64,000 nucleotides of DNA, taken from positions 1 through 64,000 of the forward strand of contig JALQPE010002018.1 in the NCBI GenBank assembly GCA_030407315.1. The letters are read 5' to 3'. Position 1 is the first letter of the stretch; every line of letters begins with the position of its first letter. Both the position numbers and the translations under genes were made by a program. Positions 1 through 64,000 of the stretch are shown piece after piece. The notes beneath the pieces are model-generated. The model saw only the letters and a list, made by a program, of their open reading frames with translations. It was not told the DNA's origin and did not search any database. The stretch is from Asparagopsis taxiformis. Taxonomy: Eukaryota; Rhodophyta; Florideophyceae; Bonnemaisoniales; Bonnemaisoniaceae.

Positions 1-3000
1 GGCCTACCCTGGCACAGTGCCATCCGGTGGATGTGGACTACGACATAAGTCAGCGGAGAGCTGCCGAAACATTTCCAGTCTTCATTTCCCCTCTGGATGT
101 TTCTCCTCCGGCAGTCGTGTCCAGGGTGGTCAGGCCGCATCGCGTTGATGAGTTGAAGAAAACGTTTCTCACTCAGGGATTTTCCGTGATTGCTCACGCG
201 TGTCCGTCTGCGAGGTGATTGATTCCAATGCAAAAAGTACGACTGCAATATGTCGATGGGATCTCACCCGAGTGACCGCGTTGAAGGCCATTCTCGAGTC
301 GGCTGGACCCGCTCCTGCGAAGGACAGTCCGAGTGGGAGTAGTTTGTAAAGTCTGAAATCTACCGTCGCTTGGAACTATTCCAGTCGACTTTCTCCTCCC
401 ACCGACTCGGCTTGGCCGGGATGTCTTCTTGCTCCGAAGAAGTACTCCCGCTTTCACGGCTGATGAACTTCCACACCCACAAATGTCAGCGAGGTAACAG
501 TTGCTGACAATGTGTGCTCTCTGTGATGGAGTTCATCAATATCCACCGCCTGGGGAAAGAAGAAGATCGAGGCGACCGTTCATACATAAAAGAACGGAAA
601 GCGCTGAGCTGGATTCGTCCGAGACAGCTCATGCGCTACGTCTCGATCGCGCGAGGGTTCAAGACCATTGAAAGCCCTGCTTTCAAGTACTGGTCGAGCA
701 TTCCGAACAGGCCGGAGTTCGTGCAGTTCTCTCGACCGAGGACTGGCTGGTTGTTACCGTGTTGTTTTTTTCGTTTGGGAAGTGTCTGGGTGTTCAGGAG
801 CTCCGGATGTGCAGAAGTGTTTCATCCTGGAGATGGACGGCCGCGCTACACCTGTAGCCGTCGGTCGGCCGGGCTGAAACCGTACTCGGTTGGTACATTG
901 GGCAGGAATGGATTGCTGGTTTGTTGGAAATCTTCGGGTACGTGAAGGAGGTGGCCGAGTACTGGAACGTGTCGGATGTGTTGAGGATGCTGGATGGGTC
1001 AATTCCCAGCCGGGGTGACCCGAGCAAGAGCTTCGACATTCGCTCGCGCGTTGTCGAAGTTCTTGCTCAGATGGTCCCCAAAGAGGGGTGCTGGGCAGAC
1101 TTCCGTCCCAAGGGAAGGCCCCCCCGATGGTTTACAGTTTACGAAAATATTTTCCCGTAAGAAGTCTGTCTTCGGAAGGACGCCAGGAAAATGCTCCTGC
1201 GTCACTGGGTACCGCGACATGCAAAGCGAAACGCTTTCACGCGATGTACCCAGACATCCAACATGCTGCGCTCCCAGCCACATGTGGTGATGATGCCCCC
1301 ATCCCTTCCTCTTCCAATTCCTTGCCCATCCCTCATCCTCCATTCCTTTGCCCCCCCACCTCAACTGGAATCTTTCCAGCAATTCCGAGGTTGCCCTGTT
1401 CCTGTCTCTACCCCTGCCGTGTCTGCATCCTCCCCTGCGGTGACCCCGGTCAAGCCGACTGCGCGTGGTCCCAGGATGGCAGCGAACGCTCTGGTCCAGT
1501 TTCCCACGCCGGGATGGTACCCCCAACCGTCCTGTCCAAGCCGCGCAGGAGCAGGTCTCACCGGCTTCGCAGCCTGAGCCTGCGACTCCGGCTGCCGAGC
1601 AGCACCCTGCTGCTCCGGCCCCCGCTGTCGAAGCTTCCCGTTCTGCATCTGCTAGCAGTTCGGAAGCTCCAGCGATGACAGCTTCGTCCCTTCACCATCC
1701 GGTGGGTTGGACAGAAGACGGTTGCGAGGATTTCGACGGAGGGCCCTACTCCCGAGAATGTGGTCGAGGGGCAGCAGTGCGAAGGGCGGGCAGATCCTGA
1801 CGAAGATGTCATTGAAGTCAGTGATTCTGCACCGCCCGGAGTGGAAACTTCTGGGAGGAAAGTGATGCCCAGAAGGAGTACCCGCCTGCAAGCGAGTCGT
1901 TCCGGTCGTGGTGGAACGGCGGGTGGTGCTGTGGAGGTCGTCGAGCTGGAGAGCGCCCCCGAGGATGCGGGTGAAAACTCCATCCTCGGAAGCGTAACTT
2001 GGAAGCCGCTTCTGCGACGCCCGAGCCTTCTACCAAAAAGAGAAGCTCGGTGAGACTTCATCAAAGTCGTCGTCAAAGAAATCCAAGTCGGCTCCCGAGG
2101 TCGCTCTCGGGAGCCGGTTCTCCAGTTCGACGACGCCCAGGAGAATCCCATTCCCGACAGCATCGTCGATGAGAATGTGGCCGCCGTTTCTCCCCAGCGC
2201 AATTGCGTCTGGCAGCCGGATGAAGTACTATATGGAAAGTACGACGGTGGAGACGGTTCGGGCGGAAATGAGGCGGCAGCATTCCAGGCAGCTGCATCGC
2301 CGGGTGCTGAGGATACGGTGGTGGACAGGTACTTTGCGGTGAAAGGCATTGTTGGAAAACTTGGGGGTTATTGTTATGGAAGGCCTGTTGGCATCGTCCA
2401 CGGCTGGTAATGCGACGCATGAGTTGTTCGGTCACTTCGCTAGGCAGTTCCCGGTTGAGGAGGTTGAAAAACCCTCCCAGCAGTCTGATTCTAACGATGA
2501 CGACAGGGAGCCACAGGACGAGCCGCAGCTTTCGCAAAGCCCGGCTTCGATCCTTCGCCGTGGCAGTTCATCCACAACGTGGGTGATGCGAAGGGCCGCA
2601 TCGATGGTGTCGTGGGCGCCTCTCTCTGCGCGGCGTGAGTTGCGCGACAAGTGGGAGGAGGGGAATTTGGAGATGTATAAGAACAAGTTGGTGGCAGAGC
2701 TTGCTCTTGGTGTTTGTGCGGAGTTCTTGAAGTTGGGAATGGAGGGTGAGGATCCTGTCTTCTTCCGAAGACAGGATTGCGGCTGCTTCTTACAGCAGAT
2801 GGGCTGCGGACCAGGATGGGCACACGGACTTCAAGGTAGCGACGAATAGTGTTGGAAGTCCTAACGTCTCCATCATATTTCATGATGTCGAGCGGAGCCG
2901 ATGGGTTCTATAAGTAGTTGCCCCTTATAGTCATGTATGCCTGGCCAGTCCGGGCGCCGATATGTGGAAGGTTCCCCCTCTCATCTTTTGGGTGCCACCC

Positions 3001-3193
3001 TATTCCGTATTGGTTGGTCGCGGTGACCTTTACCATTACGGGGTCGGCTTCAGCCGAGGAGACTTCCTGCAGGCGAGAAGTTAGTCTATGGCCTGCCCAC
3101 GCGCGGCCACATCTACTTGAAGACGGAGAAGGACGTCCTCACGGACCACATCCACACCGTCGAATATACAAGTACGATAGGAGCAATAGATAG
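1..3193 (+). pseudogene. ParB-like/2OG-Fe(II) dioxygenase fusion, copy A (decayed, 5' cut by window edge)
   Basis: This is a third copy of the gene seen complete at 39597-43243; base 1 corresponds to about 40035 there. Fragments of the family are readable in all three frames: the ParB-like VVSRVVRPHRVDELKK block near 118-170, the MEFINIHRLGK block near 530, and the C-terminal YFAVK, HTD-type and LKTEKDVLTDH blocks between 2330 and 3193. Dozens of one- or two-base insertions and deletions break it, many of them changes in run length (for example an extra T in the early CATTCCAG stretch, an extra A in GCAAAAGTACG). It ends with the same SNR-stop as the other copies. It could be a true decayed copy or a poorly polished contig end; the density of small indels with otherwise high base identity favours the latter at least in part. 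No intact reading frame can be assigned. Confidence 0.85.
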
Positions 3194-3689
3194 CATATCA
3201 GAAGTATTAAAACCTATACTACTGTTCCCTGCTATAAAGTTCTGTCTTTCTCATCTCAACATTGTTACCTTAGCCCATTTTCAGTTCTCATCTATACATC
3301 TGTCCATCTCATAGTTTAGTGCTACTCAGCAGATGCTTGCTACTTTTTAATATTAGTCTACAACGTTATATGATTTTACTAGCTAGGCCGTAGGGGGAGA
3401 CTAGTTTCAACCCTTGACAACGCGCAGATTTCGACTACGAGAGCCGTCACTGTGATAAATTATTTGTAGAATTTTCGTCTATCTCCCACCTACACTAGGC
3501 TACCTTAATATATACAGGGTATAACCTGAACAGAGACCACGTGAGGTAAAACTCCTGAGAGCTGCTCACAGCCGTACAGACCTTTGCTGAGCAATTTACC
3601 CGACTTCAAACTTCGCTTCCTACCTTTACCAGGATGAGAGAAGGACGAAAACCCTGCTGCTTACAGCCGAAGCCGTTTACCAGGGTTCC
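3194..3689. other. 3' flank of dioxygenase copy A, shared with copies B and C
   Basis: This gene-free stretch matches 7117-7621 and 43244-43748 almost base for base apart from small indels. It ends in a block containing GAGAGAAGGACGAA and GCTTACAGCCGAAGCC that leads into the 37-bp palindrome. No ORF or RNA gene is visible in it. Confidence 0.7.
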
Positions 3690-3726
3690 TTACAGCAAAG
3701 TCATCGTTACGATGACTTTGCTGTAA
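3690..3726. repeat. 37-bp palindrome, single copy at the A/B junction
   Basis: Two 18-base arms, TTACAGCAAAGTCATCGT and its exact complement, around one central base (T here). The palindrome joins the 3' flank of copy A directly to the interior of dioxygenase copy B, so it sits on a rearrangement breakpoint. Confidence 0.9.
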
Positions 3727-6700
3727 GAAACTCCGCAAACATTCCAGCTGCCGACGGCGCCAGCCGCGAGGGATCTGGTGCTCCTCTGCCCAGCTCGCCT
3801 GCTCCGGACATGATCATCGCGTCCGGCAGCGACTTGGCAGAGGATGCGGAGAAGGTCGATGATCACAACGCTCGTGACATCGTACCGAACAAGCCTCTCC
3901 GCAGCACCAGGCTGGCCTACCCTGGCACAGTGCCCATCCCGGTGGATGTGGACTACGACATAAGTCCGGAGAGCTGCCGAAACATTCCAGTCTTCATTTC
4001 CCCCTGGATGTTTCTCCTCCGGCAGTCGTGTCCAGGGTGGTCAGGCCGCATCGCGTTGATGAGTTGAAGAAAACGTTTCTCACTCAGGGATTTTCCGTGA
4101 TTGCTTCACGCGTGTCCGTCTGCGAGGTGATTGATTCCAATGCAAAAGTACGACTGCAATATGTCGATGGATCTCACCGAGTGACCGCGTTGAAGGCCAT
4201 TCTCGAGTCGGCTGGACCTGCTCCTGCGAAGGACAGTCCAGAGTGGGAGGAGTTTGTCAAGTCTGACATCTACCGTCGCTTGGAACTATTCCAGTCGACT
4301 TTCTCCTCCCACCGACTCGGCTTGGCCGGGATGTCTTCTGCTCCGAAGAAGTACTCCCGCTTTCACGGCTGATGAACTTCCACACCCACAATGTCAGCGA
4401 GGTAACAGTTGCTGACAATGTGTGCTCTGTGATGGAGTTCATCAATATCCACCGCCTGGGAAAGAAGAAGATCGAGCCGACCGTTCAATACATAAAAGAA
4501 CGGAAAGCGCTGAGCTGGATTCGTCCGAGACAGCTCATGCGCTACGTCTCGATCGCGCGAGGTTCAAGACCATTGAAAGCCCTGCTTTCAAGTACTGGTC
4601 GAGCATCCCGAACAGGCCGGAGTTCGTGCAGTTCTCTTCGACAGAGGATCTGGCTGGGTGTACGGTGAACTTGTTGTTCAATGGGTCGTTCAGGAGTGCT
4701 CCGGATGTGCAGAAGTGTTTCATCCTGGAGATGACGGCGCGCTACACTTGTAGCCGTCGGTCGGCCGGGCTGAAACCGTACTCGGTTGGTACCATTGGGC
4801 AGGAATGGATTGCTGGTTTGTTGGAAATCTTCGGGTACGTGAAGGAGGTGGCCGAGTACTGGAACGTGTCGGATGTGTTGAGGATGCTGGATGGGTCAAT
4901 TCCCAGCCGGGGTGACCCGAGCAAGAGCTTCGACATTCGCTCGCGCGTTGTCGAAGTTCTTGCTCAGATGGTCCCCAAGAAGGGGTGCTGGGCAGACTTC
5001 CGTCCCAAGGAAGGCCCCCCCGATGGTTACAGTTACGAAAATATTTTCCCCGTAAGAAGTCTGTCTTCGGGAAGGACGCCAGGAAAATGCTCCTGCGCGT
5101 CACTGGGTACCGCGACATGCAAATGCGGAAACGCTTTCACGCGATGTACCCAGACATCCCACATGCTGCGCTCCCAGCCACATGTGGTGATGATGCCCCC
5201 ATCCCTTCCTCTTCCAATTCCTTGCCCATCCCTTCATCCTCCATTCCTTTGCCCCCACCACCTCAACTGGAATCTTCCAGCAATTCCGAGGTTGCCCCTG
5301 TTCCTGTCTCTACCCCTGCCGTGTCTGCATCCTCCCCTGCGGTGACCCCGGTCAAGCCGACTGCGCGTGGTCCCCAGGATGGCAGCGAACGCTCTGGTCC
5401 AGTTTCCCACGCCGGGACTGGTACCCCCAACCGTCCTGTCCAAGCCGCGCAGGAGCAGGTCTCACCGGCTTCGCAGCCTGAGCCTGCGACTCCGGCTGCC
5501 GAGCAGCACCCTGCTGCTCCGGCCCCCGCTGTCGAAGCTTCCCGTTCTGCATCTGCTAGCAGTTCGGGAAGCTCCAGCGATGACAGCTTCGTCCCTTCAC
5601 CATCCGGTGGGGTTGGACAGAAGACGGTTGCGAGGATTTCGACGGAGGGCCCTACTCCCGAGAATGTGGTCGAGGGCAGCAGTGCGAAGGGCGGTGCAGA
5701 TCCTGACGAAGATGTCATTGAAGTCAGTGATTCTGCACCGCCCGGAGTGGAAACTTCTGGGAGGAAAGTGATGCCCAGAAGGAGTACCCGCCTGCAAGCG
5801 AGTCGTTCCGGTCGTGGTGGAACGGCGGGTGGTGCTGTGGAGGTCGTCGAGCTGGAGAGCGCCCCGAGGATGCGGGTGAAAACTCCATCCTCGGGAAGCG
5901 TAACTTGGAAGCCGCTTCTGCGACGCCCGAGCCTTCTACCAAAAAGAGAAGGCTCGGTGAGACTTCATCAAAGTCGTCGTCAAAGAAATCCAAGTCGGCT
6001 TCCCGAGGTCGCTCTCGGGAGCCGGTTCTCCAGTTCGACGACGCCCAGGAGAATCCCATTCCCGACAGCATCGTCGATGAGAATGTGGCCGCCGTTCTCC
6101 CCAGCGCAATTGCGTCTGGCAGCCGGATGAAGTACTATATGGAAAGTACGACGGTGGAGACGGTTCGGGCGGAAATGAGGGCGGCAGCATTCCAGGCAGC
6201 TGCATCGCCGGGTGCTGAGGATACGGTGGTGGACAGGTACTTTGCGGTGAAGAAGGCATTGTTGGAAAACTTGGGGGTTATTGTTATGGAAGGCCTGTTG
6301 GCATCGTCCACGGCTGGTAATGCGACGCATGAGTTGTTCGGTCACTTCGCTAGGCAGTTCCCGCTGGTTGAGGAGGTTGAAAAACCCTCCCAGCAGTCTG
6401 ATTCTAACGATGACGACAGGGAGCCACAGGACGAGCCGCCAGCTTTCGCAAAGCCCGGCTTCGATCCTTCGCCGTGGCAGTTCATCCACAACGTGGGTGA
6501 TGCGAAGGGCCGCATCGATGGTGGTCGTGGGCGCCTCTCTCTGCCGCGGCGTGAGTTGTGCGACAAGTTGGAGGAGGGGAATTTGGAGATGTATAAGAAC
6601 AAGTTGGTGGCAGAGCTTGCTCTTGGTGTTTGTGCGGAGTTCTTGAAGTTGGGAATGGAGGGTGAGGATCCTGTCTTCTTCCCGAAGACAGGATTGCGGC

Positions 6701-7116
6701 TGCTTCTTACAGCAGATGGGGCTGCGGACCAGGATGGGCACACGGACTTCAAGGTAGCGACGAATAGTGTTGGAAGTCCTACCACGTCTCCATCATATTT
6801 CATGATGTCGAGCGGAGCCGATGGGTTCTCTATAGTAGTTGCCCCTTATAGTCATGTATGCCTGGCCAGTCCGGGCGCCGATATGTGGAAGGTTCCCCCT
6901 CTCATCTTTTGGGTGCCACCCTATTCCGTATTGGTTGGTCGCGGTGACCTTTACCATTACGGGGTCGGCTTCAGCCGAGGAGATCTTCCTGCAGGCGAGA
7001 AGTTAGTCTATGGCCTGCCCACGCGCGGCCACATCTACTTGAAGACGGAGAAGGACGTCCTCACGGACCACATCCACACCGTCGAATATTACAAGTACGA
7101 TAGGAGCAATAGATAG
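3727..7116 (+). pseudogene. ParB-like/2OG-Fe(II) dioxygenase fusion, copy B (5'-truncated, frameshifted)
   Basis: Nearly identical to 39848-43243. It lacks the first roughly 85 codons and the upstream region: homology begins next to the palindrome at 3726, fuzzily at first and cleanly from about 3756. Reading order is ParB-like region (VDGSHRVTAL near 4165), middle region (YWSSIPNRPEF near 4600), Ser/Pro-rich linker with a basic stretch, then the dioxygenase-like region with HTD near 6740 and DLYHYG near 6955. Breaks relative to copy C are run-length changes: one C fewer near 4003, one T fewer near 4284, one G fewer near 4562, one T fewer near 5045 and one C fewer near 5865. At about 4915 copy B (CCGGGGTG) keeps the reading frame that copy C loses. 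Homopolymer indels of this kind are typical of consensus errors, so the truncated gene may be otherwise intact. Confidence 0.85.
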
Positions 7117-7621
7117 CATATCAGAAGTATTAAAACCTATACTACTGTTCCCTGCTATAAAGTTCTGTCTTTCTCATCTCAACATTGTTACCTTAGCCCA
7201 TTTTTCAGTTCTCATCTATACATCTGTCCTTCATCTCATAGTTTAGTGCTACTCAGCAGATTGCTTGCTACTTTTTAATATTAGTCTACAACGTTATATG
7301 ATTTTACTAGCTAGGCCGTAGGGGGAGACTAGTTTCAACCCTTGACAACGCGCAGATTTCGACTACGAGAGCCGTCACTGTGATAAATTATTTGTAGAAT
7401 TTTCGTCTATCTTCCCACCTACACTAGGCTACCTATATATATACAGGGTATAACCTGAACAGAGACCACGTGAGGTAAAATACTCCTGAGAGCTGCTCAC
7501 AGCCGTACAGACCTTTGCTGAGCAATTTACCCGACTTCAAACTTCGCTTCTTACCTTTACCAGGATGAGAGAAGGACGAAACTCCCTGCTGCTTACAGCC
7601 GAAGCCGTTTACCAGGGTTCC
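7117..7621. other. 3' flank of dioxygenase copy B
   Basis: Gene-free and near-identical to 43244-43748. It carries a TATATATATACAGGGTATAACC stretch near 7433 and a tail with GAGAGAAGGACGAAACTCCC that is one half of the hairpin seen at 8397-8473. No ORF is supported. Confidence 0.6.
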
Positions 7622-7910
7622 TTACAGCAAAGTCATCGTAACGATGACTTTGCTGTAAGGAACCGTTTCCTTGCAGTGGCCGAAGAATTTTTTACCGGGT
7701 AAAAAATCAGCAAGAAATTTTACCGGGTAAAAAATTGTGGCCGCTGTAATGTTTTGCTTTCTTACAGCAAAGTCATCGTTACGATGACTTTGCTGTAAGA
7801 AAACGTTTCATTACAGCGGCCACAATTTTTTTACCCGGTAAAGAAATCATGGCTGCTGTAATGATTTGTTTTCTTACAGCAAAGTCATCGTAACGATGAC
7901 TTTGCTGTCA
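7622..7910. repeat. Palindrome array, three 37-bp units
   Basis: Units at 7622-7658 (centre A), 7762-7798 (centre T) and 7874-7910 (centre A, last bases TCA instead of TAA). Between units 2 and 3 the spacer is itself an inverted repeat, CATTACAGCGGCCAC ... GGCTGCTGTAATG around TTTACCCGGTAAA, giving nested palindromes with a period of roughly 110-140 bp. Confidence 0.95.
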
Positions 7911-8220
7911 GCACCCCGCCGGAACTGCCAAAGCTGTAAGCAGTCTGGCTTCACCCTCTCCCCCATTTCTCTACTCCGCCTTCAGCATCCCAGCCTCTCT
8001 GGTGACGACTGACGCCTTTCGTTTCCCCCCTCACGCCCCCTCTCGCAATGAAATACTCGTCTATTACCACGATAGGCTACTCGTACTGCCGCCTTAATTT
8101 TCCTCTACACACACCCTCCCATCCGTCTCTTCCGTACTACGATCTTAGGCTATCCTACCTTACGATTATAGTTGTATAGTGAGTAGCTAGAGTCCTACTT
8201 ATTGACGACTATAGTGCACC

Positions 8221-8307
8221 GGAACCGGCGCCGGTTCCCGCCCGGGCGGGTTGAATATATATTTTATGCCGTGAGGCACAGGTACCATATGGTCGCTGTG
8301 GCTCACG
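8221..8307. repeat. Cluster of GC-rich palindromes and a hairpin between two arrays
   Basis: GGAACCGGCGCCGGTTCC (8221-8238) is a perfect 18-bp palindrome; CCCGCCCGGGCGGG (8237-8250) is a perfect 14-bp palindrome overlapping it; GCCGTGAG at 8268 pairs with CTCACGGC at 8300. The cluster lies in the gene-free spacer 7911-8502 and is repeated in cassette 2. Confidence 0.85.
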
Positions 8308-8396
8308 GCACAAGGAGTAGATTTTGCGACCAACAGCCGTCCAAACCATCCTCCCGTGATGTTCCCTACTTCACACTTCGCTTCTCATGTGAGACA

Positions 8397-8473
8397 GCAG
8401 GGAGTTTCGTCCTTCTCCCATCTTGGTAAAGGTACCTTTACCAAGAAGGGAGAAGGACGAAACTCCCTGCTGC
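8397..8473. repeat. Long inverted repeat (about 35-bp arms)
   Basis: The arm starting GCAGGGAGTTTCGTCCTTCT is followed, after the centre AAAGGTACCTTT, by its near-complete complement ending AGAAGGACGAAACTCCCTGC. One arm alone occurs as a flank at 7570-7595 and near 3633, so this copy may be a head-to-head junction of two flanks. The same structure is at 44524-44600. Confidence 0.85.
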
Positions 8474-8502
8474 TTACAGCTGAAGCCGTTTACCAGGGTT
8501 CC

Positions 8503-8806
8503 TTACAGCAAAGTCATCGTTACGATGACTTTGCTGTAAGGAACCGTTTCTGTAAGGAACCGTTCCTTACAGTGGCCAAAGAATTTTTTACCGGGTAAAA
8601 AATCAGCAAGAAATTTTACCGGGTAAAAAATTGTGGCCGCTGTAATGTTTTGCTTTCTTACAGCAAAGTCATCGTTACGATGACTTTGCTGTAAGAAAAC
8701 GTTTCATTACAGCGGCCACAATTTTTTTACCCGGTAAAGAAATCATGGCTGCTGTAATGATTTGTTTTCTTACAGCAAAGTCATCGTAACGATGACTTTG
8801 CTGTCA
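8503..8806. repeat. Palindrome array, three 37-bp units
   Basis: Units at 8503-8539 (T), 8658-8694 (T) and 8770-8806 (A, ends TCA). Compared with 44630-45030 one unit and its spacer are missing here, leaving a scar where AAGGAACCGTTTC is repeated at 8540-8566. This 97-bp difference is the main size change between the two cassettes. Confidence 0.95.
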
Positions 8807-9111
8807 GCATCCCCGGTAAACGGCCCGCACTGTAATGGGGTGACTGCTTCTCCTACATCGCTCTGTTACTGGTGTTCTACATGCTGCGTTGCTACACAAT
8901 TTCGCACTCACATCTTTCTAGTTTCTCTCCCTTTCGTATCCATAGGTATAGCAGTTGAAAAGTGGATAGTTTGCACTCCAGGCCGCAGATGCCTTCCTGC
9001 AGTCATGTCACGATTGTTGTAGTGTAGTCTATAATATCTAGCGCTCTTGGAAGATGATGCACAGTCTATTGTCTCTGTCAATGCGTGTTTACTCAAATCT
9101 ATCAAAGTAGC

Positions 9112-12100
9112 TCAGTTAGCTGGCCAATATTTTCTACCATAGTCAGCAAATATCTCCTCATCAGCTTCAACGTCTCTGGTCAGAACGACCTTGACAGCAT
9201 GGGGATTCTTGATATTCGAAGCAAAGTCCGGTTTGTCTATGGCATCGCCTTGTCGAAACTCGGCTGACTGTGTTCGACTCACCTCGGTCGCTTTCTCCGT
9301 TCCGTCAATGACCCGACAATCATTGAGGTAGCTGGTACAATTATAGACCGCTGGAACGAGCCAGACCTTCCGAACAGGTGCACCCCTCCCTATGTACGTG
9401 GTTTCCAATTCCATGTTGTAGTCCTGGAACCTCTGTCCTGTGCACCCAAATCCTTCCGGGCCGTACATCACTGATCTCTGCGGTTCCGAGTCTCGAATCT
9501 TCGCATAGAAAATCGTCCCGTTGTACCAGCCAATGACCGTCCCCTTCTTCAGTTTCTTCGCCGCGAATACGCCAAACCCACCACCTCTTACCTCCGATTG
9601 CGAAACATAGACACCGTAGAATGCGGCATCAGCAGCCAGAATCGCGTCCGGGTCTATGCTCCAAAACGAGTGCATGTCCTCGGCCGGCCACTGGTCCATA
9701 GGCACCCCGCTCAATCTGTGAAGCATAGAACCGTCCTTCTTCATTGACGCAACGAACACAAGCAGATGGTTCGGCAATGCTGTCACAGCAGGTAAACCTT
9801 CTGGTGCATCTGAGATGTGCTTCTGACGAAGCCTTGGAGCTTTTCCTGTGACCGGTACCGACTCGTCCCCAAGAATACTCTCCACCTCACGCTGCAAGAT
9901 CCCCCCATATCGCCCGGCTTTCACCTCACTGACGAAAGCATGCAGTATCCACTCCTGCGATGCATCGTGGCACCTTTTTTCCTTCTCACACCCAATGAAC
10001 CGACGATACGTACCATCCCTCAACGTCATACACGCTATGGCTGTGCTGTATGTTCCCGAGAAGAAATCCATCACGATATCGTTCTGCTTCGAAAATCGTT
10101 CCAGAAGCTCACGAAGAGTGGTCAACGCCTTCTGCTCATGGCGCAGTCGGTTGTTCTGCCCATCGTATTGAGCTTCACCAGCCGACAACCTCGGAACGTT
10201 GTCAATCGCGTTGGTGAACCCAGGGTGCCTCGATATGTCCGGATTGTGCAACCTGTAATCCACCATATCGTATGCAGCCATACCCTTCCCCCGCTTATAC
10301 GCATGGATAACGAAATCGTGCATATTATGCAGTGTGCACGTTTTCGTCGATGGATTGGACGTAAAGCTGTGTGGTCGGCGAGATAGCACGACTGGAACAC
10401 TGTCCACAATCATCTTGCCAGGCTCGGCATTTCTGATTGCATCCATCCATGCCACGAGTTGGCGCACGCTGGAATAGATTAGAGCATGACCGCCAGGCCG
10501 AAGAACTCGAACTATTTCACACGCAACACTCGCCAACTCTTCCGGCTCCAGAATATCGTACTCCGAGTTTTCTCTGCCGCCTTCCCGCCTCGTGTTGAAT
10601 GGAGGATCAGTGAGCACAAGCTGAACACTGTCCTCCAACACGCCATCTTCCAGGAAACTAATTTTGTCCTCCACCTCTTTGGCTACATCAGTGGCGTCAC
10701 AATTCACAGTGTGAATGTAACGCCCCATCACAGCTTCCAGCTTGGTGACATATTCCGGCTTGGATTCCTTTCCGACGTCAACGAGCGGTGCTTCTGTAGG
10801 CGATACAGTGTCAACCTCCATAGCGTCATCCTCGGCCGCACCTTCTCTTGTTGCTGTTTCGCTAGCAACCGCCGCATTATCGTCCTCTCCACCACCGCGC
10901 TCCAGCCTAGCCTTCTTCCTCTGTGGCTCCAGACTATCCTCTTCTATATCCTCGCTGCCATTGTTTGGCACTGCTGCGGATATTTCCATCTGCGCAGGTG
11001 CACCTTCAAGGATGCCAGGCTCGGGCGTATCCTCAAGACTGTGCAACTCATCCATGGTCAGAGGAAGCTTTCGTTGCTCTCGGGTTCGCAATAACCAAGC
11101 CTTCAGCCTCCTCTGACCATCCAGGGCATGAGACGTGTTCAACTTGGCTCGCATGAACGAGTTCAATCCGAACTTGTCAGGAGTGTCGAAAAGCAAGGCT
11201 CGAAGTCTCTGCATCAGCTGACCACGCTCGGCGAACACATTCACCTCAGTGACACATTGGCGTATCGACAGCAGGAAGGCGCTTGTCAATGATCGCAGCC
11301 TTGCATCCACAGCCACTGGAAGGTCGGCACAGAACCCGTTTTCACTGTCTACAGTTTTCGGGACAATGGTCAGGTTTTTCCGATGCTCCTCGACCGCGCA
11401 GCCATCAGACCGATTCGGGAGTGACCTGAAGCAAAGGCTCGCAGGATCGAATACCATGAACGGCCAGCACATCGATTCAACATCCTCATACCCCAACACT
11501 CTTGCCCCGGTATCCCACGCAGCTAACACACGGTCGACAACAAATCCAAGCTGGTTGGCTTGCGCACTGGATGTTGCAATTCCAACCATTCCACCACCAC
11601 CAATGGCCCCGGATGTGGCTCTGGCCCGCCTAGATGGCGCACTGCCCATCTCCTTACTGCGAATAGCCAAGATACACTGGCACATCATAACCATCAGCCT
11701 CCTGAACCGCTTCTGGCTAGCCTGCAAAGAATCTTGCATGTCGGATGTAGCGCCGTCTAGAAAGTACCTGCTCGAAAGCAGTTCGCGGTTCAGTGGAGAG
11801 GACAATTCTCCGCGGGGTGTCTTGCCAAACATTTCGACGGCACGAGAACTAGTCACCCCCACCTGTTTCGGAAACTCAACCATCCTCGGAGAATCACCCA
11901 TCTCTGCATTGAGTCCCCATGCATGACAAAACATTTGCCACAGACGCAAATCAATCGCACTCGAATCTTCTGCTCGGTGATACGGCCGAAGCACAGCCAG
12001 GATAGACATGCATGAGCTGTACTGCGGTTTACCACTCAGGCTTGAAGCAATTTGGCCGCTTGGATCGCAGGACTTGATCCAGCCCAACACATCGGCCATC

Positions 12101-12579
12101 CTCACAGACGAAATATGAGCGTACTTGTCCTTTCCTTTTTGGACCCAGTACTCGTCTCTGAGATCAACGGCGATCATCAGATACTCAACAAACATCATGC
12201 GCCTTTGCAGGCCTGCAATGTCGTTGGATGTCGTCGCTCTCACACGGTCCAGCACAACAGCAGTACTGCTGTTGGTGTCCGCCACGATAGACTCTTCTCG
12301 CATAGGAATCGTAACGCCAGGAGGAAAGACGCCCTTCTCCATTCCACGTACAATTGCCATGCAGCGGTGCGCTCCATCCAATATCTCCAGAACGCCTTCT
12401 CGAAACCTGCCAGTCACGGGATGAGCTGTGTCATAACCGCTGTTGCGAATGCTCTCCATGAGCGCTTCCACATGACTTGCATCAACATCGCGAATCGATA
12501 CGAATTTGCTGACTTGATTGGGGTCGATGAACACCCATCCGTCGTGCTTTTCACCGTGATTGTGGAACGTTCCTTCCAT
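9112..12579 (-). CDS. ParB-like + N6-adenine DNA methyltransferase + SET-domain fusion protein
   Basis: Predicted 1155-residue protein. The N-terminal region carries a ParB/sulfiredoxin-like core with LDGAHRCMAI near residues 67-76. The middle is long and unassigned, with an acidic/basic low-complexity linker around 540-620. Residues about 650-870 form a DNA methyltransferase: motif IV is TDPPFN (D at about 658), followed by VLRPGGHALIYSS, and motif I is MDFFSGTYST (D at about 838). Motif IV before motif I is the beta-class order, and DPPF/Y is the amino-N6-adenine (or N4-cytosine) signature. The C-terminus (about 980-1155) looks like SET: GGGFGVFAAKKLKKGT, YLNDCR and EIFADYGRKYW. The start is the ATG at 12579 in a GCCATGG context; an in-frame TTG three codons earlier is unlikely. 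It is divergent from the Tudor-like gene at 13093. DNA and histone methylation by one polypeptide is inferred, not shown. The identical copy is at 45336-48803. Confidence 0.85.
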   Translation of the reverse strand: MEGTFHNHGEKHDGWVFIDPNQVSKFVSIRDVDASHVEALMESIRNSGYDTAHPVTGRFREGVLEILDGAHRCMAIVRGMEKGVFPPGVTIPMREESIVADTNSSTAVVLDRVRATTSNDIAGLQRRMMFVEYLMIAVDLRDEYWVQKGKDKYAHISSVRMADVLGWIKSCDPSGQIASSLSGKPQYSSCMSILAVLRPYHRAEDSSAIDLRLWQMFCHAWGLNAEMGDSPRMVEFPKQVGVTSSRAVEMFGKTPRGELSSPLNRELLSSRYFLDGATSDMQDSLQASQKRFRRLMVMMCQCILAIRSKEMGSAPSRRARATSGAIGGGGMVGIATSSAQANQLGFVVDRVLAAWDTGARVLGYEDVESMCWPFMVFDPASLCFRSLPNRSDGCAVEEHRKNLTIVPKTVDSENGFCADLPVAVDARLRSLTSAFLLSIRQCVTEVNVFAERGQLMQRLRALLFDTPDKFGLNSFMRAKLNTSHALDGQRRLKAWLLRTREQRKLPLTMDELHSLEDTPEPGILEGAPAQMEISAAVPNNGSEDIEEDSLEPQRKKARLERGGGEDDNAAVASETATREGAAEDDAMEVDTVSPTEAPLVDVGKESKPEYVTKLEAVMGRYIHTVNCDATDVAKEVEDKISFLEDGVLEDSVQLVLTDPPFNTRREGGRENSEYDILEPEELASVACEIVRVLRPGGHALIYSSVRQLVAWMDAIRNAEPGKMIVDSVPVVLSRRPHSFTSNPSTKTCTLHNMHDFVIHAYKRGKGMAAYDMVDYRLHNPDISRHPGFTNAIDNVPRLSAGEAQYDGQNNRLRHEQKALTTLRELLERFSKQNDIVMDFFSGTYSTAIACMTLRDGTYRRFIGCEKEKRCHDASQEWILHAFVSEVKAGRYGGILQREVESILGDESVPVTGKAPRLRQKHISDAPEGLPAVTALPNHLLVFVASMKKDGSMLHRLSGVPMDQWPAEDMHSFWSIDPDAILAADAAFYGVYVSQSEVRGGGFGVFAAKKLKKGTVIGWYNGTIFYAKIRDSEPQRSVMYGPEGFGCTGQRFQDYNMELETTYIGRGAPVRKVWLVPAVYNCTSYLNDCRVIDGTEKATEVSRTQSAEFRQGDAIDKPDFASNIKNPHAVKVVLTRDVEADEEIFADYGRKYWPAN

Positions 12580-13092
12580 GGCGAACAAAGGTAGAGTTTT
12601 TAAGAAAGGGATAGTTGGTTGCTGCTTGACCAGGGTGGCGCAAAGCAGAAGTTGGTTGTTTAAAACAAAGTGTCAGCGAGTGGTAGCACTTCGGTGGCTG
12701 TTTCCTTTCCACCCCTGTCCGAACCTTTACAAGATAACTACATCGACTGTTAGCTCAATAATCAATGTAATACTAAAGTAATACTCAAAATATTTTTCCA
12801 TGCAATTTATTGGGCCCCGTAACATCTCTAAGCGTATCTTTGTAGTCCAATCGTATGCATCCGACATTCACTTCTAGAACGATTATTCACATCAAATTTT
12901 ATGCTGCAATCAGTTCATGGCAGACATCATCCACACTGACGTGTCAATTTTGTCAATTGTCCATTCTATTTCTACACCACCTAAACATCTCTTCTGGACC
13001 TTTCCAATCCTCCTAGTATATACTACTCTTTAGCAGAAGGTAACGGTTAGGCTTTCACTAATACAACAATTCTATCCCATAGCTATCCCAAC
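12580..13092. promoter_or_regulatory. Divergent intergenic region between the methyltransferase-SET and Tudor-like genes
   Basis: About 513 bp with no ORF, AT-rich, separating two divergently transcribed genes, so it should hold both promoters. TATATACTACTC lies near 13016-13027, about 70 bp before the Tudor-like ATG, and could be a TATA-type element; this is a guess from position and composition only. Confidence 0.4.
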
Positions 13093-14454
13093 ATGCTTCC
13101 TCTCGCTCCAAACGACGTTATAGAAGTTCAATGGGAACTTCGGCCGTTTGGGAGGAAACGAAAAATTGTGTGGTGGTCTGCAATCGTCAAGGAAATTACT
13201 CAGGTCAAGACCGAAACAGACCCATTCCTCCATGCATTGCTCGAATACAAAGCTGAATATGGTTTCGACTCTACCCTTTCTCAAGTCAAGATTTCAGATC
13301 GTAACGAGCTCGTCGACAAGGATTCCGGAAGGGTTCTCCCGTGGCGAAGTGGTGAGCTTCGCAGTATGGACTCACCTGCATCCCCAGCAGAGAGAGACCC
13401 GGACTACGGCATTGACCACACTCGCCACCGCCACCGCGGCATCCTTCAAGATTGCACTGCGGATCAAATGAAGAAGACCATAGCAGAAATGCTGGCAAGA
13501 TTGGAAAAGCTGGAGTCAGCTGCCAAACATCCTCTTCCCCCTCCATTCGATTCCAACAGCTCCATGACCTCCTCTGCTCTGACTGTATGTAGCATTCTGT
13601 TTCAGAAGCTTGGTGTGTACACGGACAAGCCCCTCTCCCTCCGGATGACAAAATCCGAGCACTCCAGGGGAATGCGACAAACATCGCAAGAAGAAATCAG
13701 AGTACAGGCTGACTGCTCCCTTGCTCAATTCCGCACTATTGCCATTCAATGCAAGGCGAAAGAGAATCGTGATGTTCTCTTCCTGCCGTCCTTTGAGGAC
13801 ATCACCTTTCCCTCTGGAAATGAGTCGGATCTTTCCATCATTTTCCCCACCTTTCAGGCACTATGTGACTCCATAGGTACCTCGCAACACGGGTTCCAGA
13901 AAATATTGGTGAAGAGCAGGGCGGAACGCGATGGAGGCAGCTCATCGATTGTCCGAATTTTAGGAAATCTAGTCGACGTTGACTGCTCTCATGATGCTCC
14001 TTCTTCCGCATTTCTCGTCGGCTCATCTGCTTACGTCCTGTCCAGCCCAGACCAACGTATGACAGTTCTTTGCAGAGACTCCTACGAGTTTGACCATGTC
14101 AACAATACATTTTTACATCCCCTATGTCTTAGCCAACTATCACAGTCTAGCATCGTGGACTCTTTCCACCTACGTGATAAGGCTACTGTTACTTATGGAG
14201 CAACGTTTTCGTTACTGTGGAGACGTATTCAGCGCCGAGCTTGTTACAGCACTTTCCAGCCTCTATCAACCGCAGAGACGTTTGGTACACTACATCTACG
14301 CTTACCTTGCTGTATTTTCAGTGGTACTACTATATGCCAGGAGCTTGAAGACATTGGCTATGAGGCTATCTCTCGTCTTGGCTTCAATGCGGATTCAGAC
14401 ACTACCCACCCACCCTCTCCTCCACCTGCCACCTGCAGTCCGGAGCAAAAATGA
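13093..14454 (+). CDS. Tudor-like domain protein
   Basis: Predicted 453 residues, starting at the ATG in AACATGC. Residues about 6-40 (NDVIEVQWELRPFG then VWWSAIVKEI) have the strand pattern of a Tudor/Agenet-type barrel. The same WW-A-V-EI pattern opens the independent gene at 55598-53906, whose second stretch is more clearly Tudor-like. A short predicted coiled coil (MKKTIAEMLARLEKLES) lies near 121-140, and a beta-rich, serine-rich C-terminal half follows with no assigned fold. Tudor-type domains commonly bind methylated lysine or arginine, so a reader role next to a SET-containing writer is a reasonable inference. It is convergent with the coiled-coil gene at 16256-14730, a pairing repeated in cassette 2 and probably at 53-55.6 kb. 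The identical copy is at 49317-50678. Confidence 0.7.
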   Translation: MLPLAPNDVIEVQWELRPFGRKRKIVWWSAIVKEITQVKTETDPFLHALLEYKAEYGFDSTLSQVKISDRNELVDKDSGRVLPWRSGELRSMDSPASPAERDPDYGIDHTRHRHRGILQDCTADQMKKTIAEMLARLEKLESAAKHPLPPPFDSNSSMTSSALTVCSILFQKLGVYTDKPLSLRMTKSEHSRGMRQTSQEEIRVQADCSLAQFRTIAIQCKAKENRDVLFLPSFEDITFPSGNESDLSIIFPTFQALCDSIGTSQHGFQKILVKSRAERDGGSSSIVRILGNLVDVDCSHDAPSSAFLVGSSAYVLSSPDQRMTVLCRDSYEFDHVNNTFLHPLCLSQLSQSSIVDSFHLRDKATVTYGATFSLLWRRIQRRACYSTFQPLSTAETFGTLHLRLPCCIFSGTTICQELEDIGYEAISRLGFNADSDTTHPPSPPPATCSPEQK

Positions 14455-14729
14455 TAAAGCACACCTATCCGTAGTTATCCTGTTCCTGGGTATTCCATTC
14501 TAGAGCTCCTGTGGCCATCAATTTCTAGTAAAGACGGATACCCTCGCCCCTTCCTACTTCGACTATTCCACTACCTGTCTCTGCGCTGTTCCTTCGACTT
14601 GACACTATCGTCTGACTGGTTTCCTGATGTCTCGCACCTATCTACTTCCATCTATTACAAAATTCACCTCAACAGAAATTTTATTTCTTCATTCTTCGTC
14701 TACTACACCGAAACTGGTTTCATCCGATA

Positions 14730-16256
14730 CTACTCCCCTTCATTCTCGATTTCATCATCGACGAATACCTTCACATATTCTGCATCTCCTCCGTCCTCTT
14801 CCATAGACCTGAAGCTCTCCTCCAGCACTGATTCCCCCCCATCGTCTACGTTCAGTTCTTCATATCTATCACGCGATATAGTCAAAACCTCCTCATTCAT
14901 GAACCGACTACTCACCCGCTCCCCGGGAAGAAGCAGTTTCACTGCTTCATTGATTTCCCGGATTTGCGCTCCTTCCACCTCTGTTCCACTTTGAAATTTC
15001 AAAATCGTTCGGAACCCGTATGCAAGTATGTAGATGAATTGCAAGGAGTATTCTGAACGTCGCAGGAACATGTTCTTATCAGAACATTGCGTGTAGGCGA
15101 CTGCAAAGTTCAGTGCAACCTCTACTAAATTGATCCTCCTAGTCAAAAACCTCTTGTCCGGTTCTCCAATTATTTGAACTTCGTACTCGACTTTGAATAG
15201 CATTTCTTTTCGCACTGCAATGAAGTCGCGAAGAATCTTCATATTCTTGTCATCCATTGCTGCACGCTCCGCTGCATTCATTTTCCTCTGCGCCGAGTAC
15301 AGACTTGGAACTGACTCAATGTCCAGCCCACCGTCGTGCAAATGATGCTCCATTCGGACTGAACCTTGAAACCCACTGTATAGAACGAATCCAAGATCTC
15401 GGATGAACCGGTTTCGCACATGATCTCTGGACTTGTTCATAAACCCGGTCACTGCTGTGAGTGCCGATTTCGTCACAGTGATGCCTACCTCCTTTCTGTG
15501 CAACGGCCCATTGTCTCCAACCTTTCTTCGCTTCTGCTTTCGAGCGGCCCCATCACTTCCCTCGGACGTCCCATGCATTCCATCCATGCGAGCAGAGTCC
15601 GTTCCGCGAATTGTCTCCTCAATGGTCCCGGTAGTCACATACCCCCGCGCCCTCCACCGTTCGATACCTTCCGACGTTCCATTGGAGCTGGAACGGTCTC
15701 CTCCCTCTCTGAAAGAATTGTTTTGACACGTATTCTTGATTAAAGAGGTCACAACTTGGCAGCGCAATTCAATGTGGTTCCGGCCGGCAAGCGTCCTATT
15801 GAACACATCCTTTCGCTCATTGCTCTGCCTGGCGAACATCAGCGTATTGATTAGCTGGCATCCGTTGAAATGCCTATCCCTCTTATCCACCATTGCCTTC
15901 GTGTACGTTGGAACAACAGCACACAGCACAGCACACACCATTTCGAACGTGAACGATTTCTCCGCATCCTGCGCAATGCGGAGACGTTCCCTGTCCTTCT
16001 CGGAGGCGATCTTCTTCGGATGTCCTTGTCCCTGGCTCAGAAGCCCATCGACGATGCTCTTGACCTCCTGCATATCGGTGTTTAGCATGGAGACAGTCTT
16101 GGCGACATTTCCGAGAGTCTCGCGTAATTGAATGGTGCTCTTCTCGACGGCATCCATTTTATCACTCAGGGCTTTCAACTCTGCAGTGATGTTCGAAAAG
16201 CCCTCACGCGTTATTTCGGAAAATGCGGCGATGCTTACGGAGGTTTCGGGATTCAT
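14730..16256 (-). CDS. Coiled-coil protein of a cassette-associated family, function unknown
   Basis: Predicted 508 residues from the ATG at 16256 (MNPETSVSI); the frame is open further upstream only through a GTG. Residues about 10-80 have heptad-like spacing consistent with a coiled coil. A basic tract (RKQKRRKVGD) near residue 245 could be a nuclear localisation signal. The C-terminal half has a pattern shared with the 761-residue protein at 20113: RNRFIRDLGFVLY resembles RDRLFGSLGYTKLM, and RRSEYSLQFIYILAYG resembles RRYSQYVGVAFQQLVG. The extreme C-terminus is acidic. I recognise no catalytic motif. The constant company of methyltransferase-SET, Tudor-like or transposase genes suggests a DNA-binding or scaffold role, which is inference only. 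The identical copy is at 50954-52480. Confidence 0.7.
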   Translation of the reverse strand: MNPETSVSIAAFSEITREGFSNITAELKALSDKMDAVEKSTIQLRETLGNVAKTVSMLNTDMQEVKSIVDGLLSQGQGHPKKIASEKDRERLRIAQDAEKSFTFEMVCAVLCAVVPTYTKAMVDKRDRHFNGCQLINTLMFARQSNERKDVFNRTLAGRNHIELRCQVVTSLIKNTCQNNSFREGGDRSSSNGTSEGIERWRARGYVTTGTIEETIRGTDSARMDGMHGTSEGSDGAARKQKRRKVGDNGPLHRKEVGITVTKSALTAVTGFMNKSRDHVRNRFIRDLGFVLYSGFQGSVRMEHHLHDGGLDIESVPSLYSAQRKMNAAERAAMDDKNMKILRDFIAVRKEMLFKVEYEVQIIGEPDKRFLTRRINLVEVALNFAVAYTQCSDKNMFLRRSEYSLQFIYILAYGFRTILKFQSGTEVEGAQIREINEAVKLLLPGERVSSRFMNEEVLTISRDRYEELNVDDGGESVLEESFRSMEEDGGDAEYVKVFVDDEIENEGE

Positions 16257-16787
16257 CTTGACCTTGCAATTGGAGTTTGCTAAAAGGAGAATTGCTTTGA
16301 AGGATGTCACGCTTAGTACAGCAGTGTTGTAGCAAATATCATTTCAGTGGATGCATCCATCCTGGTCTACTCTACATAATAATAATGCTTCCCAGTGCTC
16401 CGTAACGGTTATTTTTCATAATTTAGTGGTGGATGGTGCGTATTCTTTCCTTTGCCACCACCCACGTCCTGTGCATACCACACCTCGCTACCAGACTGAC
16501 GTCTCCTACTAGACACTTTCAATGCAAAGATAGATAGGTATAATTTGAAATGCTAAACTCAACATATTATAGCTACTATGTACATTCTCTCCTTACGGTG
16601 AGACAAACCAGATATGTTCTGTTCTCCCAATCTTCCTTTCTCCAACGTCCTATTCAGCATCTAGCTTCCCCGCACCCAACTATCTGTAAAGCACCATCAC
16701 AATTAATATAGTCGTATACCACACACCATTCCAATATTTACCTTCACACCAACACTATGCTCCATATTTCCTCTAAGTCCACTCCAC
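16257..16787. other. Gene-free spacer
   Basis: I see no ORF with coding character, no RNA gene and no repeat until the ACAGTAAA array begins. It should contain the promoter of the minus-strand coiled-coil gene. Confidence 0.5.
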
Positions 16788-17135
16788 CAGACAGTGTTGT
16801 CAAACAATGCACGGTACTACCCGCAGACAATACAATTTGCTATCTACACTACTGTCTACAGATTTCCCCAGACAGTGCAGTAATACAGTACAATGTATTG
16901 TCTCAGACAGTAAAATGTACTGTCTGCACATACTGTCTGGCGGCAACACTTCCGGACAGTAAAATTTACTGTTCTGGACAGTAAATTTTACTGTTTTTGG
17001 TACTGTCCAGATTTCGTGCCAGTTTACTGCTGCAGCAGTATTCTGAAATTTCCAGACAGTAAATTTTACTGTCTCCGCGCACTGTCTTGGCCAGACAGTA
17101 ATTTTTACTGTCTCAGACAGTAAATTTACTGTCTG
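16788..17135. repeat. Array of ACAGTAAA-TTTACTGT palindromes at the cassette right end
   Basis: Repeated half-sites AGACAGTAAA and TTTACTGTCT form perfect or near-perfect palindromes, best at 17053-17074 and in the pair at 17093-17135, with looser ones from 16788 onward (CAGACAGTG, GGACAGTAAA, TACTGTCTG). The last unit ends 23 bp before the point (17158) where the two cassettes stop matching. No ORF here is credible. Confidence 0.9.
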
Positions 17136-17158
17136 TTTTCATTCTCAACACCGTAGTG

Positions 17159-19452
17159 CTTACACCTGGATGACAAAATTCATCCTGATGGATATGGTGA
17201 AAAGTAGAGACAAGAACCAGTGCGCAGCACAGTGCATTTAGGGACCTTGTGAGGAAGTTCTTCGACCGGTTGCAGTTTCTTATCGTCAACCCGGACCTGT
17301 ACACCTGGCCGGAGTCCGACCGCTGGGGGGCGCTGGAAATATACTTGTCAAGCGGAAATCCGGACAAGCTGCCAGCGTACTTTGACACCCTCGACGAAGA
17401 CGTTATGGCTGTCCTCCGCCCGGCACCACAAGCCGCGGACGCAGAAAAGGTCCCCAAGCCGGTTGATGACACTCCCACTCGTCGCAACACAGGAGGGAGA
17501 GGTTTGGTTCCGTCGACAAGACACACAACCAGGCTTCAACTTGGACCTGGGAGGACCAGTCTTACTGCCCAAGGGCCGTCTCCCCCGTCACCGTCACCCC
17601 ATGCGACAGAAGAGCAGGAAAGTGAAGGGCAGGCTCTCGCAAAGGACTTTCTTTCGAAAATGAGTCAGTATTGCCGGGTGTACGACGTCCCTTTCGAAGA
17701 TTTGGTCAGTGCCGACGAGAGCCGAGAACACGTGCCCATCACGGGCAACGTTCAGCTCATTCTGACTGATCCGCCCTACAATGTTCGTCGTAAGAGGAAC
17801 GATTCCAACTCTTCGTACGACAGGCTAACTGCAGAAGATATGCAGGCTAGCATCGAAGTGTTTGACGAGCTGTTGCGCCCCGGTGGCCACGGCATCGTGT
17901 TCTGCTCCGTTTTGCAGTTCTACGAATGGTTCCATTACTTGGAAACGTACAAAGGACCGCAGTCAGAAGGCCCAACCGATGCTGCTGCCAGTGATGACGG
18001 GTCGGATGAAGAAGAGGTTACGTCCATGAATTCGGACTCCGAAGCATCGCAGCACAGTGGCGAAGAAAGTGCGGATGAGGAGGAGACGAGGACGAGGAGG
18101 AGGAGGACGTCGTTCGGAATTCAGTTTTCTTCGTTGACGAGGTACCTCTGTTGTTTGTCCGACTACCTGGGCACCTCTATCAAATGCCGGGGCGGAAGAG
18201 GTACCAACGCATGAACATGGCAGAGGTCGCTATCCACTTCTGGAAGCGAGGTGTTCCGTTCAAGACTGGAAGCGAGATGGTGGCCTATAGGAACCACGGA
18301 TACATGGACGGCACGTACCCGGCGTGGTGCAACGTCACCATCAATATGCCCGCCATCGATTCGAATGAGATGGTGTGGCGAACAAGGAGCACAACCGGTG
18401 CTACGGTCAGAGTTCGTGCAGAGCAGAAGAGCGTCGCTCTCATGATGGAGTTGATCAGCCAGCATTCACAGCCTGGTGATATTGTTGTCGATCCATTCTC
18501 TGGCACTTTCGCAACGGGAAAAGCAGCTATGAGCTTGCCTGAGCACCGTGTTTTCGTCGGCAGTGACATGGACAAATTGTGTGTGGCACGATCGCTTCCA
18601 AAGCTGTGTGCAGTCATGTCACGTGTAATTCTTTCAAACAACACTGACATGAGGGTCACGACAGAAGCGAAACAGAGTGCTGAGAAGTTCTTGGCGTCCC
18701 CCTCTGTCACGATGCGTACACAGAGGGAACGCAGGATCATCGAACCCCCACCTGGCCTTCCCCTGTACCAGAGGTTCCCGAAATATATTCGGCAGTACCT
18801 CTGGCAGCTGTGCCCAGAGTCGATTGCGTCGCACGAGCACATGGAAAAACCGGTACATTATTGGCCACCTTCCCTGCGCCGCTGGTTGCAAACTGAAAAC
18901 CCTCGCGTGATGCGGGCACACGATTGTGTTGCGAAAAAATTGAGCGTTCGACCATCGCTGATTAAGCATCCAAATGCAGGAAGAGGGCTCTTCGCTGAAC
19001 AGACATTTAATGTTGGCGACGAAGTATGTGCATACTACGGAACTGTTGTGTACTCTGATATGAGCAAGGAGTCGATGAGGTTCGCGTACGGAGAGGGTCA
19101 CATGGCGATAACGAAGGAAACATTCTTGATGTATGCCATCAAGCTGTATGCAACAGCGGAGGACGACGAAAACATCGAGCATCCAATTTGGATTGTTCCG
19201 GCTCCGTTCTGTTCGGCGCAGTTCATCAACGACCCGCGGTATTTGCGAGGTGAGGACACTCCGGCGGAAGACACCAGGCGGATGGCCAACGTCGAGTTTG
19301 TCGAGAACTACAGCAGCGGTTCGACGGGGAAGAAGCTCAAGGCGAAGGACCTAGAAAATCCGAAGATCATTGTAGTACGTGCAATCCGCGATATCCGTCC
19401 GGGGCAGGAGCTCTACGTTCATTATGGGACAGCGTTTAGAGCATGGAATTAG
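17159..19452 (+). pseudogene. Second methyltransferase-SET fusion (5'-truncated by cassette 1, two frameshifts)
   Basis: A divergent paralogue of the 1155-residue protein. Family homology can be followed up to the first base after the cassette end: the stretch TKFILMDMVKSRDKNQCAAQ (frame of the ATG at 17170) aligns with SAFLLSIRQCVTEVNVFAER of the paralogue, then the frame shifts near 17235 into FRDLVRKFFDRLQFL. Motif IV is TDPPYNVRR near 17766 with LRPGGHGIVFCS after it. A second frameshift lies in the GAGGAGACGAGGACGAGG repeat near 18075-18100. Motif I is VVDPFSGTFATGKAAM near 18488. The C-terminal SET-like part has GRGLFAEQTF, FINDPR and ELYVHYG. The ParB-like N-terminus is absent from the window. 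Beta-class adenine methyltransferase order is kept. The frameshift in the purine-rich repeat may be a sequencing error; the 5' truncation looks real. Confidence 0.8.
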
Positions 19453-19483
19453 GGTCACGAAAGATGTTTTCATTTCGACTACA

Positions 19484-19489
19484 AATAAA
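19484..19489 (+). terminator. AATAAA polyadenylation-like signal after the methyltransferase-SET gene
   Basis: AATAAA about 32 bp after the stop codon at 19452, a normal position for a eukaryotic cleavage signal. Confidence 0.4.
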
Positions 19490-19817
19490 GCTACGTTCCA
19501 GAGTTGAAGTATATCATATAATGCAGCATGTCCAGCCACCATTAGTCCAGGGTGAAACCTATTGAGCAGTACTCGCCTGTCAAAAACCAATCGTTCACAC
19601 TCTAGGTGCACTTCGTCCGAGCAGTGAACCTGACTGCTTGGATGCTGTTATGCGTGCAGATGCAAAATACAAGACCAAGTTGAAATGGACGCCCGGTGGA
19701 TGTCCAGCTCAGTTGCATTGCTGTCCAGCCCAGAAATTCTACAATTCAGGGCAGAAAAAAATATTGCAAAAAACATCGATTTCAGCGGGTCGATTGTGCC
19801 GTACGGCACACCCCCAT

Positions 19818-19851
19818 CTCAAAAACATGTTCACATGTGCATGTTTTTGAG
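19818..19851. repeat. Hairpin CTCAAAAACATG / CATGTTTTTGAG
   Basis: Perfect 12-bp arms around a 10-bp loop (TTCACATGTG, itself containing CACATGTG) in the 660-bp gap between the methyltransferase-SET and coiled-coil genes. The rest of 19453-20112 has no credible ORF. Confidence 0.7.
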
Positions 19852-20112
19852 AATAGCCCAAATTTTAATTCAAATCAGGACGTCTTCCGGACATAGGGGT
19901 GCTCGCGGCCTAGCTCGACAGCTGTAATTGTACCTCATTAAATACTGTTGATGACTGCCTACCGTATACAATCTGGGCTGTTGGCGTATTCTCCGGTACT
20001 TGACCTGACCTGAACGTTCATCGCAGACCGTTGTGGTTACCGACACTATACAGCAATCTTTTTTGTATCTCGTGCAACTCAATCGTTCCATCGCTTCCGG
20101 GAAGGCTTCATT

Positions 20113-22398
20113 ATGCCGCCGCGTATTGCGAAGAAAGCTCCAAAGCCTCCGGGCCTCCAGAAAACCCGGTCAGCAGCTGCTGTATCGAGTGCCCGACAAT
20201 CCCGTGCGAAGAAGCGGTCTGGGCCTACCGGCAGCATTGAACCGCGGTCCGGTAGTCGCAAGACGGACCGGCGCAGAACTGGGGATCCGCAGCGAGAAAG
20301 TGAGGAAGGAGGAACGGCGCGGAGAGAGATGGGGCTTGACCGAGGCAAGCGTGCTCGCAGGGACAGTGAACATCATGATGATGACATGATAGTGGCTCAA
20401 AACATGTTGGAATTGCGGCAGAGTGCTATGGCAAAGGTAGTTCCTCCCGGGTTGGCAGATGCGGAGGTGCTGCAGACGGAGTCCCAGCCGGGGGTTCGCG
20501 AGACACTGGAGGCTGTGACCCCCACTGCGCCAACTATGCCGAGTACATCAGCCCCAGCAGGTAATGCAGTCAGGGACCCGAGGATAGCGGCAAGGGATGT
20601 TGTTTCTGAGCAACGTTCACAGGATGCCAACTATCATCGGCGGTCAGGTGGTACTGAGGGGAGAGAGCAGCCGGAGTGCGGGCCTCGTCACAACAGACTG
20701 TCATTGGTGCCAAATATGCGCGTAACGCCCCCGCGACGTCAGGCTATTGCCGATGGAGGACATCATAATCCCGATAGCGTGGGAGATGGGGGGACGGTGA
20801 GGGCAGAGAGGTTGCATCCGCCGGAATCCATCGATTTAATGGCGAGTCGCATCAATGCGCAGAAGAAGAAGATCGCGGAGCTGGAAAAAAAAGTGTTTAG
20901 CCAGGACATAGCAAACAAGGCGCTCACCACGGAGATAGTTGCGTTGGAGGCTAAGGTGAAGACTCTGCAGGCGGAAAATGCCAGCCTTACTGCAATTGCG
21001 AGAACAGGTAGAATCAGTGATCACGGTGGCGGTAAGTCGAAAATACAGAAAGCCATTCCTGTGAAATACCTTGGAGTTCTTAGGGCGGTTGAGGAAAACC
21101 TGACAAAGTGGTGCAAGAACGAGACTATGGAGCTGGACCCTATAGCGGAACAAACGCAGAGACGTTGGACTGGACGTACCATCGAGGTAGAGCCGGTAGA
21201 AGGGACACTTTGGAGCGAAAACGGTGTAGGATATATTGCTACCCCTCCGGGCTATATCATCAAGAATCTGCAGTGGTATACACCTTCGTACAGGGACGAG
21301 AGTGATCTGCTGAATGACTTGGTGCGACACGTACTGCGTCAAAGTCCGTGGTGTGATGTGTTTTCCGATGAGGAGCAGCGTGTGTGCTGTCAAGAGGCTG
21401 TGGCGGGGAGCAAGGAATTGAAAGTGAAGGTGACGCAGAAACTGTCCGACGTGATGAGTGCACGGAAGCGTAATGCGAGGGACAGATTGTTCGGTTCGCT
21501 GGGGTACACGAAATTAATGTCTAGATGCACGATGCTGACGACGCGAGCTGAGATGGACGAGCGAGAGGATCAAAAGCGCGAAGCGTCTGAGAAGCTTTTG
21601 AAACGGGAAAGCAACGGTGATTTGGATATGGGGAGGTGGCGAACGGCACCGTTCTCAGAGCTGCGATACAGCAAAGGCTTGGTTCCTGACAGCTTCGAAA
21701 TGGAAGTGAATGGTGATGCATGGTTTAACAACCGAGTAGCTGTGAATGTGCTGGACATCTTCAGGGGTTATTCGATACGACCAGAACAAGTAATGGACAT
21801 AGAGACGAGCATACTAACGCTGGCGCGCCTGGATGCTTGGCTAGTGACTACTGTGGAGTGTTTGGATGAACCGAAGGGGAAAGGAGGTGCACGGCAGAAG
21901 GAGTTTACAAGGCGGTACAGTCAATATGTGGGGGTAGCTTTTCAGCAATTAGTTGGTATGGTGGTGTACTGCATGTCTTGTCTCCAAGGCTCGCAAGCAA
22001 GGGAAGAAACGGACGTTGTCGAGAGCGAACAGCGGACTAGTGCACAGTCACGGCATGTGTTTGCAAGCCGTACTGTGACGAGAGAGGCTGTTGAAGTGTG
22101 GCAAAGCGGAGAGGGGTCTGGAATTGTTCATGTCGTTGATGATGTAAACCGCTGCTCATCACTTGTTCTAGTGTCCGAGGATTGGATTCAATCGCATATT
22201 ACGTCAAACCTCGGTGCTGTAATGGATTGTGTGATTGCGCAAGGACTAATTGGCGCAGAACTTTTCGTCGTTGACCCATATGCTGGACACCTGACTGCAA
22301 ACCTGAATGTCGAAATCAATGCCCCACAGTATGGGGGCATGGAGCGGCGCCATGCAGCCACTGCTGATAACGGTTTTGGCGTAATGGAGGATGGTTGA
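20113..22398 (+). CDS. Coiled-coil protein, divergent member of the cassette-associated family
   Basis: Predicted 761 residues from the ATG at 20113. The N-terminal 230 residues are basic and low in structure (many R, K, P, S, with KKRSGPTGSIEPRSGSRK and RGKRARRDSE as possible nuclear signals). Residues about 243-295 form a clear coiled coil (KKKIAELEKKVF, EIVALEAKVKTLQAENASL). The region about 380-640 resembles the 508-residue protein at 16256-14730: RDRLFGSLGYTKLM and RRYSQYVGVAFQQLVG. A valine-rich segment near 655-690 (SGIVHVVDDVN) follows. No catalytic motif is recognised. Its stop lies 77 bp from the stop of the convergent Plavaka-like transposase, so the two probably share a terminal region and may have belonged to one element together with the methyltransferase-SET gene upstream. 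Confidence 0.7.
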   Translation: MPPRIAKKAPKPPGLQKTRSAAAVSSARQSRAKKRSGPTGSIEPRSGSRKTDRRRTGDPQRESEEGGTARREMGLDRGKRARRDSEHHDDDMIVAQNMLELRQSAMAKVVPPGLADAEVLQTESQPGVRETLEAVTPTAPTMPSTSAPAGNAVRDPRIAARDVVSEQRSQDANYHRRSGGTEGREQPECGPRHNRLSLVPNMRVTPPRRQAIADGGHHNPDSVGDGGTVRAERLHPPESIDLMASRINAQKKKIAELEKKVFSQDIANKALTTEIVALEAKVKTLQAENASLTAIARTGRISDHGGGKSKIQKAIPVKYLGVLRAVEENLTKWCKNETMELDPIAEQTQRRWTGRTIEVEPVEGTLWSENGVGYIATPPGYIIKNLQWYTPSYRDESDLLNDLVRHVLRQSPWCDVFSDEEQRVCCQEAVAGSKELKVKVTQKLSDVMSARKRNARDRLFGSLGYTKLMSRCTMLTTRAEMDEREDQKREASEKLLKRESNGDLDMGRWRTAPFSELRYSKGLVPDSFEMEVNGDAWFNNRVAVNVLDIFRGYSIRPEQVMDIETSILTLARLDAWLVTTVECLDEPKGKGGARQKEFTRRYSQYVGVAFQQLVGMVVYCMSCLQGSQAREETDVVESEQRTSAQSRHVFASRTVTREAVEVWQSGEGSGIVHVVDDVNRCSSLVLVSEDWIQSHITSNLGAVMDCVIAQGLIGAELFVVDPYAGHLTANLNVEINAPQYGGMERRHAATADNGFGVMEDG

Positions 22399-22475
22399 AA
22401 TTAGTGCAGTAAATGTGACGTTGACTAGAAGGCTTATCATGTAGTACATTATCAATAGAGTGCTGCGATTTAGAT

Positions 22476-25400
22476 TTATTCTTCTTCATTATCATCTGTG
22501 AACTGGTAATCAGTGTTGGTGTAGAAGCGGTTGAGATAGAAACGGTGGTCCGACCAGTGCATTTGTTTCGTAAATGGCTTGACTGGAAAGTTACTTCGTA
22601 CGATGTGCACGGTGCCAGATATAGTAGATGCAGGAATGAGGTCAAACCAAGGACCACCTGCACTGTGGGATGCAGTGTCATTGCTGTCAACGGATCCGTT
22701 GTCCGGGTCCCATGTGGACCACTTTAAACAAATGCACCCAAGTGATTTTTCCACAGCGGTTTTTGGGGCAAAGCAGGTCATATACTGAACGAAAGCGAGT
22801 TCTACAGGTTGAAACAGGTTTGGAGACTGCAGGCGTACCAGTGCCAGGACGCGCCCTACCCATATGGTTCTGTAGTCATCGGCAGTTCCGGAGATGACGA
22901 CAAAGGAGTACTGCGATCTCTTTGCGGGGCCGAATGATGAAGTTGCAAAGACGCGCTGCTGCTTGTGCCTCGACACGTTTGTGGGGCGAAGCATGCCACT
23001 GTGCGGGTCAAAGTCGTCGGCATCTGGGACGTACCCTCCCATGACGTAGGCGGACTTTACCACGGTGACGGAAATGTCCATGTCATGTATTGGAGGGCCT
23101 TCTGCCGTGGCGCGCAGTCTAGCGAGGGTGAGGAACGCTTGTGCAGCTGTGTCACCGAGTTGCTGGAATAGCGTTATGGTGCCAGACGGGAACGAGGAGT
23201 TGTGCAGAGGCAAAAGAGTGGCAGGATCGGGCTGTCCGTCGATATCTGCAACGAGGAGGGTTGCATCGGGCAGCAGGGAGGCAAAGTCGTGCAGTGCAAC
23301 GGTGAATCCGTCGCGAACGAGTACTGCACCGTCTGTGGGCGATATCATGCGTGCGTTTCCCAATGTGTTCGATGGGGTATGACCAGTTGGAGTGGCCAAG
23401 GAGAATTCCATGTGGCGAATAGTCTCTTCCATGGCTGTGGAGCGCCTTCGAGAGGTTTTCCTATAACTCTGTTTGAACAGAAGATGCGAGTGTTCGTAGG
23501 GGCCTGCATCAATGTGTTCCAGGGCGCCATATCTCTGCAAGTCACCGGGAAGATGGTCTAGAAGATGGAACTTGAAAGTTTTGAGACCTGTGGTGTGGAA
23601 TGGGCCGAGGGTGGAGAGCATTGATTGTTTGAAATAGGAAATGGAGTTCTGGAGGCTTTCTAGTTCGGCGGCAGTCCAGTGCTTGATGCGACCGCGTTTC
23701 ATGACCCATGCGACGAGGTCAGAGTATTGCGTGCAGATGGAAGTGAGGGGGGCTGTCTCTACTTCGTCACAGCATGTGTCAATGAATGCTGCGATGAAAG
23801 GGAACACCATGTCGACATGGTGATAGTCTTTGGCTGCGAGCATGCCGCGTATGCCGTCCTCCGTGAAGAGGCCGTTCAAATTGGTGCCCTTCTCACCCTT
23901 GGAGAAGTCGACATGAAGACCGGTGATGTAGTAGTCGCGTTCGATAGCGGACAGAATGCTGTTTGAGCCGGCGAGGATGGATTTTTTCACCTTCTTGAAG
24001 GTGCGAGGTGTCCCGGAACGGGAGGCAGTGGTGGTGGTGAGGTCTGGGGAGCTGAGGCGGTGGACAATGCACTGTTTGATGAGCTTTGAGATGCCGAGGT
24101 GGAGATTGTGCAGAGGCTCGAAGGAGAAAATGTTGTAGGGGTCTAGGGGACTGTTGGTGGGTAAAAGAGCGGTCGATTCGAGGACAGAGTGTTGTTCGAG
24201 GAGGGAGAGAGCTTCGAGCGGAGCAGTTGTATGCTCCTGAGCGCTCTCTTGGCGTGCAGAGCGTGTATCATCGAGGGAGCGGGGCTGGTGTGGCGCGGTG
24301 GATTCAAGTTGAGTGGCGGGGATGTAGCAGCGGTGGCAGGGATGTGTGGTGGTAGTGCTGTTGCGAGTGCATGACAGCTCTTTGGCCTCTGGAAAGTCGC
24401 AGCAATAATTGGCTAGGATGGGAAAGCATTGGCGGGCAGTTGCAGTGGAGTCTGTGCAGGGGAACCCGGAAGAGAACGCGGTGGATAGGGACGAAAACAC
24501 ACTTTTTCGAGTGCTTTATGAAGAATATCAATTTTGCGAGCGCGACTAGCAGAACTAGAGGTTGTCGGCATTTCATCACCGAACAAGGCGTTGGACGAAG
24601 GGTTAACAATGTACGGAAGATACCCGACGATGGTGAGGCCGGTACGGATGCAGTGGCGACGGAGGGGGGCGGAGAAGTTGAGCAGTGTGACGTGTATGGG
24701 GTATGCGACGATTGCGGAGCTCTTGAGGCTTGTGCTGCTCTTGTCGGAGTACACTTGGAGGAGGCCGGCAAAGGAGGAAGCGGTGGGATCATTTTCCTCT
24801 GCCCATACGACCTGTGGATCTTCCGAGAGCTGCACGCGCTGTCTAGTAACCTGGTGCAGCGTTTTCGCGAATTCTGTGTGTAGGGGATGAGAAAATATTG
24901 CGGTGCCGTCTGGGGCGGTCTGTGGGGAGGGGTGGAAGAGAGTATTTTGGTCGTTAGCCAGTGCTAACTGCCTGCGGAGCATGTCGACTGGGTCGCGGAG
25001 GTACAGCTGTGCCGAGTACTTACCAGTTTTGTCTGGAATGATGTGGCTCTTGTAACCTTCGGTGCGGAAATGTGTTTCGACCATGGAAGCGGTAACGTGG
25101 CGACATTCTTCTACGGTGCGAACGGCGCTGTTGAACTTTTCTAGGGAGAATGCGGGGTCTTGTAGGATGGTGATGACTTCGCTCACGCGGCCAGCGCCGG
25201 CCTTGTACTCGAGGGTTGTGAGACTGGCGGCGAGGGATTGCACGAGGAGGTCTGCGCGGGAGGGGGTTGAGGTTGGTGGCAGTGAAGCGTCACAGGGTGA
25301 GTCGCTGGAGGAAGCACGACCAGATTCTGGGTCTGGGGAGCTGGGTTGCGGGGAATCATGGTCGCCGTTTCGAGCAGGCTCATGGGTGACGGCAGGGACA

Positions 25401-25519
25401 CGAGCGTTGTTGAAATGTTGGGGAGAGGGGTTGAAACGGTAGCGACACGTTCGCTCATGCAGCGCGAGCGCATAAGCATCTACGCAGTAGTAGAAGCACC
25501 CTTCATACTTGCATTCCAT
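22476..25519 (-). CDS. Plavaka/KDZ-like DNA transposase (one frameshift)
   Basis: About 1015 codons in two overlapping frames. The start is the ATG at 25519. Residues 1-27 form a zinc-finger-like C-x5-C-x12-H-x4-C (MECKYEGCFYYC ... LHERTCRYR), the N-terminal finger usual in Plavaka proteins. Next come the family blocks LQVYSDKSSTSLKSSAIVAYP and GLTIVGYLP (about 250-310). Between 24413 and 24500 the frame changes: the first frame runs on to a stop, while PILANYCCDFPEAKEL and PCHRCYIP (24340-24430) continue in the other. Then follow FEPLHNLHLGISKL, FKFHLLDHLPGDLQRYG and the E-containing AGPYEHSHLLFKQSYRKTS. These D ... D/E ... E blocks are typical of the CACTA-related Plavaka/KDZ group. The frame change could be a one-base error or a real mutation; I see no intron consensus that fixes it. 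Confidence 0.8.
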
Positions 25520-26115
25520 GTCGAGTTTTGACGCAAAAGGGAGGATTGCGAGCTGAACAGGGGAGACTGTGCCGTCCAGATGCGACCAATTTTATTTTGT
25601 GGTGCTTTCGAGACTTGGAATGTAACGTGTTCGTAGTTTTGTGGGTAGTAGTTTTGTGCTCACTCCAGCTGACATCCCAACGGTGGAATTTAACCGAGAG
25701 TTCAATCATTTCCAACTGTTACATCACATTGCGTGCTGGCAACGTGTGCATGGAAGGACGAACGACTGCCCTGGGAGATGAATTTTCAATTAATTCATTT
25801 GTAATAATAAACTTTTTTATTTCCAAACTTCGTGGAATCTGAATGTGCTTTACAGCGGATATGCCACGGATCATGTAAGGAAAGCAAATGGATTCTCATA
25901 TATATGATTATATGTTTATATTCGTTGTTCTCGATCCGGATCTCATTGTTCGGGGAATCAGAGACCATGGCTTGGGCCATACTCAATCTCACTGCCGGCG
26001 ATGATTTCGAGTATGCACAGCAAGACTTAAGCGGACGCAGAAAGCTGTCCGGTCGACGCCGCAGGCTCCACTCCGCCCTCATCACCGACTGATATTCTTT
26101 GACCGACTTTGCTTT

Positions 26116-26153
26116 GTACGTGCGCGAATCTTGATCAAGGTTCGCGCACGTAC
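26116..26153. repeat. 38-bp near-perfect palindrome
   Basis: GTACGTGCGCGAA (26116-26128) and its exact complement TTCGCGCACGTAC (26141-26153) flank TCTTGATCAAGG, which itself contains the palindrome CTTGATCAAG. It lies at the left edge of the tandem array beginning near 26170. Confidence 0.85.
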
Positions 26154-26169
26154 CTTCGTTCCATCCTCT

Positions 26170-27290
26170 ACCCTCGAGGGTATGCGTTGAGGGAAGCGTG
26201 GGTTTTGAGTCTGACTATTTCCGTTGATGCGATATTTTTCATGGGAAGCCTGTTGACTCATGGTGTGTATTGAGCGGAGGATGGAAGAGAGGTACGTGAA
26301 GTTTTGAAAGTATGCTGTGAGGGAAGGTTGGTTTTGAGTCTGACTGTTGTGGTTGATTCCGATGTTGTGTAGATGATGCAGGAATGTTGATGACGGAAGG
26401 TAAGTTTCATTGAGTGCCAAGATGTGCTTTGCGAAGATATGGACTGCTGACTATGATTATTATTCATTGCAAGGTTTTTGGATCATGGTTTGTATTGTGT
26501 GTAGGATGGATGAGAGGTACATTTGCGAGTTCTCAGGGTATGTAGCGAGGGAAACGTTGGTTTTCAATCTGACTGTTGCGATTGATTCCGATGTTGCGTA
26601 GGTGATGGAGGAATAGTGATGACGGAAGGTAAGTCACATTGGGCGCCCAGACCGGTTGTGCGAAGATGCGGAATGCTGACTACTTTTCTTGGCTACACGA
26701 TTACGTGATTTATGGTTTTTATTGTGTGCAGGATGGAACAGGTAAGTAAGTGTGCGAGTTTTGAAAGTAAGCAGCGAGGGAAGGTTGGTTTTGAGTCTGA
26801 CTATTTCCGTTGATGCGATATTTTTCATTGGAAGCCTATTGAGTCATGGTGTGTATTGTGTGGAGCGAAGGTAAGTGTGCGAGTTTTGAAAGTATGCTGT
26901 GAGGGAAGGTTGGTTTTGAGTCTGACTGTTGTGGTTGATTCCGATGTTGTGTAGATGATGCAGGAATGTTGATGACAGAAGGTAAGTTTCACTGAGCACC
27001 AAGACTTGTTTTGCGAAGATATGGACTGCTGACTTTGATTATTCATTGCAAGGTTTTTGGATCATGGTTTGTATTTTGTGTAGGATGGATGATTCACTCA
27101 TCCTCTCGGAGAGGTAAGTAAGGGAGTTTCTAGGATATCTGTCGTGGTAAGCGTTGCTTTTGAATCTGACTGTTGGGGTTGATGTTTTGTATGTGATGCA
27201 GGAGTGGTGAAGCAGGAACGGCAGGACTGAAGGAGAGTGAAGAAGGGATGTAGGAAGATGGGGAATGAAGCTGTGAGGTGTTTCTGGTAT
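26170..27290 (+). repeat. Degenerate tandem array with recurring splice-like junctions
   Basis: About five diverged units of roughly 200-250 bp. Two kinds of short block alternate: (i) TTGTGTAG followed by GATGGA... and then GGTAAGT or GGTAC near 26275-26293, 26495-26520, 26722-26745, 26853-26875 and 27072-27117; (ii) GTTGATTCCGATGTTG.GTAG, GA..GAGGAATG or CAGGAATG, and GACGGAAGGTAAGT near 26345-26405, 26580-26632 and 26935-26982. Each block looks like a 3' splice site, a micro-exon of about 10-30 bases and a GTAAGT donor on the plus strand. No continuous protein is evident. It may be a duplicated intron/exon unit of a non-coding transcript or a minisatellite that happens to contain these motifs. 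Confidence 0.6.
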
Positions 27291-27565
27291 GTGTATATTT
27301 TCGGGCATACGATAGAAGTGAGAGTGGGTTTCAAGTGGTGTAAGATTTTGCTGACCATGTTCGTGTTTGATGTCTTGATGATTTAATGGGCTGGGGTGGT
27401 GTCGAGGAAAGCGGGGACGGAATTGGGAAGGAGCGGATTTTTTTGTAATCTAGGTCGTGAGGGTTCTTGAAGTATGTGCGGATGGTGGTGCATGGCGTTC
27501 GGATGGTAGGGAGAACGCGATAGTGAGGGAGATGGGTGATCGACGATATGCTGACAGTTATTTTG

Positions 27566-27691
27566 TATTCTGGCTGGATACGTATTTCGTATTCTGGCTG
27601 GATACATATTCCGTATTCTGGCTGGATACGTATTTCCTATTCTAACCGGGTATTTATTTCCTATTCTGACCAGATATGTATTCCCTATTCT
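27566..27691. repeat. 24-bp minisatellite (five units plus a partial)
   Basis: Units begin at 27566, 27590, 27614, 27638 and 27662, consensus TATTCTGGCTGGATACGTAT plus TTCG. The first three are almost identical; the last two carry substitutions (TAACCGGGTATT, TGACCAGATATG). Confidence 0.9.
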
Positions 27692-27815
27692 AGAGAGACG
27701 TATTGTATACGAGCAGTTTCCTAAATGAGAGAATAAAATACGGTCCGATATGGGCCCTGAATTTACCATCCGCTGTAATTTCTTCCCTCCCGGTTTTCGC
27801 TGATATATTGTATAC

Positions 27816-27901
27816 TGGATGTCGGGTCCTAGTATTCCGCCAAATGTACTAGAGAAAGTGGATGTCGGGTCCTAGTATTCCGCCATATGTACTAGAGAAA
27901 G
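27816..27901. repeat. 43-bp direct repeat, two units, with related sequence downstream
   Basis: TGGATGTCGGGTCCTAGTAT... repeats at 27816-27858 and 27859-27901 with one base difference (CAAATG versus CATATG). A rearranged, partly inverted relative (CCGACTAGGACCCGTACTAG then CTGGACGTCCGCGTC) lies at about 27965-28012, with a GGACGTCCGC / GACGCGGACTTC inverted pair between. Confidence 0.8.
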
Positions 27902-28522
27902 TGGACGTCCGCATCCCAAAATTTTTTATTTTTTTTTGGACGCGGACTTCATTTGTTCTAGTAAATCTCGGGCCGACTAGGACCCGTACTAGAGAGACTG
28001 GACGTCCGCGTCACTTCCGAAAACCACGGACGTAGGTAGCAATCTAAGCATTAGGGGTGCGACTATTGAAGCTTCACTCTGGATTTGGTTTATTATGCAA
28101 GGTACATAGAGAAAAACAATACCTATGTTAAAATATGCTACTACAACTAACACTATTCGACGAGTAAAACTAAAACTAACTAGAAAGTATACAAATCTAT
28201 AACCGATTGAGGCTGCATGAATAAGCTAGGAAAAAGAAGAGAGAGAAGAAGAAAAAATGATGTAGAGAAAGGAAACAAGTTAGTGACGTGAATTGGAGAG
28301 GGAAATGATGGCGATTAGGAGACTAACGTACCTTAACAATACCATTGCATCCCAAATTGAGATATGTACTCACAGGCAGAAAAGAAAAGTAGTGGAGAAA
28401 GTGGTAAGAGAGAAAGATAAATGAAAGTAGAAGTGGAACACTCAACGACTGGAAACCCTGAGAAAGAGAAAACAATAGAAAACTGGGTTAGTGGCGTGAG
28501 TTGTGGAAACGTACTATCATGG

Positions 28523-28661
28523 TTCATATCCGTCGGAGACAAAGCAACAACTTTGGCCTTGGAAGCCGTATGATGATCTAGAACTTACGCTTTGGAAAGC
28601 AGGTTAGATGATCTATACGGCTTCACGGCCAGGTTGTTGCTTTGTTTCCGACGAATATGAA
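28523..28661. repeat. Inverted repeat, about 57-bp arms (MITE-like hairpin)
   Basis: The left arm starting TTCATATCCGTCGGAGACAA (28523-28580) and the right arm 28605-28661 are complementary with a few mismatches, separated by about 25 bp. No ORF is inside. It may be a folded short non-autonomous element; no target duplication could be fixed. Confidence 0.75.
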
Positions 28662-29620
28662 GATGGAAACAGGATTTTCCAGAATCTGTTGTTTAAGTAG
28701 CACTCTGCGGGCGTGAAATGACGTGTAGGAGAAAAATAGAGGGATGATTTGAAACGGAGCGGTGCCGATGGGGAGGCCAGAAAAACGATACCTAGGTGCG
28801 AATTACGCTTTGAAGCACATGACCTGGCAGAACAGGCGCAAAATTATTGTATCTTCTACCGCCTTCTCTAGTCTATAATGACGTCATCACTACAGAAATA
28901 TAGGAAAAACACTAGCATATCGGGCCTACTGGAAAGGGGGAGGCGAGGAGTAGGAAAAATGGCGCACTTTCCTGGACGAGGAGTCCGCGCTTCCAGTGAT
29001 GATTTGGACGGTATATATCGATGACGTCATTGCATGCTCTGAGCACACTTGGCAGGCAGTCAAAGCGGGCCACGTGGATGTGGGCGGCTAGGAAACAGCA
29101 GTGTGGGAGAAATTTTATAATTTTCATGTTGCAAGCGAGCAGTGAATCTGCATTGCAATATATAAATTTATGCTAATTTAAGATATCACACCGAGTACGA
29201 TTCAACGAGAGATTGTGCTTTCAACTTGTAAATAGGGCCGAAAATGGTAGAGTATACGAGTAGGAAGTACGTGTATGAGAAAATCAGATTCAGTATTAGT
29301 GCCTAGAGCATCACTGCGAAATAAACGGCCGTTTTCCGGAAATGGATACATCTTGGCTGGGTTTGTGGTTAGGGGATGCGATACAAGATAGCAAAACGAT
29401 GTTGAGTCCGGATGAAATAGCAATCAATGTGCATAAAGCAATGAGCATAGGGCAAAGCATTGTGGTGAACCAGTTCATTGGATCGAATGAAAGCCTGGAA
29501 AGGTTTCGTAACGGTTAAAAGTAGTAGTACTGTATTGAGATAGTAGTCATGTCATAGAAGTTTAGAGTTGTATTCTATGCAACAAAACTGAGCGAAGAAG
29601 AAAAGAACAAAAACATCAAG
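28662..29620. other. Gene-free spacer before the second transposase
   Basis: AT-rich sequence without a credible ORF, RNA gene or clear repeat. The last part should contain the promoter of the transposase gene at 29621. Confidence 0.5.
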
Positions 29621-32600
29621 ATGGCTCCGAGACGGACTCCTATTCGAAAGAAAACCACAAGTCGTAGGACAAAGGCGAGATTCGATTCACTCAATGTGGC
29701 CAGTCCCAGTAAACAGCTTCCTGGGAAACTGCAGGGAGAAATCCGCAGCAGTGATGCAGCCTGCATGAACAAAGAAATCCCGAGAGGTAATGAGCTACGA
29801 CGTGAGTGTACCACAGATGACCTATTGGAGTCCCCAATCCCTATGGGTGACACAATAGAAGGTTGTATTGATGTGTACAGCAACAACGATGAAGCTGGAA
29901 GTGACATCTACGTAGCATCGAGCACGCTAATGGAATCGGAAGAAGCAACCGGACGAGGTTCTGATTCCATTTCAACTGGAGGCCCGATAGACCGAAATGC
30001 TGGGGATGAAGCATGTGGTGATTTCAAGGCATTACTACAATGGCCTGCGATGTATGGGGCTCTTCAGCTGAGTGGAACTCAAAGAATGACAAGAGCCCAC
30101 TATGAAGGTACCCTGTTCGGAATGAATTTCCGCAGAGATCCAAGTGAGCACGTCCCGTCGGACTCTGTGATGCGACAGAAGATACTACCATTCTTGAGGA
30201 AACACTGCTATGCAAAGAGCTGTGACATCGAGTTTCCGATAGACCTTCGAAAGAGCGGAGCAAGAGCTGCACAGCATCGAGGTGCAGTAGGAACCCGTGG
30301 AACAACAGATGACAGAGACAATTGTGGAGGAATGGCGAAAGTTCGTATTGTACTCCCAAGCACATGGGCTCTGAAAGATGTCCAGACTCGACCAATCTTT
30401 AAAGCATTCCGCAGTGATGCGAACAATCGAAGCTCGGAAGGAGAAAAATCAACCGCAGAGTGCAGCATTGAAGATTCGTTCATTGCAAAGTGCAGGAGGG
30501 GTGTTTTGAGCGACCCATTCGTTCGCACAGCAGTTGTTCCCATTGACAGCGATGGGAAAAAGGGTTTGAAGCACATTTATGTACCTGATGGAACAGCAAT
30601 TCGAATCCGATGTCATCCAGGAGCTCGTCAGGTTGCCGTCATCGAAAGAGCAAAAGGGTTCAGGAAGAATGACAGAGATGGTGGGAAACCGAAGAGGAGA
30701 AGAGTGGCGGTTACGTCGTTGTGGGAACTTCATGCTAGGACCATAGTTACCTATGAGGCTCGACACGACGGTGAGCATGATGTGCATGTCGAAAAATATC
30801 TGCAGCCGCGAATGTCACATCTATTGGAATGGGAGAGGCAGCATGCTCTGCGAGCGATATCGCAATGTGTAATCGGAGCAGGAGCCAAGGGAAAAGGAAC
30901 ACGAGCTGGGGACGTGATAACCGTTCTATTACCAATTGGAATGGAAGAGGGTGATATTGTTCCACACGTCGTATTGGTGAACAGGTATTTGAAAGAGCAG
31001 GTCGGAGAAGCATCCACCATGTTACTTTGCTTTTCACCGGGCGCGAGCTTTGCTGAAGCCAGAAACCCGCCCGATAGACTAGGAAGCCCCAACTATGAAG
31101 AAATTCGTGTTTCAGGGGTGTTCTCGGATGGTTTCGGAGACCACAGGTCGCAATGGCACCCAGCGTCTCCGCGAGAAGATGCACCATGTTGGGGAAAGCT
31201 GGAGGATGGTCGAAACTACTTTGTTTACCGATTTCTCCTTTACACGGATGACTTTGAACCATTCACAAGCAGGAAGGGAAGTTTTGGTGGATGCTATATG
31301 TTACCTCTCAATCTACCGCCTCGGAAAAGGGGAAGCTACCAAGCGGTTCGAGTGATTGGTTTGCCACCTCCGGGAGTGTCCACAAATTGTGTATTGCGAT
31401 ATATCGTTCAAGATATAGTGCGAGGAAGCACAGAGGGTTTCCCAACGAAAAATGCAGAGGGAGAAGATATTGTGGTATTTCTAGACCCAGTGGGGAGCAT
31501 TGGAGACTATCCTGCAGTTTCACATACCCTGGATGTTCTTGGACACACATCAAACTCTCCGTGCCACATCTGCAGTTTCCGCAAATATGACCTGAGCAGT
31601 ACTGGTGGCACGAAGAATGCATACACTTCGGTAGTGAACGGGCAAACATCGACGCATGCCAGGAGCAAGTATCGGAATGCATCGACACGTAAGGATGCCA
31701 CAGAAACCCAGCTTCGCACTCTCGGACTGGCTGCAGAAGAAGGGGAAGATTTACCATTTCATGTCCTGAGCACTTCCTTGGAAGCAGTGCAGGAAGAAGT
31801 ACCGAAGACGGAAAACGGAGTTTCAGTTGTCCCAGCAATTTTTGACCCGTACCGTTCCGCAGTGATAGCACCTGACCATCTATTGTCTGGACTGGCACAA
31901 GATGTACTGAACGCTTGTATTTCAGCTGCCAGCCCACGAATTCGAGAGGTAGCTGAATTGCAAATTCTGGGCGCTCTGAAGAAGTTCAGGATGGGAAGGC
32001 AGAACCGTTTATTTGGAACCAACAATCTGCTTTCCATGAACATGAGTGACATATTCAGTGTGCTTCTGATAGCACCTATGGCATTCGAAAACGCAGCTCG
32101 AATGATGGATGGGAAAGGGGAAGGTCATCGTGAAAAATTTGATGGGGCCGTCAAACTAGTAGTGATGTTTCAGAAGCTGGTTTCGTGTATTAGTTTCATG
32201 CCCGTATGGTGGAAAGACGGTCCCCATGAAGTAGAGACGGCTGACGGAGAAGGTGGCAGGAATGAATACATTCTGGGAAGAACTGTAGACTACGTGGAGA
32301 CGTTGAATGAGTATTGTCGGAAAGTGAAGGGAGCAGGAGCACATTTGGACAAGCCTAATGTTCATCGTCTTGTCGAGTTTTGTGTTCATACGCTTCCTGC
32401 CTACGGCTCTGTGAAGCACGTGCAGGAGCTTATATTCGAACGGATGCATCAGCCGCTGAAGAAAGGTGTGAGAATGTCCAATCACCAAAGCGAACAGCTT
32501 TCAGCGCTGGAATTAGTTCTTGCGGATGACTGGCAGACGAGAGTGGCCATTGTTTTGCGCGAAATCGGCATGGAGCCACAACATTGGTCCTCGTCCGAAT

Positions 32601-33424
32601 GCTCTCAAATGGTCAACGTTCTTTCACAGGAGCTAGGGAGAGAAATAGATGTGGAAGACGAGGTAGTGAAAAACTGCTTCCAGGAACCGGTTCTCCAGCT
32701 TCTCTCCCAGCGTCGAGGAAAGATATTGTCGGCGGATGGTGAAATTGTGACGTGGAGAGGGCATGGAGGTATATCTATTGACGAGGTCAAGGAGTACATG
32801 AATGGAAAATGTGATATGGCAGAGGGTGCTGTAGGTGTTTTCAAACGGTTCTTTACCGAAAGGTACGGAAGCGGAACAAGCGGGTGTGGAAAGTATGCCG
32901 AATGGGTGAGAAGAGTTTCTAGAAGCACTACGACAGAGTGGGGAAGGAAAACAGTGCAGAGGTCTGGCTCTCTAGAATCAGGAGCTATCATCCATGCTGT
33001 TTGCCCTGAACAGATGAAATGTGAGGATGGTGCAACTTCACAAGCGATTCTGTACCCGGCGTCTCGTCTCACATCAGAGATAATGCGGGGAAGAATTAAT
33101 TATGAACCGCGGTTTTTTATTGTTCTAGCGTTCTTTATCCTGAGGAACGAGAGTGCGAGAGATGAGCAAGGTACAGCTTATGGAGTTTGCCTGGGTTTGC
33201 AAAAAACTGATGAAGGAGTGTTCAAGGTCGAAGAGAGGCGACGAACAGTAATTGTGGAGATGAGTGAGGGAGTCACTGAGGTGTTTGGTATGCACTATTG
33301 CAATGGGAGTGTATGCGAATATGATGAGAACATGAGGGAGGTAAGGCACGGACCCGGACTGCTGGAGGGTGGAGAGATATATGCACTATGTAGGCGAGAC
33401 GGATTTCCACCGAGGGCTGCATGA
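29621..33424 (+). CDS. Plavaka/KDZ-like DNA transposase, intact, 1267 residues
   Basis: Single uninterrupted frame from the ATG at 29621. The first 35 residues are strongly basic (PRRTPIRKKTTSRRTKAR). Central blocks match the Plavaka/KDZ pattern: YFVYRFLLYTDDFEPF and GGCYMLPLNLPPRKRG (about 530-565), then FLDPVGSIGDYPAVSHTLDV and SPCHICSF (about 620-655), equivalent to DFPEAKEL...PCHRC in the protein at 22476-25519, then APDHLLSGLAQDVLN (about 750), and HRLVEFCVHTLPAYGSVKHV followed by ELIFERMHQPLKKG (about 910-950), equivalent to the E-containing AGPYEHSHLLFKQSYRKTS block. It differs from that protein throughout, so it is a second lineage, and it lacks the N-terminal zinc finger seen there. 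All segments expected of an active enzyme are present. Downstream lie a palindrome array and the divergent dioxygenase gene. AATAAA follows at 33437. Confidence 0.8.
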   Translation: MAPRRTPIRKKTTSRRTKARFDSLNVASPSKQLPGKLQGEIRSSDAACMNKEIPRGNELRRECTTDDLLESPIPMGDTIEGCIDVYSNNDEAGSDIYVASSTLMESEEATGRGSDSISTGGPIDRNAGDEACGDFKALLQWPAMYGALQLSGTQRMTRAHYEGTLFGMNFRRDPSEHVPSDSVMRQKILPFLRKHCYAKSCDIEFPIDLRKSGARAAQHRGAVGTRGTTDDRDNCGGMAKVRIVLPSTWALKDVQTRPIFKAFRSDANNRSSEGEKSTAECSIEDSFIAKCRRGVLSDPFVRTAVVPIDSDGKKGLKHIYVPDGTAIRIRCHPGARQVAVIERAKGFRKNDRDGGKPKRRRVAVTSLWELHARTIVTYEARHDGEHDVHVEKYLQPRMSHLLEWERQHALRAISQCVIGAGAKGKGTRAGDVITVLLPIGMEEGDIVPHVVLVNRYLKEQVGEASTMLLCFSPGASFAEARNPPDRLGSPNYEEIRVSGVFSDGFGDHRSQWHPASPREDAPCWGKLEDGRNYFVYRFLLYTDDFEPFTSRKGSFGGCYMLPLNLPPRKRGSYQAVRVIGLPPPGVSTNCVLRYIVQDIVRGSTEGFPTKNAEGEDIVVFLDPVGSIGDYPAVSHTLDVLGHTSNSPCHICSFRKYDLSSTGGTKNAYTSVVNGQTSTHARSKYRNASTRKDATETQLRTLGLAAEEGEDLPFHVLSTSLEAVQEEVPKTENGVSVVPAIFDPYRSAVIAPDHLLSGLAQDVLNACISAASPRIREVAELQILGALKKFRMGRQNRLFGTNNLLSMNMSDIFSVLLIAPMAFENAARMMDGKGEGHREKFDGAVKLVVMFQKLVSCISFMPVWWKDGPHEVETADGEGGRNEYILGRTVDYVETLNEYCRKVKGAGAHLDKPNVHRLVEFCVHTLPAYGSVKHVQELIFERMHQPLKKGVRMSNHQSEQLSALELVLADDWQTRVAIVLREIGMEPQHWSSSECSQMVNVLSQELGREIDVEDEVVKNCFQEPVLQLLSQRRGKILSADGEIVTWRGHGGISIDEVKEYMNGKCDMAEGAVGVFKRFFTERYGSGTSGCGKYAEWVRRVSRSTTTEWGRKTVQRSGSLESGAIIHAVCPEQMKCEDGATSQAILYPASRLTSEIMRGRINYEPRFFIVLAFFILRNESARDEQGTAYGVCLGLQKTDEGVFKVEERRRTVIVEMSEGVTEVFGMHYCNGSVCEYDENMREVRHGPGLLEGGEIYALCRRDGFPPRAA

Positions 33425-33436
33425 TTTTTAGGGAAG

Positions 33437-33442
33437 AATAAA
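33437..33442 (+). terminator. AATAAA polyadenylation-like signal after the transposase gene
   Basis: AATAAA 13 bp after the stop codon at 33424. Confidence 0.4.
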
Positions 33443-33545
33443 ATGAATAACCAGATGCATCACATATGAATTGTACACTCTAGGGCGGTGGTGGATTGGT
33501 GCAAAGTAGTGGGGAGAGGATCTGAGAGGATGGAGGGAGGTATGC

Positions 33546-34059
33546 TTACAGCAAAGTCATCGTTACGATGACTTTGCTGTAAGAAAACGTTTCCATTACA
33601 GTGGCCAAGAATGTTTTACCGGGTAAAAAAATCGTGGCAGCTGTAATGATTTGCTTTCTTACAGCAAAGTCATCGTAACGATGACTTTGCTGTAAGGAAC
33701 CGTTTCCTTGCAGTGGCCGAAGAATTTTTTACCGGGTAAAAAATCAGCAAGAAATTTTACCGGGTAAAAAAATTGTGGCCGCTGTAATGATTTGCTTTCT
33801 TACAGCAAAGTCATCGTTACGATGACTTTGCTGTAAGAAAACGTTTCATTACAGCGGCCACAATTTTTTACCCGGTAAAGAAATCATGGCTACTGTAATG
33901 TTTTCTTTTCTTACAGCAAAGTCATCGTAACGATGACTTTGCTGTAAGAAAACGTTTCATTACAGCGGCCACAATTTTTTTACCCGGTAAAGAAATCATG
34001 GCTGCTGTAATGTTTTCTTTTCTTACAGCAAAGTCATCGTAACGATGACTTTGCTGTAA
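33546..34059. repeat. Palindrome array, five 37-bp units
   Basis: Units at 33546-33582 (T), 33659-33695 (A), 33800-33836 (T), 33911-33947 (A) and 34023-34059 (A), spaced by about 111-141 bp. Spacers contain TTTTACCGGGTAAAA or its complement and CATTACAGCGGCCAC / GTGGCCGCTGTAATG inverted pairs. It lies upstream of the divergent dioxygenase gene and is matched by an array on that gene's other side. Confidence 0.95.
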
Positions 34060-34759
34060 GAAAACGTTTCATTACAGCAAATTCATCGATAGTTAAGGTT
34101 AAGTAACCAACTTTAGGATGTCCAGAGGACCTGCTCGTTGTAAGGAATAAGGAATATTGATCAACTGACGAAGAGGAAGCATTTTGAATCGACTAGGGTA
34201 GGAACGCAATGAGATTTGGTATGCAAGAAAACTGAATCGCAGTAGTGAATAGGTAGTTGAAATGAATTCATATTGATGTTCTTTGGTGTATTGTCCATTG
34301 GAGCACATTGAAAACCATTTATATGATCACCGTTTAAATAGTCTATGAATCCTTTGCAGCCGAGTACGCCAATAGGAAGAAATTCAAGCAGTGGCCTGCA
34401 CGGGAACCGTTCATTTGTGAGTAGCAAAAGTTAGTGTAGAAATGAATTTTTCAGACTTGTAGGAGAGGTGGATCGTAGTAAATGTATAAAACTCACGTAG
34501 AATCGATTGATAGGAATCAATGGTACGGAAGAAGAAGCGAGGTGGAGAGTGTGGATGAAATAGGTTGTTGGAATATGAATGATAATTGACGTGGTGAGGT
34601 AAACGGGTTCGATTGCATTATATGCGCTAGAGGTACATACTATTAGGTGTAGATTGATGGAAAGGGCTAAACGCTTTGTGGAGGTATCAGGATCAGGTAG
34701 AGTCAGAGGTGCTGAGCGGGTGCAGCGTAAGGTTCATCAGGACTGAACGTAGGTAGGGA
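34060..34759. other. Gene-free upstream region of the divergent dioxygenase gene
   Basis: About 700 bp with no credible ORF or repeat; it presumably holds the promoter of the gene at 34760. Confidence 0.45.
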
Positions 34760-37700
34760 ATGTCTTGTCCGGACAGTATAAGAGAGGAAGCTGAGAGACG
34801 GGAAGCGCACTCGGAGGTACCACAATTGTGGATTTCATCGTCTACACAACATTTGAACAGAGAACCGATTGAACGAACTGAGATTGCAGGGATTACAATG
34901 GGAGACAATAGTATCATGAATACTACAGCGGAGAAGAGCAATTCTCCTTCTGCTGAAGAGAAAAGCATCACTATTGCTCAGTACAGCTCTTCTAAAGTGC
35001 AAGTTGATCCTCGCAAAGTGAAATTTCCGACAGTGACCTCCCGTTTGGTGCGACCGGGTCGTGTAAACGAACTGGCCAGCATTTTCATGGATAGAGGTTT
35101 CTCTACCACTGGAACTATGATTACAGTCTGCAAAATGGAAGATAACGAAGGAGACGAGTTTTACTGCATCGATGGCTCTCATCGCATAGCTGCTCTGCAA
35201 CTATGCCTGGAGAAGTACTCAGGAAAGAACAGGGATTCCTTGGAATTGGTTTGGGTACAACAGTTGATTGCGCCGAACGGGCGTCTAATTTTCGATGCGC
35301 TGGAGGTTCTGAAACTGTCTCTCGAAGCCAATATACAAACTCACGATGTCGCTTCTGTGAGCATTGCCGACAATGTGTGTGCGGTCATAGAGTTTCTCAG
35401 GTTTTCCAACCAGATGGATCTTCCTGTTGTCCGGCTTATTCCTATTCTGAAAGAAGTGAGCTATATTCTGCCGTCCGACAGGAACCGTTCGGAGAACTCG
35501 TATAGGCAGTACATCAACATTGCGAAGGGGTTCAATCGCACAGACAGCGTTGCTTTCGTGTACTGGAGCTCTATCCCTAGCGTTTACAATGCTTTGGATA
35601 GGAACAGAGAAATCGAGGATGCAAGAACCGAGGGAAGAGATCCGGACTTTTCTCGAATTGACTCTGCCGATATGTACGGGTGCGTGCTCGATCTTGTCAA
35701 TAACGCAATATTCCGCAATGGCACGGACGGACGCGGGACGCGCGATAAGGAGTGGTTCCAGTGGTTTGTGCTCGAGATGACAGCGTCGTGGACAAGGATG
35801 AGGAGGAAGAGAGGACTTGTCAGAAATATCGGAAGCGGAAGTCCGTTCACGATGCGCACTTGGCTACTGGCTCTGTTGGCCATCTATGATATGGCAGAGG
35901 TCGTCCGCAAGTGGTTGAACTCTGCAACGATGGAGGAATTCGTGCGAACGGATTTGGCAGCAGAAAACGCGAAGGAGGTCGGGGATAATGATCATCGCAT
36001 TGGAGAGCGCATTGTATTCGTCCTTGTCGACTTTCATGACGACGTGGTAGACAGTAGCAGTCTGAGAACCAAGAACGGGATGTTTACAAACAGTTTTTAC
36101 GACAAACTGGAATATGCTACCGGGACAAAGGCAATGCAGGAGACGAAAGCGGAGGAGGAGAGGGAACGGAATCGCATGACCCCCGGAGAAATAGAAAAAG
36201 CACTTGTTGATGGCGCCAAAGCAGAAGACGAAGAAGCACCTACTGCCGCAGAACAGGGAAATAATTCTACAGAGAAGGAAACTGTGGAAACTTCTGGTCC
36301 TGTTCAAGCAGAAGAAGGAGTATCTGCCGAAGCCCAAGCAGAGCAGGAAGTTTCTGCTGTTGTGGAGGAAGAACAGGAAATTACTCCAAATGTGGTGGCT
36401 GAAGAAGTGATTCCTGCTGTCGCGACGAAAGCAATAGAAGAGGCACCTCTGAGCACCCCGAAAGAAGCAGAAGACCGTCCTGCCGCAGCAAAAGAGGGAG
36501 GACAGGAACGTCCTGCCACGCGTCTTGCAGCAGCTGAGAAGAGGGAAGCAGAACGTCTTGCTGTTCTCCAAAAAGAACAGGAACGTCTTTCAGCTTCAAG
36601 GGCAGAGCGGGAAAGTCGTGCCAGGGATAATTCGCCGGGAAGGATTGTCAGAGAAGATCTTCCTCAGGGAAGGAAACAAAGCGGCGATACGCAAAGTCTG
36701 GATATCAACTTGGACAATAGTGGTCGCATGGACATAGACACGCCTGGACAACAAGCTGGAGATGCGCAGAACCGCTCTGTGATATTGAAACTTCGAATCA
36801 GGACACCAGAAACTTACAGCACTAGCCCGGCCGAAGTGGACAAGGAGAATTCGGGAAGAAGCAGGAGTTCTGGTGGAAGCGGCGATGAAAACGAGTCCAG
36901 GTTGGATAAGAAGCGAAGAAGGGAAGATACTAGCGCGAAGTTTTCTGAGCCCAATACGCCGGATGACAACATTGAGATTGGGCCTCCCCGGGAAAAGAAG
37001 AGTAGAGTCAATGCAAGAGAACGAACGACTGGAGAAGAAGCACCACTCTTCACTGACGAGCAAGAAAACTCCCTTCCAGACCGCACATTCGCAGAGGACA
37101 TACCTGAGAAGCTGCCTTTATGCGTTCCTTCCAACTCGAGAATGAAGTATTATATCACAGAAGAAGACATTGATACAATCCGGACGGAGATAATGGAAGC
37201 AGCTGCAGGCTACTCTACTTTGGTATGTCCCCTCGGTTCTTGTGAAAGCCAACAATACTTCAGCTACCAGAGAAGAATGATCGACGAGCTTGGTTACGTG
37301 GTGTTGCAAGACATTTTCTCTTCTACTACAGTGGGAGCAGCTACGCACGAGTTATTCACACAGATGGCCAGCACATTCCAAGGTACTACAAGTGGCTCAA
37401 GTGCAAGTCAGAAGAACCCGTGGAAACCACTTCGACCGAAAGACAGCACTGGTGTATTCAAGACGGACCGGAAAAGCATCTGCGATGACCTTGAGCAAGA
37501 AAGCGCGCGGCAGTACAGGAACAAGCTGATTCTGGAGCTAGGTAAGGCGATTTGTGCGGAGAACCTGAAGCTCGGGTTTGGAAGAGAAGAAGCGGTGGTC
37601 TTTCCAGAAACGGGTCTTCGTCTGATTTTGACCGCAGAAGGTAGTCAGGAGCAACTTATGCATACCGATGTTCCCGTCCGTGAGGGAACTGGAACTGGTC

Positions 37701-38020
37701 CTCTCAACTCGCCATCATATTTCATGATGGCTGCTGGTGCGGATGGGTTCATCATTCGTATCGCCAAGTTCAGCCATGTGTGCCTAAGTCATCCAGCGAA
37801 AGAAAAGTACCGCGTGCCAGTGACGAACGTGCGCATCCCACCGTATTCCCTGCTTGTATGCCGAACGGACGTGTATCACGGAGGAATGGGATTCGCGGAG
37901 GGTCGTTCTTCGGTGAGGTACCAGCATCCTATCCGGTCCCATCTATCACTGCGAACTTCCAGGGAGAAGTTGCTACAGCCTCCCTTCAATGTCAACTACT
38001 GGGAGCGTTTAGATATCTGA
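34760..38020 (+). CDS. ParB-like + 2OG-Fe(II) dioxygenase-like fusion, intact divergent paralogue
   Basis: Predicted 1086 residues from the ATG at 34760 (a second ATG at 34898, MGDNSIMN, is possible). The ParB-like part spans about 80-260: TSRLVRPGRVNELASIF and the core YCIDGSHRIAALQL (DGSHR near 137). The middle (NSYRQYINIAKGF, VYWSSIPS near 270) matches the copy-C protein. Residues about 460-790 are a Glu/Ala/Lys/Arg-rich linker with a basic KKRRREDT stretch. The C-terminus (about 790-1075) follows the double-stranded beta-helix pattern: ETGLRLILTAEG then HTD (H near 968), IPPYSLLVCRTDVYHGGMGF (distal H near 1040) and IRSHLSL (R near 1060), that is HxD...H...R, the Fe(II) ligands plus a 2OG-binding arginine. 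The substrate is unknown; oxidation of a methylated base is plausible given the methyltransferase partners. Because it is intact and clearly diverged, it shows that the two domains are a conserved fusion. Confidence 0.8.
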   Translation: MSCPDSIREEAERREAHSEVPQLWISSSTQHLNREPIERTEIAGITMGDNSIMNTTAEKSNSPSAEEKSITIAQYSSSKVQVDPRKVKFPTVTSRLVRPGRVNELASIFMDRGFSTTGTMITVCKMEDNEGDEFYCIDGSHRIAALQLCLEKYSGKNRDSLELVWVQQLIAPNGRLIFDALEVLKLSLEANIQTHDVASVSIADNVCAVIEFLRFSNQMDLPVVRLIPILKEVSYILPSDRNRSENSYRQYINIAKGFNRTDSVAFVYWSSIPSVYNALDRNREIEDARTEGRDPDFSRIDSADMYGCVLDLVNNAIFRNGTDGRGTRDKEWFQWFVLEMTASWTRMRRKRGLVRNIGSGSPFTMRTWLLALLAIYDMAEVVRKWLNSATMEEFVRTDLAAENAKEVGDNDHRIGERIVFVLVDFHDDVVDSSSLRTKNGMFTNSFYDKLEYATGTKAMQETKAEEERERNRMTPGEIEKALVDGAKAEDEEAPTAAEQGNNSTEKETVETSGPVQAEEGVSAEAQAEQEVSAVVEEEQEITPNVVAEEVIPAVATKAIEEAPLSTPKEAEDRPAAAKEGGQERPATRLAAAEKREAERLAVLQKEQERLSASRAERESRARDNSPGRIVREDLPQGRKQSGDTQSLDINLDNSGRMDIDTPGQQAGDAQNRSVILKLRIRTPETYSTSPAEVDKENSGRSRSSGGSGDENESRLDKKRRREDTSAKFSEPNTPDDNIEIGPPREKKSRVNARERTTGEEAPLFTDEQENSLPDRTFAEDIPEKLPLCVPSNSRMKYYITEEDIDTIRTEIMEAAAGYSTLVCPLGSCESQQYFSYQRRMIDELGYVVLQDIFSSTTVGAATHELFTQMASTFQGTTSGSSASQKNPWKPLRPKDSTGVFKTDRKSICDDLEQESARQYRNKLILELGKAICAENLKLGFGREEAVVFPETGLRLILTAEGSQEQLMHTDVPVREGTGTGPLNSPSYFMMAAGADGFIIRIAKFSHVCLSHPAKEKYRVPVTNVRIPPYSLLVCRTDVYHGGMGFAEGRSSVRYQHPIRSHLSLRTSREKLLQPPFNVNYWERLDI

Positions 38021-38271
38021 TGAAATTAGTTCTTAATAGCATTCTATGGCAGGCATCAAGGCCGCCTTCAAGTAAACGATGAAAGTTAGGCTAGTACATG
38101 ACGTTTGCGTATGTAGACGGGTCGAGAGATATACAATACTCAATTTAATATGAGAAGGGGAGGAAACTATGGTGGGCACTACTAGAATAGAACAAGGTAA
38201 TATCGCAGTCGTCTTTGGTTACAACATTGAGGTGAGGAAGGCTTACAGATGATGCAGTTTCGCTGGGGTGC

Positions 38272-38497
38272 TGACAGCAAAGTCATCGTTACGATGACTT
38301 TGCTGTAATGATTTGATTTCTTACAGCAAAGTCATCGTAACGATGACTTTGCTGTAAGAAATCAAATCATTACAGCGGCCACAATTTTTTACCGGGTAAA
38401 AAATTCTTGCTGATTTTTTTACCCGGTAAAATTTTCTCACCACTGTAATCAAACCTTTCCTTACAGCAAAGTCATCGTAACGATGACTTTGCTGTAA
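38272..38497. repeat. Palindrome array, three 37-bp units
   Basis: Units at 38272-38308 (T, first bases TGA instead of TTA), 38321-38357 (A) and 38461-38497 (A). Units 1 and 2 are only 12 bp apart, unlike the usual spacing; the spacer after unit 2 has ACCGGGTAAAAAATTC and TTTTACCCGGTAAAA. Confidence 0.95.
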
Positions 38498-39098
38498 GCA
38501 TCCCGGGTAAACGGCTTCGGCTGTAAGCGGTTGGGAGTTTCGTCCGTCTCCCACCCTGGGAAGGGTGAGAAGGGAAGTGTGGAGCCGGGAACATCGTACA
38601 ACGATGGTTTGGACGACTGTTGACGGCTCTGGGGAGCACTCTGCGTCGTGCAAGCCTGGTTTGCGCTGGCTGCACTACCTGGTATTGAACGGTTCTGTGC
38701 GCAAAGTTTACTCATGAAGGAGTTAGGGTGTTGTGTACCACACCAACCATAGTTACTAACATTTGCAGTGTACTCTAGTGATGTAATTATTATTCTAGTT
38801 TCTAGCTATACAATGATATTAAGTAAGTCAGATGTGCACAGAGCATGGTCTAAGCCTAGCACGGTAGAGAAAGATGGAAGAAAGATTGAAGGGTAGGCAT
38901 GCAGAGGTATGAAGGCAGCAGTATGTGTAGACTATGGCAGTGGTAAGAAAATATTTCATGCACCAAAGGGTGGGTAGAGTGACATTAGAGAGGTGGTGTG
39001 TAGGGGGAAGGTAGGTGGAGATGATGAAGGAGGACAACAGAAACGAGAGCGAGGGTTGAGACCAACGGCTTACAGATGGAGCAGTTTACCAGGGATGC
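38498..39098. other. Spacer between two palindrome arrays
   Basis: Begins with a GGGAGTTTCGTCCGTCTCCC block related to the hairpin arms at 8397 and 44524, then has no ORF with coding character. The left end of cassette 2 may lie here or in the next array, but I could not define it. Confidence 0.45.
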
Positions 39099-39362
39099 TT
39101 ACAGCAAAGTCATCGTTACGATGACTTTGCTGTAAGGAAAGGTTTCATTACAGTGGCCATGATTTCTTTACCCGGTAAAAAAATTCCTGGCCGCTGTAAT
39201 GAAAACGTTTTCTTACAGCAAAGTCATCGTAACGATGACTTTGCTGTCAGGAAACAAAACATTACAGTGGCCATGATTTCTTTACCCGGTAAAAAAATTC
39301 CTGGCCTCTGTAATGAAACGTTTCCTTACAGCAAAGTCATCGTAACGATGGCTTTGCTGTAA
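39099..39362. repeat. Palindrome array, three 37-bp units, upstream of dioxygenase copy C
   Basis: Units at 39099-39135 (T), 39213-39249 (A, ends TCA) and 39326-39362 (A, one arm mismatch GATGGC), period about 113 bp. Spacers carry CATTACAGTGGCCATG and TTTACCCGGTAAAAAAATTC. Confidence 0.95.
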
Positions 39363-39596
39363 GGATCCTTGGTAAACTGCCTGAGCTGTAATTGTCGTAC
39401 AACGAAAAGTGATGTGGAAGGTTCGGATTGGTCAACCGCTGAATATCATTACCAGGGTGTATACTAATAGGAATATGTCAGATCTCTAAGTTTCGCCTAT
39501 CTTACTCAGCTTACGCAGCAAAACAGCTTGTCGTTCAGATCTTCTTCTCTCTTTCTCAATCTTTCACTCTTCGTTTGTCAATCACTCACCAAAGCA

Positions 39597-42500
39597 ATGG
39601 CTCAACAATCCCCCAACGCTTTCGACCGCCAGGTGCGCTCTGCCAGCCGCCGTGACAACGATTCTCCCACTCCTTCTCCCTCTCCTTCTCCCTCTCCTTC
39701 TCCTTCTCTGGCCCCCCCTGTCCCCATGGACGTTTGCGAAGCTGCTGCAGCGCTGACCCAGCTCAGCCCAGCACCTAAGCCCGTCCCCTCCCCCCCTTCC
39801 GCTTCCGATCCCGCGGTTGTCCCGACAATCGACGCTGGCGTTCCCGCAACTCCGCTTCCGGCTCAATCTGCCGAAGCGGCGCCAGCCGTCGAGGGATCTG
39901 GTGCTCCTCTGCCCAGCTCGCCTGCTCCGGACATGATCATCGCGTCCGGCAGCGACTTGGCAGAGGATGCGGAGAAGGTCGATGATCACAACGCTCGTGA
40001 CATCGTACCGAACAAGCCTCTCCGCAGCACCAGGCTGGCCTACCCTGGCACAGTGCCCATCCCGGTGGATGTGGACTACGACATAAGTCCGGAGAGCTGC
40101 CGAAACATTCCAGTCTTCATTTCCCCCCTGGATGTTTCTCCTCCGGCAGTCGTGTCCAGGGTGGTCAGGCCGCATCGCGTTGATGAGTTGAAGAAAACGT
40201 TTCTCACTCAGGGATTTTCCGTGATTGCTTCACGCGTGTCCGTCTGCGAGGTGATTGATTCCAATGCAAAAGTACGACTGCAATATGTCGATGGATCTCA
40301 CCGAGTGACCGCGTTGAAGGCCATTCTCGAGTCGGCTGGACCTGCTCCTGCGAAGGACAGTCCAGAGTGGGAGGAGTTTGTCAAGTCTGACATCTACCGT
40401 CGCTTTGGAACTATTCCAGTCGACTTTCTCCTCCCACCGACTCGGCTTGGCCGGGATGTCTTCTGCTCCGAAGAAGTACTCCCGCTTTCACGGCTGATGA
40501 ACTTCCACACCCACAATGTCAGCGAGGTAACAGTTGCTGACAATGTGTGCTCTGTGATGGAGTTCATCAATATCCACCGCCTGGGAAAGAAGAAGATCGA
40601 GCCGACCGTTCAATACATAAAAGAACGGAAAGCGCTGAGCTGGATTCGTCCGAGACAGCTCATGCGCTACGTCTCGATCGCGCGAGGGTTCAAGACCATT
40701 GAAAGCCCTGCTTTCAAGTACTGGTCGAGCATCCCGAACAGGCCGGAGTTCGTGCAGTTCTCTTCGACCGAGGATCTGGCTGGTTGTACGGTGAACTTGT
40801 TGTTCAATGGGTCGTTCAGGAGTGCTCCGGATGTGCAGAAGTGTTTCATCCTGGAGATGACGGCGCGCTACACTTGTAGCCGTCGGTCGGCCGGGCTGAA
40901 ACCGTACTCGGTTGGTACCATTGGGCAGGAATGGATTGCTGGTTTGTTGGAAATCTTCGGGTACGTGAAGGAGGTGGCCGAGTACTGGAACGTGTCGGAT
41001 GTGTTGAGGATGCTGGATGGGTCAATTCCCAGCGTGGTGACCCGAGCAAGAGCTTCGACATTCGCTCGCGCGTTGTCGAAGTTCTTGCTCAGATGGTCCC
41101 CAAGAAGGGGTGCTGGGCAGACTTCCGTCCCAAGGAAGGCCCCCCCGATGGTTACAGTTACGAAAATATTTTTCCCCGTAAGAAGTCTGTCTTCGGGAAG
41201 GACGCCAGGAAAATGCTCCTGCGCGTCACTGGGTACCGCGACATGCAAATGCGGAAACGCTTTCACGCGATGTACCCAGACATCCCACATGCTGCGCTCC
41301 CAGCCACATGTGGTGATGATGCCCCCATCCCTTCCTCTTCCAATTCCTTGCCCATCCCTTCATCCTCCATTCCTTTGCCCCCACCACCTCAACTGGAATC
41401 TTCCAGCAATTCCGAGGTTGCCCCTGTTCCTGTCTCTACCCCTGCCGTGTCTGCATCCTCCCCTGCGGTGACCCCGGTCAAGCCGACTGCGCGTGGTCCC
41501 CAGGATGGCAGCGAACGCTCTGGTCCAGTTTCCCACGCCGGGACTGGTACCCCCAACCGTCCTGTCCAAGCCGCGCAGGAGCAGGTCTCACCGGCTTCGC
41601 AGCCTGAGCCTGCGACTCCGGCTGCCGAGCAGCACCCTGCTGCTCCGGCCCCCGCTGTCGAAGCTTCCCGTTCTGCATCTGCTAGCAGTTCGGGAAGCTC
41701 CAGCGATGACAGCTTCGTCCCTTCACCATCCGGTGGGGTTGGACAGAAGACGGTTGCGAGGATTTCGACGGAGGGCCCTACTCCCGAGAATGTGGTCGAG
41801 GGCAGCAGTGCGAAGGGCGGTGCAGATCCTGACGAAGATGTCATTGAAGTCAGTGATTCTGCACCGCCCGGAGTGGAAACTTCTGGGAGGAAAGTGATGC
41901 CCAGAAGGAGTACCCGCCTGCAAGCGAGTCGTTCCGGTCGTGGTGGAACGGCGGGTGGTGCTGTGGAGGTCGTCGAGCTGGAGAGCGCCCCCGAGGATGC
42001 GGGTGAAAACTCCATCCTCGGGAAGCGTAACTTGGAAGCCGCTTCTGCGACGCCCGAGCCTTCTACCAAAAAGAGAAGGCTCGGTGAGACTTCATCAAAG
42101 TCGTCGTCAAAGAAATCCAAGTCGGCTTCCCGAGGTCGCTCTCGGGAGCCGGTTCTCCAGTTCGACGACGCCCAGGAGAATCCCATTCCCGACAGCATCG
42201 TCGATGAGAATGTGGCCGCCGTTCTCCCCAGCGCAATTGCGTCTGGCAGCCGGATGAAGTACTATATGGAAAGTACGACGGTGGAGACGGTTCGGGCGGA
42301 AATGAGGGCGGCAGCATTCCAGGCAGCTGCATCGCCGGGTGCTGAGGATACGGTGGTGGACAGGTACTTTGCGGTGAAGAAGGCATTGTTGGAAAACTTG
42401 GGGGTTATTGTTATGGAAGGCCTGTTGGCATCGTCCACGGCTGGTAATGCGACGCATGAGTTGTTCGGTCACTTCGCTAGGCAGTTCCCGCTGGTTGAGG

Positions 42501-43243
42501 AGGTTGAAAAACCCTCCCAGCAGTCTGATTCTAACGATGACGACAGGGAGCCACAGGACGAGCCGCCAGCTTTCGCAAAGCCCGGCTTCGATCCTTCGCC
42601 GTGGCAGTTCATCCACAACGTGGGTGATGCGAAGGACCGCATCGATGGTGGTCGTGGGCGCCTCTCTCTGCCGCGGCGTGAGTTGTGCGACAAGTTGGAG
42701 GAGGGGAATTTGGAGATGTATAAGAACAAGTTGGTGGCAGAGCTTGCTCTTGGTGTTTGTGCGGAGTTCTTGAAGTTGGGAATGGAGGGTGAGGATCCTG
42801 TCTTCTTCCCGAAGACAGGATTGCGGCTGCTTCTTACAGCAGATGGGGCTGCGGACCAGGATGGGCACACGGACTTCAAGGTAGCGACGAATAGTGTTGG
42901 AAGTCCTACCACGTCTCCATCATATTTCATGATGTCGAGCGGAGCCGATGGGTTCTCTATAGTAGTTGCCCCTTATAGTCATGTATGCCTGGCCAGTCCG
43001 GGCGCCGATATGTGGAAGGTTCCCCCTCTCATCTTTTGGGTGCCACCCTATTCCGTATTGGTTGGTCGCGGTGACCTTTACCATTACGGGGTCGGCTTCA
43101 GCCGAGGAGATCTTCCTGCAGGCGAGAAGTTAGTCTATGGCCTGCCCACGCGCGGCCACATCTACTTGAAGACGGAGAAGGACGTCCTCACGGACCACAT
43201 CCACACCGTCGAATATTACAAGTACGATAGGAGCAATAGATAG
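39597..43243 (+). CDS. ParB-like + 2OG-Fe(II) dioxygenase-like fusion, copy C (one frameshift)
   Basis: About 1215 codons, starting at ATGGCTCAACAATCC (39597). Residues about 1-100 are Ser/Pro/Ala-rich, with a perfect SP repeat at 39670-39710. The ParB-like part (about 180-310) has SRVVRPHRVDELKKTFL and YVDGSHRVTALKAIL (DGSHR near 231). A middle block contains MEFINIHRLGKKK and YWSSIPNRPEF. At about 41033 the sequence reads AGCGTGGTG where copies A and B read AGCCGGGGTG, and the frame moves; copy B shows the intended RGDPSKSFDIRSRVVEVL. After a Pro/Ser/acidic linker with a basic NLEAASATPEPSTKKRRLG stretch, the C-terminus (about 880-1215) has SRMKYYM, TGLRLLLTADG then HTD (H near 1089), GRGDLYHYG (H near 1161) and a following Arg near 1184: the HxD...H...R set of Fe(II)/2OG dioxygenases. 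The function on DNA is inferred from its partners. Palindrome arrays lie on both sides. Confidence 0.8.
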
Positions 43244-43748
43244 CATATCAGAAGTATTAAAACCTATACTACTGTTCCCTGCTATAAAGTTCTGTCTTTC
43301 TCATCTCAACATTGTTACCTTAGCCCATTTTTCAGTTCTCATCTATACATCTGTCCTTCATCTCATAGTTTAGTGCTACTCAGCAGATTGCTTGCTACTT
43401 TTTAATATTAGTCTACAACGTTATATGATTTTACTAGCTAGGCCGTAGGGGGAGACTAGTTTCAACCCTTGACAACGCGCAGATTTCGACTACGAGAGCC
43501 GTCACTGTGATAAATTATTTGTAGAATTTTCGTCTATCTTCCCACCTACACTAGGCTACCTATATATATACAGGGTATAACCTGAACAGAGACCACGTGA
43601 GGTAAAATACTCCTGAGAGCTGCTCACAGCCGTACAGACCTTTGCTGAGCAATTTACCCGACTTCAAACTTCGCTTCTTACCTTTACCAGGATGAGAGAA
43701 GGACGAAACTCCCTGCTGCTTACAGCCGAAGCCGTTTACCAGGGTTCC
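43244..43748. other. 3' flank of dioxygenase copy C
   Basis: Gene-free; near-identical to 7117-7621 and 3194-3689. No separate feature supported. Confidence 0.6.
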
Positions 43749-44037
43749 TTACAGCAAAGTCATCGTAACGATGACTTTGCTGTAAGGAACCGTTTCCTTG
43801 CAGTGGCCGAAGAATTTTTTACCGGGTAAAAAATCAGCAAGAAATTTTACCGGGTAAAAAATTGTGGCCGCTGTAATGTTTTGCTTTCTTACAGCAAAGT
43901 CATCGTTACGATGACTTTGCTGTAAGAAAACGTTTCATTACAGCGGCCACAATTTTTTTACCCGGTAAAGAAATCATGGCTGCTGTAATGATTTGTTTTC
44001 TTACAGCAAAGTCATCGTAACGATGACTTTGCTGTCA
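43749..44037. repeat. Palindrome array, three 37-bp units
   Basis: Units at 43749-43785 (A), 43889-43925 (T) and 44001-44037 (A, ends TCA), identical in layout to 7622-7910. Confidence 0.95.
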
Positions 44038-44347
44038 GCACCCCGCCGGAACTGCCAAAGCTGTAAGCAGTCTGGCTTCACCCTCTCCCCCATTTCTCTA
44101 CTCCGCCTTCAGCATCCCAGCCTCTCTGGTGACGACTGACGCCTTTCGTTTCCCCCCTCACGCCCCCTCTCGCAATGAAATACTCGTCTATTACCACGAT
44201 AGGCTACTCGTACTGCCGCCTTAATTTTCCTCTACACACACCCTCCCATCCGTCTCTTCCGTACTACGATCTTAGGCTATCCTACCTTACGATTATAGTT
44301 GTATAGTGAGTAGCTAGAGTCCTACTTATTGACGACTATAGTGCACC

Positions 44348-44434
44348 GGAACCGGCGCCGGTTCCCGCCCGGGCGGGTTGAATATATATTTTATGCCGTG
44401 AGGCACAGGTACCATATGGTCGCTGTGGCTCACG
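44348..44434. repeat. GC-rich palindromes and hairpin (cassette 2 copy)
   Basis: Same structure as 8221-8307: GGAACCGGCGCCGGTTCC, CCCGCCCGGGCGGG and the GCCGTGAG/CTCACGGC stem. Confidence 0.85.
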
Positions 44435-44523
44435 GCACAAGGAGTAGATTTTGCGACCAACAGCCGTCCAAACCATCCTCCCGTGATGTTCCCTACTTCA
44501 CACTTCGCTTCTCATGTGAGACA

Positions 44524-44600
44524 GCAGGGAGTTTCGTCCTTCTCCCATCTTGGTAAAGGTACCTTTACCAAGAAGGGAGAAGGACGAAACTCCCTGCTGC
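44524..44600. repeat. Long inverted repeat (cassette 2 copy)
   Basis: Same as 8397-8473, about 35-bp arms meeting at AAAGGTACCTTT. Confidence 0.85.
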
Positions 44601-44629
44601 TTACAGCTGAAGCCGTTTACCAGGGTTCC

Positions 44630-45030
44630 TTACAGCAAAGTCATCGTTACGATGACTTTGCTGTAAGAAAACAAATCATTACAGCAGCCACGATTTCTTT
44701 ACCGGGTAAAAAAATTGTGGCCGCTGTAATGAAACGTTTTCTTACAGCAAAGTCATCGTAACGATGACTTTGCTGTAAGGAACCGTTTCCTTGCAGTGGC
44801 CAAAGAATTTTTTACCGGGTAAAAAATCAGCAAGAAATTTTACCGGGTAAAAAATTGTGGCCGCTGTAATGTTTTGCTTTCTTACAGCAAAGTCATCGTT
44901 ACGATGACTTTGCTGTAAGAAAACGTTTCATTACAGCGGCCACAATTTTTTTACCCGGTAAAGAAATCATGGCTGCTGTAATGATTTGTTTTCTTACAGC
45001 AAAGTCATCGTAACGATGACTTTGCTGTCA
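44630..45030. repeat. Palindrome array, four 37-bp units
   Basis: Units at 44630-44666 (T), 44742-44778 (A), 44882-44918 (T) and 44994-45030 (A, ends TCA). It has one unit more than 8503-8806, so arrays expand and contract between otherwise near-identical copies. Confidence 0.95.
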
Positions 45031-45335
45031 GCATCCCCGGTAAACGGCCCGCACTGTAATGGGGTGACTGCTTCTCCTACATCGCTCTGTTACTGGTGTT
45101 CTACATGCTGCGTTGCTACACAATTTCGCACTCACATCTTTCTAGTTTCTCTCCCTTTCGTATCCATAGGTATAGCAGTTGAAAAGTGGATAGTTTGCAC
45201 TCCAGGCCGCAGATGCCTTCCTGCAGTCATGTCACGATTGTTGTAGTGTAGTCTATAATATCTAGCGCTCTTGGAAGATGATGCACAGTCTATTGTCTCT
45301 GTCAATGCGTGTTTACTCAAATCTATCAAAGTAGC

Positions 45336-48300
45336 TCAGTTAGCTGGCCAATATTTTCTACCATAGTCAGCAAATATCTCCTCATCAGCTTCAACGTCTC
45401 TGGTCAGAACGACCTTGACAGCATGGGGATTCTTGATATTCGAAGCAAAGTCCGGTTTGTCTATGGCATCGCCTTGTCGAAACTCGGCTGACTGTGTTCG
45501 ACTCACCTCGGTCGCTTTCTCCGTTCCGTCAATGACCCGACAATCATTGAGGTAGCTGGTACAATTATAGACCGCTGGAACGAGCCAGACCTTCCGAACA
45601 GGTGCACCCCTCCCTATGTACGTGGTTTCCAATTCCATGTTGTAGTCCTGGAACCTCTGTCCTGTGCACCCAAATCCTTCCGGGCCGTACATCACTGATC
45701 TCTGCGGTTCCGAGTCTCGAATCTTCGCATAGAAAATCGTCCCGTTGTACCAGCCAATGACCGTCCCCTTCTTCAGTTTCTTCGCCGCGAATACGCCAAA
45801 CCCACCACCTCTTACCTCCGATTGCGAAACATAGACACCGTAGAATGCGGCATCAGCAGCCAGAATCGCGTCCGGGTCTATGCTCCAAAACGAGTGCATG
45901 TCCTCGGCCGGCCACTGGTCCATAGGCACCCCGCTCAATCTGTGAAGCATAGAACCGTCCTTCTTCATTGACGCAACGAACACAAGCAGATGGTTCGGCA
46001 ATGCTGTCACAGCAGGTAAACCTTCTGGTGCATCTGAGATGTGCTTCTGACGAAGCCTTGGAGCTTTTCCTGTGACCGGTACCGACTCGTCCCCAAGAAT
46101 ACTCTCCACCTCACGCTGCAAGATCCCCCCATATCGCCCGGCTTTCACCTCACTGACGAAAGCATGCAGTATCCACTCCTGCGATGCATCGTGGCACCTT
46201 TTTTCCTTCTCACACCCAATGAACCGACGATACGTACCATCCCTCAACGTCATACACGCTATGGCTGTGCTGTATGTTCCCGAGAAGAAATCCATCACGA
46301 TATCGTTCTGCTTCGAAAATCGTTCCAGAAGCTCACGAAGAGTGGTCAACGCCTTCTGCTCATGGCGCAGTCGGTTGTTCTGCCCATCGTATTGAGCTTC
46401 ACCAGCCGACAACCTCGGAACGTTGTCAATCGCGTTGGTGAACCCAGGGTGCCTCGATATGTCCGGATTGTGCAACCTGTAATCCACCATATCGTATGCA
46501 GCCATACCCTTCCCCCGCTTATACGCATGGATAACGAAATCGTGCATATTATGCAGTGTGCACGTTTTCGTCGATGGATTGGACGTAAAGCTGTGTGGTC
46601 GGCGAGATAGCACGACTGGAACACTGTCCACAATCATCTTGCCAGGCTCGGCATTTCTGATTGCATCCATCCATGCCACGAGTTGGCGCACGCTGGAATA
46701 GATTAGAGCATGACCGCCAGGCCGAAGAACTCGAACTATTTCACACGCAACACTCGCCAACTCTTCCGGCTCCAGAATATCGTACTCCGAGTTTTCTCTG
46801 CCGCCTTCCCGCCTCGTGTTGAATGGAGGATCAGTGAGCACAAGCTGAACACTGTCCTCCAACACGCCATCTTCCAGGAAACTAATTTTGTCCTCCACCT
46901 CTTTGGCTACATCAGTGGCGTCACAATTCACAGTGTGAATGTAACGCCCCATCACAGCTTCCAGCTTGGTGACATATTCCGGCTTGGATTCCTTTCCGAC
47001 GTCAACGAGCGGTGCTTCTGTAGGCGATACAGTGTCAACCTCCATAGCGTCATCCTCGGCCGCACCTTCTCTTGTTGCTGTTTCGCTAGCAACCGCCGCA
47101 TTATCGTCCTCTCCACCACCGCGCTCCAGCCTAGCCTTCTTCCTCTGTGGCTCCAGACTATCCTCTTCTATATCCTCGCTGCCATTGTTTGGCACTGCTG
47201 CGGATATTTCCATCTGCGCAGGTGCACCTTCAAGGATGCCAGGCTCGGGCGTATCCTCAAGACTGTGCAACTCATCCATGGTCAGAGGAAGCTTTCGTTG
47301 CTCTCGGGTTCGCAATAACCAAGCCTTCAGCCTCCTCTGACCATCCAGGGCATGAGACGTGTTCAACTTGGCTCGCATGAACGAGTTCAATCCGAACTTG
47401 TCAGGAGTGTCGAAAAGCAAGGCTCGAAGTCTCTGCATCAGCTGACCACGCTCGGCGAACACATTCACCTCAGTGACACATTGGCGTATCGACAGCAGGA
47501 AGGCGCTTGTCAATGATCGCAGCCTTGCATCCACAGCCACTGGAAGGTCGGCACAGAACCCGTTTTCACTGTCTACAGTTTTCGGGACAATGGTCAGGTT
47601 TTTCCGATGCTCCTCGACCGCGCAGCCATCAGACCGATTCGGGAGTGACCTGAAGCAAAGGCTCGCAGGATCGAATACCATGAACGGCCAGCACATCGAT
47701 TCAACATCCTCATACCCCAACACTCTTGCCCCGGTATCCCACGCAGCTAACACACGGTCGACAACAAATCCAAGCTGGTTGGCTTGCGCACTGGATGTTG
47801 CAATTCCAACCATTCCACCACCACCAATGGCCCCGGATGTGGCTCTGGCCCGCCTAGATGGCGCACTGCCCATCTCCTTACTGCGAATAGCCAAGATACA
47901 CTGGCACATCATAACCATCAGCCTCCTGAACCGCTTCTGGCTAGCCTGCAAAGAATCTTGCATGTCGGATGTAGCGCCGTCTAGAAAGTACCTGCTCGAA
48001 AGCAGTTCGCGGTTCAGTGGAGAGGACAATTCTCCGCGGGGTGTCTTGCCAAACATTTCGACGGCACGAGAACTAGTCACCCCCACCTGTTTCGGAAACT
48101 CAACCATCCTCGGAGAATCACCCATCTCTGCATTGAGTCCCCATGCATGACAAAACATTTGCCACAGACGCAAATCAATCGCACTCGAATCTTCTGCTCG
48201 GTGATACGGCCGAAGCACAGCCAGGATAGACATGCATGAGCTGTACTGCGGTTTACCACTCAGGCTTGAAGCAATTTGGCCGCTTGGATCGCAGGACTTG

Positions 48301-48803
48301 ATCCAGCCCAACACATCGGCCATCCTCACAGACGAAATATGAGCGTACTTGTCCTTTCCTTTTTGGACCCAGTACTCGTCTCTGAGATCAACGGCGATCA
48401 TCAGATACTCAACAAACATCATGCGCCTTTGCAGGCCTGCAATGTCGTTGGATGTCGTCGCTCTCACACGGTCCAGCACAACAGCAGTACTGCTGTTGGT
48501 GTCCGCCACGATAGACTCTTCTCGCATAGGAATCGTAACGCCAGGAGGAAAGACGCCCTTCTCCATTCCACGTACAATTGCCATGCAGCGGTGCGCTCCA
48601 TCCAATATCTCCAGAACGCCTTCTCGAAACCTGCCAGTCACGGGATGAGCTGTGTCATAACCGCTGTTGCGAATGCTCTCCATGAGCGCTTCCACATGAC
48701 TTGCATCAACATCGCGAATCGATACGAATTTGCTGACTTGATTGGGGTCGATGAACACCCATCCGTCGTGCTTTTCACCGTGATTGTGGAACGTTCCTTC
48801 CAT
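45336..48803 (-). CDS. ParB-like + N6-adenine DNA methyltransferase + SET fusion, second identical copy
   Basis: Translates to the same 1155 residues as 9112-12579, offset 36224. Motif IV DPPF, motif I DFFSGT and SET-like YLNDCR/FADYG are all retained, and the same GCCATGG start at 48803 is used. The absence of any amino-acid change over 1155 codons means that the duplication is very recent, that gene conversion is active, or that the assembly has placed one sequence twice. It is divergent from the Tudor-like gene at 49317. Confidence 0.85.
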   Translation of the reverse strand: MEGTFHNHGEKHDGWVFIDPNQVSKFVSIRDVDASHVEALMESIRNSGYDTAHPVTGRFREGVLEILDGAHRCMAIVRGMEKGVFPPGVTIPMREESIVADTNSSTAVVLDRVRATTSNDIAGLQRRMMFVEYLMIAVDLRDEYWVQKGKDKYAHISSVRMADVLGWIKSCDPSGQIASSLSGKPQYSSCMSILAVLRPYHRAEDSSAIDLRLWQMFCHAWGLNAEMGDSPRMVEFPKQVGVTSSRAVEMFGKTPRGELSSPLNRELLSSRYFLDGATSDMQDSLQASQKRFRRLMVMMCQCILAIRSKEMGSAPSRRARATSGAIGGGGMVGIATSSAQANQLGFVVDRVLAAWDTGARVLGYEDVESMCWPFMVFDPASLCFRSLPNRSDGCAVEEHRKNLTIVPKTVDSENGFCADLPVAVDARLRSLTSAFLLSIRQCVTEVNVFAERGQLMQRLRALLFDTPDKFGLNSFMRAKLNTSHALDGQRRLKAWLLRTREQRKLPLTMDELHSLEDTPEPGILEGAPAQMEISAAVPNNGSEDIEEDSLEPQRKKARLERGGGEDDNAAVASETATREGAAEDDAMEVDTVSPTEAPLVDVGKESKPEYVTKLEAVMGRYIHTVNCDATDVAKEVEDKISFLEDGVLEDSVQLVLTDPPFNTRREGGRENSEYDILEPEELASVACEIVRVLRPGGHALIYSSVRQLVAWMDAIRNAEPGKMIVDSVPVVLSRRPHSFTSNPSTKTCTLHNMHDFVIHAYKRGKGMAAYDMVDYRLHNPDISRHPGFTNAIDNVPRLSAGEAQYDGQNNRLRHEQKALTTLRELLERFSKQNDIVMDFFSGTYSTAIACMTLRDGTYRRFIGCEKEKRCHDASQEWILHAFVSEVKAGRYGGILQREVESILGDESVPVTGKAPRLRQKHISDAPEGLPAVTALPNHLLVFVASMKKDGSMLHRLSGVPMDQWPAEDMHSFWSIDPDAILAADAAFYGVYVSQSEVRGGGFGVFAAKKLKKGTVIGWYNGTIFYAKIRDSEPQRSVMYGPEGFGCTGQRFQDYNMELETTYIGRGAPVRKVWLVPAVYNCTSYLNDCRVIDGTEKATEVSRTQSAEFRQGDAIDKPDFASNIKNPHAVKVVLTRDVEADEEIFADYGRKYWPAN

Positions 48804-49316
48804 GGCGAACAAAGGTAGAGTTTTTAAGAAAGGGATAGTTGGTTGCTGCTTGACCAGGGTGGCGCAAAGCAGAAGTTGGTTGTTTAAAACAAAGTGTCAG
48901 CGAGTGGTAGCACTTCGGTGGCTGTTTCCTTTCCACCCCTGTCCGAACCTTTACAAGATAACTACATCGACTGTTAGCTCAATAATCAATGTAATACTAA
49001 AGTAATACTCAAAATATTTTTCCATGCAATTTATTGGGCCCCGTAACATCTCTAAGCGTATCTTTGTAGTCCAATCGTATGCATCCGACATTCACTTCTA
49101 GAACGATTATTCACATCAAATTTTATGCTGCAATCAGTTCATGGCAGACATCATCCACACTGACGTGTCAATTTTGTCAATTGTCCATTCTATTTCTACA
49201 CCACCTAAACATCTCTTCTGGACCTTTCCAATCCTCCTAGTATATACTACTCTTTAGCAGAAGGTAACGGTTAGGCTTTCACTAATACAACAATTCTATC
49301 CCATAGCTATCCCAAC
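48804..49316. promoter_or_regulatory. Divergent intergenic region, cassette 2
   Basis: Copy of 12580-13092; presumed bidirectional promoter region with TATATACTACTC near 49240-49251. Confidence 0.4.
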
Positions 49317-50678
49317 ATGCTTCCTCTCGCTCCAAACGACGTTATAGAAGTTCAATGGGAACTTCGGCCGTTTGGGAGGAAACGAAAAATTGTGTGGTGG
49401 TCTGCAATCGTCAAGGAAATTACTCAGGTCAAGACCGAAACAGACCCATTCCTCCATGCATTGCTCGAATACAAAGCTGAATATGGTTTCGACTCTACCC
49501 TTTCTCAAGTCAAGATTTCAGATCGTAACGAGCTCGTCGACAAGGATTCCGGAAGGGTTCTCCCGTGGCGAAGTGGTGAGCTTCGCAGTATGGACTCACC
49601 TGCATCCCCAGCAGAGAGAGACCCGGACTACGGCATTGACCACACTCGCCACCGCCACCGCGGCATCCTTCAAGATTGCACTGCGGATCAAATGAAGAAG
49701 ACCATAGCAGAAATGCTGGCAAGATTGGAAAAGCTGGAGTCAGCTGCCAAACATCCTCTTCCCCCTCCATTCGATTCCAACAGCTCCATGACCTCCTCTG
49801 CTCTGACTGTATGTAGCATTCTGTTTCAGAAGCTTGGTGTGTACACGGACAAGCCCCTCTCCCTCCGGATGACAAAATCCGAGCACTCCAGGGGAATGCG
49901 ACAAACATCGCAAGAAGAAATCAGAGTACAGGCTGACTGCTCCCTTGCTCAATTCCGCACTATTGCCATTCAATGCAAGGCGAAAGAGAATCGTGATGTT
50001 CTCTTCCTGCCGTCCTTTGAGGACATCACCTTTCCCTCTGGAAATGAGTCGGATCTTTCCATCATTTTCCCCACCTTTCAGGCACTATGTGACTCCATAG
50101 GTACCTCGCAACACGGGTTCCAGAAAATATTGGTGAAGAGCAGGGCGGAACGCGATGGAGGCAGCTCATCGATTGTCCGAATTTTAGGAAATCTAGTCGA
50201 CGTTGACTGCTCTCATGATGCTCCTTCTTCCGCATTTCTCGTCGGCTCATCTGCTTACGTCCTGTCCAGCCCAGACCAACGTATGACAGTTCTTTGCAGA
50301 GACTCCTACGAGTTTGACCATGTCAACAATACATTTTTACATCCCCTATGTCTTAGCCAACTATCACAGTCTAGCATCGTGGACTCTTTCCACCTACGTG
50401 ATAAGGCTACTGTTACTTATGGAGCAACGTTTTCGTTACTGTGGAGACGTATTCAGCGCCGAGCTTGTTACAGCACTTTCCAGCCTCTATCAACCGCAGA
50501 GACGTTTGGTACACTACATCTACGCTTACCTTGCTGTATTTTCAGTGGTACTACTATATGCCAGGAGCTTGAAGACATTGGCTATGAGGCTATCTCTCGT
50601 CTTGGCTTCAATGCGGATTCAGACACTACCCACCCACCCTCTCCTCCACCTGCCACCTGCAGTCCGGAGCAAAAATGA
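49317..50678 (+). CDS. Tudor-like domain protein, second identical copy
   Basis: Same 453 residues as 13093-14454: Tudor-like N-terminus (VWWSAIVKEI), short coiled coil and unassigned beta-rich C-terminal half. It is convergent with the coiled-coil gene at 52480-50954, with about 275 bp between the stops. Confidence 0.7.
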   Translation: MLPLAPNDVIEVQWELRPFGRKRKIVWWSAIVKEITQVKTETDPFLHALLEYKAEYGFDSTLSQVKISDRNELVDKDSGRVLPWRSGELRSMDSPASPAERDPDYGIDHTRHRHRGILQDCTADQMKKTIAEMLARLEKLESAAKHPLPPPFDSNSSMTSSALTVCSILFQKLGVYTDKPLSLRMTKSEHSRGMRQTSQEEIRVQADCSLAQFRTIAIQCKAKENRDVLFLPSFEDITFPSGNESDLSIIFPTFQALCDSIGTSQHGFQKILVKSRAERDGGSSSIVRILGNLVDVDCSHDAPSSAFLVGSSAYVLSSPDQRMTVLCRDSYEFDHVNNTFLHPLCLSQLSQSSIVDSFHLRDKATVTYGATFSLLWRRIQRRACYSTFQPLSTAETFGTLHLRLPCCIFSGTTICQELEDIGYEAISRLGFNADSDTTHPPSPPPATCSPEQK

Positions 50679-50953
50679 TAAAGCACACCTATCCGTAGTT
50701 ATCCTGTTCCTGGGTATTCCATTCTAGAGCTCCTGTGGCCATCAATTTCTAGTAAAGACGGATACCCTCGCCCCTTCCTACTTCGACTATTCCACTACCT
50801 GTCTCTGCGCTGTTCCTTCGACTTGACACTATCGTCTGACTGGTTTCCTGATGTCTCGCACCTATCTACTTCCATCTATTACAAAATTCACCTCAACAGA
50901 AATTTTATTTCTTCATTCTTCGTCTACTACACCGAAACTGGTTTCATCCGATA

Positions 50954-52480
50954 CTACTCCCCTTCATTCTCGATTTCATCATCGACGAATACCTTCACAT
51001 ATTCTGCATCTCCTCCGTCCTCTTCCATAGACCTGAAGCTCTCCTCCAGCACTGATTCCCCCCCATCGTCTACGTTCAGTTCTTCATATCTATCACGCGA
51101 TATAGTCAAAACCTCCTCATTCATGAACCGACTACTCACCCGCTCCCCGGGAAGAAGCAGTTTCACTGCTTCATTGATTTCCCGGATTTGCGCTCCTTCC
51201 ACCTCTGTTCCACTTTGAAATTTCAAAATCGTTCGGAACCCGTATGCAAGTATGTAGATGAATTGCAAGGAGTATTCTGAACGTCGCAGGAACATGTTCT
51301 TATCAGAACATTGCGTGTAGGCGACTGCAAAGTTCAGTGCAACCTCTACTAAATTGATCCTCCTAGTCAAAAACCTCTTGTCCGGTTCTCCAATTATTTG
51401 AACTTCGTACTCGACTTTGAATAGCATTTCTTTTCGCACTGCAATGAAGTCGCGAAGAATCTTCATATTCTTGTCATCCATTGCTGCACGCTCCGCTGCA
51501 TTCATTTTCCTCTGCGCCGAGTACAGACTTGGAACTGACTCAATGTCCAGCCCACCGTCGTGCAAATGATGCTCCATTCGGACTGAACCTTGAAACCCAC
51601 TGTATAGAACGAATCCAAGATCTCGGATGAACCGGTTTCGCACATGATCTCTGGACTTGTTCATAAACCCGGTCACTGCTGTGAGTGCCGATTTCGTCAC
51701 AGTGATGCCTACCTCCTTTCTGTGCAACGGCCCATTGTCTCCAACCTTTCTTCGCTTCTGCTTTCGAGCGGCCCCATCACTTCCCTCGGACGTCCCATGC
51801 ATTCCATCCATGCGAGCAGAGTCCGTTCCGCGAATTGTCTCCTCAATGGTCCCGGTAGTCACATACCCCCGCGCCCTCCACCGTTCGATACCTTCCGACG
51901 TTCCATTGGAGCTGGAACGGTCTCCTCCCTCTCTGAAAGAATTGTTTTGACACGTATTCTTGATTAAAGAGGTCACAACTTGGCAGCGCAATTCAATGTG
52001 GTTCCGGCCGGCAAGCGTCCTATTGAACACATCCTTTCGCTCATTGCTCTGCCTGGCGAACATCAGCGTATTGATTAGCTGGCATCCGTTGAAATGCCTA
52101 TCCCTCTTATCCACCATTGCCTTCGTGTACGTTGGAACAACAGCACACAGCACAGCACACACCATTTCGAACGTGAACGATTTCTCCGCATCCTGCGCAA
52201 TGCGGAGACGTTCCCTGTCCTTCTCGGAGGCGATCTTCTTCGGATGTCCTTGTCCCTGGCTCAGAAGCCCATCGACGATGCTCTTGACCTCCTGCATATC
52301 GGTGTTTAGCATGGAGACAGTCTTGGCGACATTTCCGAGAGTCTCGCGTAATTGAATGGTGCTCTTCTCGACGGCATCCATTTTATCACTCAGGGCTTTC
52401 AACTCTGCAGTGATGTTCGAAAAGCCCTCACGCGTTATTTCGGAAAATGCGGCGATGCTTACGGAGGTTTCGGGATTCAT
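50954..52480 (-). CDS. Coiled-coil family protein, second identical copy
   Basis: Same 508 residues as 14730-16256, starting at the ATG at 52480. N-terminal coiled coil, RKQKRRKVGD basic tract, shared C-terminal region with the 761-residue protein, acidic tail. Function unknown. Confidence 0.7.
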   Translation of the reverse strand: MNPETSVSIAAFSEITREGFSNITAELKALSDKMDAVEKSTIQLRETLGNVAKTVSMLNTDMQEVKSIVDGLLSQGQGHPKKIASEKDRERLRIAQDAEKSFTFEMVCAVLCAVVPTYTKAMVDKRDRHFNGCQLINTLMFARQSNERKDVFNRTLAGRNHIELRCQVVTSLIKNTCQNNSFREGGDRSSSNGTSEGIERWRARGYVTTGTIEETIRGTDSARMDGMHGTSEGSDGAARKQKRRKVGDNGPLHRKEVGITVTKSALTAVTGFMNKSRDHVRNRFIRDLGFVLYSGFQGSVRMEHHLHDGGLDIESVPSLYSAQRKMNAAERAAMDDKNMKILRDFIAVRKEMLFKVEYEVQIIGEPDKRFLTRRINLVEVALNFAVAYTQCSDKNMFLRRSEYSLQFIYILAYGFRTILKFQSGTEVEGAQIREINEAVKLLLPGERVSSRFMNEEVLTISRDRYEELNVDDGGESVLEESFRSMEEDGGDAEYVKVFVDDEIENEGE

Positions 52481-53011
52481 CTTGACCTTGCAATTGGAGT
52501 TTGCTAAAAGGAGAATTGCTTTGAAGGATGTCACGCTTAGTACAGCAGTGTTGTAGCAAATATCATTTCAGTGGATGCATCCATCCTGGTCTACTCTACA
52601 TAATAATAATGCTTCCCAGTGCTCCGTAACGGTTATTTTTCATAATTTAGTGGTGGATGGTGCGTATTCTTTCCTTTGCCACCACCCACGTCCTGTGCAT
52701 ACCACACCTCGCTACCAGACTGACGTCTCCTACTAGACACTTTCAATGCAAAGATAGATAGGTATAATTTGAAATGCTAAACTCAACATATTATAGCTAC
52801 TATGTACATTCTCTCCTTACGGTGAGACAAACCAGATATGTTCTGTTCTCCCAATCTTCCTTTCTCCAACGTCCTATTCAGCATCTAGCTTCCCCGCACC
52901 CAACTATCTGTAAAGCACCATCACAATTAATATAGTCGTATACCACACACCATTCCAATATTTACCTTCACACCAACACTATGCTCCATATTTCCTCTAA
53001 GTCCACTCCAC
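52481..53011. other. Gene-free spacer
   Basis: Copy of 16257-16787; nothing recognisable apart from being upstream of the coiled-coil gene. Confidence 0.5.
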
Positions 53012-53359
53012 CAGACAGTGTTGTCAAACAATGCACGGTACTACCCGCAGACAATACAATTTGCTATCTACACTACTGTCTACAGATTTCCCCAGACAGT
53101 GCAGTAATACAGTACAATGTATTGTCTCAGACAGTAAAATGTACTGTCTGCACATACTGTCTGGCGGCAACACTTCCGGACAGTAAAATTTACTGTTCTG
53201 GACAGTAAATTTTACTGTTTTTGGTACTGTCCAGATTTCGTGCCAGTTTACTGCTGCAGCAGTATTCTGAAATTTCCAGACAGTAAATTTTACTGTCTCC
53301 GCGCACTGTCTTGGCCAGACAGTAATTTTTACTGTCTCAGACAGTAAATTTACTGTCTG
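53012..53359. repeat. Array of ACAGTAAA-TTTACTGT palindromes, cassette 2
   Basis: Copy of 16788-17135, ending 23 bp before the right end of the duplicated block at 53382. Confidence 0.9.
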
Positions 53360-53382
53360 TTTTCATTCTCAACACCGTAGTG

Positions 53383-53769
53383 TGTCAATGCACACAACTG
53401 GAGATGCTTTGTCATGAGCCCCATGCCATTCAAGCTTGTTATCAGATAGCAATATGTCTCCAAGGTTTATTCAATGCGGCCCTCAGCAAGTCACCTACAC
53501 CTCAGTTCGGGAAAGATGGATTCCCTTTGCGAGTTGCATGGGGGCATCTAGAGCTGCGGGACTATCTCATGGGAGTTGATTGCCTGTTCGGAATCATCAG
53601 AAAGAAGAGAAATCTCACTGCTGAAGAATATGAGTCTGTACGTTTCGATTCAAGCATCGTACAAACCGAACTTTCCTTTGAAAACACGGCAGACAGGCGC
53701 GTTTCCAATCCTGATTGCGTCCCTCTACAGGAGGATGACGAGCTTGGTATTTCTCTAATTGATGTGTAG
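53383..53769 (+). pseudogene. C-terminal fragment, possibly of a coiled-coil family gene, truncated by cassette 2
   Basis: An open frame of about 128 codons runs from the cassette end to a stop at 53769 and has no ATG at its beginning. HEPHAIQACYQIAICLQGLF resembles the RRSEYSLQFIYILAYGF and RRYSQYVGVAFQQLVG segments of the two coiled-coil family proteins, and its position, convergent with a Tudor-like gene, is the same as in the cassettes. The match is weak, so family membership is tentative; that an ORF is cut at the cassette boundary is clearer. Confidence 0.4.
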
Positions 53770-53905
53770 TACTGCTTTGATTAGAAAATTTATATCAGTA
53801 TGATTCATTAGTAGTTCTAGGAAAAGTCCCAACGCTCAACTAGTTCTGCTTTGCAATGCATGCATCATCTGCATTAAATTTTTCTGATTCATCCAACTGC
53901 TGGCA

Positions 53906-55598
53906 TCATTTAATGTACTCCTCTGCCTTTTTCTCTGACGCACTATACCCTACCACGTCGTTAACTACATCTTCTGTTATCAACTTGTCTATACGACAAG
54001 GTTCTTCCTCACCACGGAATACGACGTACGGCATATGAACTCTCAGAGATCCCCAAAGTACATCCCCCGCCTTTCCTCGCTTTCTTTGCATCGCAGGCTC
54101 CCATTCTATACGGAAACATTTCTTTCCTTCGCTTTTCCGCCCTTCCAGACTCCCTTCACCGTCGCTCCTCCCGTGCACATCACATGTCAAAGGACATTTC
54201 TGCAGCTCCATTCCGTGCACGTATTCACCTTGGACCACAGCACTACTTTTTCGAATTAGACACCACACGTTTGATGTTGTTTCCGCACTGCAGAATGAGC
54301 TACTGCCAATTGCAACAGATGTCGACTGTGCTTCCATCATTCCGAGCACAATATCGTACCAAACAACCGCAAACCACATGACCTCGCCGAACCGTTCATG
54401 TAACTACACTCTTCATTGTCCTCCACTTCCGAGTTGCTGATGTTACGCCTTTGAACCAGACACTCGGTTCGCCATCGGTGCCCCAATCCTAGCAGATCTG
54501 ATAGTGTTGCAAAACTGGAACACGTAATGTTCAAAGCTTCCCCACCAGTTCCAGCCACTGCCGCGTGAAGCCCTGGGTACACTTTGTAATACCCCCCTCC
54601 ATAGATTTCTGCTGGTCCCTTTAGCATTTCCCGGAATAACTCAGTGCTCAATGAGATGGGAATCTGCACCGGTCCGCTAATAGCCGTTCCACTTGTACAT
54701 GCACCGTCAATCTCACTATGTGGGTAGCCACCCCTGGGGTTGACAAAGTGCTTCGATTAACCTGTTCCACAACTTTCTCTACCGCACGCTGTAAGAGCAT
54801 CAATAAAACCTTACCAGCTGATACTGTTGATCCACAATTTCGAACCATTCCGCTCCAACCAAGCCGACACTCGCTACCATTTCCAGAAAGCATTATATTT
54901 TCTAGTGTTCTCAGCCTTGTTTCCATACTACCGTATGTGTTGGCGTCAAGTGCTGATTCCACTTTTTGCTTCTTCCTATGCGGTGATATCACTTCAGATT
55001 CTCCATCTGATTGTTCATGAAATTCTACTCCCACCGCTTCGTAGTCCACAACCTCTCTGTTGCTCCTTCGCCACTGTGTCGGTGGCTGACCCCCGGACAT
55101 TAACTTACTTCCCATTAGAAATTTTACATGTTCGTAGGAAACACAAGGGTAATTCCTTTCAGGGATAGCATCATATGACAATCTGCCTTCCGCAACCACC
55201 ATTTCATCGTGCCTTGGCTTCACAGCATCCGAGTACCGCCACTTTGATACTTCCATCACTGCAATATCCTTTTCCTCCGTCGTCAACCTCACAATTGCAT
55301 CACCCACATCCTGTCCATTGTGCTCCACCACACCAGGCGTGTACACGCCATCTCCTCTGTCTACATCGATGCGGTCTCCCACTGACGGCTTACCACTGCA
55401 GACAGGATACTGCTCAGGAAGTTTGATTTCCACAACAGTAGCCTTCCACCATATTGCGTCATCACCCACTTGGAACCATACGTCTATTTGCGAGCCGACA
55501 CAGGGAAGTGCATCTACGGCCGCTGCTCGCTCACGCTCACGGCCTGCTTTCGCTTTTTCGCTCTGTCGCCTAATTCGCAATGATTCACGCCTAGTCAT
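53906..55598 (-). pseudogene. Tudor-like protein, divergent paralogue, two frameshifts
   Basis: Starts at the ATG at 55598 with a basic first 30 residues. Two Tudor-like stretches follow: VGSQIDVWFQVGDDAIWWKA (about 34-60) and SVGDRIDVDRGDGVYTPGVV through EVSKWRYS (about 73-120). A short coiled coil (METRLRTLENIML) lies near 228. The frame moves near 54680 (RLTVH into ACTSGTAISGPVQIPIS) and again near 54375 (into MWFAVVWYDIVLGMM), ending at 53906. Order and spacing match the 453-residue Tudor-like protein, where a similar RVQADCSLAQFRTIAIQC stretch occupies the first break. Whether the shifts are errors or real is open. It is convergent with the fragment at 53383-53769. Confidence 0.65.
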
Positions 55599-55984
55599 AG
55601 TTGCTCCACGAAATAAAGATACTACAACGCACTATCTGCAATTTTGTTTAGGACAAGTCTTCGTCGACTTCTTCACTAGATACTACTTCACCCATGTCTG
55701 TAACGTCCAATTTTTTCATTTTTATAGTATGATACGAAATCACTACCATGTTCCCTACTGCCATACAAGTTGTCAAACACTCTACTACTGCGTTCAAGAT
55801 ACTAGTCACGATTAAAGCCAGGGCGAAACTCACTATTCCGGTCAATCCTATGTATGCGGGGAGTGACTTCATTAAAAAATTTAGCGACTTTGATAATAAC
55901 TATGCTGTAGTATCTGTGCTAAAAGTCAACATAGATGGTTCCATTCTGTACTAAGTAATACTAGAAAAACTAAACTCAAGTACA

Positions 55985-56038
55985 ATTGCCTACTATTTCC
56001 ACCATACCCTATAGGGTATGGTGGAAATAGTAGGCAAT
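55985..56038. repeat. Perfect 54-bp palindrome
   Basis: ATTGCCTACTATTTCCACCA plus TACCCTA (55985-56011) is followed immediately by its exact complement (56012-56038), with no loop. A related imperfect one, TATACCCTATAGGTATACC, follows at about 56050. The remainder of 55599-56730 has no credible gene. Confidence 0.95.
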
Positions 56039-56970
56039 AGTAGTAGTAGTATACCCTATAGGTATACCTATGGTACAACAATGGCCATATCGAGATTAGC
56101 TAGTTAACGTCATACACTCTGCATTTCGCCTCTTCCATATGATATATTATTCCTCATGGACGCCCAAAACGTGACGCTATCGAAGGGTATGGCGCGTTGG
56201 AACAGTCAGTACCAGTCCATCACTCTAGCCTCACTACACTGGTACGACTGCCATCTGTACTACAGACCGGCGTAACCATCCAAGTTCATGGCTCGAGTCC
56301 AACATGGTACTGTCACACATATGGTTCCCCCGTTCCGTCATTCCAGCATGGAAATTATAAAAATCGTGGAATATGCCACCTCCGGTCACCGTCATGACCA
56401 ACGCGACGTGTCCTTGTCCTTTCCATTGTTATTTTTCCGTACAGTACTGGAAAATTCCACCATGTCACGGTGCTTATACCCACTCCCACGGCGCAGTTTC
56501 ATTCCACTATATTCTTTACGGTATTTCCAATACTTATCTATGGCACGGCGCCGGTAATTTCTGGGATTTTTTGATGGTTTGTCATTCCACTAATTTCTAA
56601 TGGTCCAGACCATGAAATTTGCTGGTTTTCAAAAAATTGCTTATCCTGTGTTGCTCATTAGTGGAACGTGTGAAATAGCTGGTTTATCTAAGACATATTG
56701 CATGCGCAGTAGCTGTACGATCCAGATGTATAGTGCGCGACAGTTCTATAAATCACCCCCCACATTTTGGGATTGCTCACTCAACATGAACAGCAACGCG
56801 CATTCCGACTGCGTCAAATGAATGAGCAGGCCAAATTCATTACAACGCATGTTCCATTCCTCCAAAAAGAGCCGCTCAGGAGAGTGCAGTGGGACGTTAA
56901 TTTATTGTCAGTGCGAAATTTCTATAAATCAGGAGCATTGAATACATTCCAAAATCCGGATGGAGTTATG

Positions 56971-58518
56971 TCAATACTTCGTCGTCTGTCCCCTTCCCTT
57001 CAGCACTTCTATCATGCGCTTTTGCATGGTACCAACAAACTTTTGAAACAAGCTTGGAGCCAGTAGCTCCCATTCACGGAAAATACTCTCTTCAAGCGAC
57101 ATCAAGCTATCGAAATGTCGTGCATTCTTGTACACGTTACGTGGAAGAGCGCCCCAAACGTTCTCAATAGGATTCAAGTCTGGGCTTTTGGCGGGAAAGG
57201 GTAGAACGGAAACATTATTGTCGGACAAAAACTGCTTGGTAACTCGAGCAGCATGCACTGCAGCACCGTCATGCTGAAAAATGGCACTATCATTGTGCAA
57301 ATCTGTGACCATCTGTATCATTATGTCACGTAAAAATGGGATATAGTCTTCGGCCATCATATTATCTTCAATCAAGACCAAGTCTGGTAGTAGCTAGATG
57401 CCTACAGGGTCCCCAGCCTCGGTAGCGAGGTGAGCGGTAGATCATTCGAATCCAAAAGATTCACGCTGCTTTCGCGTTGGCGCTAAGCCAATAATCCACG
57501 TTAAGTGGGAGGGTGCTCACGCGCTAGGCGTATCTATGGAGCATGGGGCGTAAAATATAGAGCCACGAAGCTGGTGAGAGTATTGTCTCATGAGGAGGGA
57601 ATCTCGAACTGAGATAAACGGCAAGCCAGCGAGGTGCTGTGTCAATGAGGTCGTAAGTCCCAATAACTTTACGTTACCTTTTCAGGCTAGGCGCCCTCCG
57701 CTAGTCGGAGGGGCTTAAGTATTAGTAGTTGGTCTAAATAAAGCTACACTATTGGATAGTGATTAGGGTATGCATGCGAGCTACATGAACCCAAGTGGTT
57801 TTCCAATAGTATTGGTTGTAGCCAGATCGGCAGGTGCAAGATCATTGCATAGAATACATGTAGTGTAATACATGTTACTAGTTTACAGTGCAAAGGCGCT
57901 CGGCCAAAATAAATTTCCCCGTGTGGGTCAGTCGTAGTGGACCCGAGATCCGGTAAGCACTCCGCTCACCTGTAAGGTAGTTTACAGTGAGGGAGGGTAC
58001 TACATGTGTGCCTCGGGGGCAGTTGGACGGCTTACCTGACTTGTGAGTCCCGGCTGGGGCTTGGCCAATCATGTGGCAACACGTGCCTATGCGGGGCAAA
58101 CCTCTACTACGAGTCTGACTTACCTCTTGACTAAAACGCTCCCCAAACCATGATAGACTTACCCCCTCGTTGTCTTTTCGAAAAAACCCGTTCCCCTAAG
58201 TGCAAATCATGCCAATAGTAGGCAAAACCATCTAGACCATCTAGATTGAACTTTTTCATCGCTGAATATCACTTGTCCCCATTCTTCTTCCCTCCAATGG
58301 ACGTATTGCAATGCAAAAGAAATTCTGCTTGCAATATGTCTTTCCTGAAGCATTGGTGCGCATTGCATTTTTCTATATTGCAGATTGCATTCATTTTGCA
58401 ATAAACGTTTCACTGTACGAATCCTACAGGTAAGGTTGAAGACTTTTTTGCGCGAGCTAGATGTGTCATTTCCTAATGATGTTTGCCTCAAAACCTGCAT
58501 CATTGTCCTTTCCGACAT
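56971..58518 (-). pseudogene. Tc1-family transposase, interrupted
   Basis: Read on the minus strand. The N-terminal part (58518 onward) has RTVKRLLQNECNLQYRKM and WREEEWGQVIFSDEK with the first catalytic Asp. One A is missing in the run after GATGAAAAA, after which KFNLDGLDGFAYYWHD continues in another frame, then SIMVWGAF and an in-frame TAG. The nested insertion follows. The C-terminal part (57381-56971) has LVLIEDNMMAEDYIPFL, FQHDGAAVH with the second Asp, and KSPDLNPIENVWG; 34 residues lie between that Asp and the Glu (DD34E). Joined across the insertion, the ancestral reading SRGKSDLVLIEDNMM is seamless. It is non-functional because of a frameshift, a stop and the insertion. Confidence 0.85.
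57387..58111. mobile_element. Nested 725-bp non-autonomous insertion with 6-bp target-site duplication
   Basis: Flanked by AGTCTG at 57381-57386 and 58112-58117, exactly one copy of which belongs to the transposase sequence. Ends are GTAGTAG...CTACTAC (7-bp inverted). It has no ORF of note and contains many short stems, for example GCCCTCCGCTAGTCGGAGGGG at about 57689-57710. Near its left end GGTAGCGAGGTGAGCGGTAG and CATTCGAATCC loosely resemble tRNA-type A and B boxes, but they are too close together for a normal tRNA. It is more GC-rich than its host element. The class of element is unknown; a SINE-like or TIR-type non-autonomous element are both possible. Confidence 0.75.
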
Positions 58519-59021
58519 TTTTCGGTTTTGGGCGCCTCGTTATCGTTCAGTACCCCTCTGTATCCTTTAAAAGGCTTGGCACTACACCCCTAGATCGTTC
58601 CAGCACTTTGCAATGAAAGATTTCGACTTCCTACACCGCCACATTCCAAGTATCTCACCCCCCTCTTTCTCCGTGAGAACCACACCTCGGGGCATTTTGA
58701 AATCGAAAATACACCCTGTTAGGATAGTGAGTCTTACCAACCAACCTCTGTTTATCTATCCTCGATGTTTCATTCCAAATGATCCGTTCATTCTTGAATG
58801 ATGACCGTTTTTTTGGACCTGATTTATAGAAATATCGCACGTACATTAAACTAATGTCCCGCTGAACTCGCTGGAACGGCTCTTTTTGGAGGAATTTAAT
58901 GTGCCTCATAATAAATTTGTCATACTCATTCATAGGACGCAGTCGAAATGCTCGTTGCTGTTCGTTTTGGGTGAGCATTCGCAAAACGTGGGGGTGATTT
59001 ATAGAAGTGTCCCGCTCTGTA

Positions 59022-60042
59022 CTACAACCTGGATATTGGCATATGTAGACCGTCGAAGCTTGGTCCAGCAGATTTGGCAAGTGGCATTGAATGATTGGGG
59101 TAAGTTGTTTTCAGTGCCGGATTATGGGGAGTGATTATCTTACCGCTGGTACATTCAGTAGCCAATCAGAACAACCCGTCCGCCGAGATGGACCAATTAG
59201 AGCAACTCGTCCCCCATTTTTCGGGATTCTCATTTGCTGTTCCCTAAAAAGTTGAATAAACACCCTTAGAGGCAGGACGCCAAAAAAAAGCTTTCAAGAG
59301 AGGTACCTATCTCGTCCACTTCGCGTGACTCCCGCTCACGTGACCCAGCTTCCACCATTTCCGAAATTGAAATTCGGAAACGAAATCTGGTTCCCACTTT
59401 CCGCCGACCCAACTTTGAAAATTCTGAAAGCGAAGATTTCACCGCTGTCGTTTTCAAAAGTGGCGCCATTTCTTCCCGCCCTGTTCAAACGTCCTGCCCC
59501 ACTTTTGCGGACCACTCCAACAGCCCCGTCGTGGTACACATCATACAACTTGATATCACCCACCGTGACGCCCCGCAGAAATATCGTACCACCTGCCGAT
59601 CACACCGACATACAACCCGAGCTTCACCGCTTTCCAAAGATTTGTCGTTTCCATTTAGAAGCTTCCTGAGATTATGCCCGGTGTTGTCGAAAGCTTATTT
59701 TCAGCTGTAGCATATCTATCTTGAATTCCTTTTCGCGACGAAAAATCCGAAGACCACGAGAGCCGACAAGGAAACGCTTTCTCATCATTGCAAATCGATA
59801 CCATCGAAAGCAAGCGCTGAATTGTTCTTTTCCAATCATCGGTGCCCTGCGAACCGCATGCGACTCGTTTCCGAAGCTCAGCCCATTATCACACCATAGC
59901 GGGAAACTTCAAATACTTGGGCACACACAAAGCCAATTGTCGAACGTACGTTAATCAAAATCTCAATTGCCGACACTGATTGAAACGATGCAACGCGCCC
60001 CTATCCAATTCAAACTCTAGCTGAAAAGTTCACCTATAGAAT
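59022..60042. other. Gene-free spacer
   Basis: No ORF with coding character, RNA gene or repeat that I can support; it presumably includes the promoter of the Ulp1-like gene. Confidence 0.45.
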
Positions 60043-60878
60043 ATGGATTCTAATTCGTGCACAGTACAAGAATTTTTGTGTGTTGTGTCGATGCTAGGAA
60101 TTCATTTGACTGGAGAAGAAAAAATGAGCTGCGCACTTATCTGTGTTCTCTGGTTTGCCAATTTCGTTCAACAGATGCTGCAAGGCCCTGGTTTGAGCAT
60201 TCCTTTCCAAGAAAGATGTTCGAAGACCATTTGCTTCTGGCCGGACTTGTAGAATATGAAATGGAATGTAATGAAATAGTAATAGGATGCAATACTGCTC
60301 ATTTCCTTTCGAGAGGAGTTTCAAGATTCACAAGAGGAGAATGTGAATTTGATGAAAAAGATGGGCTTTTCATCAACGCCAGAGATACCTTCCGGGATGC
60401 TTGGATAAATCGGACCATCCTTTTCAAGTTCGTTATCCCTGTAAACGTGAGGCAATCGTATTGGGGAACTTTTTTCGGAATTCAAGATACACAAGATATG
60501 AATCAAGGAATTATTTATTGGGGAGATAGCTTGGGATACGAGAAACATAAGAATTTACTAGAGTTCGTTGGAACCTTTCTGAACGAACTAATCGGAGATA
60601 TTTCATGGGATGAGAGCGACAAGAATTACATCTTGGATGTGTTATCATATAAGCCACGAGAAGAAAATTACAGCTGTGGATTCTACGTTTTATCTGCTAT
60701 ATTATCGGTTGCTAGATCTCATCGAAGAATGCCTCTTGAATATTACAGCTCAGCATACAACCCGAACTTGATAGAGAAGATTCGAGATTGTTGCACACAA
60801 CGTTTCGTCGAGGCTTTTTTAGAATCAAGGAGAAAGGGTTCTATAGATCAGGGAAAATGCAGATATTGCTGTGTATAG
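60043..60878 (+). CDS. Ulp1/C48 peptidase-like protein lacking key catalytic residues
   Basis: The C-terminal 170 residues follow the Ulp1/SENP (C48) pattern: INRTILFKFVIPVN, SYWGTFFGIQD, GIIYWGDSLGYEKHKNLLEF and ENYSCGFYVLSAILSV. The Asp (GDSLG) and Cys (SCG) are present, but the His that normally precedes Trp is Tyr (SYW), and the Gln expected six residues before the Cys is Arg (KPREENYSC), so peptidase activity is doubtful. The N-terminus is uncertain: an ATG frame at 60043 (MDSNSCTVQEFL) runs to 60252 and a second frame, open from a GTG at 60057, carries the Ulp1-like part, so a frameshift or short intron near 60200-60250 is likely. C48-type proteases are common passengers in CACTA/KDZ-related transposons, which fits the surroundings, but no transposase adjoins it here. 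Confidence 0.55.
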
Positions 60879-61229
60879 ATTTATCTGTTCTCTACTTACT
60901 GGTAATCGAATGATGAAAGATGATCAGGGAGACTCCGGGATAGTAGACCTAGATAACTGCATCGGAAATTGCGAAAACGGAAATCAATGGGATGGAAAAT
61001 GTTATTCTCCGAATGCTATACTAGAGCCATACAATCAAGAGAATGGGAACTCTGCGAAAATGGCTAAGCATGGGAGGTAGTCTTTGATTGAGTATTATAG
61101 TGCTCTGACACGAACTACATGAAGTAGAACTCGAACCATGTGTAGCGCCACTTCGCTGGAAAATATTACCGGCGCAATAGATGTTTCTTTTTCCGGGGAA
61201 ATTGAGGAGGAAGTTCTTGAAAAAGGAAA

Positions 61230-61628
61230 ATGCTCCACTATTTTCAGGAAAAGTCTCTAGGTGGGGTTGGAAGCACAAAATCTATGAGAAACGATTGTTT
61301 AAACAGTATTGAAGAGGGTGCACAGGAATGTCCTGAATGGAAGGATAATGTCCAATACAGGGGGTGTGGAGATAGTTCTTCAGCACTTGAACGCAGCGAA
61401 CGAAACCATAAACAATCAGATACTGTACAACACCAAGGCACTTTGGAATCGAAGATACTTAATTTGTCAAGCGCCGACTCAGAATATGGCCGTAGCCTAG
61501 ATTCTCTCATGGTAGTCATTACTGATATTCCGGCGACAGTTTCTGACCCGGAAAATGCAGAATCAGAATGTTGCGTTGATAACAATTTGGAAGATACTTT
61601 GAGAGTTCTGGATCAGAGTGACAATTAG
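61230..61628 (+). CDS. Hypothetical ORF, 132 residues
   Basis: ATG at 61230, stop at 61628. Acidic and Ser/Asn-rich, no recognised domain (EEGAQECPEWKDN, SADSEYGRSLDSLMVV). It lies downstream of the Ulp1-like gene on the same strand. It could be an exon or a chance ORF. Confidence 0.3.
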   Translation: MLHYFQEKSLGGVGSTKSMRNDCLNSIEEGAQECPEWKDNVQYRGCGDSSSALERSERNHKQSDTVQHQGTLESKILNLSSADSEYGRSLDSLMVVITDIPATVSDPENAESECCVDNNLEDTLRVLDQSDN

Positions 61629-61820
61629 TACCTTGAAGACATACGTATGTCTAGTACTATGGACCTGGAAAGGTTCAAATAAACCGCTGAACGAGGACCT
61701 ATCATACTCGTGCTCTGAATATCTGCCTTCAGAACCAATAAATGAACACACGGCCTGGATGCAGTTCCCGAACGAGAAACGTCTTTTCCGTCTTCGAAAT
61801 ATTGTATAACCTCGGCAACT

Positions 61821-62348
61821 TTGGAAGAAAAGAGGATAGTAGAAGACGACGGCAAGGATGAAGACTCAGCGCAAGATAGACGTGTCATTTTTGCTGGTAA
61901 TCCAGCAGTTTGGTCTCCTCCTGTAGCTCCAGGGCAACCTTTTAAATCCAGTCTATCAGGAAAAGTTTATCTATCATCCAGCCTGTCTGAAAGTTCTAAG
62001 TTGATGCACCCCTCTCGTTCAGTTCAGAAACTTTCTGGTCCTGTAATCGAATGCAACAAATTCATTAATTCAACAGAAGAATGTGACGAAGAACCAATAG
62101 GCCATGATATCAATAGAGTGAGCGGAGGTAAGGAAAGAGCTACAAGGGGTCAGCAAAAGCGTCCAGTACAAATTGAAGAACCTAACGGGGATAGCGGCTG
62201 TATCGTTGTGAAAGGAAATCTGTGTGACTATTTGGACGAATGTGCGCGAAGTGGTATACGGTATGGAGGTGTTACGACGAAACTATTGGAAAGGAAGAAG
62301 TCACGCTTTGTCGCTCTCGCCAGGCTGAGATTTATCGAACATCGTTGA
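61821..62348 (+). CDS. Hypothetical ORF, 175 codons, no ATG at its start
   Basis: Open from a TTG at 61821 to a stop at 62348, in the same frame as 61230-61628. Composition looks coding (DDGKDEDSAQDRRVIFAGNP, then a basic TTKLLERKKSRFVALARLRF end) but no domain is recognised. If real it is probably a downstream exon or a frame-broken part of the ORF at 61230. Confidence 0.3.
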   Translation: MEEKRIVEDDGKDEDSAQDRRVIFAGNPAVWSPPVAPGQPFKSSLSGKVYLSSSLSESSKLMHPSRSVQKLSGPVIECNKFINSTEECDEEPIGHDINRVSGGKERATRGQQKRPVQIEEPNGDSGCIVVKGNLCDYLDECARSGIRYGGVTTKLLERKKSRFVALARLRFIEHR

Positions 62349-62718
62349 GCTGCCCGTTGCCCAATTGAGATGTACGCATGGCGGAAGAAGAATTCTAACC
62401 AATAGTATATGAAACCTGCAAGAGTTGGTCACACTCATGACACAAATTTGGTATCGGAGCCATCTCAGCAGCAAGATTCATTACGAGCTACGCTAATGAT
62501 CTGGAAGATAAGCTAAGAGCGCAGGACGGGGAATTTGTAGAAAAGGAAACAAAGCATGAACAAAAATGGCTATTTTTCCAGCCCAGATTTTAGTTCGTAC
62601 AGTGGTGAAAAACCAGGCCACGTCGCTGGTTAAAACGATCCCCAACCTCGAGATAAGCCCCATCGAATATTTTAGTAAATTTGCTGGTGAAATTCCAGTG
62701 TATGTACAGTACGGGTGG

Positions 62719-63241
62719 CCTGGTTGAAAACCAGTGGATTGGATGGTTTGGCCAGGGAGTACTGGTTTGCACCAGGCCACGGCGGTGGGTCGGACGGTGG
62801 TTATGATCCAGCGTACTCTGCTGGTTAATTTTAGGAGGTGATCTGGATCTAGACCAGCCAATGGAGTGGAGTATACCCGTGTTGGAGATGGAATATGACC
62901 AGAGGGCAGGCTGGTTGTAAGCACAGTGAGTGCTGGTGTGCCACCAGTGGCCCCAGTGGATATATGATCGCTAGCGAGTAGAAATAAACTAGAATTTGTA
63001 GTGGTAGAGTACAGTAGCAGGGCTGGTTTGAAACCAGTGTGTCTGGGCCAGTATGGGATGGTTTAAAACCAGAGGTATCGTCTAGTCCTAGTGATTGGTC
63101 ATTCCAGCGAGTGCGGTAGTACAGAGAGTGTCGGGGCTGGTTGTAAACCAGTGGGCAGGCTGGTTCCAGGCACAGTGAGTGCTGGTTGAAAACCAGCACA
63201 TCAGCTGGTTGAAACCAGCCTACCCAATGGTTTACAACCAG
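62719..63241. repeat. Scattered CTGGTT-AACCAG palindromes
   Basis: Short palindromes of the form CTGGTTN(2-4)AACCAG: about 62719-62734, 63023-63037, 63058-63072, 63137-63151, 63181-63197, 63204-63219 and 63228-63241, plus many single half-sites (GCTGGTT, ACCAGTG) from 62560 to 63390. The overlapping ORFs on the minus strand are products of the repeat and not genes. Confidence 0.85.
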
Positions 63242-64000
63242 ACCCGACACTGCTTTGAAGCAGTCGAAAGACTGGAATAATTCCATAGTCGGAAGTAGAT
63301 TCTACCAATGTACATGTAGGTTTTTTTCTATCATATTGTATGGATTTTTGTTGCAGCTTAATGGTTGCAAACCAGCAGTATAGGTGGATTGTACTATTGA
63401 TTTAACTGGTATAGTACCATCAAGAAGGGTGGTTGAAGGGCGGAAAGGAGTGGAAATTTACCAGCGGACGGGATGGAATGGATACGGTGGGACGCGGGCT
63501 TTCGGCGGGTGGGAGACGCCACTATTCCAATCATAGGATCTATAGGATGGAAAGGGTAGGACGGATAAGAACTCAAAATAGGACAGATTGGTCATGAGAA
63601 TTGCGTCTTCTTCCTGGTACGAAAGGAGACAGAAAGTTTATTTTGAAAGAGCTCTGAATTAAACTATTGATAGTGCTACCATTACAACTCTACAGAACTG
63701 CTATCTGCGTACTACGAACTATGAACAACTAAGGCCTCTTTCTTATTTCGGAGTAGAGTAGAGACGGAATGAAGTATGGAAATGATCAATAGAGGAAAAG
63801 TTAGAAATTGAAATGAACCCATAGCTGTTGAAGAGAAGGTGAAAATACATACCGGAAGGGGATCGGAAGGGGAGAATGAGAAGAAAGAACCGAAGTATGG
63901 GAGAGAGAAATTCTGTTAGTATTTGTTGTAGCGTCTAGGCCAGAGTAGAGATGGAGAGAGAGAGAACTTACATGGGAAGGGAAAGGGTAATGAGAAAGCA
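63242..64000. other. Gene-free end of window
   Basis: Purine-rich sequence with runs of GAGAGAGAGA near 63955; no credible ORF, RNA gene or ordered repeat. Confidence 0.45.

Follow-up and report, generated by a model that had tools for sequence, protein, structure and literature searches.

Sola1-1_Ec32 of Ectocarpus is a giant DNA transposon with an accessory gene that encodes a ParB-like domain and an N4C/N6A methyltransferase (PMC12477816). The same article suggests that ParB–methyltransferase proteins of this kind attach to the transposon that encodes them and modify it, cites red and green algal elements with such accessory genes, and, on giant EnSpm elements that carry accessory genes and on ParB–methyltransferase proteins, refers to Petroll 2025. 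In fungi, several transposon superfamilies, Plavaka and EnSpm among them, have acquired a TET dioxygenase, and these TET-carrying transposons were proposed to counter methylation (Kojima 2025; PMC12730594). The main text of that article contains no occurrence of ParB, and it cites HarbingerS and MuDR elements that carry SET genes. The 64,000-nucleotide stretch of Asparagopsis taxiformis DNA analyzed here (the window; contig JALQPE010002018.1) contains a DNA transposon, referred to in the following as family 1, that combines a predicted DNA/histone writer, fused to a SET domain, with a predicted oxidase. This combination in one transposon is new, while the separate parts are known from algal and fungal elements. 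Like Sola1-1_Ec32, family 1 is a giant DNA transposon with a ParB-like and methyltransferase accessory gene; unlike in that element, as described in PMC12477816, the methyltransferase is fused to SET and accompanied by two ParB-like, dioxygenase-like proteins, and the ends and the transposase differ. For the fungal TET transposons, the account in PMC12730594 describes no DNA methyltransferase partner, and the candidate dioxygenase of family 1, in contrast to theirs, matched no TET/JBP profile. HarbingerS and MuDR share with family 1 a SET gene in a DNA transposon, but no DNA-methyltransferase fusion is mentioned for them in the account of PMC12730594.

A sequence-only reading of the window had described a mobile, 13.4-kb repeated block with a candidate reader, a writer and a candidate eraser of epigenetic marks and a coiled-coil protein. 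Comparison of the window with itself confirmed that the block is present in two copies: 39868–44919 matches 3748–8807 at 97.7% identity, and 44738–53382 matches 8499–17158 at 99.8%. The unit, however, is not 13.4 kb long; the block makes up the right half of a DNA transposon of ≈26.4 kb with CACTA-type ends. Its proposed right limit, position 17158, is a genuine transposon terminus, whereas position 3727 is no element boundary, but a junction within a dioxygenase gene, adjoining a third, truncated copy. Copy A (3748–17158, plus strand) consists of the right half only. Copy B (28033–53382, plus strand) is complete except for ≈1.1 kb at the far left: homology with two other genomic copies, L033 and L034, begins at 28033, the left terminus of L033 lies 1096 bp farther left, and the right terminus is at 53382.

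The family-1 element is terminated at both ends by CACTACGGTGTTGA, as inverted repeats. In copy B, the right terminal inverted repeat, CACTACGGTGTTGAGAATG, occupies 53364–53382 (minus strand), and the terminus pattern placed that of copy A at 17140–17158 (minus strand). The pattern matched twice in the window, while 100 shuffles gave 0.00 matches on average, which excludes chance. Exact right ends, searched as a 26-mer, numbered 212 in the 141-Mb assembly, and exact left ends 869, with no match for the reversed control in either case. A simple one-element model does not explain this ≈4:1 excess of left ends. With both ends found and different flanks at all 24 right ends read, the claim that the block is mobile is supported. 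A 2-bp target-site match was seen in one of the three copies read at both ends (C615, but not C44 or C632); C788 had no match, and the left end assigned to it could be that of a different element.

CACTA elements typically bear subterminal repeats. In family 1, the hexamer GACAGT occurs 16 times, on both strands, in the 900-bp right subterminal region (52483–53382) and 32 times in the left terminal 900 bp of L033, compared to 0–2 times in internal windows and 9 times in the last window, which reaches into the right end. Family 1 thus resembles the CACTA/EnSpm group (CMCT, with Plavaka) in its CACTA ends, short inverted repeats and dense subterminal repeats. It differs in that its transposase is almost unrecognizable by Pfam. 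Of the 2–5 bp target-site duplication expected of the group, a 2-bp match was seen in one of the three copies.

Three contigs carry the element complete between its two ends, all six genes included: C44 (27,188 bp), C632 (26,511 bp) and C337 (26,406 bp). From left to right, the genes encode the transposase candidate, DIOX1, DIOX2, the ParB-like–methyltransferase–SET fusion, a 467-residue protein and the coiled-coil protein. We traced 20 of the 39 other dioxygenase places listed for 10 kb downstream, and all 20 continued into the region of the last three genes, one of them (L012) with ≈0.9 kb absent inside the methyltransferase gene. Nineteen stopped at 53382–53384, while L022 left its contig within the coiled-coil gene. 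Among the best-scoring places, fixed spacing was observed between transposase and DIOX1 in at least 56 of 101, between the 467-residue and coiled-coil genes in at least 68 of 91, and between the 467-residue and methyltransferase genes in at least 53 of 91. The reading would have been refuted by genes that do not recur together beyond the window or that are single-copy host genes; within this genome, neither outcome was seen. A 36-kb unit duplicated in tandem was rejected as the origin of the two blocks, because the sequences beyond 17158 and 53382 differ. Position 34647 was considered as a left boundary and rejected: two of four upstream stretches end near it, and the other two continue to 28033 and beyond. 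Since L029 there meets the right end of another element and L032 a different CACTA-like sequence, nested insertion is the likelier explanation.

The transposase candidate (29558–33424, plus strand; 1288 residues) was identified by motifs and weak profile matches that are faintly EnSpm/Plavaka-like. Among the matches listed, all 101 scored genome places were 100% identical over 414 residues. The motifs PCxxC, DPY, PDH, KPN-HR and E--HQ were invariant or nearly so across 17 proteins, of which one matched the Pfam tnp2 family (E = 0.0077) and one Plavaka (E = 0.18). The positions of PCxxC and DPY coincide with those in a Plavaka protein of the window, in an hhalign comparison that was not significant (E = 0.076, probability 0.7%). 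These observations hint weakly at kinship with the EnSpm/Plavaka group. The reading had mentioned fungal KDZ transposons linked to TET/JBP oxygenases. A KDZ transposase found no support here: KDZ was absent from the Pfam matches of the candidate (to E = 5) and of the 17 members (to E = 1), and the ends are of the CACTA type.

The predicted writer is a fusion of 1186 residues, encoded on the minus strand at 45336–48896 in copy B (by profiles) and 9112–12672 in copy A (by profiles and tblastn). Its methyltransferase domain matched PF01555 (E = 2.4e-16; 8/8 rows scanned) and has a DPP(Y/F) motif, which identifies a predicted DNA amino-methyltransferase (N6A/N4C, permuted type); its closest relatives of solved structure are adenine-specific. 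The SET domain matched PF00856 (E = 4.4e-6; 27.5 bits, with a curated cut-off of 22.4) and a SETD7-type domain among solved structures (E = 0.001). A DNA/histone writer, as previously claimed, is therefore supported at the domain level. SET domains usually carry an NHSC motif; because the fusion reads differently at this motif, its SET activity is only predicted. The full frame was open in 75 of the 86 best-scoring places. Five relatives at 27–38% identity all kept the methyltransferase, and all except P0006 reached the SET region, by which the methyltransferase–SET architecture appears to be old. A viral origin was not supported: no close relatives of the fusion or of DIOX1 were confirmed in viral contigs by a search with single-protein patterns, which distant relatives would escape.

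DIOX1 (34757–38020, plus strand; 1087 residues) has a ParB-like N-terminus and a dioxygenase-like C-terminus with an HTD...YH...R pattern, and among the matches listed, 117 scored genome places were 99–100% identical. DIOX2 (39471–43243, plus strand; two overlapping frames in copy B) is a second such gene, 35% identical to DIOX1 in its C-terminal part. In both, 72 residues separate HTD from the second H, followed by R and H. Pfam gave no match to TET/JBP or any other dioxygenase family for DIOX1 up to E = 5, nor to TET/JBP for the two frames of DIOX2 (to E = 0.1). Two AlphaFold2 predictions from 4-row alignments (mean pLDDT 36 and 32) gave no fold, and neither model was usable. For the candidate eraser, the HxD...H...R pattern was present, and TET/JBP membership is not supported; by this pattern, DIOX1 and DIOX2 are putative dioxygenases, which might oxidize DNA.

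The ParB-like domains attributed to these proteins are weakly supported. PHROG ParB matched two of six enzyme proteins (E = 0.003 and 0.093), but neither dioxygenase protein, and Pfam ParB gave no match up to E = 1 in the eight rows scanned. An hhalign comparison aligned DGAHR and DGSHR between the two enzyme types (E = 4e-4, probability only 35%), hinting at a ParB-like domain, with a DG-H-R motif, common to both. The 467-residue protein (plus strand; 49275–50678 in copy B and, by tblastn, 13051–14454 in copy A), earlier called a Tudor-like reader, lost that label, as searches of Pfam (to E = 5), PHROGs and NCBIfam (both to E = 0.5) matched neither a Tudor nor any other profile. Among the matches listed, all 91 scored places were identical with an open frame. 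The coiled-coil protein (537 residues, minus strand; 50954–52567 in copy B and, by tblastn, 14730–16343 in copy A) had weak coiled-coil-type profile matches, and 100 scored places among those listed were 100% identical over 417 residues.

Arrays of a 37-bp palindrome, with 6713 exact genome sites in both orientations, lie between the genes. Self-comparison placed them between transposase and DIOX1 (33545–34078), 3′ of DIOX1 (38241–38566), 5′ and 3′ of DIOX2 (39068–39391 and 43679–44070), and 3′ of the methyltransferase–SET gene (44597–45060), with two corresponding arrays in copy A (7552–8836).

In a second high-copy family of the window, the methyltransferase–SET gene is a diverged version (17201–19452, plus strand), which is frame-broken and lacks its 5′ part at the right end of copy A. 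Among the matches listed, 93 scored places were 99–100% identical to it, many in frames of ≈1084 residues. It is followed by an open frame for a coiled-coil protein of 794 residues (20014–22398, plus strand), with no BLAST similarity to that of family 1, and a Plavaka transposase, here in two frames (22476–25591, minus strand; PF18759, E = 2.8e-11 and 1.5e-6). Among the matches listed, 100 scored places were 100% identical to the transposase over 420 residues, and 79 of the 100 best-scoring places had frames of 1036–1037 residues. The methyltransferase–SET and transposase genes lie 4.3–4.4 kb apart in at least 21 of 93 scored places; termini of the Plavaka element were not found. Giant Plavaka transposons reportedly occur in high copy in the red alga Bostrychia, and family 2 may be akin to them; family 1 has a different transposase. 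The reading had placed diverged members of all four gene types elsewhere in the window. By tblastn, this holds for the methyltransferase–SET gene of family 2 and for the dioxygenase at 34757–38020, itself part of copy B, but no diverged relative of the Tudor-like or coiled-coil protein was detected.

We consider it about an even chance that the predicted methyltransferase–SET protein and the two ParB-like dioxygenases of family 1 rewrite the chromatin marks of the element itself, which so escapes host silencing. The ParB-like domains would guide the enzymes to the element's DNA, with the palindrome arrays as the best candidate address. There, the methyltransferase would deposit N6-methyladenine (or N4-methylcytosine) and the SET domain a histone modification; host marks such as 5-methylcytosine would be erased or oxidized by the dioxygenases. 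The element would stay expressed and able to jump, its transposase acting on the CACTA ends and GACAGT repeats. More tentatively, by analogy with bacterial ParB–parS, the ParB-like domains on the writer and both erasers might bind the arrays, setting and resetting DNA and histone marks on the copies of the element. C>T or G>A changes made up 12 of 48 substitutions among copies, and the absence of a C-to-T excess and of CpG depletion in the element fits escape from silencing, but weakly: the element's CpG observed/expected ratio (0.88) does not stand out against the right flank (0.84), family 2 (0.98) and the flank left of the L033 element (1.06), perhaps simply because the host has no 5mC. If the proposal is true, one element holds opposing epigenetic enzymes and the means of aiming them at itself, two transposon families in a single genome share this methyltransferase–SET fusion, the arms race between transposon and host silencing becomes directly testable, and the element provides naturally self-targeted modifiers of DNA and histones. 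If our reading is right, family 1 multiplied recently, to about 200 right ends.

Methylation controls transposase binding or transposition in some well-studied plant elements. The enzymes might likewise serve transposition itself, with no anti-silencing role, if methylation and oxidation of subterminal repeats or newly replicated DNA timed transposase binding. The GACAGT repeats, dense at either end, are sites typical of such control, and DIOX1 travels with the candidate transposase, but the more obvious address, the palindrome arrays, sits between genes rather than at the ends, and a SET domain would be superfluous, which makes this explanation rather doubtful. That the enzymes are aimed at rivals or sister copies, placing repressive marks that silence competing transposons or limit the element's own copy number, is unlikely: two families each with a methyltransferase–SET gene are what competitors would show, yet a dioxygenase would counteract the added marks, and family 1, having reached 212 exact right ends, can at present be under no strong self-limitation. 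In Ectocarpus, giant transposons frequently bear additional genes, most without assigned function (PMC12477816), and the family-1 genes could be captured passengers of no benefit to the element. The open frames (91/91 for the 467-residue protein, 75/86 for the fusion) weigh little against this, coming from best-scoring places and young copies; the stronger point is that relatives at 27–38% identity retain the methyltransferase, and most also the SET part, making passenger status quite improbable. The contig start, which looks error-rich, and the cut copy A could point to host chromatin genes that were multiplied by ordinary segmental duplication or by repetition in the assembly, but this is scarcely credible given the defined termini with their inverted repeats, the different flanks at all 24 right ends read and the hundreds of exact ends. 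At that contig start, the truncated third dioxygenase copy (1–3731, plus strand, by self-comparison) is 97.0% identical to 3914–7663 in an alignment that opens 68 gaps per 3.8 kb, and has 67 gap openings against 40037–43790, likely reflecting sequencing error in this copy.

The sequence-only reading had described a 13.4-kb mobile reader-writer-eraser cassette at 3727..17158. Comparison of the window with itself bore out the repeat, with copies at 3748–17158 and 39868–53382. Its right limit held up as a true transposon end, while the left one proved to be a junction within a gene. The block is the right part of a transposon of about 26.4 kb, referred to in the following as family 1, of which the window holds a right half (copy A, 3748–17158) and a copy without the leftmost 1.1 kb (copy B, 28033–53382). 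The window covers the opening 64 kb of its contig (C1892), which is 75,895 bp long, in an assembly of 141 Mb and 3156 contigs. From left to right, copy B encodes a candidate transposase (29558–33424), two ParB-like, dioxygenase-like proteins, DIOX1 (34757–38020) and DIOX2 (39471–43243), a ParB-like–methyltransferase–SET protein (48896–45336, minus strand), a 467-aa protein (49275–50678) and a coiled-coil protein (52567–50954, minus strand).

The ends of the element were located from copies elsewhere in the genome. Twenty of 39 other places were sampled, mostly by the room available on the contig, and as much as 10 kb of downstream sequence was taken from each. All 20 continued into the region of the methyltransferase-SET, 467-aa and coiled-coil genes, one (L012) with ≈0.9 kb missing within the methyltransferase gene, and 19 ended at the equivalent of window position 53382–53384; in the remaining one (L022), the contig runs out within the coiled-coil gene. 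The right end reads ...CTCAACACCGTAGTG, and the 24 right ends examined (two in the window and 22 in other loci, one of which, in L029, is that of a slightly diverged element) had 24 different flanks. Two of four upstream stretches extended past 33626, and walking leftward in these reached the other end in L033; this end reads CACTACGGTGTTGAAAAGG... and is the inverted complement of the right end over 14 bases. Seven left-end matches were examined and their flanks all differed; the match on contig C788, just 60 bp at 93%, may be part of another element. GACAGT repeats numbered 32 and 16 per 900 bp at the two ends and 0–2 in internal windows, with 9 in the last one, which reaches into the right end. 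Subterminal repeats are a mark of CACTA/EnSpm elements, and the ends and GACAGT repeats of family 1 are such marks. A candidate target-site duplication, a 2-bp match, was seen in just one of three copies.

On three contigs the element is whole, with both ends and all six genes, and spans 26,406 bp (C337), 26,511 bp (C632) and 27,188 bp (C44). In the C337 copy, the left end lies in what, judged by eye, looks like a Ty1/copia-like polymerase gene (L033, 1–3316). The copies are young: over the right part, 18 of the 20 (aligning over at least 8.6 kb) differed from the window by 0–6 substitutions and 0–30 gap positions, and the other two had 23 substitutions over 4.5 kb and 5 over 6.7 kb. Exact matches in the genome numbered 212 for the right end and 869 for the left (0 for reversed control patterns). 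Left termini thus outnumber right ones four to one, for example on contigs C21, C35 and C228, and most left ends therefore belong to other or shortened elements. To the right of copy B, several 16–19-bp inverted repeat pairs at matching distances (56744–59006) suggest a further inverted-repeat element.

Linkage of the genes recurred across the genome. The transposase and DIOX1 genes lay at a fixed distance in at least 56 of 101 transposase places, as did the 467-aa and coiled-coil genes in at least 68 of 91 and the 467-aa and methyltransferase genes in at least 53 of 91; DIOX1 and the 467-aa gene were no more than 16 kb apart in at least 22 of 117. These counts are lower bounds, since just the best 86–117 of 1224–4154 candidates were scored per search. 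Random placement would give a fraction of about 0.4–1.3%, as computed for three pairings.

The candidate transposase had 16 relatives at 22–43% identity and one identical match, among which the motifs PCxxC, DPY, PDH, KPN-HR and E--HQ are invariant or nearly so. Pfam matches among the 17 members were weak, with tnp2 in one (E 0.0077) and Plavaka in one (E 0.18). A profile comparison with the Plavaka protein of the window aligned PCxxC and DPY and was not significant (E 0.076, probability 0.7%). Taking the ends into account, the transposase likely belongs to the CMCT group.

The 1186-aa methyltransferase-SET protein matched two domains: DNA amino-methyltransferase PF01555 at E 2.4e-16, and SET at E 4.4e-6, the latter exceeding its cut-off. 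By profile, the closest solved relatives of the methyltransferase part were the adenine-specific DpnA, MboIIA and CcrM (E 4e-9 to 6e-4), and that of the SET part was SETD7 (E 0.001). Eight rows were scanned, comprising the public-collection entry of this protein, five relatives (27–38% identity) and two family-2 pieces from the window; the methyltransferase matched in all eight and SET in six (up to E 1). The N-terminus carries a DGAHR motif and a PHROGs ParB match (E 0.003); one relative gave E 0.093, and no such match was found in two further methyltransferase relatives or in the two dioxygenase proteins scanned. In hhalign, the N-termini of the 1186-aa and dioxygenase proteins aligned (E 4e-4), but the probability was just 35%.

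DIOX1 and DIOX2 are possible dioxygenases, judging by an HTD...H...R pattern (motif spacing 72) conserved in both and in one relative at 40%; no dioxygenase profile matched these proteins. The DIOX2 frame shifts at ≈41,030, where the length of the site varies among copies (L001–L008), and the break may therefore be an error of sequencing or of this copy alone. The contig opens with a third, incomplete dioxygenase copy (1–3731), which shows 67–68 gap openings against the others and is probably low-quality sequence. The Tudor-like assignment of the 467-aa protein found no backing, as profile searches matched nothing.

The possible DNA-address domain would guide the enzymes to the element's own chromatin and marks would be rewritten there, a proposal made because this domain is joined to a DNA/histone methyltransferase and to possible dioxygenases. 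Escape from silencing would be the likeliest use of the family-1 enzymes, and we give it an even chance. The element showed no CpG depletion (o/e 0.88), which is unremarkable next to the right flank (0.84), family 2 (0.98) and the L033 flank (1.06), and C-to-T plus G-to-A changes accounted for 12 of the 48 substitutions between copies. A host without 5mC would also fit, and the same data agree with it; they fit escape from silencing as well, without proving it.

In PMC12477816, a giant Sola1 transposon of Ectocarpus carries a ParB-like–methyltransferase gene; similar genes are cited from green and red algae, and self-modification by such proteins is proposed. PMC12730594 describes fungal transposons with TET/JBP dioxygenases, and PMC12810828 gives background on KDZ elements; the main text of PMC12695648 lacks the word ParB, and the passages of it that were covered do not mention transposon-borne methyltransferases. 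In the titles and abstract openings listed, a scope that leaves out most subscription literature, neither a ParB–methyltransferase–SET protein nor a transposon with writer and dioxygenase together was described, and we take the SET fusion and the writer–dioxygenase pairing as new because of this.

The stretch beside copy A carries a methyltransferase-SET gene that has diverged to 26% identity, along with genes for a further coiled-coil protein and a Plavaka transposase. The diverged gene occurred in at least 93 places at 99–100%, many with frames of ≈1084 aa, and the Plavaka gene in at least 100 places at 100%, 79 with 1036–1037-aa frames; the two were 4.3–4.4 kb apart in at least 21 of 93 places. 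Among the matches listed, 0 of 101 scored family-1 transposases had a scored Plavaka gene 8 kb away or closer. This linkage and separation therefore indicate two families, each with a methyltransferase-SET gene. Giant Plavaka elements have reportedly been found in a Bostrychia study. Tandem repeats beside the Plavaka gene (26189–27218 and 27558–27909, with periods of ≈229 and 24–48 bp) are possibly subterminal repeats of family 2.

Most family-1 genes are separated by arrays of a 37-bp near-perfect palindrome, TTACAGCAAAGTCATCGT[A/T]ACGATGACTTTGCTGTAA, which alternates with another palindrome; array length varied among some of the 20 sampled copies. All 24 window occurrences of the left arm fell in family-1 sequence, with none in the family-2 stretch (17159–28032). 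The exact pattern with central A occurred at 6713 places in the genome (3355 forward and 3358 reverse), and its reversed control at 0. Near-perfect palindromes outside these arrays were seen at 26116–26153 (38 bp) and 55981–56042 (62 bp). Another stretch, L046 (C21:10000–15700), is made up over 5.7 kb of palindrome arrays with related sequence and has no frame of 150 aa. Its start coincides with the 3′ end of a diverged DIOX2 gene, and a left terminus lies ≈4.7 kb ahead of it, which suggests a shorter, dioxygenase-only derivative.
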